Positions 1 to 42,551 of a stretch of DNA of 42,551 nucleotides are shown here, piece after piece (the first letter of the stretch is position 1; each line of letters opens with the position of its first letter). The notes beneath the pieces were generated by a model that saw only the letters and a list, made by a program, of their open reading frames with translations, was not told where the DNA came from and ran no database searches. This stretch comes from Bacteroidaceae bacterium. Lineage in GTDB: Bacteria; Bacteroidota; Bacteroidia; Bacteroidales; Bacteroidaceae. The stretch covers positions 1-42,551 of the forward strand of contig JAILDV010000014.1 in NCBI GenBank assembly GCA_024688885.1, read 5' to 3'. A program made the position numbers and the translations under genes.

Positions 1-7
1 CTTTAGA

Positions 8-63
8 GGAACCACTGAATGTGGTTCCGGCCCCACAAAGGGTAGCGAGTTCCCACTCGCTAC
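8..63 (-). terminator. Two hairpins downstream of pruA
   Basis: Two perfect 8-bp stem-loops lie just past the pruA stop: GTAGCGAG/CTCGCTAC (42-49 and 56-63) and GGAACCAC/GTGGTTCC (8-15 and 21-28). They are the likely 3' end of the pruA transcript. The T-tract is weak (TCTAAAG after the second stem), so termination is inferred from position and stem strength. Confidence 0.5.
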
Positions 64-92
64 GAAGGGCAGGCAAGGGGGTGGGTCCTCCC

Positions 93-1718
93 TTACTTCA
101 TATAGGTGTATCGGTAGTCGGTGGGGCTGACGAGGGTTTCCTTGATGACGCGTGGGATGATCCAGCGGATGAGGTTGAACTCGCCGCCTGCCTTGTCGTT
201 CGTACCGCTGGCACGTGCTCCGCCGAAGGGCTGCATGCCTACGACGGCTCCTGTCGGCTTGTCGTTGATGTAGAAGTTGCCGGCTGCATAGCGCAGGTCG
301 TCGGTGATCTTCTCCACAGCCATGCGGTCGCGGCCGAACACAGCGCCTGTCAGTCCGTAGGGCGATGTTTCGTCGCACAGCTTCACTGCCTCTTCCCACT
401 TCTCGTCGTCGTAGGGATAGACGGTGATGATGGGGCCGAAGATTTCTTCCTGCATGGACTTGAAGTGCGGGTTAGAGGTCTCAATGACAGTGGGCTCAAC
501 GAACCATCCGACGCTCTTGTCACACTTGCCTCCCAGTACGATCTTGGCATCGGCTGCCTGCTCGGCAAAGTCGATATAGCTCTTGCATTTGTTCCAGGAG
601 GTTTCGTCGATGACGGCGTTGATGTAGTTGCCGGCATCGCGCACATCGCCCATCTTGACTTCGGCAGCCATGCGCTTCATGTCGTCGAGCACACCTGCCC
701 AGAGGCTCTTGGGTATATACATGCGGCTGGCAGCCGAACACTTCTGTCCCTGGAACTCGAAGGCTCCGCAGAAGGCTGCTGTTGCCACTGCCTTGGGGTC
801 GGCGCTGGGGTGAACGAAGATGAAGTCCTTGCCGCCTGTCTCACCCACGAGACGCGGATAGCTGATGTACTTGCCGAGGTTCTGTCCTGCCTGGCGCCAC
901 AGCGAGTTGAAGGTGTCGGTGGAGCCTGTGAAGTGGATGCCAGAGAAGTACTTGCTCTGGGTGGCAACTTCGCCGATGAGGGCACCGCTGCCTGGGAGGA
1001 AGTTGACGACGCCGTCGGGCAGACCAGCCTCCTTGTAGAGCTGCATGAGGTAGTAGTTGGAGAGCAGGGCAGTGGTGGAGGGTTTCCACAGCGCCACGTT
1101 GCCCATGAGCACAGGTGTCATGCAGAGGTTGGAGGCGATGGACGTGAAGTTGAAGGGTGTGACGGCGAGGATGAAGCCTTCGAGCGGACGGTATTCGGTG
1201 TGGTTGAGCTGTCCGGCTCCGTCCTTGGGCTGCATGGCATAGATTTTCGATGCGTAGTGCACGTTGTAGCGGAAGAAGTCGATGGTTTCGCAGGCGGAGT
1301 CGATTTCTGCCTGATAGATGTTCTTGCTCTGTCCCAGCATGCAGGCTGCGTTCATGATGGGGCGGTACTTGGTGGCGAGCAGTTCTGCCATCTTCATGAC
1401 GATGGCTGCACGGGTGGTCCAGGGGGTGCGGCTCCACTGCTTGTGGGCTTCCATCGCTGCCTCCACAGCCATCTCCACTTCCTTTTTGCTTACTTTGTGA
1501 TAGGTGGCGAGCACGTGCTTGTGGTCGTGCGGACAAGTCACCTGTCCCACGTCGCCTGTGCGGATTTCCTTGCCGCCGATAATGATGGGGATGTCAACGA
1601 CGATGTTTGACTGACGTTCGAGTTCTGCATCGAGTGCAACACGTTCTGGCGAACCTGCCAGATAAGCCTTGACCGGTTCGTTGGCCGGCACGGGAAAGCT
1701 GATAATTGAGTTGTTCAT
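93..1718 (-). CDS. pruA: L-glutamate gamma-semialdehyde dehydrogenase (1-pyrroline-5-carboxylate dehydrogenase)
   Basis: Oxidises glutamate-gamma-semialdehyde (from proline or arginine breakdown) to glutamate with NAD+ in the cytoplasm. The 541-residue protein is a full-length aldehyde dehydrogenase of the single-domain P5CDH type. The general-base motif GETGGKD holds E293 and the nucleophile motif QGQKCSA holds C327; their 34-residue spacing is the family norm. The frame is open for 44 more codons upstream, but the start at 1718 (MNNSIISFPV) is preferred because the promoter at 1754-1783 lies inside that extension. No putA proline dehydrogenase is visible next to it, so it appears monocistronic. 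Identification is firm; the precise substrate rests on family resemblance. Confidence 0.93.
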   Translation of the reverse strand: MNNSIISFPVPANEPVKAYLAGSPERVALDAELERQSNIVVDIPIIIGGKEIRTGDVGQVTCPHDHKHVLATYHKVSKKEVEMAVEAAMEAHKQWSRTPWTTRAAIVMKMAELLATKYRPIMNAACMLGQSKNIYQAEIDSACETIDFFRYNVHYASKIYAMQPKDGAGQLNHTEYRPLEGFILAVTPFNFTSIASNLCMTPVLMGNVALWKPSTTALLSNYYLMQLYKEAGLPDGVVNFLPGSGALIGEVATQSKYFSGIHFTGSTDTFNSLWRQAGQNLGKYISYPRLVGETGGKDFIFVHPSADPKAVATAAFCGAFEFQGQKCSAASRMYIPKSLWAGVLDDMKRMAAEVKMGDVRDAGNYINAVIDETSWNKCKSYIDFAEQAADAKIVLGGKCDKSVGWFVEPTVIETSNPHFKSMQEEIFGPIITVYPYDDEKWEEAVKLCDETSPYGLTGAVFGRDRMAVEKITDDLRYAAGNFYINDKPTGAVVGMQPFGGARASGTNDKAGGEFNLIRWIIPRVIKETLVSPTDYRYTYMK

Positions 1719-1753
1719 AATAGTGTTAGTTAGTTGTTTTGCTGATTTCCCCG

Positions 1754-1783
1754 CGAAGTTACGGAAAATCATTTGCATGACAA
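1754..1783 (-). promoter_or_regulatory. pruA promoter (Bacteroidetes type)
   Basis: On the minus strand a TTG (1781-1783) is followed after 19 nt by TAACTTCG (1754-1761), one mismatch from the Bacteroidetes -7 box TAnnTTTG. It gives a leader of about 30 nt before the pruA ATG at 1718. Confidence 0.55.
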
Positions 1784-1922
1784 AAAAATGAAGAAGTTTT
1801 TTAACGGAATAATGAAAAATAATGGGAAGTGAGGGATTCACTGCGTGCATCCCTGCGCTCCCGCGGGGTTCCTTACAAACAATGACAAAACAAAAAAATG
1901 GCCGCTGCGCTTTTCTTCTTTC

Positions 1923-1975
1923 CGTATGAAGGGGACTTCATTATCAAGCAAGCTTGAGTGAAGTCCCTTCATACG
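1923..1975 (-). other. Long imperfect hairpin downstream of tRNA-Ser
   Basis: Arms at 1923-1940 and 1959-1975 pair over 17 bp with one bulged G. A smaller stem TCAAG/CTTGA sits in the loop. It lies directly after the tRNA-Ser terminator and about 140 bp upstream of the pruA promoter. It could be a second terminator or a remnant of a small mobile palindrome. No gene is seen between 1784 and 2026. Confidence 0.5.
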
Positions 1976-2002
1976 AAAAGAACATCCCGCTGGGGGATGT
2001 TC
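1976..2002 (-). terminator. Rho-independent terminator of tRNA-Ser
   Basis: A perfect 9-bp stem GAACATCCC/GGGATGTTC (1980-1988 and 1994-2002) with a 5-nt loop is followed on the minus strand by TTTT. It begins 24 nt after the tRNA 3' end. Confidence 0.75.
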
Positions 2003-2026
2003 CATTTCTTGTTTTGTCATTGTTTG

Positions 2027-2113
2027 CGGAAAGTGAGGGATTCGAACCCCCGGATCAGTTACCCGATCACCGCATTTCGAGTGCGGCCCGTTCGACCACT
2101 CCGGCAACTTTCC
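2027..2113 (-). tRNA. tRNA-Ser (anticodon CGA)
   Basis: The minus strand folds into a class II tRNA. The acceptor stem is GGAAAGT/ACTTTCC, the anticodon stem is CCGCA/TGCGG around loop CTCGAAA (anticodon CGA, reading UCG), a long variable arm is typical of Ser, and the T-arm contains TTCGAAT. The discriminator base is G, as expected for serine, and CCA is not encoded. It is flanked by hairpins on both sides. Confidence 0.95.
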
Positions 2114-2117
2114 TTGT

Positions 2118-2151
2118 AAAGGGTGGACTTATAGCAATAAGTCCACCCTTT
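2118..2151 (-). terminator. Perfect 14-bp hairpin upstream of tRNA-Ser
   Basis: AAAGGGTGGACTTA (2118-2131) is the exact reverse complement of 2138-2151, with a 6-nt loop. It ends 4 nt before the tRNA acceptor stem and lies at the 3' end of the putative RNA started at about 2437. There is no T-tract after it, so it may be a processing boundary rather than a terminator. Confidence 0.5.
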
Positions 2152-2437
2152 ATAAATAGCCGGGAGGAGATGTGATGAAACTCCGACGTGATAAGATTTG
2201 AGTATTTACCGCCCTTTGTAATCCACCGACTCTATGGTTTCCAGATGCCGAAACCCCATGCTCGATGACATGGCGACTTCTGGGCTGTGGCCCGCCATTG
2301 GAACGGTAAAATCATCTCGGTTTCAAAGTATAATTTGATGAGTATCCCGATCGATCCTTAACCCCGGCTGTATGTTAACTCAGCAGCCCTTTATTGTTCG
2401 GTTCTCTTACCTGAACGGACAGCTTTCGTTGTTTTCT
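2118..2437 (-). ncRNA. Candidate structured noncoding RNA, unassigned
   Basis: This stretch of about 320 bp has no convincing reading frame. It starts just after a consensus promoter and ends at a perfect 14-bp hairpin. On the minus strand several local stems are visible: GTTC-GGT/ACC-GAAC, GGCTG/CAGCC, ATGGCG/CGCCAT and GGTTTC/GAAACC. I do not see the signature cores of RNase P RNA, tmRNA or SRP RNA. A Bacteroidales 6S-like RNA is possible but unproven. It could also be co-transcribed with the tRNA-Ser that begins 5 nt later. The call rests on the promoter, stem density and lack of coding, not on a recognised family. Confidence 0.5.
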
Positions 2438-2443
2438 ACATCG

Positions 2444-2474
2444 CAAAGGTAATGCATTATAAAAATAAAAACAA
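2444..2474 (-). promoter_or_regulatory. Promoter of the candidate ncRNA / tRNA-Ser unit
   Basis: On the minus strand TTG (2472-2474), 20 nt, then TACCTTTG (2444-2451): an exact match to the Bacteroidetes -33/-7 pattern. The predicted start is near 2437-2440. Its -33 part overlaps the degP terminator. Confidence 0.75.
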
Positions 2475-2505
2475 GGGATTTGACAATTTTTTTTATCAAA
2501 TCCCT
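2461..2505 (-). terminator. degP terminator
   Basis: A perfect 10-bp stem (2474-2483 with 2496-2505) is followed on the minus strand by TTGTTTTTATTTTT. It sits 23 bp after the degP stop. Confidence 0.8.
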
Positions 2506-2527
2506 CGTTTTTTAACATTTCAGCGGT

Positions 2528-4072
2528 TTATTCACCGAGGTATATCGCAAATGACATGGCTCTGCCGGCTGGTGTCTTACCCCATATCCAGAGGGTCTGC
2601 TCATCGCTTGCCTGTGCTGATTTGAAGACAGATTCCATATCTGCGGCAGACTTGATGTTCTGGTTGTTTGCCTTCAGAATGATGAATCCGTCTGGCACAC
2701 CAGCGTCTTTCAGGTAACCGCTCTTGAGGTTTGTCACCTGCACACCGTATGTGAGGTGCAAGGTCTTCTGCTGACTCTCGGTTAGTTCCTTGAATTCAGC
2801 ACCCAGTGCATCCACCTTTTGTGTCTTGATGACATTGGTGTTGCCCTTCGCATTGCGGAAGGTGATGGTTGTGGTCTTCTCCTTCTTGTCGCGAATGTAG
2901 CCAATCTGTGCCTTGTCACCAGGATGATATTTGGTGGTGGCTTCCTGCAGTTCTGACATCTTCGTCACTTTCTTGCCATCTATCGACACAATCACGTCGC
3001 CGCTCTTGATGCCTCCTTCAGATGCAGCACCATCGTCAACCACTTCTGCCACATAAACACCATCCACTGTGCCAAAATCAGCAGTGAACTTCTCGTCGTC
3101 ATGCTTCTTCGCATCGATGTACTCGTGGAGTGTCATACCGCTGATGCCAATCATGGCACGCTGTACGGTTCCGTATGCCTGCAAGTCATTCACCACCTTC
3201 TTCATGATGGTGGTCGGGATGGCGAAACCATAACCGGTGAATGAACCCGTCTGAGAGTACAGCATGGCATTGATACCCACCAGCTCGCCACGTGTGTTCA
3301 CCAATGCACCACCAGAGTTGCCCTGGTTGATGGCAGCATCTGTCTGGATGAATGACTCGATGCCGTTCTTGTGTGCACCGATGTTACGAGCTTTGGCTGA
3401 CACGATGCCTGCCGTCACTGTCGAAGTCAGGTTGAAAGGGTTACCTACAGCGAGTACCCATTCACCCACCTTCAACTGCTCAGAGTCGCCAATCACGATG
3501 GCTGGAAGACCAGAAGCGTCAATCTTCAAAAGTGCCAAGTCTGAGTCAGCGTCTAAACCAATGACGCGTGCCTTGAACTCACGGTTGTCGTTGAGGGTGA
3601 TGGTGATTTCGTCAGCATCTTCCACCACGTGGTTGTTCGTCACGATATAGCCGTCATCAGAGATAATCACGCCAGAGCCGGCTGCTTCGCGCTTCGGTGT
3701 TTCCACCTGACGGCGCTGAGTGCCGCCACCGCCACGTCCGAAGAAGTCGCCAAAGAAATCCTCAAACGGGTCACGATACTCGATGGTCTGTTTTCTGCCT
3801 TTCTGCACCACCTTGATGTAGACGACAGCATTGCAGGCTTTCTCAGCAGCTTCTGTCAAGTCCACTGGCTGCACGGCTGGTGCTGTCGCTGTGGAGAGTT
3901 GCATCAGATTGCCGACTGGTTCCTGAGCCTTCTTTGGTTCTGTGAAGGAGAAAGAAGGCAAAACATTGTCCACTGACTTCTGCGAGAGGGAATAAGCAAA
4001 AGCCCCCGTCAATCCTGAAAGGAAGGCTACACCAACAAGTGTGCCGTAGAATCTTTTTGTAGTCTGTTTCAT
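2528..4072 (-). CDS. degP: DegP/HtrA (Do family) periplasmic serine protease
   Basis: Envelope protease/chaperone that degrades or holds misfolded exported proteins. The 514-residue protein starts with a hydrophobic export signal (about residues 10-28). The trypsin-like domain carries the full triad: H148 in TNNHVV, D178 in DSDLALL and S253 in GNSGGA. Two C-terminal PDZ-like domains follow; the first holds GVYVAEVVDDGAASEGGIKS. A Phe/Gly-rich loop (about 103-117) precedes the protease domain, corresponding to the LA-loop region of DegP. Length is usual for Bacteroidetes HtrA. It is monocistronic with its own terminator. Identification is secure; which Deg paralogue it functionally matches is inference. 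Confidence 0.95.
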   Translation of the reverse strand: MKQTTKRFYGTLVGVAFLSGLTGAFAYSLSQKSVDNVLPSFSFTEPKKAQEPVGNLMQLSTATAPAVQPVDLTEAAEKACNAVVYIKVVQKGRKQTIEYRDPFEDFFGDFFGRGGGGTQRRQVETPKREAAGSGVIISDDGYIVTNNHVVEDADEITITLNDNREFKARVIGLDADSDLALLKIDASGLPAIVIGDSEQLKVGEWVLAVGNPFNLTSTVTAGIVSAKARNIGAHKNGIESFIQTDAAINQGNSGGALVNTRGELVGINAMLYSQTGSFTGYGFAIPTTIMKKVVNDLQAYGTVQRAMIGISGMTLHEYIDAKKHDDEKFTADFGTVDGVYVAEVVDDGAASEGGIKSGDVIVSIDGKKVTKMSELQEATTKYHPGDKAQIGYIRDKKEKTTTITFRNAKGNTNVIKTQKVDALGAEFKELTESQQKTLHLTYGVQVTNLKSGYLKDAGVPDGFIILKANNQNIKSAADMESVFKSAQASDEQTLWIWGKTPAGRAMSFAIYLGE

Positions 4073-4297
4073 CGTCGATTTATTTATATGTTAATGAATT
4101 CTCAAATTTGAGCGCAAAATAACGACATTTTGACGTGACCACAAAACATTTTTCCTCTATTTTTTCCTCTGTTTGATTTAGTTTAACAAATACCCCAAAA
4201 GTGTTAACACCACTTAAGACTGATTCTTAAATTTTTCACAATCCGTTAACATATCCGTTCATACAACTTGATGGTTTTGTTAATTGAGAATTTTTTA

Positions 4298-4435
4298 GGA
4301 GTTAAGGAGTTGACAGTTGACAATTGATAATTGACAATTGATAATTGAGAATTTTTTCGGGAGTTAAGGAGTTAAAGGAGTTAAGGAGTTAAAGCCGAAT
4401 GCTTAATTATGAATTATGCATTATGAATTAAAATC
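4298..4435. repeat. Intergenic short-repeat cluster
   Basis: The 440-bp gap between degP and the ZIP gene holds no gene. It contains GGAGTTAA units (4298-4305, and four near-contiguous copies at 4360-4392), two copies of a TTGACAATTGATAA unit around 4317-4346, and an A/T-rich ATTATGAATTATGCATTATGAATTA tract split by one base pattern. Similar GGAGTTAA runs recur near 23628 and 42317. Confidence 0.75.
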
Positions 4436-4477
4436 CACTCTTCACTTTCACTTCTCACTTTCCCCCATTTTTGAGTA

Positions 4478-4508
4478 TTGCACAATCCTTAAATTCATCT
4501 TACCTTTG
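4478..4508 (+). promoter_or_regulatory. ZIP transporter promoter
   Basis: TTG (4478-4480), 20 nt, TACCTTTG (4501-4508). The first ATG of the gene is only 6 nt past the -7 box, so the transcript should be leaderless or nearly so. Confidence 0.8.
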
Positions 4509-4514
4509 CACCCG

Positions 4515-5297
4515 ATGAACATGACATTGATTATAGGATTGCTGATACCGTTGCTGGGCACGATGCTCGGCTCTGCTTTTGTGTTCTTCATGCGGGGCGA
4601 AATGTCGGCACGTCTGCAAAAGTCGCTGCTGGGTTTCGCGTCGGGAGTGATGGTGGCAGCCTCCGTGTGGTCATTGCTGATTCCTGCAATGGAGATGGAG
4701 GAAGGCAAAGGTGTATGGGCTGTGATGCCTGCGGCTGTAGGATTCCTGTTGGGTATGGGGTTCCTGCTGCTGATTGACGAGTTGACACCACACTTGCATA
4801 TCGGCACAGACAAACCAGAGGGTATGCGTTCGCACCTGTCGAGGACCGCGATGCTTGCTCTTGCCGTCACCATACATAATCTGCCTGAAGGTATGGCAGT
4901 CGGTGTCGTGTTTGCTGGGGCAGACAGCGGGGCAACGAACATATCCCTTGCCAGTGCCCTGGCTGTCGCGGTGGGTATCGCCATCCAAAACGTGCCAGAA
5001 GGGGCAATCATCTCCATGCCCATGCGAGCCGCAGGGAATAGCCGTTGGCGTTCATTCCTGATAGGTTCGCTGAGTGGGGCAGTGGAGCCAGTCGGAGCCG
5101 TTGCTGTCATGCTGCTTGCCTCACTGCTCATGCCGGTTCTCCCTTACATGCTTGCCTTTGCAGCAGGTGCCATGTTCTACGTCGTGGTTGAGGAACTCAT
5201 CCCCGAAGCTTCCAGCGGTCAGCACTCCAACCTCAGCACCATCGGCTTTGCCATCGGTTTCGTGCTGATGATGGCTCTCGATGTAGTGATGGGCTAA
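4515..5297 (+). CDS. ZIP family divalent metal transporter
   Basis: Inner-membrane transporter of the ZIP/ZupT family, expected to move Zn2+ or related divalent metals toward the cytoplasm. The 260-residue protein is almost entirely hydrophobic, with about eight membrane segments. The two signature metal-binding helices are visible: HNLPEG at 121-126 and QNVPEG at 158-163. The frame extends upstream to 4416, but that start would lie before the promoter. ATG 4515 is chosen because it directly follows the -7 box; ATG 4521 (third codon) is a possible alternative. It is convergent with cysK, sharing a bidirectional terminator. Metal specificity cannot be read from the sequence. Confidence 0.92.
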   Translation: MNMTLIIGLLIPLLGTMLGSAFVFFMRGEMSARLQKSLLGFASGVMVAASVWSLLIPAMEMEEGKGVWAVMPAAVGFLLGMGFLLLIDELTPHLHIGTDKPEGMRSHLSRTAMLALAVTIHNLPEGMAVGVVFAGADSGATNISLASALAVAVGIAIQNVPEGAIISMPMRAAGNSRWRSFLIGSLSGAVEPVGAVAVMLLASLLMPVLPYMLAFAAGAMFYVVVEELIPEASSGQHSNLSTIGFAIGFVLMMALDVVMG

Positions 5298-5337
5298 TCG
5301 GGTGGTGAAATAGCCTGACGGAATTTCAGAACAAAAG

Positions 5338-5376
5338 AAAGGCAGCCCCACAGAGATTGTGAGGCTGCCTTTTTTA
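5338..5376. terminator. Bidirectional terminator between ZIP gene and cysK
   Basis: A 10-bp stem AAAGGCAGCC/GGCTGCCTTT (5338-5347, 5363-5372) has a T-run on the plus strand and a T-rich tail on the minus strand. It lies between convergent genes. Confidence 0.85.
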
Positions 5377-5392
5377 TGTTTGTATGAGTTGT

Positions 5393-6340
5393 TTACAATG
5401 GATAGTTCTCGAAGTCGTAGAGGACAGTGGAGAGGTAGCGTTCGCCAGTGTCGGGCAGAAGAGCCACGATGACCTTGCCCTTGTTGGCTGGGACTTTGGC
5501 GAGTTGGGTGGCTGCATAGGCAGATGCACCTGAAGAGATGCCGACGAGGACGCCTTCTGTAGCGGCAATCTTGCGGCTGGTCAGGATGGCTGCATCGTTA
5601 GGTGCCTTGAAGATTTCATCCACAGCGTTGCGGTCGAAGGTCTTGGGAATGAAACCTGCACCGATGCCCTGAATCTTGTGTGCGCCGGGAGCTTCACCGC
5701 TGAGCACAGCAGATGTCTCTGGCTCGACAGCCACAATCTTCACGTTAGGATTGAGTTCCTTCAGACGCTTGCCGATGCCGCTCACTGTACCGCCAGTTCC
5801 GACACCTGCCACGAAGATGTCAATCTTGCCATCTGTGTCGCGCCAGATTTCCTCTGCGGTGGTGGCATAGTGAGTGGCAGGGTTGGCAGGGTTTTCAAAT
5901 TGCTGCAGAATGATGGAACCTGGTGTTGCATCGCGCAGTTCCTCAGCCTTGGCAATAGCGCCCTTCATGCCTGCACTGCCAGGAGTGAGCACTACGGTGG
6001 CTCCGTATGCCTTCACAAGGTTGCGACGCTCAATGCTCATCGTCTCAGGCATTGTGAGAATGAGCTTGTAGCCCTTCACAGCGCTGACAAAAGCAAGACC
6101 TACACCTGTGTTGCCAGAGGTTGGCTCGATGATGGTGGCACCTGGTTTGATGACGCCACGCTTCTCGGCATCCTCGATCATGGCGAGTGCGATGCGGTCT
6201 TTCACTGAGCCTGCCGGGTTGAAGTATTCCAGCTTGGCGATGATGTTTGTGTTGAGATTCTCCTTTTGGGAGTAAGCGTTGAGCTGAAGGAGGGGAGTGT
6301 TGCCCACCAGCTCTGTCAGTTGTTTTGCGATTTTAGCCAT
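5393..6340 (-). CDS. cysK: Cysteine synthase A (O-acetylserine sulfhydrylase)
   Basis: Cytoplasmic PLP enzyme that makes cysteine from O-acetylserine and sulfide. The 315-residue protein has the family landmarks: PLP lysine K47 in NPAGSVKDR, the substrate loop TSGNTG (74-79) and the phosphate-binding GTGGTVSGIG (181-190). Length matches CysK. The next gene upstream on the same strand is the O-acetylhomoserine sulfhydrylase, but the 139-bp gap contains a separate promoter, so the two sulfide-consuming enzymes are likely controlled independently or in parallel. Confidence 0.96.
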   Translation of the reverse strand: MAKIAKQLTELVGNTPLLQLNAYSQKENLNTNIIAKLEYFNPAGSVKDRIALAMIEDAEKRGVIKPGATIIEPTSGNTGVGLAFVSAVKGYKLILTMPETMSIERRNLVKAYGATVVLTPGSAGMKGAIAKAEELRDATPGSIILQQFENPANPATHYATTAEEIWRDTDGKIDIFVAGVGTGGTVSGIGKRLKELNPNVKIVAVEPETSAVLSGEAPGAHKIQGIGAGFIPKTFDRNAVDEIFKAPNDAAILTSRKIAATEGVLVGISSGASAYAATQLAKVPANKGKVIVALLPDTGERYLSTVLYDFENYPL

Positions 6341-6374
6341 AGTTAAATGAAGTTTTTTGTTGTTTTTGATGATG

Positions 6375-6382
6375 CAAAGGTA
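6375..6382 (-). promoter_or_regulatory. cysK -7 box
   Basis: TACCTTTG on the minus strand, 34 nt before the cysK ATG. The -33 region (TTTTCC) is a weak match. A small dyad ATACCA/TGGTAT at 6432-6437 and 6444-6449 lies upstream and could be a metY terminator or an operator. Confidence 0.6.
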
Positions 6383-6479
6383 CTAATAATAAATAGATGT
6401 GGAAAATGTTTGGGCGGAAAAGGGATGCAAAATACCATAATTGTGGTATGCTGCAACCCGTTCCCGTCACCTGTTTGTG

Positions 6480-7766
6480 TTAGCCGATTTGTGCAAATGC
6501 CTGGTCAAGGTCGGCAATGATGTCGTCGATATGTTCCACACCGATGGAGAGGCGCACGGTGTTGGGTGTGATGTGCTGCTCAGCCAGTTCTTCGGGTGAA
6601 AGCTGTGAGTGTGTTGTGGTGTAGGGGTGGATGACGAGCGACTTCACGTCAGCTACATTGGCGAGCAATGAGAAGATTTGCAGTGAATCGATGAATTTCC
6701 ATGTGTCTTCCTGAGTGCCGTTGATCTCGAAGGTGAAGATGCTGCCACCACCATTGGGGAAGTACTTCTGATAGAGATCGTGGTCGGGATGAGAGGGCAG
6801 GAGAGGATGGCTCACGCTCTTCACTTTGGGGTGCTGGTTCAGATATTCCACCACCTTCTTGGCGTTGTAGCTGTGGCGCTCGATGCGCAGTGGCAACGAT
6901 TCAACACCCTGCAACAGAATCCATGCGTTGAATGGGGAGATGGTGGCACCTGTGTCGCGAAGGATGACGGCACGAATGCGAGTCACGAAGGCTGCTGGAC
7001 CTGCCACGTCAGCAAACACGGCTCCATGATAGGATGGGTCTGGCTTGGCGATGGTGGGGTACTTGTCTGCATTGGCTTTCCAATCGAAGATGCCTGCATC
7101 CACGATGACACCACCAAGTGAAGAACCGTGACCGCCAATGAACTTGGTGGCAGAGTGAACCACGATGTCTGCTCCGTGTTCGATAGGACGGAAGATGATA
7201 GGAGCGAAGGTGTTGTCAACAATGACAACGATATTGTGTTTGTGTGCAATCTCAGCAATGGCATCCAAGTTGGTCACGTCGCTGTTCGGATTGCCGAATG
7301 TCTCTACATACACAGCCTTTGTGTTAGGACGGATGGCTGCCTCGAGAGCCTGAAGGTCGTTGACGTTGATGATGGTGTTGCTGACACCCTGAGTGCTCAG
7401 TGTGTGAGTGATGAGGTTGTAAGAACCGCCATAGAGGTTGTCGGCTGCCACGATGTGGTCACCGTTCTGTGCAATGTTCTGCAGTGCATATGTGATGGCT
7501 GCTGCCCCAGAAGCGACAGCAAGTCCTGCCACACCACCTTCGAGGGCAGCCACACGCTCTTCAAACACGCTCTGAGTCGTGTTGGTCAGACGGCCATAGA
7601 TGTTACCTGCATCGCGAAGACCAAAACGGTCTGCTGCATGCTGTGAGTTACGGAACACGTAAGAAGTGGTCTGATAAATAGGCACTGCGCGTGAGTCGGT
7701 TGCTGGATCTGGTTGTTCCTGTCCTACATGAAGTGCCAATGTCTCAATGTGAAGTTTCTTTGCCAT
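6480..7766 (-). CDS. metY: O-acetylhomoserine sulfhydrylase / cystathionine-gamma-synthase family PLP enzyme
   Basis: Expected to make homocysteine from O-acetylhomoserine and sulfide, the direct sulfhydrylation route to methionine. The 428 residues match the long MetY form rather than the shorter cystathionine synthases or lyases. The PLP lysine is K208 in SATKFIGGHG, and D184 in VIVDNTF is the cofactor-ring aspartate. The N-terminal ETLALHVGQ and YQTTSYVF motifs are also typical. Its neighbour is cysK, which fits a sulfide-assimilation pair. No SAM riboswitch-like structure is apparent in the roughly 50-nt leader. Substrate (acetyl- rather than succinyl-homoserine) is inferred from subfamily length. 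Confidence 0.92.
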   Translation of the reverse strand: MAKKLHIETLALHVGQEQPDPATDSRAVPIYQTTSYVFRNSQHAADRFGLRDAGNIYGRLTNTTQSVFEERVAALEGGVAGLAVASGAAAITYALQNIAQNGDHIVAADNLYGGSYNLITHTLSTQGVSNTIINVNDLQALEAAIRPNTKAVYVETFGNPNSDVTNLDAIAEIAHKHNIVVIVDNTFAPIIFRPIEHGADIVVHSATKFIGGHGSSLGGVIVDAGIFDWKANADKYPTIAKPDPSYHGAVFADVAGPAAFVTRIRAVILRDTGATISPFNAWILLQGVESLPLRIERHSYNAKKVVEYLNQHPKVKSVSHPLLPSHPDHDLYQKYFPNGGGSIFTFEINGTQEDTWKFIDSLQIFSLLANVADVKSLVIHPYTTTHSQLSPEELAEQHITPNTVRLSIGVEHIDDIIADLDQAFAQIG

Positions 7767-7820
7767 AGTTGTATAAGTTTTTTTGTTGTTAATAAATTGC
7801 TTTGTTTTTGATTTCTAGTG

Positions 7821-7851
7821 CAAAGTTACGGCGATTGGAAAATATGTCCAA
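7821..7851 (-). promoter_or_regulatory. metY promoter
   Basis: On the minus strand TTG (7849-7851), 20 nt, TAACTTTG (7821-7828). Consensus Bacteroidetes promoter, about 55 nt before the ATG. The stretch 7852-8019 holds no credible gene. Confidence 0.75.
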
Positions 7852-8019
7852 GCAAAATGATAAACAAAGGAAAATATTTCTACAAAACAAACGTACGAAA
7901 GAAATATTATATGGCAAATATAGTATATTTCAAATATTATCGTGAGTTCCCCATGGGAGATTGGTGGCAACAAAGACTGACATACTTACTGCGAACTGAC
8001 GTGTTAAATGATAAAAGAA

Positions 8020-8056
8020 GGGGAGGGGCTATGACTTGGTGTCACAACCCCTCTCC
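8020..8056 (-). terminator. Terminator of the first CotH gene
   Basis: A 9-bp G/C-rich stem (8020-8028 with 8048-8056, one G-U pair) with an inner TGAC/GTCA stem is followed on the minus strand by TTCTTTTATC. Confidence 0.75.
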
Positions 8057-8095
8057 GTTTGCTGAAATACCTTTGGTGTGAAAGGTGTATTTGGT

Positions 8096-11000
8096 TTATC
8101 TGATGGCGAACTTGCAGCTGCTTTCACTGCCATCTGATGCCTTCACGCGGGCAATGTAGATGCCTGATGGAAGGCCGTTGGTGGATATGGTGGCACTGCC
8201 ATCAGCAAGATTGAGTGTCTGGCTTTGTTGCTGCAGACCTGCAATGGAGTAGATGTCAAGCTGTGCGCTTGCTGCTTTTCCTTGGATGAGGAGCTTGGTG
8301 CCAGCAAAGCGGATGCTGATTTGGTCGTCCTTTGCCAAGATTGGCTTGATATCATCCACTTCTTCAATCTTCACGCCTGTGTCTGTACCGATGAAGGTGT
8401 CATAAGAGTGGAGATCGTTTGTCTGACCGATTGTAGGATGGTTCATGACGTAGAAACTGTTGCCGCCATCAGGATAGCGTCCTACGCTTTGGTCACCCTT
8501 ATGTGTCTGATAGACGATGTGGTCTGCAAAGTGCTTGAAGGATGGGTGCTTGTCGAAGTACTCCTGATTGTTGGCAATGAATTCGTCTGACCACGTGATG
8601 ATGACCTCTTGGTTCTTTGCTTCGTCGTTGGTGAGTTTGAAGGGTGCGTGGAAGTTGGAGAAATAGATGCTTTCACGTACCACACCAAGTGGGGTGCTGG
8701 TGAACACATACTCTTCTGGATCAAGTTTGTCTGCCCAGATGATGAGTTTGCCACCAGGTTTGATGATGGTCTTCACTTCAGGGTTGCCTGCAGGAATCTG
8801 ATATTTCTGTGGCTTGTTAGGATTGTCGCTCACATAGAGACCTGCCACATTGAGTGTCATGTCGGTTGGGTTGTACAGTTCAATCCAGTCGTTCTTCTTG
8901 TAATATTCGTTCACGTAGATGGTGTTCCCGGCACTTACTTCGTTGACACGAATAGGAGCATATGGCGATTTCTCCAGATTGGTGATGAGTTCCTCGTCTT
9001 GGATAGGTTCGAAACATGCAGTGATGTCGGTGTGAACATTGTTTTTGATGACGTTTTCCAGATTGAGCTTGGCGGTACGTCTTGTACTGCTTGATTGTGA
9101 TGATACGACTTTCCACCCCGTGAAGGTGTAGCCTGCAGGAGCTTGGGCTGTGAGCACAGCGGGTGCAAATACGGTGCCTTCGAGTTTGCCTGTGGGAATG
9201 GTCACGTTGTTGAGTTTCAGGACTGCCTTGTCAAGGTCGCTCTGGATGGTGACATCAAAACTCTTCTGAAGACCGAAGAAGTTCTTCATCGCATTGATGC
9301 GACCAGCACGCTTGGACCTGTTGGTGAGGTCGTTGAGCAATGTGCGACCAGAGATTGGATGACCTGCAAGGTTATGAACACCTTCGGCATCCCATGGATT
9401 CAAACCGTCAAGAGCCAAGGCTGCTTCGCTGAAAGATGCCATGCTGTTGATAATTTGGGATGAACGCTCGGCATCGAACACACTACCTGCCACAATGCAA
9501 TAGGTGTCGATGAATTTCTGCCTGAATTCAGCTCGGGCTAACAGGTTGGAGAGAAGGTCGGTGAGGGAGGTGTCGTTGAACCAGCCGCCTCCCCAGCCCC
9601 AGCCACCCCAGCCGCCACCGCCGCTGTTTTGACCTTTGTTGGCGTCGAATTTGCTGAAGAGGTCGGTGCGCTTGAAGGCTTCATCCACGTCGAAGAAAAC
9701 GAAGTGGAACTTGCCGTCGTTGCGGTCGCGGAACAACTTGGTGTTATTGTTGTTGGTCACCCAGTCCTCCGAACCTACGTAAAGCTCAGTGGCGAAGTAG
9801 TTGCACAACTCGTCAATGTCGCAGAGGTCGCAGATTTGCTTCCAGATGTCGTCATCGGTGGGATTGGATGAGAGGTCGTTGCAGAGGTTGGTCAGCTTTT
9901 TGTATGCGATGTCGTCACCAGCTTTCACGGAATAACCACCACTGTACTCTATCTGGTCAATTTCGTCGGTGTCGATGCCATAGTTGCTGTAGGCGTAGTT
10001 CTTGTTGGTGGTCTCACGCAGATTGAACATGAACTGGTATTTACCATTGATGAACACGTGGGATGGCTGATAAACCTGACAGTCAATATAGAATCCGCTG
10101 CTTGAGAGGATTTCATTGATGGCTGCATCCACAATGCGGCATTCACAATCGTTACCACCATTGCGAACGATGATGGCCTTGTTTCTGATGTAGGGTTTCT
10201 GTGAGAAGATAGGGTAGGAGAAATATTTCTCACCATATAACTTTCCTGCTTTCAGTTTGAAGGATGGGGAAGGTGGAAAGTGACGGCTCCATCCACCACT
10301 CACCTCTAAGTCAACTCCTTGGTTGAGTGCCACACAATATTCTTTATCCTTGTTGGGCACAATCAGCTCGAAGTTGACGGGACGTTCCCATCCACGGTTC
10401 TTATTGCTTGTCCCATCTGAACCATGAACAAACTTATAGCCACCATTGCCGCCTGTACCATTTGTTCCGTCCACAAGCGCACCAATCTTGTTGTCGTAGA
10501 GGTTGTCGGGATTGGTGACGACAGACACGATGGGAAGGTAGTAGTTGCTGGAGTTATATATATAAGTATGTGTAGCCACATCGCTGGGAAGGAATCCATC
10601 CTGGTAGAGTCGGAAACGGTAAACGTAGTTCTTTTTCCCATTGATGCCGAAAACACCGTCTTGACTGGTTGCACCATTAATCAAATCAGGTGTGGTGCCA
10701 TCTGTCGTATAGCGAAGCGTAGCTCCTTCGGGTATGGTGACATGGATGTCAAAATCAGAAGTGTAAACGGTTCCCGTGCGGTCAACTACAGGAGTTGCCA
10801 GCTGTACTTCAGCAAAGATGCTGCCCTCGTTTGATTTACCCTGAGTGGGGGTGTATGTGAACCCCCATTCCGACCCTCCGTCAGTTTTGCGAGCATAGCT
10901 GGTGCGTGCAATGGCTGGAGGAACAACTTGGCTGACGAGGATGGTGCCGTTATTGTCGGAGATGAAAAGCTCGTCGCCATCAGTGTCAATCTTGAAGTCA

Positions 11001-11344
11001 ATCTGATTTTTAGCCTTGTCACTATATTCGCCTCCTGTGGAATAGTGGTCGAACCACAAGGTTTTGAAACCCTTTGCAGGAACAGAACCGTTACCTGCAG
11101 GTATGGCAACCATTTTAGGATTGGTTTTATCATAACTGATATACAATCCATTCAGGTTGATGGCTGTGTTAGTCGGGTTGTATAATTCAATCCATCCACC
11201 ATAGTTGAATGATGGGTCCATCATCATGTCGATGTTTCTCGCCATGATTTCATTAATAACCAGTTTTGATGCGGTACTTTGTGCGTTGACAACTTGGGAG
11301 CATGACAAGAGAGCCAATGCGCCCAAAATCACATTTTTCTTCAT
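8096..11344 (-). CDS. T9SS-exported CotH kinase-like protein with lamin-tail domains
   Basis: Predicted secreted or surface protein of 1082 residues. In order: signal peptide (1-22, ending VNAQ); lamin-tail domain 1 (about 25-165, INEIMARN and GGWIELYNP); a chitobiase/hexosaminidase C-terminal-like Ig module (about 190-265, LRYTTDGTTPD); a CotH domain (about 320-680); a divergent InlB-type repeat (about 695-760); lamin-tail domain 2 (about 796-960, RVNEVSAGN and NDWIELYNP); and a C-terminal T9SS type A sorting domain (about 1005-1082, ending in a Gly-Ile-Tyr-type strand pattern). CotH proteins of spore formers are atypical protein kinases; SEDWVTNNNNTKLFRD and FVFFDVDEAF resemble their Asp-containing catalytic motifs, but activity is inference. 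A Gly/Trp-rich insert (about 571-587) interrupts the CotH region. It is divergent from the phosphatase gene at 11818. Confidence 0.85.
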   Translation of the reverse strand: MKKNVILGALALLSCSQVVNAQSTASKLVINEIMARNIDMMMDPSFNYGGWIELYNPTNTAINLNGLYISYDKTNPKMVAIPAGNGSVPAKGFKTLWFDHYSTGGEYSDKAKNQIDFKIDTDGDELFISDNNGTILVSQVVPPAIARTSYARKTDGGSEWGFTYTPTQGKSNEGSIFAEVQLATPVVDRTGTVYTSDFDIHVTIPEGATLRYTTDGTTPDLINGATSQDGVFGINGKKNYVYRFRLYQDGFLPSDVATHTYIYNSSNYYLPIVSVVTNPDNLYDNKIGALVDGTNGTGGNGGYKFVHGSDGTSNKNRGWERPVNFELIVPNKDKEYCVALNQGVDLEVSGGWSRHFPPSPSFKLKAGKLYGEKYFSYPIFSQKPYIRNKAIIVRNGGNDCECRIVDAAINEILSSSGFYIDCQVYQPSHVFINGKYQFMFNLRETTNKNYAYSNYGIDTDEIDQIEYSGGYSVKAGDDIAYKKLTNLCNDLSSNPTDDDIWKQICDLCDIDELCNYFATELYVGSEDWVTNNNNTKLFRDRNDGKFHFVFFDVDEAFKRTDLFSKFDANKGQNSGGGGWGGWGWGGGWFNDTSLTDLLSNLLARAEFRQKFIDTYCIVAGSVFDAERSSQIINSMASFSEAALALDGLNPWDAEGVHNLAGHPISGRTLLNDLTNRSKRAGRINAMKNFFGLQKSFDVTIQSDLDKAVLKLNNVTIPTGKLEGTVFAPAVLTAQAPAGYTFTGWKVVSSQSSSTRRTAKLNLENVIKNNVHTDITACFEPIQDEELITNLEKSPYAPIRVNEVSAGNTIYVNEYYKKNDWIELYNPTDMTLNVAGLYVSDNPNKPQKYQIPAGNPEVKTIIKPGGKLIIWADKLDPEEYVFTSTPLGVVRESIYFSNFHAPFKLTNDEAKNQEVIITWSDEFIANNQEYFDKHPSFKHFADHIVYQTHKGDQSVGRYPDGGNSFYVMNHPTIGQTNDLHSYDTFIGTDTGVKIEEVDDIKPILAKDDQISIRFAGTKLLIQGKAASAQLDIYSIAGLQQQSQTLNLADGSATISTNGLPSGIYIARVKASDGSESSCKFAIR

Positions 11345-11430
11345 TTGATTTGATTAATAAAATTTCTTTGTTTGATGTACAAACAGGAGATAGGTTTAGT
11401 CTTCTTTTGCTTTTTACCCTTTTCAAGGCA

Positions 11431-11438
11431 CAAAGATA
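11431..11438 (-). promoter_or_regulatory. -7 box of the first CotH gene
   Basis: TATCTTTG on the minus strand, about 87 nt before the ATG. The -33 region is not a clear match. The 473-bp divergent region 11345-11817 otherwise holds no credible gene. Confidence 0.5.
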
Positions 11439-11713
11439 TGCATTTTATTATAAATAGAGTGAATAATTTTCCCTATTTCCATAAAAATAAGTGATGTAAA
11501 CACCACAATAAACATCAAGAAGGGTGGGTGTGTTGACATTATTGGCACTGAAAACATAAAAAATCACAAAAAGAGCACCGTTCGAGTTGTAAGGAGGAAT
11601 AGAATGACCTCATAATTGCAAAAAAGAACCCATTTGGATGCTATTTTATCCTTTTCGTGTATTTTTTTTGAATATAATCCGCGAAAAATGGAAGAGTGTA
11701 TAGTTTTATTTCG

Positions 11714-11721
11714 TATCTTTG
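11714..11721 (+). promoter_or_regulatory. -7 box of the phosphatase gene
   Basis: TATCTTTG on the plus strand, predicting a leader of about 90 nt that is A/T-rich and without a Shine-Dalgarno sequence. No TTG at the usual -33 distance. Confidence 0.5.
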
Positions 11722-11817
11722 CTAACTGAAAACTAACAATACCTACCAATATTCTATCCGAGAAATTATCTTTTTTTATTATTATCAATTTTATTACTAC
11801 CAAATTACTACTAAAAC

Positions 11818-14800
11818 ATGAAACAGAAAACCAAATGGTTCATTACCTCCTTGATGCTGGTAATGGTTTGTTTGCAGGCTACTGCACAGCCTGAGGGCAA
11901 GTTCTATCTCTACAATTCCGCTAAGGCGTTCTTGAGCCGTGCAGCGAATGGTAATGCCACAGTTGACAAGTTCGGCATTCCTGTCGAAGTGAAGAAGAGT
12001 GACGCAGGTTGTTCACTCATGTTCCTCGACAATGGTCGTTATGTCTCTCAGAGTGGTTCTACGGTCAAGGGGGATGAGACAAGTGCTGCTTATGCTACCA
12101 TCACAGCTGATGGTGACAACTACACAGTGGCACTGAAAGAAGGTGAGTTCCTTGGAGTTGACGGCAGCAATGGTGCACTTGCCGTTAAGGCTGATGCTTC
12201 TGCTTCAGGCTTCAATGCAAAATGGCAGTTGCTGACTCAGGCAGAGCGTGACGTGATTGTTGCTGACATGGAACTGGCACAGATTGAAGCTGTTGCCAAG
12301 GCAGCGGGTATCACGCTTGCTGTTGGTACAGACAAGATGACTCAGTTTACTGAGGCTCTGAAGGCGTTCTCGTCTGAAGATGCTACAGACCTGATTTCTA
12401 ACCCGACATTGGCTACAAGTCAAGATGGTTGGACAGTGAATGTGTTGGCAGGAAACAACAACATCGACTACAAGAGTCAGTATGCAATGACGCTGTATCA
12501 GAACACTGCTTTGGAGATTTCGCAGTTCCTTGAAGTGCCTAATGGTATTTACAAGGCAACCATTCAAAATACATATCGTTCTTCAAAGCGTGAAACATTG
12601 ACAGCGTATTCATTGAGTGAAGATCATCTCAGCATTTGTAATGCTTATTTCGCTGCCAATGAAAATCAGGCACAAGCTGTTGAATGGTCCAAGATTCGCA
12701 CTTCTGCAACATTGCCATACTCCCGCGGAGACTTTGAAAATTTCACGACCAATTCTAAGTACACCACAACAGTTTGGGCATATGTGAATGATGGTAAGCT
12801 TACATTGAAGTATGTTGTACCTTCTATCAACAATTCTGGCGGTGACTACGACCTCGACTGGTTCACTTTCGCTAACGTGAAACTGACGCGCTATTTCCAG
12901 CCTTCAGAAACAACTGAAGAATTTAACCTTTACGATGAGATTGTCACTCAATCATCAGATCCAAGTGCGTACAATGCTGTAAAGCAAGCCTTCATGGATG
13001 ATTTTGCAAAAGGCACCATGACGGAAGAAGAAGTGACTGCCGCAAAGGCTGCGTTGAAGGCTGAGCTCTTCAAAATGATGAAGACGGTTCCTGCTCTCTG
13101 GGGTCAGTATGACATCACCAGCCTCCTCACCAATTCCACACTCGACAGCAATATCAAAGGCTGGAAATCTTCTCCAGTGAATGCCTTCAAGGTTGCCAAC
13201 AAGCTTGTGGAGAGCTTCGGAAGCAGAACTGTATCAAGCTTCTCTCAGGTAATCAGCGATATGCCAGCTGGTGAATATACCGTTAAGGTGCAGGGCTTCT
13301 ATCGTAATGGCGAGTGGAAGCAGGCTTTGGCTAACTACGAGCGTGGTAAGGATAATGTGAAGGCTGCCATCTATGTGGATGACGTGGCTAATAAACAGCC
13401 ACTGAAGAGCATTTTTGCTGATGGCTGTTACATGCTGGAAGGTAAGCATCACAAGTCTGCAGATGTATTTGCTGTTGTAAGCGGTAAGGGTTATCCTCAC
13501 AGTCACTATATCGATGCCAACAACCGTTCAAACGCTATCAAGACTCCAGACATTGCCAAGCAGGCAATTGACCATGGTCACTACTGGAACGAGATGGTTG
13601 CCACTCACGCAGCTGATGGTGACCTCACTATCGGTATCACTTTGGAAACAGGTGCTCCTGCTGAATCATGGATAGTTATTGACAACTTCCGTCTCTACTA
13701 CGGAACTCCAGCTCCTGTTATTGTTAATCATATAGAAGGAGTTGCACTTCCACCTGCAGTATTTGACGACACTCATGCTCCTGTGATACTGAAGAAACAG
13801 TTCAAGGCTAATGAGTTGACTCCATTGGCAGTTCCATGTGACATCCCTGCATCAAAGTTCAAGGCTGTCTATGCGATTGGTTCACTTGATGAGGAAACTA
13901 AGACTGCAGTGCTTTGTCCAGTTGACCACGTGAGTGCCAACGTTCCTTGCTACGTTGTGGCAAATGAGGATGTTGATGAAATCAAAATTGATGAACCCAC
14001 TTTGATTGCAGCTGCACAGCCTGACCAACTTCCTGTGATGTGGGATGGTGGACTTGTTTACCGAGTTGCTGACTCCTTCACTTGGAAGGCTATCACCTTG
14101 TCTGAAAATGAAGTGGATGCATCATACTTCACGAATTTTGAATATGTTGATGCCAAGAACATGGATTTCGTTGCCAACATCGAAAACTTCCGTGCTCGTC
14201 AGTATTTGCAGAACACCAAGTATCCAGAGCCTGATACGAAATCAGTCATTGAAAACTACTTCAAGCCTGCTCCTCCACGTCTTGATATTCCTCACAATAT
14301 TGGTGTGCCAGTTCCGGCAGACAAGGTGAAGGATGCTGTTGTGAAGTTCGGTTTCAAGAGCGACTTCAGCGATGCTCAGAGCCGTATCATTCTCGATGGT
14401 TCAGATATGGCATACATGCCAAACCTCATTCCTGGCAACACCTATTACTTCAAGGTTGAGGCAGGTGGCGAAGTGCTGACTCAAGGTAAGTTTGCAGTTG
14501 AAGGCCCTGTTCGTATGATTTACGCTCCAAGTATCAATAACATCCGCGACCTTGGTGGTTGGACAGTTCAGGATGGTAAAAAGGTTCGTTACGGACTTAT
14601 CTACCGTGGTGGTGAGGCAAATGGTCTCCATCCTTCTGTGGAAGAAGACCGTCAAACCCTGATTGACCTTGGTGTTGGTGCTGAAATCGACCTCCGTAAG
14701 GATAATAACTACGATAGCGGTAATGGTCAGGTGGGTAAATGTGCTTTCGGATTCCCCAAAGCTGACTACTTCTTCAAGGAAGGTGGTTACGATTGTAAGC

Positions 14801-15354
14801 TTGAGCACTTGACTGCTGCTGCATCAAAGGCTCGCTACAAGCAGTGGTTCCCATTCATCGTTAATCACATCAAGGAAGGCAAGGCTGTTTACTACCACTG
14901 TGTATGGGGTGCTGACCGTACAGGACTTGTATCTGTATTGCTCGAAGGTCTTCTTGGTCTTACACAAGAACAGATGAACCTTGAGTATGAGCTGACATCT
15001 CTGTCATTTGCAGGTCTTCGTCCAAAGAGTGGATATGCTGATGGTGACCACCAGAAGCTGATTGAGAAGATTAAGACTTACGAGGGTGAAACACTTCGCG
15101 ACAAGTTCGATACCTATTGGACAAAGGAAGTGGGTGTCAGTCAGGAACTCATTGACGAATTCCGCAGCATTATGCTTGTGGGCGAATCAGATGAGCCAGA
15201 TGCTATCGAAGATTTGACCGTTCAGGATAAATCAGAAATCAAGGCTGTTTACAGCATTACAGGTACTGAATTACCTCTCAGCGCACTCAATCAGGCAGGC
15301 ATCTACGTAGTGAAGTACAAGAATGGTGCATCAAGAAAGATTGTTGTGAAATAA
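11818..15354 (+). CDS. T9SS-exported multidomain protein with PtpB/LipA-type tyrosine/dual-specificity phosphatase domain
   Basis: Predicted secreted protein of 1178 residues. Signal peptide 1-24; an N-terminal beta-rich, lectin-like segment (about 25-145); two jelly-roll-like modules (about 191-361 and 432-629, each opening with an N-P/S-T-L, G-W pattern and closing with a DxFxF/DNFRLYY pattern); linker and fibronectin-like region (to about 900); then a phosphatase domain. That domain has RDLGG at 910-914 and a P-loop HCVWGADRTG with C1028 and R1034. The Asp before the Arg of the P-loop (HCxxGxDRTG) is the hallmark of the Y_phosphatase3 family (M. tuberculosis PtpB, Listeria LipA), which acts on phosphoproteins and phosphoinositides. 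A short T9SS sorting domain ends the protein (about 1140-1178). All key residues are present, so it is likely active; its substrate is unknown. Neighbouring exported CotH kinase-like proteins are candidate partners. Confidence 0.85.
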   Translation: MKQKTKWFITSLMLVMVCLQATAQPEGKFYLYNSAKAFLSRAANGNATVDKFGIPVEVKKSDAGCSLMFLDNGRYVSQSGSTVKGDETSAAYATITADGDNYTVALKEGEFLGVDGSNGALAVKADASASGFNAKWQLLTQAERDVIVADMELAQIEAVAKAAGITLAVGTDKMTQFTEALKAFSSEDATDLISNPTLATSQDGWTVNVLAGNNNIDYKSQYAMTLYQNTALEISQFLEVPNGIYKATIQNTYRSSKRETLTAYSLSEDHLSICNAYFAANENQAQAVEWSKIRTSATLPYSRGDFENFTTNSKYTTTVWAYVNDGKLTLKYVVPSINNSGGDYDLDWFTFANVKLTRYFQPSETTEEFNLYDEIVTQSSDPSAYNAVKQAFMDDFAKGTMTEEEVTAAKAALKAELFKMMKTVPALWGQYDITSLLTNSTLDSNIKGWKSSPVNAFKVANKLVESFGSRTVSSFSQVISDMPAGEYTVKVQGFYRNGEWKQALANYERGKDNVKAAIYVDDVANKQPLKSIFADGCYMLEGKHHKSADVFAVVSGKGYPHSHYIDANNRSNAIKTPDIAKQAIDHGHYWNEMVATHAADGDLTIGITLETGAPAESWIVIDNFRLYYGTPAPVIVNHIEGVALPPAVFDDTHAPVILKKQFKANELTPLAVPCDIPASKFKAVYAIGSLDEETKTAVLCPVDHVSANVPCYVVANEDVDEIKIDEPTLIAAAQPDQLPVMWDGGLVYRVADSFTWKAITLSENEVDASYFTNFEYVDAKNMDFVANIENFRARQYLQNTKYPEPDTKSVIENYFKPAPPRLDIPHNIGVPVPADKVKDAVVKFGFKSDFSDAQSRIILDGSDMAYMPNLIPGNTYYFKVEAGGEVLTQGKFAVEGPVRMIYAPSINNIRDLGGWTVQDGKKVRYGLIYRGGEANGLHPSVEEDRQTLIDLGVGAEIDLRKDNNYDSGNGQVGKCAFGFPKADYFFKEGGYDCKLEHLTAAASKARYKQWFPFIVNHIKEGKAVYYHCVWGADRTGLVSVLLEGLLGLTQEQMNLEYELTSLSFAGLRPKSGYADGDHQKLIEKIKTYEGETLRDKFDTYWTKEVGVSQELIDEFRSIMLVGESDEPDAIEDLTVQDKSEIKAVYSITGTELPLSALNQAGIYVVKYKNGASRKIVVK

Positions 15355-15394
15355 CCCATCGCTTACATACTTATATATATAAGGTGTAAAAACC

Positions 15395-15440
15395 AAGCGG
15401 GCAAAGGTTGCAATACTTTTGCCCGCTTTCTTTGTTTTCT
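15395..15440 (+). terminator. Terminator of the phosphatase gene
   Basis: A perfect 11-bp stem AAGCGGGCAAA/TTTGCCCGCTT (15395-15405, 15418-15428) is followed by TCTTTGTTTTCT. A 14-bp perfect palindrome CTTATATATATAAG (15370-15383) lies just before it. Confidence 0.85.
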
Positions 15441-15477
15441 TCTATTGAAGTGATGGGGATGAAACAGGAATGGACAT

Positions 15478-15516
15478 AAAAAAGGGCTACCCCGTTTCTC
15501 ACGAAAAAGAATAGCC
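15478..15516 (-). terminator. Probable galE terminator
   Basis: On the minus strand GGCTA/TAGCC (15512-15516, 15485-15489) closes a hairpin followed by CTTTTTT. A second stem TTCTGGTA/TACCAGAA (15551-15558, 15562-15569) lies between it and the galE stop. Confidence 0.55.
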
Positions 15517-15622
15517 ACAACACAAACACAAAATAAAACACGACAAACGATTCTGGTACCCTACCAGAACGTTGCTCTGGTACGCATCGGGGTTTGTGTT
15601 AATGCCCCGTCACGTTAGATTT

Positions 15623-16657
15623 CTATTGAACGCCGTCTGCACGGAGTTTCTCTTGCCACTTCCACGCAGAGCGCAGGATATCGTCAAGCGGTGTGTCAGC
15701 ACTCCAGCCTAACACCTTGTTTGCTTTGTCGACATTGCCCCAAATAGCCTCGATGTCGCCTTCACGACGTGGTGCATATTCCCATGGGAGCTTCACGCCA
15801 GTTGCCTTCTCAAAGCCTTCCACGATTTCAAGAGTGGAGTAGCCATGACCAGTACCGATGTTGAACACCTCAACAGGGTCAGTGTCTTGTTCGAGCACGC
15901 GCTGCATAGCCTTCACGTGTGCTTTAGCGAGGTCAACTACATAGATGTAGTCGCGAATGCAAGTCTTGTCGGGGGTGTTGTAGTCGTTGCCAAACACCTT
16001 CAACTGCTTACGAATGCCGATGGCAGTTTGAGTGACAAATGGTATGAGGTTCATCGGAACTCCATTTGGCAACTCACCGATGAGTGCGGATGGATGTGCA
16101 CCGATGGGGTTGAAATAGCGAAGGATGATGGACTTGATAGGTGCTCCAGAATGGATATAGTCCTGTATGATTTCCTCGTTAATCTGCTTGGTGTTTCCGT
16201 ATGGAGACAAGGCTTTCTGGATAGGTGCCTGCTCAGTCACGGGAAGGTTCTCCTTGGTGGGCTGTCCATACACTGTGCATGAAGAGGAGAAGATGATGCC
16301 CTTACCACCATATTTGGTCATCAACTCAAGCACGTTCATGAGTGAGTTGAGGTTGTTGCGGTAGTAGAGCAGGGGTTTCTCCACAGATTCTCCCACTGCC
16401 TTTGATGCAGCGAAGTGGATACAGCCTTTGATGGAGTATTTCTTGAATACGGCTTCTGTTGCCGCAAAGTCATTCAAATCAACTTTTTCAAATGCAGGAC
16501 GTATGCCTGTGATTTTCTCAATGCCGTCAAGAACTGAGGCATTGGAGTTAGATAAGTTATCGATGATGACCACATCGTAGCCTGCTTGCTGCAGTTCCAC
16601 AGTCGTGTGTGAACCAATGAAGCCGGTTCCGCCAGTCACAAGGATTGTTTCTTTCAT
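15623..16657 (-). CDS. galE: UDP-glucose 4-epimerase
   Basis: Interconverts UDP-glucose and UDP-galactose in the cytoplasm, feeding galactose use and surface glycan synthesis. The 344-residue short-chain dehydrogenase has the NAD-binding GGTGFIG (9-15), a catalytic Ser in SSSCTVYG (about 124-126), and the Y153-x3-K157 pair in SPYGNTK. Length and motifs fit GalE well. No Leloir-pathway or capsule genes flank it; instead it lies between the phosphatase gene and the larger CotH gene. Its promoter lies inside a long inverted repeat, which may affect its expression. Confidence 0.95.
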   Translation of the reverse strand: MKETILVTGGTGFIGSHTTVELQQAGYDVVIIDNLSNSNASVLDGIEKITGIRPAFEKVDLNDFAATEAVFKKYSIKGCIHFAASKAVGESVEKPLLYYRNNLNSLMNVLELMTKYGGKGIIFSSSCTVYGQPTKENLPVTEQAPIQKALSPYGNTKQINEEIIQDYIHSGAPIKSIILRYFNPIGAHPSALIGELPNGVPMNLIPFVTQTAIGIRKQLKVFGNDYNTPDKTCIRDYIYVVDLAKAHVKAMQRVLEQDTDPVEVFNIGTGHGYSTLEIVEGFEKATGVKLPWEYAPRREGDIEAIWGNVDKANKVLGWSADTPLDDILRSAWKWQEKLRADGVQ

Positions 16658-16694
16658 GTCCGTGTATCTTTTAATGTTTGGTGTTAGTTAATTG

Positions 16695-16782
16695 TTTTGA
16701 ATGACGAAGATTGATTTTAATTTGTTCTTCTGTTTTCGTTTTGCAAATATAGAACAAATAATTCAATCTTCGTCATTCAAAA
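16695..16782. repeat. Nested inverted repeat enclosing the galE promoter
   Basis: Outer arms 16695-16714 and 16763-16782 are perfect 20-bp reverse complements (TTTTGAATGACGAAGATTGA). Inner arms TTTGTTCT (16721-16728) and AGAACAAA (16751-16758) are also perfect. The loop is 22 nt. The predicted galE -7 box lies at the inner edge of the right arm. Confidence 0.9.
16744..16751 (-). promoter_or_regulatory. galE -7 box
   Basis: TATATTTG on the minus strand. A transcript would start near 16738-16741, inside the inverted-repeat loop, giving a leader of about 80 nt carrying only one repeat arm. No clear -33 TTG. Confidence 0.5.
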
Positions 16783-16834
16783 ATCAATTTTTTTCGTCAA
16801 AAGTGTGCTTTACCTCGCAAAACACCTCTTTTTC

Positions 16835-19800
16835 TTACTTTATGATGAATTTGATGTGGCTCTCATCGCCATCTTCGGTGCTTGCCTTGACAATGTAGAT
16901 GCCCTTTGGAAGGTCAGCCACGTTGACAGATACAAACCTGTTTCCTGCATTGGCGAAAGTAGATGCCTCCATCTTCATGCCCGACATGCTATATACGTCA
17001 ACACTTCTGATGGCTGCGTCTTCGCTCTTGATGTTGATTACTCCACCTACGTAAGCGATGGTGATGCTGCCTTCCTTGTTGTAGGACTTGATGGCATCAG
17101 GTGTTGGGTCGAGCGACTTGACATAGAGCGTGTCGTATGAACCAATCATGTTTGCCTTGGCAATGGTCGGGTTGTTCATCACATACACATCGTTGGCACC
17201 GTCAGGATAGCGTCCGTATGTTTCTGTGCCGAGATGCTGCTCATATTCCAGCTTGTCTGTATAACTGTCGGTGGAGATGATGACCTCACCTCCCTTCGTT
17301 TCCAGCTTGAAGTTGGTATGGATGTCTGCACCGATGATGTCGAGCTTGTCACACCACACCACTTTATACCCATGTGCGGGGATGATGGTGTTGAGTGTCA
17401 CGTTGTTGGTAGGCACTTGGAAGTCATGACGCTTCGCTGTCTTCGACTTGTCAGTGACGAGCGAGATGGTCATGCCCTTGATGTCGATGTCAGCATCAGT
17501 GGTGTTGTACAGCTCTATCCAGTCGTTCTTCTTGAAGTAGTCGTTGATGTAGATGGAGTTAGCTGCGCTGACCTCGTTGATGCGTACAGGCGTGATGCCT
17601 TCATCCAGTATGTCTATGTCAGAAAGACTCTCAAACACGGCGACGATATTCTGTGAGCCGGAAGAGGGGAGCGTGTATTCTGCCTCCTTCGACACGAAGT
17701 CGTTCGCATTGACCTTCTCAATCTTCGAGAGGGAAGCCTCCCAAAGAATGTCTGTGGATGTCGAGTTGTTGTTGTGCACTTCCACAGCAATCACGTTCTT
17801 GCCTTTCTTGAAGAGGGAACCACTCAGCATCATCTGTCCACTGTCTGGATTGCCTTGAGCATGTGTGGTTGAATAACTATCATAAGTGACAGTGCCGGAA
17901 GGCATATTATATCGTCCAGCTTCCACACCATTTATATATACAATCATGCCATCGTCAATGATGTAGTCGAGGATGAATTCGTCACTTGTTGCTGGAGCAT
18001 TATCCAGGTTGAATGACTTTCGGAAATAGTAGGTGGGGCGTTTGTTGTTGGAATCATTGCCGTAATCAAGAGTCGTGACGACACTGCTCTTGCTGTAACC
18101 GAGTGGTGCGTTTCCAGATGACCAATTGGATGTGCTGTAGTTTGCTGCCTTCCAATTCTTTCCGTCCAAAGAACCCCTGTCATAGTAAAACCAGCTCTCT
18201 CCAGTAGCAAATATGCTGGTGGTTTTGGTGGTGCCCGCATTTCGCCAGCCTTCAAAGCGATATCCGGCAGGTGCTGTAGCTTTCAGGGTAACAGGAGCGA
18301 ACAGATAACCATCAAATTCGCCGTAAGGCAGTTCCAAGCCATTGACCATCAACTTGGCATTGGCAACACCGTTTGAAGAAATTTCCACCTTCTGACGTTC
18401 CACACCTCCGATATTCATGTGCGAGCAGTTCTGCAATGCCATCGTGGCGCCATTGTTGCGAGAACCCAACTTGCTCATCACGTCGTATGCTGTGTTCCAA
18501 GGATTCACATAGTTTTCAGTAGACGCATAGCTGGCCATCTCGTTCACAATCTCCTCCACCTTATATTGCTGGAACACCGAACCTCCGACAATACAGAAGG
18601 CATCGATGAACTGTTTGCGGAACTTCTCATTCATCAGCAGATTCTTGAAGAGCGTCACCAGCTCAATCTGCTTGGTGATGCGCTTTCCCTCAATATTTTC
18701 ATTGTTCGAATAGTTAAATCCGTGCAGGGTGTCAAATCTGTAATTCTCCTTATTGAAGAATTGGTTGAAGATGTCACCGGCACTCAAATTGAAGGAACCG
18801 TCAAGGTCAAAGAGCACAAAATGGAATTTGCCATCATTCTTGTCACGGAAACCCTTCGCGTTGTTTTGTGGCCAGTCCCAGTTGCCGATGTGGAGTTCCA
18901 CTGCCATGTAGTTGATGAATTCATCAATCTCAAGCATCTTCTTGATCTCCTCATAGGTCTCCTCGTCATCCGCATTCTTGCTCAGCTCCATCAAGTGTTT
19001 GAAGCTCTCTTTCGTACCTTCCATCTGCACATAACCAGAGTCTGGACAAATTTCAAACTGATCCATCTCATCCGTGTCAATGCCATAGTTGGCATAGGCA
19101 TAATGCTTATTGTTAGGCTCACGCATGTTGAGCACGGCATAATGAGAACCATTGATGAACACATGCACGGGTTGCCATGCCTGATAGTCCACATAGAGAC
19201 CGCTGCGCGCCACCACCTGTTGGATAGCGGCATCCTTGATGCGGCAACTGCCATCGTTACCGCCATTGCGGATTTGCAGTGTCTTATTCTTGATGTAAGG
19301 TTTCTCGTCAAAGAATTGTGCCTGGAAGAAATTGTCCATGTCGTAGGTCTTTGTGGCCTTCAGTTTGAACGATTTAGGATTGGATGAACGAGTCCATCCA
19401 CCACAGATGGAGAGGTCGCACTCCTGAGAAATAAGATACTCATTGTTATCCGTGATGAATTCAAACGAGACAGGTCTGTCCCAATCCATGTTCCAGTTGC
19501 AGTTGCTTGTCTGTCCATTACCGGGGCGCCCATTAGGACCCTTCTTGAACACGCCATATTCCTCAGAGTTGAGATTGTCCGACTTCGTCACCAAAGAGAT
19601 GATGGGGAAGGGGTAGGTGCGGTCATTCTTGATGAATGAGCGTGTCACCACCTGTGAAGGCAGATATCCGCTTTGGAACACACGGAAGCGGTAGCATGTC
19701 GTCTTATTCACCGAGAAGATACCAGTCTTCGACACCTCTCCGTTCGTCTGTGTGGGTGCCGTTCCGTCAGTTGTGTATTTCAGCGTTGCCCCCTTCGGGA

Positions 19801-21235
19801 AACTTACACTCACCTGCAAAGTGCCGGAGAAGAGCTGTCCATCCTTGTCCACCACAGGAGCGTCAAGTTGTGCTGTGGCAAATCCTCCGTTGGCTTGGTT
19901 GGAAGCGCCTGGTGATGGGTTGCCCGTATAGCCCCATTCTGTACCGCCATCAGTCTTTCGTGCATACGAAGTTCGTGCAATGGAAGCGGGATACTCCTGC
20001 TGGGCAATGATTTTGGTGCCGTCAGAGATGATGATGACACCACCATCGCAATCCAGTTTGTCATCAATTTGGCGATAAGAAGCCTGTGTCCACACCTCAT
20101 GGTGGTCAAAGTTCAACAGGGCATAACCCTTTGCTGGCAAAGCGCCATAATTGCTCAACAGATGGTTCTTCTTCAGGTTGTTCGGATTGTCGCTGATGTA
20201 GAGATTCCCCAAAGTGACGCTCTTGTCAGTTGGGTTGTACAGTTCCACCCAGCTGCCATAGTTGAACGAAGGGTCAAGATACACATCCACATTTGCCGCC
20301 ATGATTTCGTTGATGATCAGGTTTTCCGCAGTAGGGCTCTCACGCTTCACAGTCACCCTGCATTGTGCCTTCTTGCCGCTGCCATCCTTCGCAGTCGCAA
20401 GGATGTAGCACACGCCAATGCCCACAGCAGTGATTTGTCCTTTGCTGTCCACAGTTGCTACGCTCTCTTTCGTGGAAGACCAGTTCACATTCCTGTAGGT
20501 GGCATTTTCAGGAGCCACATTGGCTGTCAGGTCATGCATCTCCGATTGGAACATTTCAACAGATGTTTCAGAGAGGGTGATGGATGTTACACTAATCAAT
20601 GTGCCCCAATACTCCAGTTTCCAGTTGTCCAGACAAGTCCAGTCCCATTCCAGCACATTGTCTTTTCTGATACCGATTGTCAGCAAGCCATCATTCTCCA
20701 CCTCACAATCCACATAGTTGTTGTAGTAACCCTTCTCAAACCAGTAGTGGGCAGCTTCCATGTTGTTGGGTATGTAGCGTGTTCCATCCTGCGTGTTTAT
20801 TTCGCTGTATCCACCTCCCAGTGGACTTTCCAAAGCTGCTGACGAAGCAAAAGCGATGGGAGAGTCATAGTAGTTCTTGCTTGAGCGTGAATACAGTCGG
20901 GCATATTGGAAATCCTCCATGTTGCTTGCATGTGAATAGCTGTAGTCTTGTTGAGCAGAGCCACAGCGGAAGAAGGCATTCAAGCTCACACGATAAGTGC
21001 CGGCTTTCAGTCCTGCCACATTTTGGTAGGTGTTATAGCTCTTTTGGTAATGCTCTGCATTCTCCACGGGGTCGGCAGAACCAAATCCAGTTCCTTCCCA
21101 TCCCGTTGTGAGGTCGTTGTTGTTGAATCTTGGGTTAATAATATGCGCGTCAGTCACGTCAATCCAAGTCTGCTGTGCAAAGCTGGCAAGCGATGCACAG
21201 GATAGCATAAAAGCAGTAAGTGTTAGTCTTATCAT
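16835..21235 (-). CDS. Giant T9SS-exported CotH kinase-like protein with lamin-tail, Big_2 and jelly-roll domains
   Basis: Predicted secreted protein of 1466 residues. In order: signal peptide (MIRLTLTAFMLSCASLASFA); a jelly-roll-like module (about 22-215, INPRFNN to LDNWKLEYWG); a bacterial Ig-like Big_2 domain (about 215-300); lamin-tail domain 1 (about 304-440, INEIMAANVD); a chitobiase C-terminal-like Ig module (about 460-535, LKYTTDGTAPT); a CotH domain (about 540-960, with NWDWPQNNAKGFRD and FVLFDLDGSF); an InlB-type repeat; a second beta-sandwich (about 1050-1200); lamin-tail domain 2 (about 1215-1385); and a T9SS sorting domain (about 1389-1466). The core order matches the CotH protein at 8096-11344, so the two are paralogues. 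Start 21235 is preferred because the 19-codon extension overlaps the upstream gene. The upstream DUF4421 gene stops only 10 nt before it, indicating co-transcription. Confidence 0.85.
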   Translation of the reverse strand: MIRLTLTAFMLSCASLASFAQQTWIDVTDAHIINPRFNNNDLTTGWEGTGFGSADPVENAEHYQKSYNTYQNVAGLKAGTYRVSLNAFFRCGSAQQDYSYSHASNMEDFQYARLYSRSSKNYYDSPIAFASSAALESPLGGGYSEINTQDGTRYIPNNMEAAHYWFEKGYYNNYVDCEVENDGLLTIGIRKDNVLEWDWTCLDNWKLEYWGTLISVTSITLSETSVEMFQSEMHDLTANVAPENATYRNVNWSSTKESVATVDSKGQITAVGIGVCYILATAKDGSGKKAQCRVTVKRESPTAENLIINEIMAANVDVYLDPSFNYGSWVELYNPTDKSVTLGNLYISDNPNNLKKNHLLSNYGALPAKGYALLNFDHHEVWTQASYRQIDDKLDCDGGVIIISDGTKIIAQQEYPASIARTSYARKTDGGTEWGYTGNPSPGASNQANGGFATAQLDAPVVDKDGQLFSGTLQVSVSFPKGATLKYTTDGTAPTQTNGEVSKTGIFSVNKTTCYRFRVFQSGYLPSQVVTRSFIKNDRTYPFPIISLVTKSDNLNSEEYGVFKKGPNGRPGNGQTSNCNWNMDWDRPVSFEFITDNNEYLISQECDLSICGGWTRSSNPKSFKLKATKTYDMDNFFQAQFFDEKPYIKNKTLQIRNGGNDGSCRIKDAAIQQVVARSGLYVDYQAWQPVHVFINGSHYAVLNMREPNNKHYAYANYGIDTDEMDQFEICPDSGYVQMEGTKESFKHLMELSKNADDEETYEEIKKMLEIDEFINYMAVELHIGNWDWPQNNAKGFRDKNDGKFHFVLFDLDGSFNLSAGDIFNQFFNKENYRFDTLHGFNYSNNENIEGKRITKQIELVTLFKNLLMNEKFRKQFIDAFCIVGGSVFQQYKVEEIVNEMASYASTENYVNPWNTAYDVMSKLGSRNNGATMALQNCSHMNIGGVERQKVEISSNGVANAKLMVNGLELPYGEFDGYLFAPVTLKATAPAGYRFEGWRNAGTTKTTSIFATGESWFYYDRGSLDGKNWKAANYSTSNWSSGNAPLGYSKSSVVTTLDYGNDSNNKRPTYYFRKSFNLDNAPATSDEFILDYIIDDGMIVYINGVEAGRYNMPSGTVTYDSYSTTHAQGNPDSGQMMLSGSLFKKGKNVIAVEVHNNNSTSTDILWEASLSKIEKVNANDFVSKEAEYTLPSSGSQNIVAVFESLSDIDILDEGITPVRINEVSAANSIYINDYFKKNDWIELYNTTDADIDIKGMTISLVTDKSKTAKRHDFQVPTNNVTLNTIIPAHGYKVVWCDKLDIIGADIHTNFKLETKGGEVIISTDSYTDKLEYEQHLGTETYGRYPDGANDVYVMNNPTIAKANMIGSYDTLYVKSLDPTPDAIKSYNKEGSITIAYVGGVINIKSEDAAIRSVDVYSMSGMKMEASTFANAGNRFVSVNVADLPKGIYIVKASTEDGDESHIKFIIK

Positions 21236-21245
21236 ATTGGTGTTG

Positions 21246-22373
21246 TTAGTTTGTTCTATTCTTGTATTGAGGTTTCTTCCATACGTTGACACCCAGCAGG
21301 TATTTCAGAGTGCCATAGGTGTTGGTCAGACCGAACTTGTTCTGTCGGTAGTCATATGTGTGGGTTTCGAGAATCAGACCGCTGAACAATCTTGTGTTGT
21401 TCCAGAAGAGTGACATGCGCAGATTCAAGTCTGTTGAGACATTGTTCAGGATGGAATGTCCCATATCCTTTGCTTCTGTGATGTTTGACCTTCGATACCC
21501 GATGCTGGGGATGAACGAGATGGCAAAAAGCACATTGCGCCCCAACACCCAGTTGTAGTTATATCCAACGCTCACGCTGTAGTCATTGTAGTTCACCTTG
21601 TTGAACAACAGCGTTGAGTCGATGTCCTCCTTGATGTAGTCAGGCAGTTCCTCCTTGTCGAAGGTGATGCGCTGGTGGTTATATTGGAACCCTACACTCC
21701 AGCTGCCACAACTCTTTCTCTGCACCGCATTGGCTCCAAAAGCAGCAGGCCATGAGAAGTGGCGGTTGTTGAACATATACAAGACACTGACTCCATTGCA
21801 TCTGGAATCCAAACCATGAAATGTCCTTTCCTTTCCCTTTGTCTCAATGCCGCTCACACTCCTGATTTCAGCACCCTTACCGGAATTGAACATATAGTAT
21901 TCAGCAAAGAATTTCGCAGTGTGTATGACAAAAGTCTGTCTCAGAGACGTGCCGTTAGTCTTTCCTGCCTTAATGCCCAGGTCATTCAAGTTCCACACCG
22001 CACCATAACCGAAGATGCTGTAATAGACAAATCCTCCAAGAATGACAGAAGGGTCTGACTGAATCACCATCGTGTTGTTTGTCTGCGATGACCGCAAGAA
22101 ATAGTAGTCATGCCAGTATGACACCTCCACCTGAGCCGTCAGGTTATACTTTTGAGGCGTGACATAGCTGGTGTCACATCCCATGAAGAAATTCTCCACA
22201 CCCATCAAGAGACGCTGCGGCAAAGGAGGCCTTTTCTTCTGCTCAGTCACCACCACACTGTCCAGAGTCTGTTCATCAAATGTTTCACCCACCCCCAAAG
22301 AGTCCTGAGCATCAGCAGTCATGCATAGCGCCATCACAAACGCCACCACACACCTAATTCTTTTTTCTACCAT
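21246..22373 (-). CDS. DUF4421-type outer-membrane beta-barrel-like protein
   Basis: Probable outer-membrane protein of 375 residues and unknown function. It has a signal peptide (about 1-22, ending TADA) and, after FFMGCDTSYVTPQKYNLT (about 62-79), a series of amphipathic strands with alternating aromatic residues, ending in an aromatic-rich strand. This fits the Bacteroidetes DUF4421 family by recollection; I cannot run a profile search. It is 10 nt upstream of the CotH gene and 40 nt downstream of the oxidoreductase gene on the same strand. Co-transcription with CotH suggests a role in that protein's anchoring or function, which is inference. Confidence 0.7.
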   Translation of the reverse strand: MVEKRIRCVVAFVMALCMTADAQDSLGVGETFDEQTLDSVVVTEQKKRPPLPQRLLMGVENFFMGCDTSYVTPQKYNLTAQVEVSYWHDYYFLRSSQTNNTMVIQSDPSVILGGFVYYSIFGYGAVWNLNDLGIKAGKTNGTSLRQTFVIHTAKFFAEYYMFNSGKGAEIRSVSGIETKGKERTFHGLDSRCNGVSVLYMFNNRHFSWPAAFGANAVQRKSCGSWSVGFQYNHQRITFDKEELPDYIKEDIDSTLLFNKVNYNDYSVSVGYNYNWVLGRNVLFAISFIPSIGYRRSNITEAKDMGHSILNNVSTDLNLRMSLFWNNTRLFSGLILETHTYDYRQNKFGLTNTYGTLKYLLGVNVWKKPQYKNRTN

Positions 22374-22413
22374 ACCCGTTACTCTATGCTCTAAACCCTA
22401 AACTCTCAACTCT

Positions 22414-23409
22414 CTAAATCTTCCCCAATATCCTGTCCATCACCCAATTCGTAGGCGTGGCACTCACTGAGTCACAGTCACAAATCTCCTCACCCTTCAA
22501 ATGCTTCACCACCTTCTCAATCAATCCCATCTGCACGTGCGGAGGGTTGGGTACAATGATTTGTTCTTGCCCACGCTCAGTGTCCAGCACGATAGGTTCA
22601 TAGTCAAACACCGAGAACACAATCTTACCCTTTGTACCCACAATCGAGATTCTGTCCCTTCGAGCCGATTCATGCGCCACGAAACACCACGACGCACTGC
22701 CCGTCAGACCATTGCCGAAACGGAAACATGCATTGAACGTGTCCTCCACCTTATACAGTCCCGCCATGTTCTGGCAGAAACCCTCAGCCTCCACAATCGG
22801 ACCAAACCAATATTGCAGCAAGTCAATCTGATGCGACGCAAGGTCATAGAAATAACCGCCACCACCTGCCACTTCAGGTTGCAATCTCCATGGCATCTCC
22901 CTTCCGCTCTGATAGTCCAGTTCTCTCGGTGGCACAGCAAAACGAATCTGCACCGTCAACACATCCCCAATGTCTCCACTCATCACAATCTGCTTCGCCT
23001 TCTCGAAATAGGGCAGGTAGCGTCGGTAGAAAGCGACAAAGCAAGGAATTCCCGTCAGTTGGCTGATGCGGTTCACCCTCAGACAGTCCTCATAGCTTGC
23101 CGCCAATGGTTTCTCGATATAGGCAGGCTTTCCCGCCTTCATCGCCATGATGGCAAAGGTGGTGTGAGAGGATGGGGGAGTGGCGATGTACACGGCAGTC
23201 ACATCAGGGTCGCTCACCAACGCTTGGGCATCAGCATAATACTTCCTGATGCCATGACGTTCTGCATAAGACTTGGCTTTAGCTTTGTCGCGACTCATCA
23301 CCGCCACCACTTCGCTTCCTTCAATCTTACCGAATGCAGGACCGCTCTTCTTCTCCGTCACCTCACCGCAACCAATGAAGCCCCACTTGACTATCTTCTG
23401 ATTTTCCAT
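22414..23409 (-). CDS. Gfo/Idh/MocA family NAD(P)-dependent oxidoreductase
   Basis: Cytoplasmic oxidoreductase of 331 residues, probably acting on a sugar or inositol derivative. The Rossmann motif GFIGCGEV is at 10-17 and the family Lys lies in the EKP motif (99-101, AYIEKPLAAS). The C-terminal beta-sheet domain is complete. The frame is open 14 codons upstream, but ATG 23409 is chosen because the N-terminus then fits the family and the extension reaches the promoter -7 box. It leads a same-strand run with the DUF4421 and CotH genes (40-bp and 10-bp gaps). The substrate cannot be assigned. Confidence 0.9.
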   Translation of the reverse strand: MENQKIVKWGFIGCGEVTEKKSGPAFGKIEGSEVVAVMSRDKAKAKSYAERHGIRKYYADAQALVSDPDVTAVYIATPPSSHTTFAIMAMKAGKPAYIEKPLAASYEDCLRVNRISQLTGIPCFVAFYRRYLPYFEKAKQIVMSGDIGDVLTVQIRFAVPPRELDYQSGREMPWRLQPEVAGGGGYFYDLASHQIDLLQYWFGPIVEAEGFCQNMAGLYKVEDTFNACFRFGNGLTGSASWCFVAHESARRDRISIVGTKGKIVFSVFDYEPIVLDTERGQEQIIVPNPPHVQMGLIEKVVKHLKGEEICDCDSVSATPTNWVMDRILGKI

Positions 23410-23448
23410 TATTTTGACGTGTAGATTGGTGCAAATCAATTCAAGTTG

Positions 23449-23479
23449 CAAAATTACGACAAAAAATCCAATCCGTCAA
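23449..23479 (-). promoter_or_regulatory. Promoter of the oxidoreductase - DUF4421 - CotH run
   Basis: On the minus strand TTTG (from 23480), 20 nt, TAATTTTG (23449-23456): an exact Bacteroidetes promoter about 40 nt before ATG 23409. A GGAGTTAA repeat pair lies at 23628-23644; otherwise 23480-23676 appears empty. Confidence 0.75.
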
Positions 23480-23676
23480 AAGAAAATCTCCAAAGCCCGC
23501 CCATTTTAAGTTTTCTTTTCTCCAACAATGGAAATTTTCAAATATTGCTACGCAATTTTGTCAAAAAAACATTCGTTTCATTCATGCTGTTTGTGCTTAT
23601 CCCATCTTTCGCAAGTTTTAGTTTGTTGGAGTTAAAGGAGTTATGTCTTTACTTCTGATTTCTTTAGCGAAGCCCT

Positions 23677-24201
23677 TTATTTCTTCGGTTTTCTCTCTTC
23701 CATCTCGCAGTAGAGCTTGAAGAACTTATCGTTGATTTCATCGCGAATGCGACGGTATTCGTTCATCTTGAACTCGTAAGTGCCCTCAGTCACCTTGCTG
23801 GGGTCTTCGAAAGGCATGTGGATGCGGTGCTTCACGTTGCCACGGAAGATGGGGCAGGTCTTGTCGGCATTGTCGCACACAGTGATGACATAATCCCAAT
23901 CTTCATCCATATACTCATCCACCTTACAAGGCTTGTGGCCGCTGATGTCGATGCCCATCTCGCGCATGACCAGCACCGCTTTGGGGTTGACACGAGGCTC
24001 AGCTTTGACTCCACCGGAATAGACAGCCAAGTCCTTGCCATACGACTCAAGCAAACCATGAGCCATCTGACTTCGGCAAGTGTTGCCTGTGCAAAGCACC
24101 AGCACCTTAATACCATGTTTCTGTGCATTCATTGTGCTTGCACCCATCATCAGGGCGAAACACACCAATAGAATTTTCTTGATTGTTTTCATTGTTTTCA
24201 T
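23677..24201 (-). CDS. Exported ArsC-like (low-molecular-weight phosphatase fold) arsenate reductase
   Basis: A 174-residue protein combining an N-terminal signal peptide (about 1-26, KKILLVCFALMMGASTMNA) with a thioredoxin-type ArsC fold. The P-loop CTGNTCRS holds C37, C42 and R43, and the redox pair C109/C116 (TVCDNADKTCP) keeps the 7-residue spacing of S. aureus pI258 ArsC. All reductase cysteines are therefore present, unlike plain protein tyrosine phosphatases. The signal peptide is unusual because arsenate reduction by ArsC is cytoplasmic and needs thioredoxin. No arsB, acr3 or arsR is nearby. A start at 24192 (fourth codon) is equally possible and keeps the signal. Function outside the cytoplasm is uncertain. 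Confidence 0.82.
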   Translation of the reverse strand: MKTMKTIKKILLVCFALMMGASTMNAQKHGIKVLVLCTGNTCRSQMAHGLLESYGKDLAVYSGGVKAEPRVNPKAVLVMREMGIDISGHKPCKVDEYMDEDWDYVITVCDNADKTCPIFRGNVKHRIHMPFEDPSKVTEGTYEFKMNEYRRIRDEINDKFFKLYCEMEERKPKK

Positions 24202-24221
24202 TGTTCCTAAGTTTTACTCCA

Positions 24222-24229
24222 CAAAGGTA
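24222..24229 (-). promoter_or_regulatory. -7 box of the ArsC-like gene
   Basis: TACCTTTG on the minus strand, 20 nt before the first ATG. No clear -33 match. Confidence 0.55.
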
Positions 24230-24302
24230 GCAATAAAAAACAGCACATGATACACAGATGTCCTTCATCACGAAAACATCACGTGCCAAAACGAAATTAA
24301 CC

Positions 24303-24364
24303 AATTAACCAATTAACTTTAACCTTTGCATTTAGCAAAAAAGGTTAAAGTTAATTGGTTAATT
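24303..24364. repeat. 25-bp perfect palindrome downstream of nhaA
   Basis: Arms 24303-24327 and 24340-24364 are exact reverse complements over 25 bp with a 12-nt loop. On the plus strand it is followed by TTTTGTTTTTTC. On the minus strand GGTTAATT recurs three times around the outer arm. It may act as a terminator, but the stem is far longer than the other terminators here. Confidence 0.85.
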
Positions 24365-24394
24365 TTGTTTTTTCAAACTTTACCTTTCACTTTA

Positions 24395-24497
24395 TCCGTT
24401 GGCTTCGCCGAAGATGCTCACGCTCGGCATAGTTCAAACAAGTTTGACTTCTGCACTCGCTCAACCGCATCTTTCAACTTTCAACTTTCAACTTTCC
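24395..24497. repeat. Dispersed-repeat-like segment with CTTTCAA tandem units
   Basis: CTTTCAA occurs three times in a row (24471-24491) plus a partial unit. It is preceded by a segment containing TTGGCTTCGCCGAAG and AGTTCAAACAAGTTTGACTT dyads. From general knowledge, such segments occur between genes in Bacteroidales genomes; only one copy is in this window. It forms most of the nhaA downstream region together with the palindrome. Confidence 0.55.
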
Positions 24498-24502
24498 AAA
24501 AA

Positions 24503-25918
24503 TCATCCCCTTTTTTCCATCTTGGAGAAGAGGCTGATGAGGAGGGAACCAAGTATGCCGGCACTGAGTGAACCGAGCAGAACGGCAATTTTGCCGGATG
24601 AACGGAGCATGTCGGTAGTGGTTGCGTCGAGTTCTCCGAAGGAGAGGGTGTCGACGAAGATGGCCATGGTGAAGCCAATGCCTCCAAGACAGGCAACAGC
24701 GAAAAGCATCTTCCATGAGGCTCCTTCGGGCATGGCGCCCACTTTGCACTTGATGGCAATGAAGGAGGCGAGGGTGATACCTATTGGCTTGCCTAAGAGC
24801 AATCCAAAGAAGATGCCCATGCCGACCATTCCGACTCCCTCGAGTGGAAGTGCCTGGAAGATGTTGAAGAAGCTGATGTCGGGGATGACCACTCCTGCGT
24901 TGGCAAGGGCGAAGATGGGCATGATGAGGAAGTTGACCCATGGGTTGAGCGCATGCTCAAGACGATAGGACATGCCGATGGAATTGTTGGTGATGTAGCT
25001 CATGCGACGCAAGCAATGGCGCTGTGGCCCATTGGGGAATGGAATGCCTTGTTCAAATTCGTCATCATCGAATTTAGCGATACGTGTGAGGTACTTGCGG
25101 TTGCTGCGGTTGAGGTAAGAGCGACTGAAACGGGCATCCATAGGAATCATGAATGCCATGACCACGCCCGACATGGTGGAGTGGATGCCTGAGTAGTAGA
25201 ACAGGAACCACACGACAATGGCGGGAATGAGGTAGAACATCATGCGTTTCTCACCGAGCTTGTTCATGATGAGTATGCCTGCTATGAGCACGATGGCGAT
25301 GAGAAGCAGGGGCAGATTGATGTCACCACCATAGAAGAGTGCCACAACGAGGATGGCTCCGAGGTCATCGGCAATGGCAAGGGCGGTGAGGAATATCTTG
25401 AGGGAGACGGGCACTTTGTTGCCAAGGATGGACATGATGCCAACGGCAAAGGCGATGTCGGTGGCAGTGGGGATACCCCAACCACCTGCCGTGGTGGTGC
25501 CTATGTTGAAGAGGGTGTAGAAGAGGGCAGGGATTGCCATTCCACCTGCTGCGGCAATGACGGGCAGGAGTGCTTTCTTCACGCTGGAGAGTTCACCGCA
25601 AATCACTTCACGCTTGATTTCAAGTCCCACCGTGAAGAAGAAGATGACCATGAGGATGTCGTTGATGAATTTCTCAACGGTCATGTCTTGCGGGAAACTG
25701 ATGGTGAATGTCTCGTTGCTGATGGTCATGGAGAGGCTGGTCTCCAAAAACTCATGATAGAAGTGTGAGGTGGCGGGAAGGTTGGCAAGCAACATGGCGA
25801 TGATGACACATACGAGCAATGTCACACCACTTGCCCAAGGCTGCTTCCTGAAGTTCGTCTGAGATATCTTCATGGAGTGTAGCCCCTTGTTCCAAGTGTA
25901 GAGGGGAATAAGTCTCAT
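24503..25918 (-). CDS. nhaA: Na+/H+ antiporter NhaA
   Basis: Inner-membrane antiporter that expels Na+ in exchange for H+, important for salt and alkaline pH tolerance. The polytopic protein has about 12 membrane segments. The ion-binding elements are present: PTATDIAFAVG and ALAIADDLGAIL, the latter with the paired Asp equivalent to D163/D164 of E. coli. The start at 25918 gives 471 residues; ATG 25873 (456 residues, MKISQTNFRK) is a reasonable alternative. A longer cytoplasmic loop than in E. coli (around KYLTRIAKFDDDEFEQG) is typical of Bacteroidetes forms. It follows two AraC-type regulator genes on the same strand with a 50-bp gap, suggesting regulation by one of them. Confidence 0.93.
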   Translation of the reverse strand: MRLIPLYTWNKGLHSMKISQTNFRKQPWASGVTLLVCVIIAMLLANLPATSHFYHEFLETSLSMTISNETFTISFPQDMTVEKFINDILMVIFFFTVGLEIKREVICGELSSVKKALLPVIAAAGGMAIPALFYTLFNIGTTTAGGWGIPTATDIAFAVGIMSILGNKVPVSLKIFLTALAIADDLGAILVVALFYGGDINLPLLLIAIVLIAGILIMNKLGEKRMMFYLIPAIVVWFLFYYSGIHSTMSGVVMAFMIPMDARFSRSYLNRSNRKYLTRIAKFDDDEFEQGIPFPNGPQRHCLRRMSYITNNSIGMSYRLEHALNPWVNFLIMPIFALANAGVVIPDISFFNIFQALPLEGVGMVGMGIFFGLLLGKPIGITLASFIAIKCKVGAMPEGASWKMLFAVACLGGIGFTMAIFVDTLSFGELDATTTDMLRSSGKIAVLLGSLSAGILGSLLISLFSKMEKRG

Positions 25919-25968
25919 AAAACAATCTTTTTATCCTTTATCAATTAAAATGAATCTTCGAGTTCGCG

Positions 25969-26868
25969 CTATAACGTCTTTGAATTAGCAAAGTCTTTTG
26001 GTGTGATGCCTGTGACGCGTTTGAAGTATCTGCTGAAACTACTCACAGTGGGGAAGTGCAACGCCTCGCTGGTTTCTCCGAGTGTGTAGTGATGCACCAA
26101 AATCATTGCCTTCGCTTTCTGTATGACAGCTTCGTCTATCCATGCGGAGGCGTTTTTCTTGCTGTAGCTGGTGCAGACGAAAGATAGGTATTTGCTGGAA
26201 ATGCCAAGACGCTCGGCATAATACTGCACGGTTCGCTGCTGAATGGCGTATTTGTTGAGCAGGGAAAGGAACTTGCAATAGACGTCGTATTGGCGAGAGC
26301 TACTGTCTCCTTCAAGGGGCAGCGGGTTATAGTTGTGGATGTTGATGTTCTTGATCATGAGCGCATTGAGCAAGGAACTGATGTACACGTTGCGGAACTC
26401 ATAGTCAGGAGCTTGCAAATCCCGTTTGATGTCTTTGTAGATTTGAAGAACATCAGCGAGCTGCTGGGAGGAGAGGGGAGAGATGAAATGACGGAGGGAG
26501 AGGCGGGCATTGCTGTATGTGATGCCTGTCTCTTGATAAATCTGATTGGACACTTTGGGATAGGTGACAAACATGAAGTATTGGATGTCGGGATGACGGA
26601 AACGAATCTGGAGCGTGTTCTCAGGCATGATGGTCACGAACGTGTTCTTCCCGATGGTTTCTTCCTGCCCGTTGATGACGAGTTGGCATTCGCCGTCCGT
26701 TACATAAAGGGAAAGCCTCTGATATATCTTTGTGGATATGGCATTGCTGAGCTGCTCGAGGGGGTTGATGCCGTTGAATGTGTCGAACAGAAGCAGGTTG
26801 TCCTTGATGCCTGCTGAAGGAATGATGTCTTCCCGTGAGAATATATCGGTGTACTCGACGTAGTTCAT
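25969..26868 (-). CDS. AraC family transcriptional regulator
   Basis: A 299-residue protein with an N-terminal cupin-like sensing region and a C-terminal AraC double helix-turn-helix (about 205-299). The signature near the end is SSFSRYFKRVTGITPKDF. It resembles the next gene upstream in layout and in the YYAERLGISSKYLS region, so the two are diverged tandem paralogues. The gap to that gene is 15 bp, indicating one operon, and nhaA follows 50 bp downstream. The effector is unknown; control of nhaA is inference from position. Confidence 0.9.
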   Translation of the reverse strand: MNYVEYTDIFSREDIIPSAGIKDNLLLFDTFNGINPLEQLSNAISTKIYQRLSLYVTDGECQLVINGQEETIGKNTFVTIMPENTLQIRFRHPDIQYFMFVTYPKVSNQIYQETGITYSNARLSLRHFISPLSSQQLADVLQIYKDIKRDLQAPDYEFRNVYISSLLNALMIKNINIHNYNPLPLEGDSSSRQYDVYCKFLSLLNKYAIQQRTVQYYAERLGISSKYLSFVCTSYSKKNASAWIDEAVIQKAKAMILVHHYTLGETSEALHFPTVSSFSRYFKRVTGITPKDFANSKTL

Positions 26869-26883
26869 ATTGTTGGTCGGAAA

Positions 26884-27801
26884 TTATTGGTTTGATGCAA
26901 AATTGATGGATTTGATGTTGTTGTGCTTCACGTAGGCAAGGGGGGACATGCCTGTGATGCGCTTGAAGTAACGCCCGAAGAAACTTTGGCTGGGGAAATT
27001 GTATTCCAGACTGATTTTCTTGATGTTGTACTCGTTGTTGTAGAGCGTCTGCTTGATGGCATAGATGATGTATTGGTCTATTGCCTGAGATGCTGTAAGC
27101 CCCGTGTATTTGTAGACGATGGTCGTCAGGTATTTGGGGGTGATGTGCAACTGTTCGGCATAGTACTGCACGGAACGCTCTTCCCTGTGCTTCATGTTGA
27201 GCGTGTTGATGAAGTCGCTGAAGAACTTGTATTGCCGTGAGTCTTTGACGTAATGGATGAATTTCTTCTCGTCAATCATGGAGAAGAGTTTGGCAACGTA
27301 TGCTGAATAGTATGCACGCAGCACAATTTCCTTCATGGGATAGTTCTCTTGCTGATGTTCACGTTTGATGCGAAGATATGATTCCAACAGCGTTTCCGTT
27401 TCTTCTTGAGTGAAATGCATGTGATGGAATTTGAAGGCATTGTAGGTGAACTTGGGATGTATGTGTGTCCGCTTATAGATGTCTGCCATCAGGTGACTGC
27501 GAGTGAGGTAAGAGAAGAAAATGCAGCGGGACTCCTTGACCACCACGCTCATGCAAGGCATGACGGCAAGGTATTCGTTGGCTTTCACTTCAAGCTCGGT
27601 GCCTCCAATGATGATGTTGAGGGTGCCTCGCAACACAATGGTGACGTAGATGTATTCTGCATTGTAGACTTCTTTCCTGGCATGGATGACGGGATCACCT
27701 TTCTCGTCAAGATTGTCCATGATGGTGTATTTTCCTTCGAAGGAAGAGAAGAATGCATTTTGTGCATCGTCTCGAGTGATGAGATCTCCTTTCAGAATCA
27801 T
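26884..27801 (-). CDS. AraC family transcriptional regulator
   Basis: A 305-residue regulator with an N-terminal cupin-like region and a C-terminal AraC helix-turn-helix (ending SFFGRYFKRITGMSPLAY). ATG 27801 is chosen; a TTG two codons earlier is possible but unnecessary. It is first in a tandem pair with a 15-bp gap. A perfect dyad GAACCTA/TAGGTTC ends 14 nt upstream of the ATG and is a candidate autoregulatory site. No consensus -7 box is obvious upstream. Confidence 0.9.
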   Translation of the reverse strand: MILKGDLITRDDAQNAFFSSFEGKYTIMDNLDEKGDPVIHARKEVYNAEYIYVTIVLRGTLNIIIGGTELEVKANEYLAVMPCMSVVVKESRCIFFSYLTRSHLMADIYKRTHIHPKFTYNAFKFHHMHFTQEETETLLESYLRIKREHQQENYPMKEIVLRAYYSAYVAKLFSMIDEKKFIHYVKDSRQYKFFSDFINTLNMKHREERSVQYYAEQLHITPKYLTTIVYKYTGLTASQAIDQYIIYAIKQTLYNNEYNIKKISLEYNFPSQSFFGRYFKRITGMSPLAYVKHNNIKSINFASNQ

Positions 27802-27814
27802 AATCAAATGCTGT

Positions 27815-27833
27815 GAACCTATAATTTAGGTTC
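27815..27833. promoter_or_regulatory. Candidate operator upstream of the araC pair
   Basis: Perfect 7-bp inverted repeat GAACCTA-TAATT-TAGGTTC just upstream of the first regulator's ATG. A role as regulator binding site is inferred from position; it could also be a small 5' hairpin. Confidence 0.4.
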
Positions 27834-27891
27834 TTAAGTTAAAAAATTATCAGTCAGTTATAAGATGAAGTATCTATTATTAAGTGATGTG

Positions 27892-28416
27892 TCAACTGTT
27901 TGCTGCACGCAGGATGAGCGTTGTGGCTCCTATGGTGATGATGGCTCCGTCTTCAAGGTTGATGCGGTCAACATCACGAAGGATGTCATTCATGTAGAAT
28001 GTGCCAGTGTCGCTCGGAGCGTCGCGAAGGATGTATTGCAGTTTTCCTTGCTTGTTCTTTTTGACTGTGATGACACAGTGGAAGGTGTCTATGCTGGGGT
28101 CGCGTGTCTCGATGGGCTTGTTGATGTTGGTGCCCCGTACGTATCTCCCAAATTCATTTTCACCTAAATCTAATGGAATGACTTGCTTGAAGGCAAATCG
28201 GTTCTCCACCACAACTATGCTGCCATAGTCCTCATTGTAGGCATGCTCGTCGAGATTTTTCTCTTCATGCCTGTTGGAGAGTTTTGATTTTCCGATGCGG
28301 ATGCCAAACTCCTTTTTGCAATGTTCACATACAAAGACAAGGGACTGGCCATCTGCGTATTTTGTTTCGTCGAAGACAATGTAGCTGTCGCATTTAGGAC
28401 ATCTGACTCTCTTCAT
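27892..28416 (-). CDS. Zinc-ribbon FHA-domain protein
   Basis: A 174-residue cytoplasmic protein. An N-terminal zinc ribbon uses C6, C9, C30 and C33 (CPKC and CEHC pairs). A C-terminal FHA domain (about 70-172) keeps R91 of the FGR motif, H113 in TFHCVITV and N143 in TFYMND, the positions that bind phosphothreonine in canonical FHA domains. It probably recognises a phosphorylated partner, but no Ser/Thr kinase gene is next to it. It follows the HU-SPOR gene with a 14-bp gap, so the two are likely co-transcribed. Confidence 0.85.
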   Translation of the reverse strand: MKRVRCPKCDSYIVFDETKYADGQSLVFVCEHCKKEFGIRIGKSKLSNRHEEKNLDEHAYNEDYGSIVVVENRFAFKQVIPLDLGENEFGRYVRGTNINKPIETRDPSIDTFHCVITVKKNKQGKLQYILRDAPSDTGTFYMNDILRDVDRINLEDGAIITIGATTLILRAANS

Positions 28417-28430
28417 GCCATCCTCCCTTC

Positions 28431-29495
28431 TTACAGTTCAAGTATCCAAGCCTCGGCAAATGCAGCATTCTCTTGACGAAGTTTGTTCAGTGCCTGTTGT
28501 GCTGCTGATTCGTCTGCATATTCAGAGTAGAGGACACGGCTTACTTTGCCGTTCTTCACATATCGTCCTTCGCTTAATCCTTCCTTGGCAAGATCTTTGA
28601 TGAATTTCTCGGCATTGTCTTGGCTCACATAGGTGGCAAGAACAATGGCAAAACGAGTTTTTTCCACTTGAGCAGGATTTTCCTTGGCTTCGCTTGCCTT
28701 TGCTGGCTCAGCTTTGGCAGGAACGGGCTTAGCTGCCTCGTTCTTGACGGGAGCGGCAATTGGCTGAACGGTAGCTGGTTTGGCTGGCTTGACGGCAACC
28801 TTGTCCATTGTGGGGAAGGCTGCGACAATCGTGTCGGAATTGCCGTTCGGCTGATTCATGACCAAATAGGAGAAGCAGAAGAAGAGCAATACTGCTGCAG
28901 CGGCTGCAATGCCCATGTCCAACCAACGACGATTGAAGTGGATAATCACATCTCCACGTTTTGCTTTCTGTTCGGTGGGCTTTGGAGATGTTTCTTTTTC
29001 CTGCTTGGCGATGTGCATGGAAGCGGCGGCAGCCTGCAAGTTCCGCTCTATGTCTTTCTCCTTGATGACATGCTGGAGAGATTTCATCTCATAGGAATAC
29101 AGCCCGTAGAGGGATGGAGTGAGTGCTCCTGTTTCGGGTGAGATGAAAGAAATGTTCTGATTGAGCCCTTTCTTGATGATACCGATGTTTTCCAACTCAT
29201 ACTCACCCTTCATCTCCAATTCGTTCATCATCTTCTCCAGGTCTTTTTCCATCTGGAGATTGGCAGCAGGGTAGGATGTGTCGTAGGCAGCCATGTAGGA
29301 CTGTACCAACAAGCCATCGTTCACTTGAAGCTGCTGGTTGAACCCGATTGTGCGATAGGGAGGGAGAAAAAGACCTTCTTCTTCCCCTGTGTATCTGGCA
29401 TCGGCGTGGTTGGTAATGAATCCACCCAAACCCGGCACAATCACACAGTCATGCTCGAGCAGCAATAATTCAATATGTCTTGCTATAGAAATCAT
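28431..29495 (-). CDS. HU-like (CCDC81-type) and SPOR-domain membrane protein
   Basis: A 354-residue membrane protein. The N-terminus (about 1-130) resembles the prokaryotic CCDC81-type HU domains, with VPGLGGFI at 20-27. A single membrane helix lies at about 191-213, then a Pro/Ala/Lys-rich linker (about 220-275), then a C-terminal SPOR domain (about 278-354), which in other proteins binds denuded septal peptidoglycan. The layout suggests a link between cytoplasmic nucleic acid or protein contacts and the cell wall at division; that is inference. ATG 29495 is chosen over an upstream in-frame start at 29510 because the -7 box overlaps the latter; the mRNA would be leaderless. The FHA gene follows 14 bp downstream. 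Confidence 0.85.
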   Translation of the reverse strand: MISIARHIELLLLEHDCVIVPGLGGFITNHADARYTGEEEGLFLPPYRTIGFNQQLQVNDGLLVQSYMAAYDTSYPAANLQMEKDLEKMMNELEMKGEYELENIGIIKKGLNQNISFISPETGALTPSLYGLYSYEMKSLQHVIKEKDIERNLQAAAASMHIAKQEKETSPKPTEQKAKRGDVIIHFNRRWLDMGIAAAAAVLLFFCFSYLVMNQPNGNSDTIVAAFPTMDKVAVKPAKPATVQPIAAPVKNEAAKPVPAKAEPAKASEAKENPAQVEKTRFAIVLATYVSQDNAEKFIKDLAKEGLSEGRYVKNGKVSRVLYSEYADESAAQQALNKLRQENAAFAEAWILEL

Positions 29496-29499
29496 GCCA

Positions 29500-29507
29500 C
29501 AAAGATA
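29500..29507 (-). promoter_or_regulatory. -7 box of the HU-SPOR gene
   Basis: TATCTTTG on the minus strand ends 4 nt before ATG 29495, so the predicted start site is at or next to the start codon. TTG lies 22 nt upstream of the box, slightly longer than usual. Confidence 0.6.
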
Positions 29508-29592
29508 CAATGTATTTTTATAATATGCGCAATATTTACATATTTATTTTAAGAAAATTGTACGTTTTGTCCACAAACCCCAACATTTTGAC

Positions 29593-29626
29593 TATAAAAA
29601 AGAGCCACATGATTTTCATGTGACTC
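29593..29626 (-). terminator. secG terminator
   Basis: On the minus strand GAGTCACATG/CATGTGGCTC (one U-G pair) closes a 5-nt loop and is followed by TTTTTTAT. Confidence 0.85.
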
Positions 29627-29649
29627 CCATTTCTCTTGTTATGTGTTCT

Positions 29650-29979
29650 TTATTTTGCAGGAGTCTGTGTGCCGGTGGCAGGGAAGGTAGGAACATTCTC
29701 TGCGTCGGTTGACTGAGCTGGAGCTGTGATGTTGATTGGTGCTTCTTCCACTGTGTTTCTGGTCACGAATGCTGCAGAAACAATGCTGAGCACTACCATC
29801 GCAATAGCCAAACCCCATGTGGCTTTCTCAAGGAAGTCTGTTGTCTTGCGAACACCCATGATCTGGTTTGAAGAGGCGAAGCTGGATGCAAGACCACCGC
29901 CTTTAGATTCCTGAATAAGAACGATTCCGCACATCAAAAGTGATGCGAGAATGATAAGTACAATGATTAGTGGGTACAT
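29650..29979 (-). CDS. secG: Preprotein translocase subunit SecG
   Basis: Small accessory subunit of the SecYEG channel in the inner membrane. The 109-residue protein has two hydrophobic helices (about 2-21 and 50-73) separated by the conserved SecG loop LIQESKGGGLASSF. A Thr/Pro/Ala-rich tail is typical of Bacteroidetes versions. It is the last gene of the regulator - LptE - TPR - SecG run, 61 bp after the TPR-like gene and just before a terminator. Confidence 0.95.
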   Translation of the reverse strand: MYPLIIVLIILASLLMCGIVLIQESKGGGLASSFASSNQIMGVRKTTDFLEKATWGLAIAMVVLSIVSAAFVTRNTVEEAPINITAPAQSTDAENVPTFPATGTQTPAK

Positions 29980-30040
29980 TTTTGTTATTTGATTTTTTGT
30001 TTATTTATCTTGTTTTTGCTTCAATATCTGAGGGGAAAAA

Positions 30041-30787
30041 TCACTTGTTTTCTTTCAAGAGCACCTCCAGCAGATAAATTTGCGCTGCAAAGTTAGAACT
30101 TTTTTTTGGATTATTCAAAGAAATCTTGCGTAATATTTCCAAAGCCTGTTGATATCTGCCTTGTTTTATGTAGATATTGACCATGCTTTCGGTATAAATC
30201 TCTTCATCTTCCGCTGAAAATTCCGGAGACTCGAATTCTTCGTCATCCATCTCGGAGATGTCCATGCGCTGTTTCCCTTTTGTCTCCTCAATGAAACTGT
30301 CAATGAGGTCGGCACCTTTGAGTTTGGGAGCTTCGCCACTGGCATCGTTTGATGTGCCAAGTGTCTGTGAATCCTGTTGCATGAGATAGGAGGCGTAATC
30401 ATTGGTCAGATCAATCAATGACGGGGTTTCACGTTGTGGACCATGGTCATCATCTGTTTCAATGCCTCCTTCCTGCAGGAAGCGGTCAATCAGCGAAATG
30501 GTTCTTTCGCTCTCACCTTCAGTCTCGATGTCGAGGGTGTCGCTGTGGGTGGGAAGGGTGTAGTTGATGCCTTCCGTCAAGGTGAATAGAGCTGTACGGT
30601 CTGGAACGAACGAGCTTGCCTTTCTCAGTTCTGCACCAAAATCTTGTGAGTGGAGTCTGTACAGATTGGATATATAGAGCAGTCGTGCCACCTGAAAGAA
30701 TGGGTATCGTTCAACCAAAGCTTTCAGTTCTGGCAGTGTTTCGGCATTTAATTTTGAAGGGTCTTCCAATAACTCTCTTATATTCAT
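30041..30787 (-). CDS. Conserved hypothetical protein with C-terminal TPR-like region
   Basis: A 248-residue soluble protein without a signal peptide. The N-terminal part (MNIRELLEDPSKLNAETLPE) is helical. The central region (about 80-185) is acidic and of low complexity. The C-terminus (about 200-240, SMVNIYIKQGRYQQALEILR) matches a tetratricopeptide motif. Function is unknown. Its place between lptE and secG, with gaps of 34 and 61 bp, suggests a link to envelope biogenesis or export. Confidence 0.8.
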   Translation of the reverse strand: MNIRELLEDPSKLNAETLPELKALVERYPFFQVARLLYISNLYRLHSQDFGAELRKASSFVPDRTALFTLTEGINYTLPTHSDTLDIETEGESERTISLIDRFLQEGGIETDDDHGPQRETPSLIDLTNDYASYLMQQDSQTLGTSNDASGEAPKLKGADLIDSFIEETKGKQRMDISEMDDEEFESPEFSAEDEEIYTESMVNIYIKQGRYQQALEILRKISLNNPKKSSNFAAQIYLLEVLLKENK

Positions 30788-30821
30788 TGTCTTCTTTAAG
30801 TGAATAGGTTTTAGTGGCTGA

Positions 30822-31337
30822 TTACCAATCTGCTACTGTGGTATTAAATATCTGGTCAACGATGTCGTCTATCATCTGCTGAACTAATTCTTCCTGCACT
30901 GCCGACAATTGTTTGGATGAGTCGTATTCAGTTGTTGCGCTGAATCGTTGTTCGAAATCCTTTTCATGATTCTTGGTGTTGACAAAGCGCACATTCACCA
31001 CAATTTTCAACTGCACCTGCGTGGAGTATCCATCTGAACCCACACTCTTGTTCGTCTGACTGTATTCAACGATTTCGCCTGACAGTTGCAGGTCACCGTC
31101 ACGCTTCAAGACTTTCAGCTTGGTCTTTTGAGCATAAGCGTCACTGATGCTGTTGTAGAACATCGACTCCATCGGGCTCCACACATAGTTGGCACGAATG
31201 GGAAACTTGTCGAGGCTGATGCTCTTGGTCTTAGTGTAGTCAATGCTTGTGCCCGTGAACTTGTAGCTCACGCTGCAAGCTACCAATACACTCACAAGCA
31301 GCAGTGTCAAACTTGATATGGTGATGTGTCTTCTCAT
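30822..31337 (-). CDS. lptE: LptE-family LPS-assembly lipoprotein
   Basis: A 171-residue lipoprotein expected to act with LptD in inserting lipopolysaccharide into the outer membrane. The lipoprotein signal ends at SVLVAC, giving C21 as the acylated cysteine. The mature part contains the LptE-like SVSYKFTGTSIDY start and a strand-helix pattern ending in a long helix (SAVQEELVQQMIDDIVDQIF). Bacteroidetes LptE proteins are divergent, so the name rests on the lipobox, size and position after the sigma54-type regulator (43-bp gap). Confidence 0.85.
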   Translation of the reverse strand: MRRHITISSLTLLLVSVLVACSVSYKFTGTSIDYTKTKSISLDKFPIRANYVWSPMESMFYNSISDAYAQKTKLKVLKRDGDLQLSGEIVEYSQTNKSVGSDGYSTQVQLKIVVNVRFVNTKNHEKDFEQRFSATTEYDSSKQLSAVQEELVQQMIDDIVDQIFNTTVADW

Positions 31338-31380
31338 CTCTTCTGATTTGTCATCTTTGCACTTTTCAATGCCTGGTTTT

Positions 31381-32646
31381 CTAAATCTCCAATCCGTAGT
31401 CTTTTATTTTTCTATATAATGTGCGTTCGGAGATGTCAAGCTCCTGAGCCGTCTTCTTGCGGTTGCCGTTGTTGCGTTTCAGCGAGTCGATGATGTTTTT
31501 CTTCATCAGCTCCTTGTTCGACATGGGGGTTTCCTCAATCGTCTCAATGTCTTCCACGTCCTGTATGCTGTGGCTGGAGTAGGGCATATTGCTTTGCGGC
31601 TGATACCGTTGTTTATTGACGATGTAGGGTTGCAGTTCCTCTGCCTCCTCGTTGTAAAGCCCATAATGCCCTTGTGGTACATTCTGCATGTTGTCCATGT
31701 TGTTGTGTACCAATTCTTTCAAATCTTTCACCTCCTTGCCAATGCTTGACAGCAGTTGGAACAACAAGTCACGTTCTTTCTCGTAGCTGTGTGTTTCAGG
31801 GGTGTGCATTTCTCTGTTGGCACCATGCAACACCAAACTGGTTTCTCCCAGTGAATCGTCTGTCACACCATAACTCATCAGAATTTGAGGAGTGATTTCA
31901 CGTTCCTGGCTGATGATGCTGATTTGCTCCACCAAATTGCGTAACTGACGAATGTTGCCCGGCCACTTGTATTTCAAAAGAAGCATGCGTGCCTCTTCTG
32001 TCAGGCGTACAGGCTCTATGCGGTATTTCTCGGAGATGTCGTAGGCGAATTTTCTGAATAACAGTTCAATGTCGCGTCCTCTTTCTCTCAATGGAGGCAT
32101 GCTGATGGGAATCGTGTTCAGACGATAATACAGGTCTTCGCGGAACTTTCCCTCCCTGATGGCTTTCTGCATGTTCACATTTGTTGCTGCCACAATCCTC
32201 ACGTTGGTCTTTATCACTTCGCTTTCACCCACACGGATGTATTCACCTGTCTCCAACACCCGCAGCAGACGTGCTTGTGTGGCAAGTGGAAGTTCACCCA
32301 CTTCATCCAAGAAGAGTGTTCCGTTGTTTGCCACGCTAAAATAGCCCTCACGGTCATCCAGTGCTCCTGTGAAGGAGCCTTTCTTGTGTCCAAACAGCTC
32401 GGAATCTATTGTGCCTTCCGGAAGTGAACCACAGTTGATGGCGAAATACTTGTTGTGCTTTCGCGTGGAATTATCGTGAATCACCTTCGGCAACACTTCC
32501 TTACCCACACCGCTTTCACCATATATCAGCACCGATAACTCCGTCGGTGCCACTTGAATGGCTATGTCGATGCTGCGGTTCAAACCATCGTAGTTGCCTA
32601 CAATGCCATATCGTTGCTTGATTTGTTGTATAGCTTTCTCGTCCAT
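31381..32646 (-). CDS. Sigma54-interacting AAA+ transcriptional regulator (Fis-type HTH)
   Basis: A 421-residue enhancer-binding-type regulator without an N-terminal receiver or sensor domain. The AAA+ domain starts almost at the N-terminus: Walker A GESGVGKE (43-50), sigma54-contact loop GSFTGA (90-95, normally GAFTGA), Walker B LFLDEVGE (111-118), and an arginine-finger region around REDLYYRL. After a linker, a Fis-type helix-turn-helix (NRKKTAQELDISERTLYRKI) ends the protein. ATG 32646 is chosen; an in-frame extension to 32700 crosses the promoter. It probably drives its own promoter region or other sigma54 genes; it leads the lptE-secG run. Confidence 0.93.
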   Translation of the reverse strand: MDEKAIQQIKQRYGIVGNYDGLNRSIDIAIQVAPTELSVLIYGESGVGKEVLPKVIHDNSTRKHNKYFAINCGSLPEGTIDSELFGHKKGSFTGALDDREGYFSVANNGTLFLDEVGELPLATQARLLRVLETGEYIRVGESEVIKTNVRIVAATNVNMQKAIREGKFREDLYYRLNTIPISMPPLRERGRDIELLFRKFAYDISEKYRIEPVRLTEEARMLLLKYKWPGNIRQLRNLVEQISIISQEREITPQILMSYGVTDDSLGETSLVLHGANREMHTPETHSYEKERDLLFQLLSSIGKEVKDLKELVHNNMDNMQNVPQGHYGLYNEEAEELQPYIVNKQRYQPQSNMPYSSHSIQDVEDIETIEETPMSNKELMKKNIIDSLKRNNGNRKKTAQELDISERTLYRKIKDYGLEI

Positions 32647-32670
32647 GGTGGTCAAAACACAAAATCGTGA

Positions 32671-32700
32671 CAAAATTACACAAATTCCCTCAACTAACAA
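32671..32700 (-). promoter_or_regulatory. Promoter of the regulator - lptE - TPR - secG operon
   Basis: On the minus strand TTG (32698-32700), 19 nt, TAATTTTG (32671-32678): a consensus primary-sigma promoter, 24 nt before the ATG. A 10-bp inverted repeat ATTCCCTCAA/TTGAGGGAAT (32684-32693, 32718-32727) straddles the -33 element. Confidence 0.75.
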
Positions 32701-32827
32701 TGAAATTTTGTCAGTTTTTGAGGGAATCAGGAGTTTTTGTGCAAACTTTTGCCTTCCTTGCGAGTTTATGCAACGAGTGAAGGATTATTTATCTGGCATA
32801 GCTGCAACGTCACGTCTTTTCAGAAGG

Positions 32828-33688
32828 TCATTCTTGTTTCTCAGTTGCAGCATCGCTTTTCTCTGTCTCAGGAGCAGCCATTCTGAAAGAGATGGGGAGT
32901 GAATATCTTACGCGTACAGGCTTGCCGTCTTTTTTCCCAGGTGTCCATTTGGGCATCGACTTGACCACTCGCGCCGCTTCTTCATCTAAAGCGGGATGTA
33001 TGGATTTCATCACTTTCACTTCATCGATGCTACCATCTTTGTTGACAATGAAACTGACGATCACTCGGCCCTGCGCATTATCCTTCTGTGCCTCCTCTGG
33101 ATATTGCATGTTTTGTGAGAGCCATGTCATGAGTGCTTGCTGTCCGCCTTCGAACTCGGCTTGTACATCGGGGGCTTCCTCAACAGGTTCCATTTGTCGT
33201 GGTGGGAAAGGAAATTGTGGCTGTTCTTCTTTCTTCACTTCCAATTTGATGATGTCCTTATAGACTTTTGCCCAATACTCTGCCTTCTGTTCGTCTTTGG
33301 GCACACCTGCTCCTTGGTGATAAATGGAGGCAAGGTTGAATTGTGCATCTTTCAGCCCTTGGTTTGCTGCCTTCTCAAACCATTCCACTGCCTTGCTGAT
33401 GTCTTGTGGCACCACTTTACCCTCCACGTAGAATGTGCCGATGTTGTATTGTGCACCGGCATGTCCGTTTTCTGCTGCTTTTTCATAGGCGGCAAATGCC
33501 TTGTCAAACTTCTGTGCCTCGAGCAATTCATTGCCTTTTTGGTAATTCTTTTCTGCTTCAGCAGCCTTCTGCTGTGCTTGACGTCTCGCCATCTGCCCGA
33601 AGTTGCCGAAACCACCAGGGAATTGTGCTGACATGTGCATTGTCAGCATCATGGCTACTGCCATTAGGAGCCATCTGTTCTTTGCCAT
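32828..33688 (-). CDS. Exported Sel1-repeat protein with TonB C-terminal domain
   Basis: A 286-residue protein with a cleavable-looking signal peptide (1-21, ending MSA). Two Sel1-like TPR repeats (about 62-133) and a charged/Pro linker (150-180) are followed by a TonB C-terminal domain (about 182-268, GRVIVSFIVNKDGSIDEV through PVRVRYSLPISF). It lacks the usual N-terminal membrane anchor and Pro-rich spacer of an energy-transducing TonB, so it more likely works as a periplasmic adaptor than as a motor-coupled TonB. ATG 33688 is chosen over the upstream extension because only this start gives a signal peptide. It is upstream of the sigma54-type regulator (181-bp gap). Confidence 0.85.
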   Translation of the reverse strand: MAKNRWLLMAVAMMLTMHMSAQFPGGFGNFGQMARRQAQQKAAEAEKNYQKGNELLEAQKFDKAFAAYEKAAENGHAGAQYNIGTFYVEGKVVPQDISKAVEWFEKAANQGLKDAQFNLASIYHQGAGVPKDEQKAEYWAKVYKDIIKLEVKKEEQPQFPFPPRQMEPVEEAPDVQAEFEGGQQALMTWLSQNMQYPEEAQKDNAQGRVIVSFIVNKDGSIDEVKVMKSIHPALDEEAARVVKSMPKWTPGKKDGKPVRVRYSLPISFRMAAPETEKSDAATEKQE

Positions 33689-33735
33689 TTCTTTGTTTGA
33701 TTTTGTTAGATTAGTAAATAAAGTGATTGATGTCG

Positions 33736-33743
33736 CAAAGTTA
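33736..33743 (-). promoter_or_regulatory. -7 box of the Sel1-TonB gene
   Basis: TAACTTTG on the minus strand, with a TTG 21 nt upstream (33765-33767) and a 47-nt leader. Confidence 0.6.
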
Positions 33744-33865
33744 CGAATAAATTCCTGAAACAAACAAGGATTTGGGAAACTTTCTTGGAAAGATTTTGTG
33801 GTTTGCAGAAAATGTCGTTACTTTGCAAGAGGTTTTTGTAACAACTATTTAATACTTTTACGAAT

Positions 33866-34780
33866 ATGAAGAAATTGGCTTTGTATGCACTGGGACTTTG
33901 TGTGTCCCTGATGCTTATGAATTGTAAGGGACAGGCTTCTGGCGACAACTCGGAAGGTGATGTTGCGGGCGACTCTGTACAGACGGGGAATATCCTGAAT
34001 GTGGGAGAGCCTTCGGCGCAGAAGTTCGTGAGAGTCGTGAAGGAGAACATTGAGATTTTCCGATATGCTGATCCCGAGAGTCCTTGGCTTGTAACATGGA
34101 TGGAAGACCTTGAGTCGGACATGGCCGTCATTGTGGATAAGTGGTCGAATGAAGATGTGCCTGACGGTTACAGCTGTAATGAAAGCTTTGCTTATGCAGG
34201 TCAGGTGTTTGCTGTGCTTGGCGAGGAAGGTGACTACTACAAGGTGAGCATCTATAACAAAAATTGTGACATGGAGTATGGTTTTGTGAAGAAGGATGAT
34301 GTGGAGGATGTGGAACCACTAACTGCGACAGCGGAATCTCTGGAGGAATTTGACTTCGAGTTTGAGGGAATTGACATGAAAATCTTCAAAGAAGGAAAAT
34401 ATAAGGGACTTGTGCTGCGTGTGTTACAAGATGAACTGGATGGTATTACATTGGAAGTGGGCGTGCTGATGAATGGTTGTTTGGCATTCCCGGAACTGAA
34501 CCGTGGAGAAATTTTTTGTGACCCGAATGTGAAGGAGTTGACTTTCATGGAAAAGGCGAAAGAAGGCGAATTGCAATACTATTTCAAATATCCGAAGTCA
34601 ATGGCACGTTGGCCTGAACAGGATTTGATGGAAGGATTTGATTTTGACAAGTTGACGGATGAGCAGATAGGGAAGATTGTGCAGGATATGCTGGAACGGA
34701 AGTCGGAATATGTGAAGTATGACTATTTGATTCCAGAAACCGAAGGTGGTCTCTTGTCTTTCTGGATGAAGAACAAATAA
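33866..34780 (+). CDS. Hypothetical lipoprotein with SH3-like region
   Basis: A 304-residue exported protein I cannot name. The signal ends in SLMLMNC, making C20 a likely acylation site, though Asn at -1 is atypical. Residues about 50-150 show repeated strand patterns (VFAVLGEEGDYYKVSI, EYGFVKKDDVEDV) reminiscent of a bacterial SH3 domain. The rest is acidic, with no recognised motif. A TACTTTG element near 33820 could be its -7 box. The SGNH hydrolase follows after 29 bp, so the two are likely co-transcribed. Confidence 0.75.
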   Translation: MKKLALYALGLCVSLMLMNCKGQASGDNSEGDVAGDSVQTGNILNVGEPSAQKFVRVVKENIEIFRYADPESPWLVTWMEDLESDMAVIVDKWSNEDVPDGYSCNESFAYAGQVFAVLGEEGDYYKVSIYNKNCDMEYGFVKKDDVEDVEPLTATAESLEEFDFEFEGIDMKIFKEGKYKGLVLRVLQDELDGITLEVGVLMNGCLAFPELNRGEIFCDPNVKELTFMEKAKEGELQYYFKYPKSMARWPEQDLMEGFDFDKLTDEQIGKIVQDMLERKSEYVKYDYLIPETEGGLLSFWMKNK

Positions 34781-34809
34781 GAATGTTTAACCAAATACAA
34801 TTATAAAAT

Positions 34810-36012
34810 ATGAGAAAAATCGTATTGCTAATGGTAGCAATGACAATGGCAGCTGTGACGCTCTCGGCAAAAGAGAAAAAACAGCAGTATGTGGCAACGT
34901 GGACTACTGCCATTCAGAAAGTGGAACCTCACAATTTGGCTCCTGCTCCATATCTGTCGGGTAATTCATTAAGGCAGATTGTGGAGGTGTCTTTCGGTGG
35001 TAAAGAAGTGGCGCTGAAGTTGTCCAATGAGTTCAATACGGAAGAAACAGAGATTCTGGGTGTGGAACTGGCTGAAGCGGATTCACAGGGTGCTACTTCT
35101 GATATTATTGATTCATCTACTCCTTTGTTCTTCAATGGCAAAAGAAGCGTGACCATGAAACCTGGAGAAGTGATTGTGTCTGACCTTGTACCATTCAAGA
35201 TGACACCTCGCATGAACGTAGCCATCACCATTCATTTTGGTAAGGCTTCGCAGACAGATGTGACGGGACACCCAGGCTCTCGCACCAGCTCTTACATTGC
35301 CAAGGGCGACACGAAGGATTTCAAGGGTGCTGTGGAAACTGCCCACTGGTACTATATCAACAGTTTGTTGGTGGCAGTTCCGAAAGGGCAGTATGGCGCT
35401 ATTGCCGCTATTGGTAATTCCATCACAGACGGTAGAGGTACTACCACCAATGGACAGAACCGTTGGACAGATGTACTTTCAGAACGTCTTTTGCAGAACA
35501 AGAAGACCAAGAAATTGAGTGTGCTGAATTTGGGACTTGGTGGCAATTGCGTGCTTCGTGGAGGATTAGGTCCTACTGCAAACAGCCGATTCGATCGTGA
35601 TGTGTTGATGCAGGAAGGTGTGAAGTATGCCATTGTGTTTGAAGGTGTCAATGATTTGGGCGGTTCTCGCGATGGTGAAGCGACTGCCAAGCAATTGATT
35701 GAGTCATTCCAGGCGATGATTAAGAAAGCGCATGAGAAAGGCATCAAAATTTTTGGTGGTACCATCATGCCATTCAAGGGTAATAATTATTATAATGAAT
35801 CACGCGAGAAAGGTCGCCAGATGGTGAACGAGTGGATTCGCACCTCTGGTGAATATGATGGCGTCATTGATTTTGATGCTGCCACAAGAGACCCCGAACA
35901 GCCTGACCGTCTTAATCCTGCTTTCCTTTTCGAGAATGACTGGCTGCACCCAAATGCTATTGGTTATCAGAAGATGGGTGAATCGATTGATCTCAACCTT
36001 TTCACACGATAG
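34810..36012 (+). CDS. Secreted SGNH/GDSL hydrolase
   Basis: A 400-residue exported esterase-type hydrolase. Signal peptide 1-20 (ending TLSA). A beta-rich domain (about 25-190) precedes the SGNH fold. The catalytic blocks are complete: GNSITDG with S204 (block I), GLGGN with G245 and N247 (block II), GVND at 280-283 (block III), and DWLHPN with D378 and H381 (block V). Likely substrates are acetyl or acyl groups on glycans, but none can be assigned. It is co-transcribed with the lipoprotein gene and ends at a strong bidirectional terminator. Confidence 0.9.
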   Translation: MRKIVLLMVAMTMAAVTLSAKEKKQQYVATWTTAIQKVEPHNLAPAPYLSGNSLRQIVEVSFGGKEVALKLSNEFNTEETEILGVELAEADSQGATSDIIDSSTPLFFNGKRSVTMKPGEVIVSDLVPFKMTPRMNVAITIHFGKASQTDVTGHPGSRTSSYIAKGDTKDFKGAVETAHWYYINSLLVAVPKGQYGAIAAIGNSITDGRGTTTNGQNRWTDVLSERLLQNKKTKKLSVLNLGLGGNCVLRGGLGPTANSRFDRDVLMQEGVKYAIVFEGVNDLGGSRDGEATAKQLIESFQAMIKKAHEKGIKIFGGTIMPFKGNNYYNESREKGRQMVNEWIRTSGEYDGVIDFDAATRDPEQPDRLNPAFLFENDWLHPNAIGYQKMGESIDLNLFTR

Positions 36013-36027
36013 ACAAAACTTCCACAG

Positions 36028-36072
36028 AAAAAAAGAGAGGCATTTCCTGCATGGGGATGCCTCTCTTTTTTT
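36028..36072. terminator. Bidirectional terminator, 16-bp perfect stem
   Basis: Arms 36028-36043 and 36057-36072 are exact reverse complements, with A- and T-runs built into the stem. It separates convergent genes and serves both. Confidence 0.9.
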
Positions 36073-36098
36073 GAATCGTTTTTAATGTTGCAAAGTGT

Positions 36099-36743
36099 TC
36101 AGCCTCTCAGATAGGGGTTGTACATCTTTTCTCTTCCTATCGTGGTGGAAGGGCCATGTCCACTGAACACTTTCGTCTCGTCAGGTAGGTTTGCCAACTT
36201 TCTGAGGCTCAGCATGAGCCATTCGTAATTGCCGCCTTCCAAATCGGTGCGTCCGCAACTGCCACAGAAGAGGGTGTCGCCTGAGAAGAGAACGTGGTCT
36301 TTCTCGGAATGGAAACAGATGCAACCATGGGTGTGTCCTGGAGTGGTGAGCACTTTGAGGGTGGTTTCGCCAAACTTCACTTCGCTTCCATCGAGCAAAG
36401 ATGTACCAAGTGGGGGAAGAGGAGGGTGGGGAATGCCAACACCAATAACGGAACGAATCTGCTCATCCATGTTCTCATAGATGTGCAGGTCTTCGTAATT
36501 TGCTTCTGGACATAACCCCAAATCGCGATGCGCGAAAGTGTTGCCCCATACGTGATCGAAATGCAGGTGTGTGTTCAACAAATGTTTCACTTGCAAGTCA
36601 TTGTTGGCAATGTATTTCTTGATGTCAGCCCATTCATACTCGTCAGCACATCCACAATCAATGATGACTGCTTCTTTTGTCTCATCACTTGCCACATAGC
36701 AATTCTCACCCAATGGGTTCACCTCAAATGTCTTGATTGTCAT
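36099..36743 (-). CDS. MBL-fold metallohydrolase (glyoxalase II-like)
   Basis: A 214-residue cytoplasmic metallo-beta-lactamase-fold hydrolase. The metal-binding signature THLHFDH holds H59, H61, D63 and H64. Further ligands are in TTPGHTHG and FSGDTLF, and FSGHGPST near the end. It resembles the short YcbL-type glyoxalase II group. It is the last gene of the DUF4301 - rsmG - hydrolase run (46 bp after rsmG). The substrate is not determined. Confidence 0.9.
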   Translation of the reverse strand: MTIKTFEVNPLGENCYVASDETKEAVIIDCGCADEYEWADIKKYIANNDLQVKHLLNTHLHFDHVWGNTFAHRDLGLCPEANYEDLHIYENMDEQIRSVIGVGIPHPPLPPLGTSLLDGSEVKFGETTLKVLTTPGHTHGCICFHSEKDHVLFSGDTLFCGSCGRTDLEGGNYEWLMLSLRKLANLPDETKVFSGHGPSTTIGREKMYNPYLRG

Positions 36744-36789
36744 AGATAATTATAAGTTATGGATTAAAGTTTGAGTTTGGCAAGAAACT

Positions 36790-37419
36790 TTACACTTTAC
36801 ATACCACGTGCACCACTTTCTTTGTCTTGAAATACTCTTCTTCGAAAAAGTCACTCAGTTCCCATACAGTCGCAATATTTTTCATCGAGGCAATTTCACC
36901 AGCCAGTTCTCCTCCCTTCAAGGCAATGATACCATTGGGAAAAGCATTGTGCTGTTCCTTCTTGATGTTCTTCTTAGCCACTTTCATCAAGTCTGTCATC
37001 GGCATGACGGCACGAGTCACCACGAAGTCGTACTTCTCTTTGATTTCTTCTGCTCTTGCATGACTGAACTTCACATTTTTCAATCCGATAGCTGTTGCTA
37101 CTTCATTGGCTACTTTGACTTTCTTCCCTATGCTGTCAACGAGATGAAACTGCACGTTAGGGTAGAGTATTGCCAATGGAATGCCCGGGAAACCACCACC
37201 TGTTCCAAGGTCCATGATGGTGGTGCCATCTTTGAAGTTCACCACTTTGGCGATGCCTAACGAGTGCAGTACATGATGCTCGTATAGGTTTTGAATGTCC
37301 TTACGCGAAATCACATTGATTTTTGCGTTCCAATCATTATAAAGAGCCTCAAGTTGAGTAAACTGCTCAACCTGAAGCTCTGTGAGATGGGGAAAATACT
37401 TTTGAATGATTGTCGTCAT
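36790..37419 (-). CDS. rsmG: 16S rRNA (guanine527-N7)-methyltransferase RsmG
   Basis: Methylates G527 of 16S rRNA using S-adenosylmethionine. The 209-residue protein has the Rossmann SAM-binding motif LGTGGGFPG (71-79) and the RsmG-typical VISRKD and HHVLHSLG. Start 37419 (MTTIIQKYF) is preferred over 37434, since family members begin there. It is 57 bp after DUF4301 and 46 bp before the hydrolase gene on the same strand. Confidence 0.95.
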   Translation of the reverse strand: MTTIIQKYFPHLTELQVEQFTQLEALYNDWNAKINVISRKDIQNLYEHHVLHSLGIAKVVNFKDGTTIMDLGTGGGFPGIPLAILYPNVQFHLVDSIGKKVKVANEVATAIGLKNVKFSHARAEEIKEKYDFVVTRAVMPMTDLMKVAKKNIKKEQHNAFPNGIIALKGGELAGEIASMKNIATVWELSDFFEEEYFKTKKVVHVVCKV

Positions 37420-37476
37420 TATAATTTGATACAATCTTGCAATTGCAAATGATTTATTATCAATTCGTAAATGTCA

Positions 37477-38964
37477 TTACTGGTGTTGTGGACGCAGCAA
37501 ATCGTTCACCGTCTTCACGGGATTGAATGTGCCGAGTGACACCTCCACGAAGATGGTGTTCCAGTCGCTCATCGCACCATTCCAAAGACCAGGTAATTCG
37601 AGTGCCTTGAGCTCTTTACCATCCTTGCTCTTGCTGGAGATAAATCCTGTTTGTGCGTCAACGTACTGGGTCAAGTTGAACTTGTTACCCTTGTAGTCTT
37701 TCACTGCACATACCAAATCAACAGGATTGAAGTGCGTTCCATTTTGGAACATCTGCAGGTATTCGGCATTGTTCTTGTCAATCTGGCTGCTCTCCAGAAT
37801 TTGCAAACTGATGGTGCCATCCTGATTGTATGCCAAGAATGGGCCACCGCCTGGCTCGCCCACATTCTTCACCATACCGCACACACGCATAGGACGATTC
37901 AGCTTCTTCTTCAGATAGATGGCGAGTTCTGCATCTTCCAAGTCTTTCAACTCAGGATTACGGCAACAAAGCTCGTCACGCAGGAAACGGATGATTTCCT
38001 CTAATTGTGCATGAGTGTATTTTCCGCTGTCCAGCAGTTCGAGATACTGGAACGCTTTCTTTTGCTTGCACACCAACACACCAGCAATCAATTTCTTGTA
38101 CTCAACTGTCTCTGCTTTCATACGGTCAGGTACTACGTTGTCAATGTTTTTGATGAAGATTACATCTGCATCTAAGTCGTTCAAGTTCTCAATCAGTGCG
38201 CCATGACCGCCTGGACGGAAAAGAATCTTGCCGTCCTTTCCACGGAATGGCGTGTTGTCAGGATTGGCAGCCACGGTGTCAGTGCTTGCCTTCTGCTCTG
38301 AGAAACTCACCGAATACTTCACGCCAAACTTCTTTTCGTATTTAGGAGCAACCTTTGCAACAAGAGCCTCAAACAATGGGCGATGTTCAGGGCTAACGGT
38401 GAAGTGGACGTTTACATGACCATTCTTGCCACCAGCATAAAGCGCACCTTCCACCAGATGTTCTTCTACGGGAGTGCGTGCTCCATCCTCGTATTTATGG
38501 AATTTCAGCAGACCTTTAGGTAACTTGCCATACGAAAGTCCTTCCTCGCCCAGCAGAGTCGCAATCGCTGTCTTCACACTGTTGTCACCGCCATTCTTGC
38601 TGATGGCTGCTTGCAAGTCATCGATGAAGGCGAATTTGTCAATATTGTTTTCAAACTTCTGGATGAAGTCTGTCTTTTCCTCATTGTCGAGATATTCAAA
38701 AAGATTCTTGAACATACGGCTTGCTGCACCTGATGCAGGTACGAACTTGAGCACCTTTCCTGACCCTTCCAGGTATGCATCCCAAGCTGATAGATAGTCC
38801 TTCTTCTCAGTTTCCGACGGAATAGTGATTCCATTGCCTGGCGATGCAGCTCCTGCCAATCTAAGCCATGGGAATCCAGTCTTGAAACAATTCAACTGTG
38901 CGTTCAGTTTCTCTTCCGAAATACCTTTCTTCTCGAGAAAGGCTTTGTCTTCTTGTGTGAGCAT
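37477..38964 (-). CDS. DUF4301 family protein
   Basis: A 495-residue cytoplasmic protein of the DUF4301 family found in Bacteroidetes (family from recollection). It has no signal peptide or membrane segment. Visible conserved stretches include KFVPASGAASRMFK, FRPGGHGALIENLNDL and VGEPGGGPFLAY. These glycine-rich loops recall nucleotide- or sugar-nucleotide-binding enzymes, but no function can be assigned. It leads a run with rsmG and the hydrolase. Confidence 0.85.
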   Translation of the reverse strand: MLTQEDKAFLEKKGISEEKLNAQLNCFKTGFPWLRLAGAASPGNGITIPSETEKKDYLSAWDAYLEGSGKVLKFVPASGAASRMFKNLFEYLDNEEKTDFIQKFENNIDKFAFIDDLQAAISKNGGDNSVKTAIATLLGEEGLSYGKLPKGLLKFHKYEDGARTPVEEHLVEGALYAGGKNGHVNVHFTVSPEHRPLFEALVAKVAPKYEKKFGVKYSVSFSEQKASTDTVAANPDNTPFRGKDGKILFRPGGHGALIENLNDLDADVIFIKNIDNVVPDRMKAETVEYKKLIAGVLVCKQKKAFQYLELLDSGKYTHAQLEEIIRFLRDELCCRNPELKDLEDAELAIYLKKKLNRPMRVCGMVKNVGEPGGGPFLAYNQDGTISLQILESSQIDKNNAEYLQMFQNGTHFNPVDLVCAVKDYKGNKFNLTQYVDAQTGFISSKSKDGKELKALELPGLWNGAMSDWNTIFVEVSLGTFNPVKTVNDLLRPQHQ

Positions 38965-39002
38965 GTTTATTAAGGTTTTTGGTTGTTATATGAAAATTTT
39001 GC

Positions 39003-39032
39003 CAAAGATACAACTTTTCCTTCAAACAGCAA
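39003..39032 (-). promoter_or_regulatory. Promoter of the DUF4301 - rsmG - hydrolase operon
   Basis: On the minus strand TTG (39030-39032), 19 nt, TATCTTTG (39003-39010), about 39 nt before the ATG. Confidence 0.75.
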
Positions 39033-39090
39033 TGATTGTCATGCCAAAAAAGATACAGGAGCTGAACATTTCGACATGAATGATTATAAA

Positions 39091-39121
39091 AACAAAAATG
39101 GTGAGGAAAAATCCCCACCAT
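39091..39121 (-). terminator. Terminator of the small T9SS cargo gene
   Basis: ATGGTGAGG/CCCCACCAT (39098-39106, 39113-39121) pairs with one G-U on the minus-strand RNA and is followed there by TTTTTGTTTTT. Confidence 0.85.
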
Positions 39122-39142
39122 CGTATCTAAAGGAGTAATGGC

Positions 39143-39910
39143 TTATTTCACCAACACTGTCTTGCCCTTCACCACATAGATGCCAGGCTCAAGACCTTCA
39201 ACACTGTCTGCCACTTTCACGCCGGAGAGGTTGAACACTTCCACCTTCTCGTTTGCATTGACAACAGACTTGATGCTTGTCGCTTCTTTGTCTCCGATGT
39301 GTACGGTCTTCAACATCTTGGAACTACCGTTTTCCATCTTCACATAACAGCGGGTGGCATAGAAACCGTTAGTTGTCTCGCTGGCATTGACAAACGCTGC
39401 TTCGCTGTTGTCCTTTGCGAGAATGCCGTACAAACCTTGTGGCTCTGTTTGCTGCTGAGCAGCTGCCATTGTGACTTTTTCACCTGTTCCTTCTGCTGTG
39501 AACACCACAGATGCAATGCCATTGACGATAAGCGCATTCTCTGTGGTGAATTGTTTAGTGCCGTTTTCACCTGTGTAATAGAGGATGTAAGGTGTGTTTG
39601 CCTTGATTCCCTCTTTCTTGCAGTCTTGGAAGTTGAGTTTTACATCCACGCCGTCGTTCTCGACACCAACGAGTTTCTCCAATTTGCAGTCGCTTCCGAA
39701 TACGTCATTGACTTGGTCTTCCGACATGGCAAAAGGGAGTGAGATGGTGTTCCATCCCTGAAAAAGATAACGGCTGACAGACACGTTCAAGGTCTGCCCG
39801 TCATACTTTGCGAGGTCAGTTCCTTTGTAAGTGCTCAGTGTCAATGTCTTCTGAGCTGATGCGCTGATGCAACCGAGTGCAAAAGCAGCCAAGAGTAATA
39901 GTTTCTTCAT
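39143..39910 (-). CDS. Small secreted protein with T9SS sorting domain
   Basis: A 255-residue exported protein of unknown function. Signal peptide 1-19 (ending ISASA), then a beta-rich region with WNTISLPFAMSEDQV, a phrase common in Bacteroidetes surface proteins. The C-terminal 70 residues (VEVFNLSGVKVADSV, PGIYVVKGKTVLVK) form a T9SS type A sorting domain. It would thus be carried across the outer membrane like the CotH and phosphatase proteins. No catalytic motif is visible. It is divergent from glnN with closely spaced promoters. Confidence 0.8.
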   Translation of the reverse strand: MKKLLLLAAFALGCISASAQKTLTLSTYKGTDLAKYDGQTLNVSVSRYLFQGWNTISLPFAMSEDQVNDVFGSDCKLEKLVGVENDGVDVKLNFQDCKKEGIKANTPYILYYTGENGTKQFTTENALIVNGIASVVFTAEGTGEKVTMAAAQQQTEPQGLYGILAKDNSEAAFVNASETTNGFYATRCYVKMENGSSKMLKTVHIGDKEATSIKSVVNANEKVEVFNLSGVKVADSVEGLEPGIYVVKGKTVLVK

Positions 39911-40011
39911 ACGCTTTTTTGAGTTTTGGTGTGAATAATTTGTGTTATTTGATTTCTTTCTTCTGTGAATATGTGTTCACGTATAATGTCCATGTAATGG
40001 TATTTCTGTGG

Positions 40012-40042
40012 CAAAATTAGGGAAAATGTTTCTAATGAGCAA
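40012..40042 (-). promoter_or_regulatory. Promoter of the small T9SS cargo gene
   Basis: On the minus strand TTG (40040-40042), 20 nt, TAATTTTG (40012-40019): consensus. The leader is about 100 nt. Confidence 0.75.
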
Positions 40043-40063
40043 TGTTTTTTGCTGAAAATGTTA

Positions 40064-40071
40064 TAACTTTG
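40064..40071 (+). promoter_or_regulatory. glnN -7 box
   Basis: TAACTTTG on the plus strand, 31 nt before the glnN ATG. The -33 region (around ATG 40042-40044) is a poor match and abuts the divergent promoter's -33. Confidence 0.6.
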
Positions 40072-40102
40072 CAGTCAAATAGTAAAAAAAGGACATCAAA
40101 TT

Positions 40103-42292
40103 ATGGCTGCACGACTTAGATTCAAGGTGGTGGATGAGGCGTTCAAACGTGCTCCTGTATATGTGGAGCAACCCAAGGAACGTCCGAGTGAATATTTCGG
40201 TAAGTATGTCTTTGACAGACAGAAAATGTGCAAGTATCTGCCATCGGAAGTGTATGAGAAGATGTGTGATGTGATAGATAATGGCGCACCGTTTGACCGC
40301 ACCATTGCAGATGCAGTGGCTCAAGGCATAAAGACCTGGGCAATAGAGAATGGTGTGACACACTACACGCACTGGTTCCAACCTCTCACAGAAGGTACGG
40401 CGCAGAAGCATGATGGCTTTGTGGAGCATGACGGAAAGGGTGGAATGGTGGAAGAGTTTGAAGGAAAGTTGCTTGTGCAGCAGGAACCGGATGCCAGTTC
40501 TTTCCCATCAGGCGGAATTCGTTCCACTTTCGAGGCTCGTGGCTATTCAGCATGGGACCCTACATCACCCGTGTTCATCATTGGCGATACGCTCTTGATT
40601 CCTACCATCTTCATTTCCTATACAGGAGAAGCACTTGATTACAAGGTGCCACTTAAGAAAGCGCTCCATGCAGTTGATAAGGCTGCTACTGCTGTGGCTC
40701 AATACTTCTATCCTGACGTGAAGAAGGTGATTTCCAACCTTGGTTGGGAACAGGAGTATTTCCTCGTGGATGAGTCGCTCTTTGCAGCTCGTCCTGACCT
40801 TGTGATGACGGGGCGCACCCTGATGGGGCATGACTCTGCAAAGAATCAGCAGATGGATGACCATTACTTTGGTTCCATTCCTGCTCGTGTGGAGGAGTTC
40901 ATGAAAGACATCGAGATTCAGGCGTTGCAACTTGGAATTCCTTGTAAGACACGTCACAACGAAGTGGCACCTAACCAGTTTGAACTGGCTCCTATTTTTG
41001 AAGAAACAAACCTTGCGATTGACCACAACATGCTGATGATGGCCATCATGAAGCGTGTGGCTCGAAAACATGGTTTCCGCTGCTTGCTGCATGAAAAACC
41101 CTTCAAGGGTGTGAACGGTTCGGGAAAGCATGAGAACTGGTCACTTGCCACTGATACGGGCATTCTGCTTCATGCACCAGGTAAGACTACGATGGACAAC
41201 CTTCGTTTCGTCACCTTCATTGTCGAAACACTCAAGGCTGTCTATGACCATAACGGACTGCTCAAAGCATCCATCATGAGTGCCACCAACGCTCATCGTT
41301 TGGGTGCGAATGAGGCTCCTCCTGCCATTATTTCCTCTTTCCTCGGAAAGACAGTCACCGATTTGCTTGAACATGTAGAGAAAGCAGAAGACAACAACCT
41401 TTCTGTGGCAGGGAAAAAGGCATTCAAGATAGACCTTCCTTCCATTCCGGAATTGCTGATTGACAACACTGACCGCAACCGTACATCTCCATTTGCCTTC
41501 ACTGGCAACCGTTTTGAGTTCCGTGCTGTCGGTTCTGAAGCCAACTGTGCCTCAGCGATGCTGATGCTCAATGCAGCTGTTGCAGAAGCGCTCATCAATT
41601 TCAAAGCGCGAGTGGATGCCTTGATAGAAAAAGGTGAGGTGAAGGAAAAAGCCATCTTGAAAGTGGTGCGTGAGGACATCAAACATGTGAAGCCTATTGT
41701 GTTCAATGGTAATGGCTACAGCGAGGAATGGAAAGCTGAGGCAGCTAAACGTGGGTTGGATTGTGAGACATCTGCACCATTGGTTTTCGACAACTATCTG
41801 AAAGACGCTTCTGTCAAGATGTTTGAGAAGACACATGTGATGACTCGTTTTGAATTGGAGGCACGCAACGAAATCAAATGGGAAACATACACCAAGAAGA
41901 TACAGATAGAATCACGTATTTTCGGTGACCTATGTCTCAATCATATTATTCCTGTGGTGACGCGCTACCAATCTGTGCTGATTGATAATGTTCACAAGGT
42001 TCGTGACATCTTCCCTGCAGATAAGACACAAAAGATTTCCAAGGAGAACATGCACCTCATTGAGCAGATTTCCGAACATGAAAGCTTCATCGTTGAGAAT
42101 GTGGAGAAAATGGTTGAGGCTCGCAAAGTGGCGAATCGCATAGAGTTAGAACGTGAGAAAGCCATTGCTTATCACGACACCGTGGCTCCACTTCTGGAGG
42201 AGATACGCTACCATGTGGACAAGCTTGAAACCATCGTCGATGATGAGGCATGGCCATTGCCAAAATATCGGGAATTGTTGTTCATCAGATAA
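40103..42292 (+). CDS. glnN: Glutamine synthetase type III
   Basis: ATP-dependent synthesis of glutamine from glutamate and ammonium; the main ammonia-assimilation enzyme type in many Bacteroidales. The 729-residue length and the motifs KGVNGSGKH (335-343) and FAFTGNRFEFRAVGSE (464-479) identify the large GSIII form rather than the 450-residue GSI. ATG 40103 fits both the -7 box and the family's N-terminus (MAARLRFKVVDEAF-type). It is monocistronic, followed by intergenic repeats and a probable IS end. Confidence 0.96.
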   Translation: MAARLRFKVVDEAFKRAPVYVEQPKERPSEYFGKYVFDRQKMCKYLPSEVYEKMCDVIDNGAPFDRTIADAVAQGIKTWAIENGVTHYTHWFQPLTEGTAQKHDGFVEHDGKGGMVEEFEGKLLVQQEPDASSFPSGGIRSTFEARGYSAWDPTSPVFIIGDTLLIPTIFISYTGEALDYKVPLKKALHAVDKAATAVAQYFYPDVKKVISNLGWEQEYFLVDESLFAARPDLVMTGRTLMGHDSAKNQQMDDHYFGSIPARVEEFMKDIEIQALQLGIPCKTRHNEVAPNQFELAPIFEETNLAIDHNMLMMAIMKRVARKHGFRCLLHEKPFKGVNGSGKHENWSLATDTGILLHAPGKTTMDNLRFVTFIVETLKAVYDHNGLLKASIMSATNAHRLGANEAPPAIISSFLGKTVTDLLEHVEKAEDNNLSVAGKKAFKIDLPSIPELLIDNTDRNRTSPFAFTGNRFEFRAVGSEANCASAMLMLNAAVAEALINFKARVDALIEKGEVKEKAILKVVREDIKHVKPIVFNGNGYSEEWKAEAAKRGLDCETSAPLVFDNYLKDASVKMFEKTHVMTRFELEARNEIKWETYTKKIQIESRIFGDLCLNHIIPVVTRYQSVLIDNVHKVRDIFPADKTQKISKENMHLIEQISEHESFIVENVEKMVEARKVANRIELEREKAIAYHDTVAPLLEEIRYHVDKLETIVDDEAWPLPKYRELLFIR

Positions 42293-42316
42293 CAGAAATC
42301 TTTTATTTTCTTTAAT

Positions 42317-42348
42317 GGAGTTAAGGAGTTAAGGAGTTAAGGAGTTAA
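42317..42348. repeat. GGAGTTAA tandem repeat, four units
   Basis: Four perfect head-to-tail copies of GGAGTTAA (42317-42348). The same unit is clustered at 4298-4392 and 23628-23644. Confidence 0.9.
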
Positions 42349-42406
42349 AGCCTAAGTATCGGCTTAACTACTGACTACTTAACTACTTTGGAAACCTGAA
42401 GTTGAC

Positions 42407-42447
42407 AAAAAAGAGGGTGTGTCAAAATAGGCACATCCTCTTTTTTC
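42407..42447. terminator. Hairpin with IS-like terminal repeat
   Basis: AAAAAAGAGGGTGTG (42407-42421) pairs with 42432-42446 with one G-U. It can end both glnN and the partial gene on the right. From recollection, GAGGGTGTGTCAAAA-type sequences form ends of some Bacteroidales insertion sequences, so 42412-42427 may be an IS terminal repeat. Confidence 0.6.
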
Positions 42448-42481
42448 TTTTTTGCATTGGGGCTTTCCGATAGATATTTCG

Positions 42482-42551
42482 TTATGCAGCAATTTTCATG
42501 ATTTCTGTCTTGTAATGCCTCTGTAAGTCCTCAATCAGCATATACGAGGGC
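42482..42551 (-). CDS. C-terminal end of a gene cut by the window edge, probably a transposase
   Basis: An open minus-strand frame enters from the right edge and stops at TAA 42482-42484, ending EDLQRHYKTEIMKIAA. Only about 22 residues are visible, so the family cannot be proven. Transposase is suggested by the IS-like terminal repeat about 55 bp past the stop. Confidence 0.4.
   Translation of the reverse strand, partial: PSYMLIEDLQRHYKTEIMKIAA

What the first reader, a model, noticed from the sequence alone, without database searches (positions are those of the whole stretch)
8096..22373. Candidate surface phosphorylation system: two exported CotH kinase-like proteins around an exported PtpB-type phosphatase
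Seen: two paralogous giants (8096-11344 and 16835-21235) with signal peptide, CotH domain, two lamin-tail domains and T9SS sorting domain lie on either side of an exported protein (11818-15354) with an intact HCx5R P-loop (C1028, R1034), also T9SS-sorted. Known: CotH domains are atypical protein kinases, and PtpB/LipA-type phosphatases act on phosphoproteins or phosphoinositides. Inference: opposing enzymes displayed outside the cell. A shared target outside the cytoplasm, where ATP is scarce, would be novel.
Basis: partly seen in the sequence, partly recalled or inferred. Interest (0 to 1): 0.75.

Follow-up and report, generated by a model that had tools for sequence, protein, structure and literature searches.

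The report
Paired surface kinase-like and phosphatase genes
A gut bacterium carries two exported proteins with a kinase-like domain next to an exported phosphatase, and in some relatives the two kinds of domain sit side by side or are even fused in one protein, hinting that bacteria may add and remove phosphate outside the cell.

Summary
8096-11344 and 16835-21235 (both -) encode exported CotH-kinase/lamin-tail proteins; 11818-15354 (+) encodes an exported PF13350 phosphatase with an intact CX5R loop. Both catalytic Asp of CotH are kept in both CotH proteins.

Corrections: the P-loop is HCVWGADR, so the Lys that defines PtpB/LipA-type enzymes is absent; the phosphatase's sorting tail scores below cut-off; the 8096 protein has lost a near-invariant N-lobe Lys; an epimerase gene lies inside the cluster.

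Beyond the window, the CotH-phosphatase link recurs. The CotH1-phosphatase pair is kept in 7 of 45 genomes of the genus. Two exported proteins, far apart on the phosphatase tree, fuse both domains (L103; L244/L248). Other lineages have overlapping or abutting genes. Fused or adjacent CotH: 6 of 50 phosphatase clusters, about 0.3 expected. The link is not universal: 12 of 19 members of this phosphatase's own cluster have no CotH in the DNA held, and genome-level co-occurrence shows nothing.

Best reading: an extracellular add/remove-phosphate module with an unknown target. Activity, phosphate donor and target are unshown. Both fusions carry Glu for one catalytic Asp, so a binding role of CotH there stays open.

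The parts
8096..11344 (-). CotH1 (P0001, 1082 aa): signal-like N-terminus, LTD (best stretch aa 22-140) and a second LTD, CotH domain (aa 347-642; DNA 9419-10306), T9SS tail (aa 1021-1081). D527 and D552 match CotH D228 and D251; the near-invariant N-lobe Lys is Ser.
11345..11817 (.). 473-bp intergenic stretch between divergently oriented CotH1 and phosphatase genes; no match to the Bacteroidetes-type promoter pattern used (pattern recalled); sigma-70-like sites in it, at a number near chance for the region
11818..15354 (+). Exported phosphatase (P0002, 1178 aa): signal-like N-terminus, about 900 aa without a Pfam match over cut-off (its last part modelled as a fibronectin-like beta domain), PF13350 domain (aa 904-1119), T9SS-like tail below cut-off
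14896..14919 (+). P-loop HCVWGADR (H1027-R1034): Cys, Asp and Arg kept, Lys of HCXXGKDR replaced by Ala
   Evidence: motif from PMC3091653 passages
15395..15428 (+). terminator-like hairpin (14 pairs) after the phosphatase gene
   Evidence: 17 such sites found in the region, mean 13.7 in shuffles
15623..16657 (-). NAD-dependent epimerase (P0004, galE-like by recall), part of the conserved cassette
16835..21235 (-). CotH2 (P0003, 1466 aa): signal-like N-terminus, Big_2, chitobiase-type domain, two LTD (best stretch aa 1222-1299), CotH domain (aa 609-915; DNA 18494-19411), T9SS tail. D787 and D810 match D228 and D251 with the same spacing of 23; N-lobe Lys kept.
21246..22373 (-). DUF4421 protein (P0005), 10 bp upstream of CotH2 on the same strand, likely co-transcribed; beside CotH2 in L036, L037, L038, L041 and L042 too
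22414..23451 (-). GFO/IDH/MocA-family oxidoreductase (P0009), outer edge of the conserved cassette

Best explanation
The locus encodes an extracellular phosphate-adding and phosphate-removing module. CotH1, CotH2 and the PF13350 phosphatase are exported through Sec, and the CotH proteins (probably the phosphatase too) are carried to the cell surface by the type IX system. CotH2 is a probable kinase-fold enzyme that phosphorylates Ser/Thr-bearing surface proteins or glycoproteins. The phosphatase removes phosphate from the same class of target through its Cys1028/Arg1034 loop. CotH1, which lacks a conserved N-lobe Lys, is either a weakened kinase or a substrate-binding partner tied to the phosphatase. 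Shown: domains, intact key residues, sorting tails on the CotH proteins, recurrent linkage and fusions. Inferred: signal peptides (by eye), kinase activity outside the cell, phosphate donor, target, and that both enzymes share it.
For: CotH and PF13350 profiles well over cut-off. CotH profile matches CotH structure 5JD9 at E 1.7e-19; Foldseek puts 5JD9/5JDA first even from a weak model. Both catalytic Asp kept in P0001 and P0003; among 25 CotH lying fused to or within 8 kb of a PF13350 gene, the D228 place is Asp in 22 and the D251 place in 25. Phosphatase model (pLDDT 78) is closest to C. difficile PTP and MptpB; Asp before the loop Arg in 136 of 139 relatives. Cassette order kept while outer flanks change. 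CotH1-type matches seen only in the same 7 of 45 genus genomes, although CotH2 relatives are in 44 of 45 (searched with CotH2). Two fusions, signal-like start + PF13350 + CotH: L103 and L244/L248. Abutting or overlapping genes in L048/L049, L257/L258 and L102. Fused or adjacent in 6 of 50 clusters, 0.3 expected, in four separate parts of the tree. The short, mostly Lys-type PF13350 genes have none: 0 of 17 within about 1.5 kb.
Against: 12 of 19 members of the window phosphatase's cluster have no CotH in the DNA held (flanks 2-20 kb); most of the 50 clusters have none. Genome-level presence is not associated: outside the genus 9 of 16 PF13350 genomes have CotH, about what 30 of 56 overall predicts (my count from the lists). 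Both fusions and the second CotH of L103 have Glu for the D228 Asp. All six CotH1 aligned lack the N-lobe Lys, and one of six CotH2 (L036) has His there. Among 399 family genomes searched with the fused protein no further fusion is in the listed matches, a capped list; among 199 relatives of G450, 2 have one, G450 included. Two of seven other phosphatase neighbours scanned are GH31 and GH30, pointing to glycans. ATP is scarce outside cells (general knowledge). The control of 20 C10-peptidase loci had 0 CotH, but against 14 of 139 it is too small to decide (Fisher p 0.22).
Confidence: 0.48

Rival explanations
1. Nutrient or glycan handling: the phosphatase strips phosphate from phosphorylated glycans, nucleotides or dietary phosphoproteins, and the CotH domain serves in binding or holding the substrate; no reversible modification of the cell's own surface.
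For: PF13350 relatives next to GH31 in L082 and next to GH30 in L088 (2 of 7 non-CotH neighbours scanned). CotH2 carries a chitobiase-type domain and a below-cut-off beta-galactosidase-type match. LTD-CotH proteins occur among cellulosomal proteins (PMC6083626 passages), and a review says CotH may be structural or regulatory there (PMC12484212 passages). A dockerin ends the L244 fusion.
Against: Catalytic Asp kept in CotH2 and most linked CotH. No glycoside hydrolase among the 26 window ORFs scanned.
Confidence: 0.27
2. Pseudokinase reading: CotH domains paired with the phosphatase are catalytically weak scaffolds that present substrate to it.
For: Glu at the D228 place in both fusions; N-lobe Lys lost in CotH1 and replaced by Arg, Asn, Met or His in several other linked CotH.
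Against: P0003, L048/L049, L192 and L256 keep all four compared residues. The Glu form is widespread (also 11 of 17 stand-alone CotH, mostly picked as relatives of the L103 CotH), so it may be functional rather than decayed.
Confidence: 0.25
3. Chance or neutral neighbourhood: abundant surface-protein genes (about 6.6 CotH per genome) happen to lie next to phosphatase genes and are inherited together.
For: Cassette species are close relatives; 12 of 19 members of the cluster lack the link. Genome-level co-occurrence is flat. In genus g64, CotH 5-11 kb away lies across unrelated genes.
Against: Two fusions and four adjacent clusters in four parts of the tree; Poisson P 7e-7 at observed CotH density, 3e-4 if surface genes cluster threefold.
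Confidence: 0.2

Closest known systems
CotH spore-coat protein kinases (B. subtilis CotH; B. cereus CotH 5JD9/5JDA)
   Same: PF08757 domain, both catalytic Asp with the same spacing in CotH2
   Different: Exported and T9SS-tagged with lamin-tail domains; paired with a phosphatase; CotB/CotG-like Ser-rich substrates were not looked for
ALP/MptpB-LipA atypical lipid/protein phosphatases (PMC3091653); C. difficile PTP 8DHI/8DHJ
   Same: PF13350, CX5R, P-loop Asp, closest solved folds
   Different: Loop Lys that the paper ties to substrate binding is Ala; large multidomain exported protein
Cellulosomal CotH and LTD-CotH proteins (C. thermocellum Cthe_0239: LTD, LTD, Fn3, CotH; PMC6083626)
   Same: Extracellular CotH with lamin-tail domains
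   Different: Dockerin-bearing instead of T9SS-tagged; no phosphatase partner in the passages read
Fam20C-type secretory-pathway kinases
   Same: PMC7821199 calls CotH distantly related to them; phosphorylation of exported proteins
   Different: Eukaryotic, ATP supplied inside the secretory pathway (recalled); here no known ATP supply

Membership tests
CotH kinase family (PF08757) | Profile score over curated cut-off | tested here: met
   82.8 and 96.2 bits, cut-off 23.8
CotH kinase family (PF08757) | Catalytic Asp equivalent to D228 and D251 | tested here: met
   P0001 D527/D552, P0003 D787/D810; role from PMC7821199 passages
CotH kinase family (PF08757) | Near-invariant N-lobe Lys of the KK-x-aromatic motif (its role is not taken from any call) | tested here: inconclusive
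   Kept in P0003; Ser in P0001 and lost in all six CotH1 aligned, P0001 included
CotH kinase family (PF08757) | Protein kinase activity | not testable with these tools
   needs purified domain
ALP (MptpB/LipA) phosphatases | CX5R with catalytic Cys and Arg | tested here: met
   C1028, R1034
ALP (MptpB/LipA) phosphatases | Catalytic Asp in the P-loop | tested here: met
   D1033
ALP (MptpB/LipA) phosphatases | Conserved Lys in HCXXGKDR | tested here: not met
   HCVWGADR; definition from PMC3091653 passages
Type IX secretion cargo | C-terminal sorting domain TIGR04183 over cut-off | tested here: inconclusive
   met for P0001 27.6 and P0003 34.7, not for P0002 11.3 bits, cut-off 23
Type IX secretion cargo | T9SS machinery in the genome | tested here: met
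   SprA E 2e-217; other T9SS parts not searched
Dedicated kinase-phosphatase pair | Conserved linkage in relatives | tested here: inconclusive
   6 of 50 clusters fused or adjacent, two of them fusions, but 12 of 19 in the window's own cluster unlinked
Dedicated kinase-phosphatase pair | Shared substrate | not testable with these tools
   no substrate known

The most novel reading that the evidence does not exclude
Gut and rumen Bacteroidales run reversible phosphorylation outside the cell: surface-displayed CotH-fold kinases and PF13350-type phosphatases, encoded together and sometimes fused into one protein, write and erase phosphate on surface or extracellular targets, using an extracellular or non-ATP phosphate donor.
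Probability: 0.33. Interest if true: 0.85.

Novelty: new variant of a known kind. Interest (0 to 1): 0.6.

Why it matters
CotH kinases are known from spores (PMC7821199 passages), from fungi where some act in virulence (PMC9973265 passages) and, without a clear role, from cellulosomes (PMC12484212 passages). A gene link and two natural fusions with an exported phosphatase give a concrete hint of what exported bacterial CotH domains may work with, and make it directly testable whether bacteria phosphorylate and dephosphorylate targets outside the cell, and with which phosphate donor. My paper searches found no report of a CotH-phosphatase link (open-licence library only, mostly seen as listings).

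Tried and rejected
Rejected or weakened. (1) Genome-level co-occurrence as evidence: flat outside the genus; CotH is in all 45 genus genomes and in 51 of 51 further phosphatase-bearing genomes, so it is too common to inform. (2) CotH near tandem phosphatases in genus g64 (L198, L202, L204, L209): 5-11 kb away across unrelated genes on the other strand, not counted. (3) Neighbouring 875-aa ORF in L074 suspected as CotH: it is MutS. (4) phmmer of P0003 and of a second CotH against solved chains gave no CotH match or only E 0.015; the alignment profile did better. (5) AlphaFold model of the CotH2 domain is weak (pLDDT 48); it supports the fold only through its top Foldseek hits. (6) First local CotH model had four of five seed pieces on the wrong strand and was thrown away, redone. 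(7) The promoter pattern gave nothing in the CotH1-phosphatase gap. (8) The C10-peptidase control was meant to have 40 loci, one per genome; only 20 were obtained, 0 with CotH.

Counting notes. The 139 phosphatase domains are unique sequences of at least 120 aa in the loci held; they come from four searches, whose listings were partly capped, not from a random draw. Most short high-scoring PF13350 loci (L007-L023) are not in the 139 because only about 1.5 kb flanks were held (two, L010 and L023, were fetched wider and are in); checked apart, 0 of 17 have a CotH there, and 11 of the 17 have the Lys-Asp loop by pattern. Five of the 139 have under 2 kb of flank in all. The L248 fusion was found with the L103 fusion as query, which favours fusions. 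The L103 fusion fills most of a 4,155-bp contig; the L248 one lies in a 223 kb contig. L038 was marked 'adjacent' by hand in the tree labels because its CotH1 gene is cut by the contig end (gene order). Expected adjacency uses 6.6 CotH per genome (counts and rounded genome sizes retyped into) and an assumed 1,150 bp per gene. The local CotH model can miss very divergent CotH, so 'none' means none found by it. P0001 itself was not used as a genome query; CotH1-type matches were recognised by score, length and place in the CotH2 search, where some other genus members have further CotH2-like paralogs. G016 shows CotH1 and phosphatase only, its contig ending there; its CotH2 lies on another contig.
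Full report
What is there. The window is contig C19 of a 3.03 Mb genome, 98 percent complete. Relatives with named records are mostly rumen and gut 'Bacteroidaceae/Prevotellaceae/Bacteroidales' metagenome genomes. P0001 and P0003 each have a CotH domain, two lamin-tail stretches and a T9SS tail over the NCBIfam cut-off; P0002 has a C-terminal PF13350 phosphatase domain and a T9SS-like tail that scores below cut-off. The genome has five CotH matches and one PF13350 match, this one, and SprA.

Key residues. A profile of ten CotH domains finds the B. cereus CotH structure 5JD9 at E 1.7e-19 and no other solved sequence at E up to 1. The two catalytic Asp (D228 and D251 in B. subtilis, PMC7821199 passages) are 23 residues apart, as in 5JD9 in that alignment and in P0003 (D787, D810); P0001 has them too (D527, D552) with a two-residue insertion. 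The N-lobe Lys that most CotH aligned share is kept in P0003 but is Ser or Ala in all six CotH1 aligned, and His in one of six CotH2. P0002 has C1028, D1033 and R1034, but its loop reads HCVWGADR; the Lys of the ALP signature HCXXGKDR, which that paper ties to substrate binding (PMC3091653 passages, abstract included), is Ala. Of 139 relatives collected, 10 have Lys there and 107 have Ala followed by Asp, so the window protein belongs to an Ala-type majority of the collected set. Its AlphaFold model (mean pLDDT 78) is closest to C. difficile PTP and MptpB. The CotH2 model is poor (pLDDT 48), though its two best hits are CotH.

The cassette. CotH1, phosphatase, epimerase, CotH2, DUF4421 and oxidoreductase lie in the same order in G002, G003, G025, G026 and G006 (CotH1 cut by the contig end there); G016 shows CotH1 and the phosphatase at a contig end. 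Genes outside match the window only in the nearest relative, G025. With the window's own genome the CotH1-phosphatase pair is in 7 of 45 genus genomes. A search with P0003 finds relatives of CotH2 in 44 of 45, but CotH1-type matches (45-47 percent identity, E about 1e-172, partial in G006) only in those same 7; P0001 itself was not used as query. G044 and G033 carry more distant phosphatases without a CotH nearby and show no CotH1-type match. CotH1 and the phosphatase thus seem to come and go together inside the genus. They are neighbours, so one island gained once would look the same.

Beyond the cassette. A scan of GTDB contigs with the phosphatase alignment brought in L103 (Prevotella sp. 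UBA3837): one ORF with PF13350 and CotH domains (90.5 and 109.8 bits), a signal-like stretch after an inner Met and a T9SS-like end by eye, beside a second CotH gene. A search of 199 genomes around it found one more fusion, in G452 on a 223 kb contig: signal-like start, PF13350 (96.7 bits), CotH (83.7 bits), dockerin (44.5 bits). The same query over 399 family genomes listed no further fusion (capped list). In L048/L049 a phosphatase gene overlaps a following CotH-LTD gene by 14 bases; in L257, L258 and L102 phosphatase and CotH genes abut or overlap tail to tail, with two CotH genes in L258. L192, L253 and L256 have CotH within 4 kb.

How much is chance. Among 139 unique phosphatase domains in 50 clusters at 60 percent identity, CotH is fused in 2 clusters and directly adjacent (gap up to 500 bp) in 4. 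With 338 CotH in 51 phosphatase-bearing genomes, adjacency by chance is about 0.6 percent per gene, 0.3 clusters expected; Poisson P 7e-7, or 3e-4 if surface genes cluster threefold. On a quick tree the fused or adjacent cases lie in four separate parts, with at least 7 changes of state (quick method, long branches flagged, both fusions among them). The short, mostly Lys-type PF13350 loci left out of that count have no CotH within about 1.5 kb, 0 of 17. A control of 20 C10-peptidase loci has no CotH but is too small by itself (Fisher p 0.22). Against the link: 12 of 19 members of the window's own cluster have no CotH in the 2-20 kb of flank held, most clusters have none, and genome-level co-occurrence outside the genus is flat (9 of 16 against 30 of 56, counted by me).

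How it may work. Shown: sorting tails, intact catalytic residues in CotH2 and in the phosphatase, recurrent linkage and fusion. Inferred: CotH2 transfers phosphate to Ser/Thr on surface targets, the phosphatase removes it, CotH1 supports the phosphatase. The donor is the weak point: ATP is scarce outside cells (general knowledge), and I know of no donor system here. Both fusions and the second CotH of L103 carry Glu in place of D228. The same Glu occurs in 11 of 17 stand-alone CotH examined, mostly chosen as relatives of the L103 CotH, with a shared local motif; it is a subfamily and may be functional, but these domains could equally be binding modules. Of seven non-CotH neighbours of phosphatase relatives scanned, one is GH31 and one GH30, which keeps a glycan or nutrient role alive.

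What is known. CotH kinases of spores (PMC7821199 passages); CotH and LTD-CotH proteins in cellulosomes, with unclear role (PMC6083626 passages; PMC12484212 passages); ALP phosphatases (PMC3091653 passages). I found no paper on a CotH-phosphatase link in the open-licence library (listings only, except the passages named). The 2016 paper on CotH kinases is not held, and anything beyond the passages cited is recalled.

Verdict. New variant of a known kind; interest 0.6.

Noticed in passing
window 23677-24201 (-): A low-molecular-weight protein tyrosine phosphatase (PF01451) lies just beyond the oxidoreductase at the cassette edge; among the cassette neighbourhoods held it was seen only in the nearest relative, G025 (L041/L063).
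   Followed up: no
window 27892-28416 (-): FHA domain protein (phosphothreonine-binding fold, recalled) next to a CCDC81-type HU/SPOR protein and two tandem AraC-type regulators.
   Followed up: no
L103, L244/L248, L250, L251, L260-L262, L264-L266, L210-L212: A CotH subfamily with Glu instead of the D228 Asp (often a local motif E-[SA]-F-x-G-S): 11 of 17 stand-alone CotH examined plus both fusions and L103's second CotH.
   Followed up: partly
L082 and L088: Multidomain PF13350 proteins directly next to a GH31 gene (L082) and a GH30 gene (L088); L086 and L100 have similar-sized neighbours that were not scanned.
   Followed up: no
L251, L255, L257-L259: Phosphatase and/or CotH genes repeatedly sit just after nadA-like genes (NadA confirmed in L257; similar C-termini in L251, L255, L258, L259), as if a preferred insertion place.
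   Followed up: no
L198, L202, L204: Pairs of exported-looking phosphatases with a small lipoprotein-like gene between them (in L209 beside them), in a conserved setting with fatty-acid-synthesis-like genes (by eye) and a CotH gene 5-11 kb away.
   Followed up: partly
window 31381-32700 (-): Sigma-54-type activator followed by LptE and, after one ORF without a Pfam match, SecG genes.
   Followed up: no
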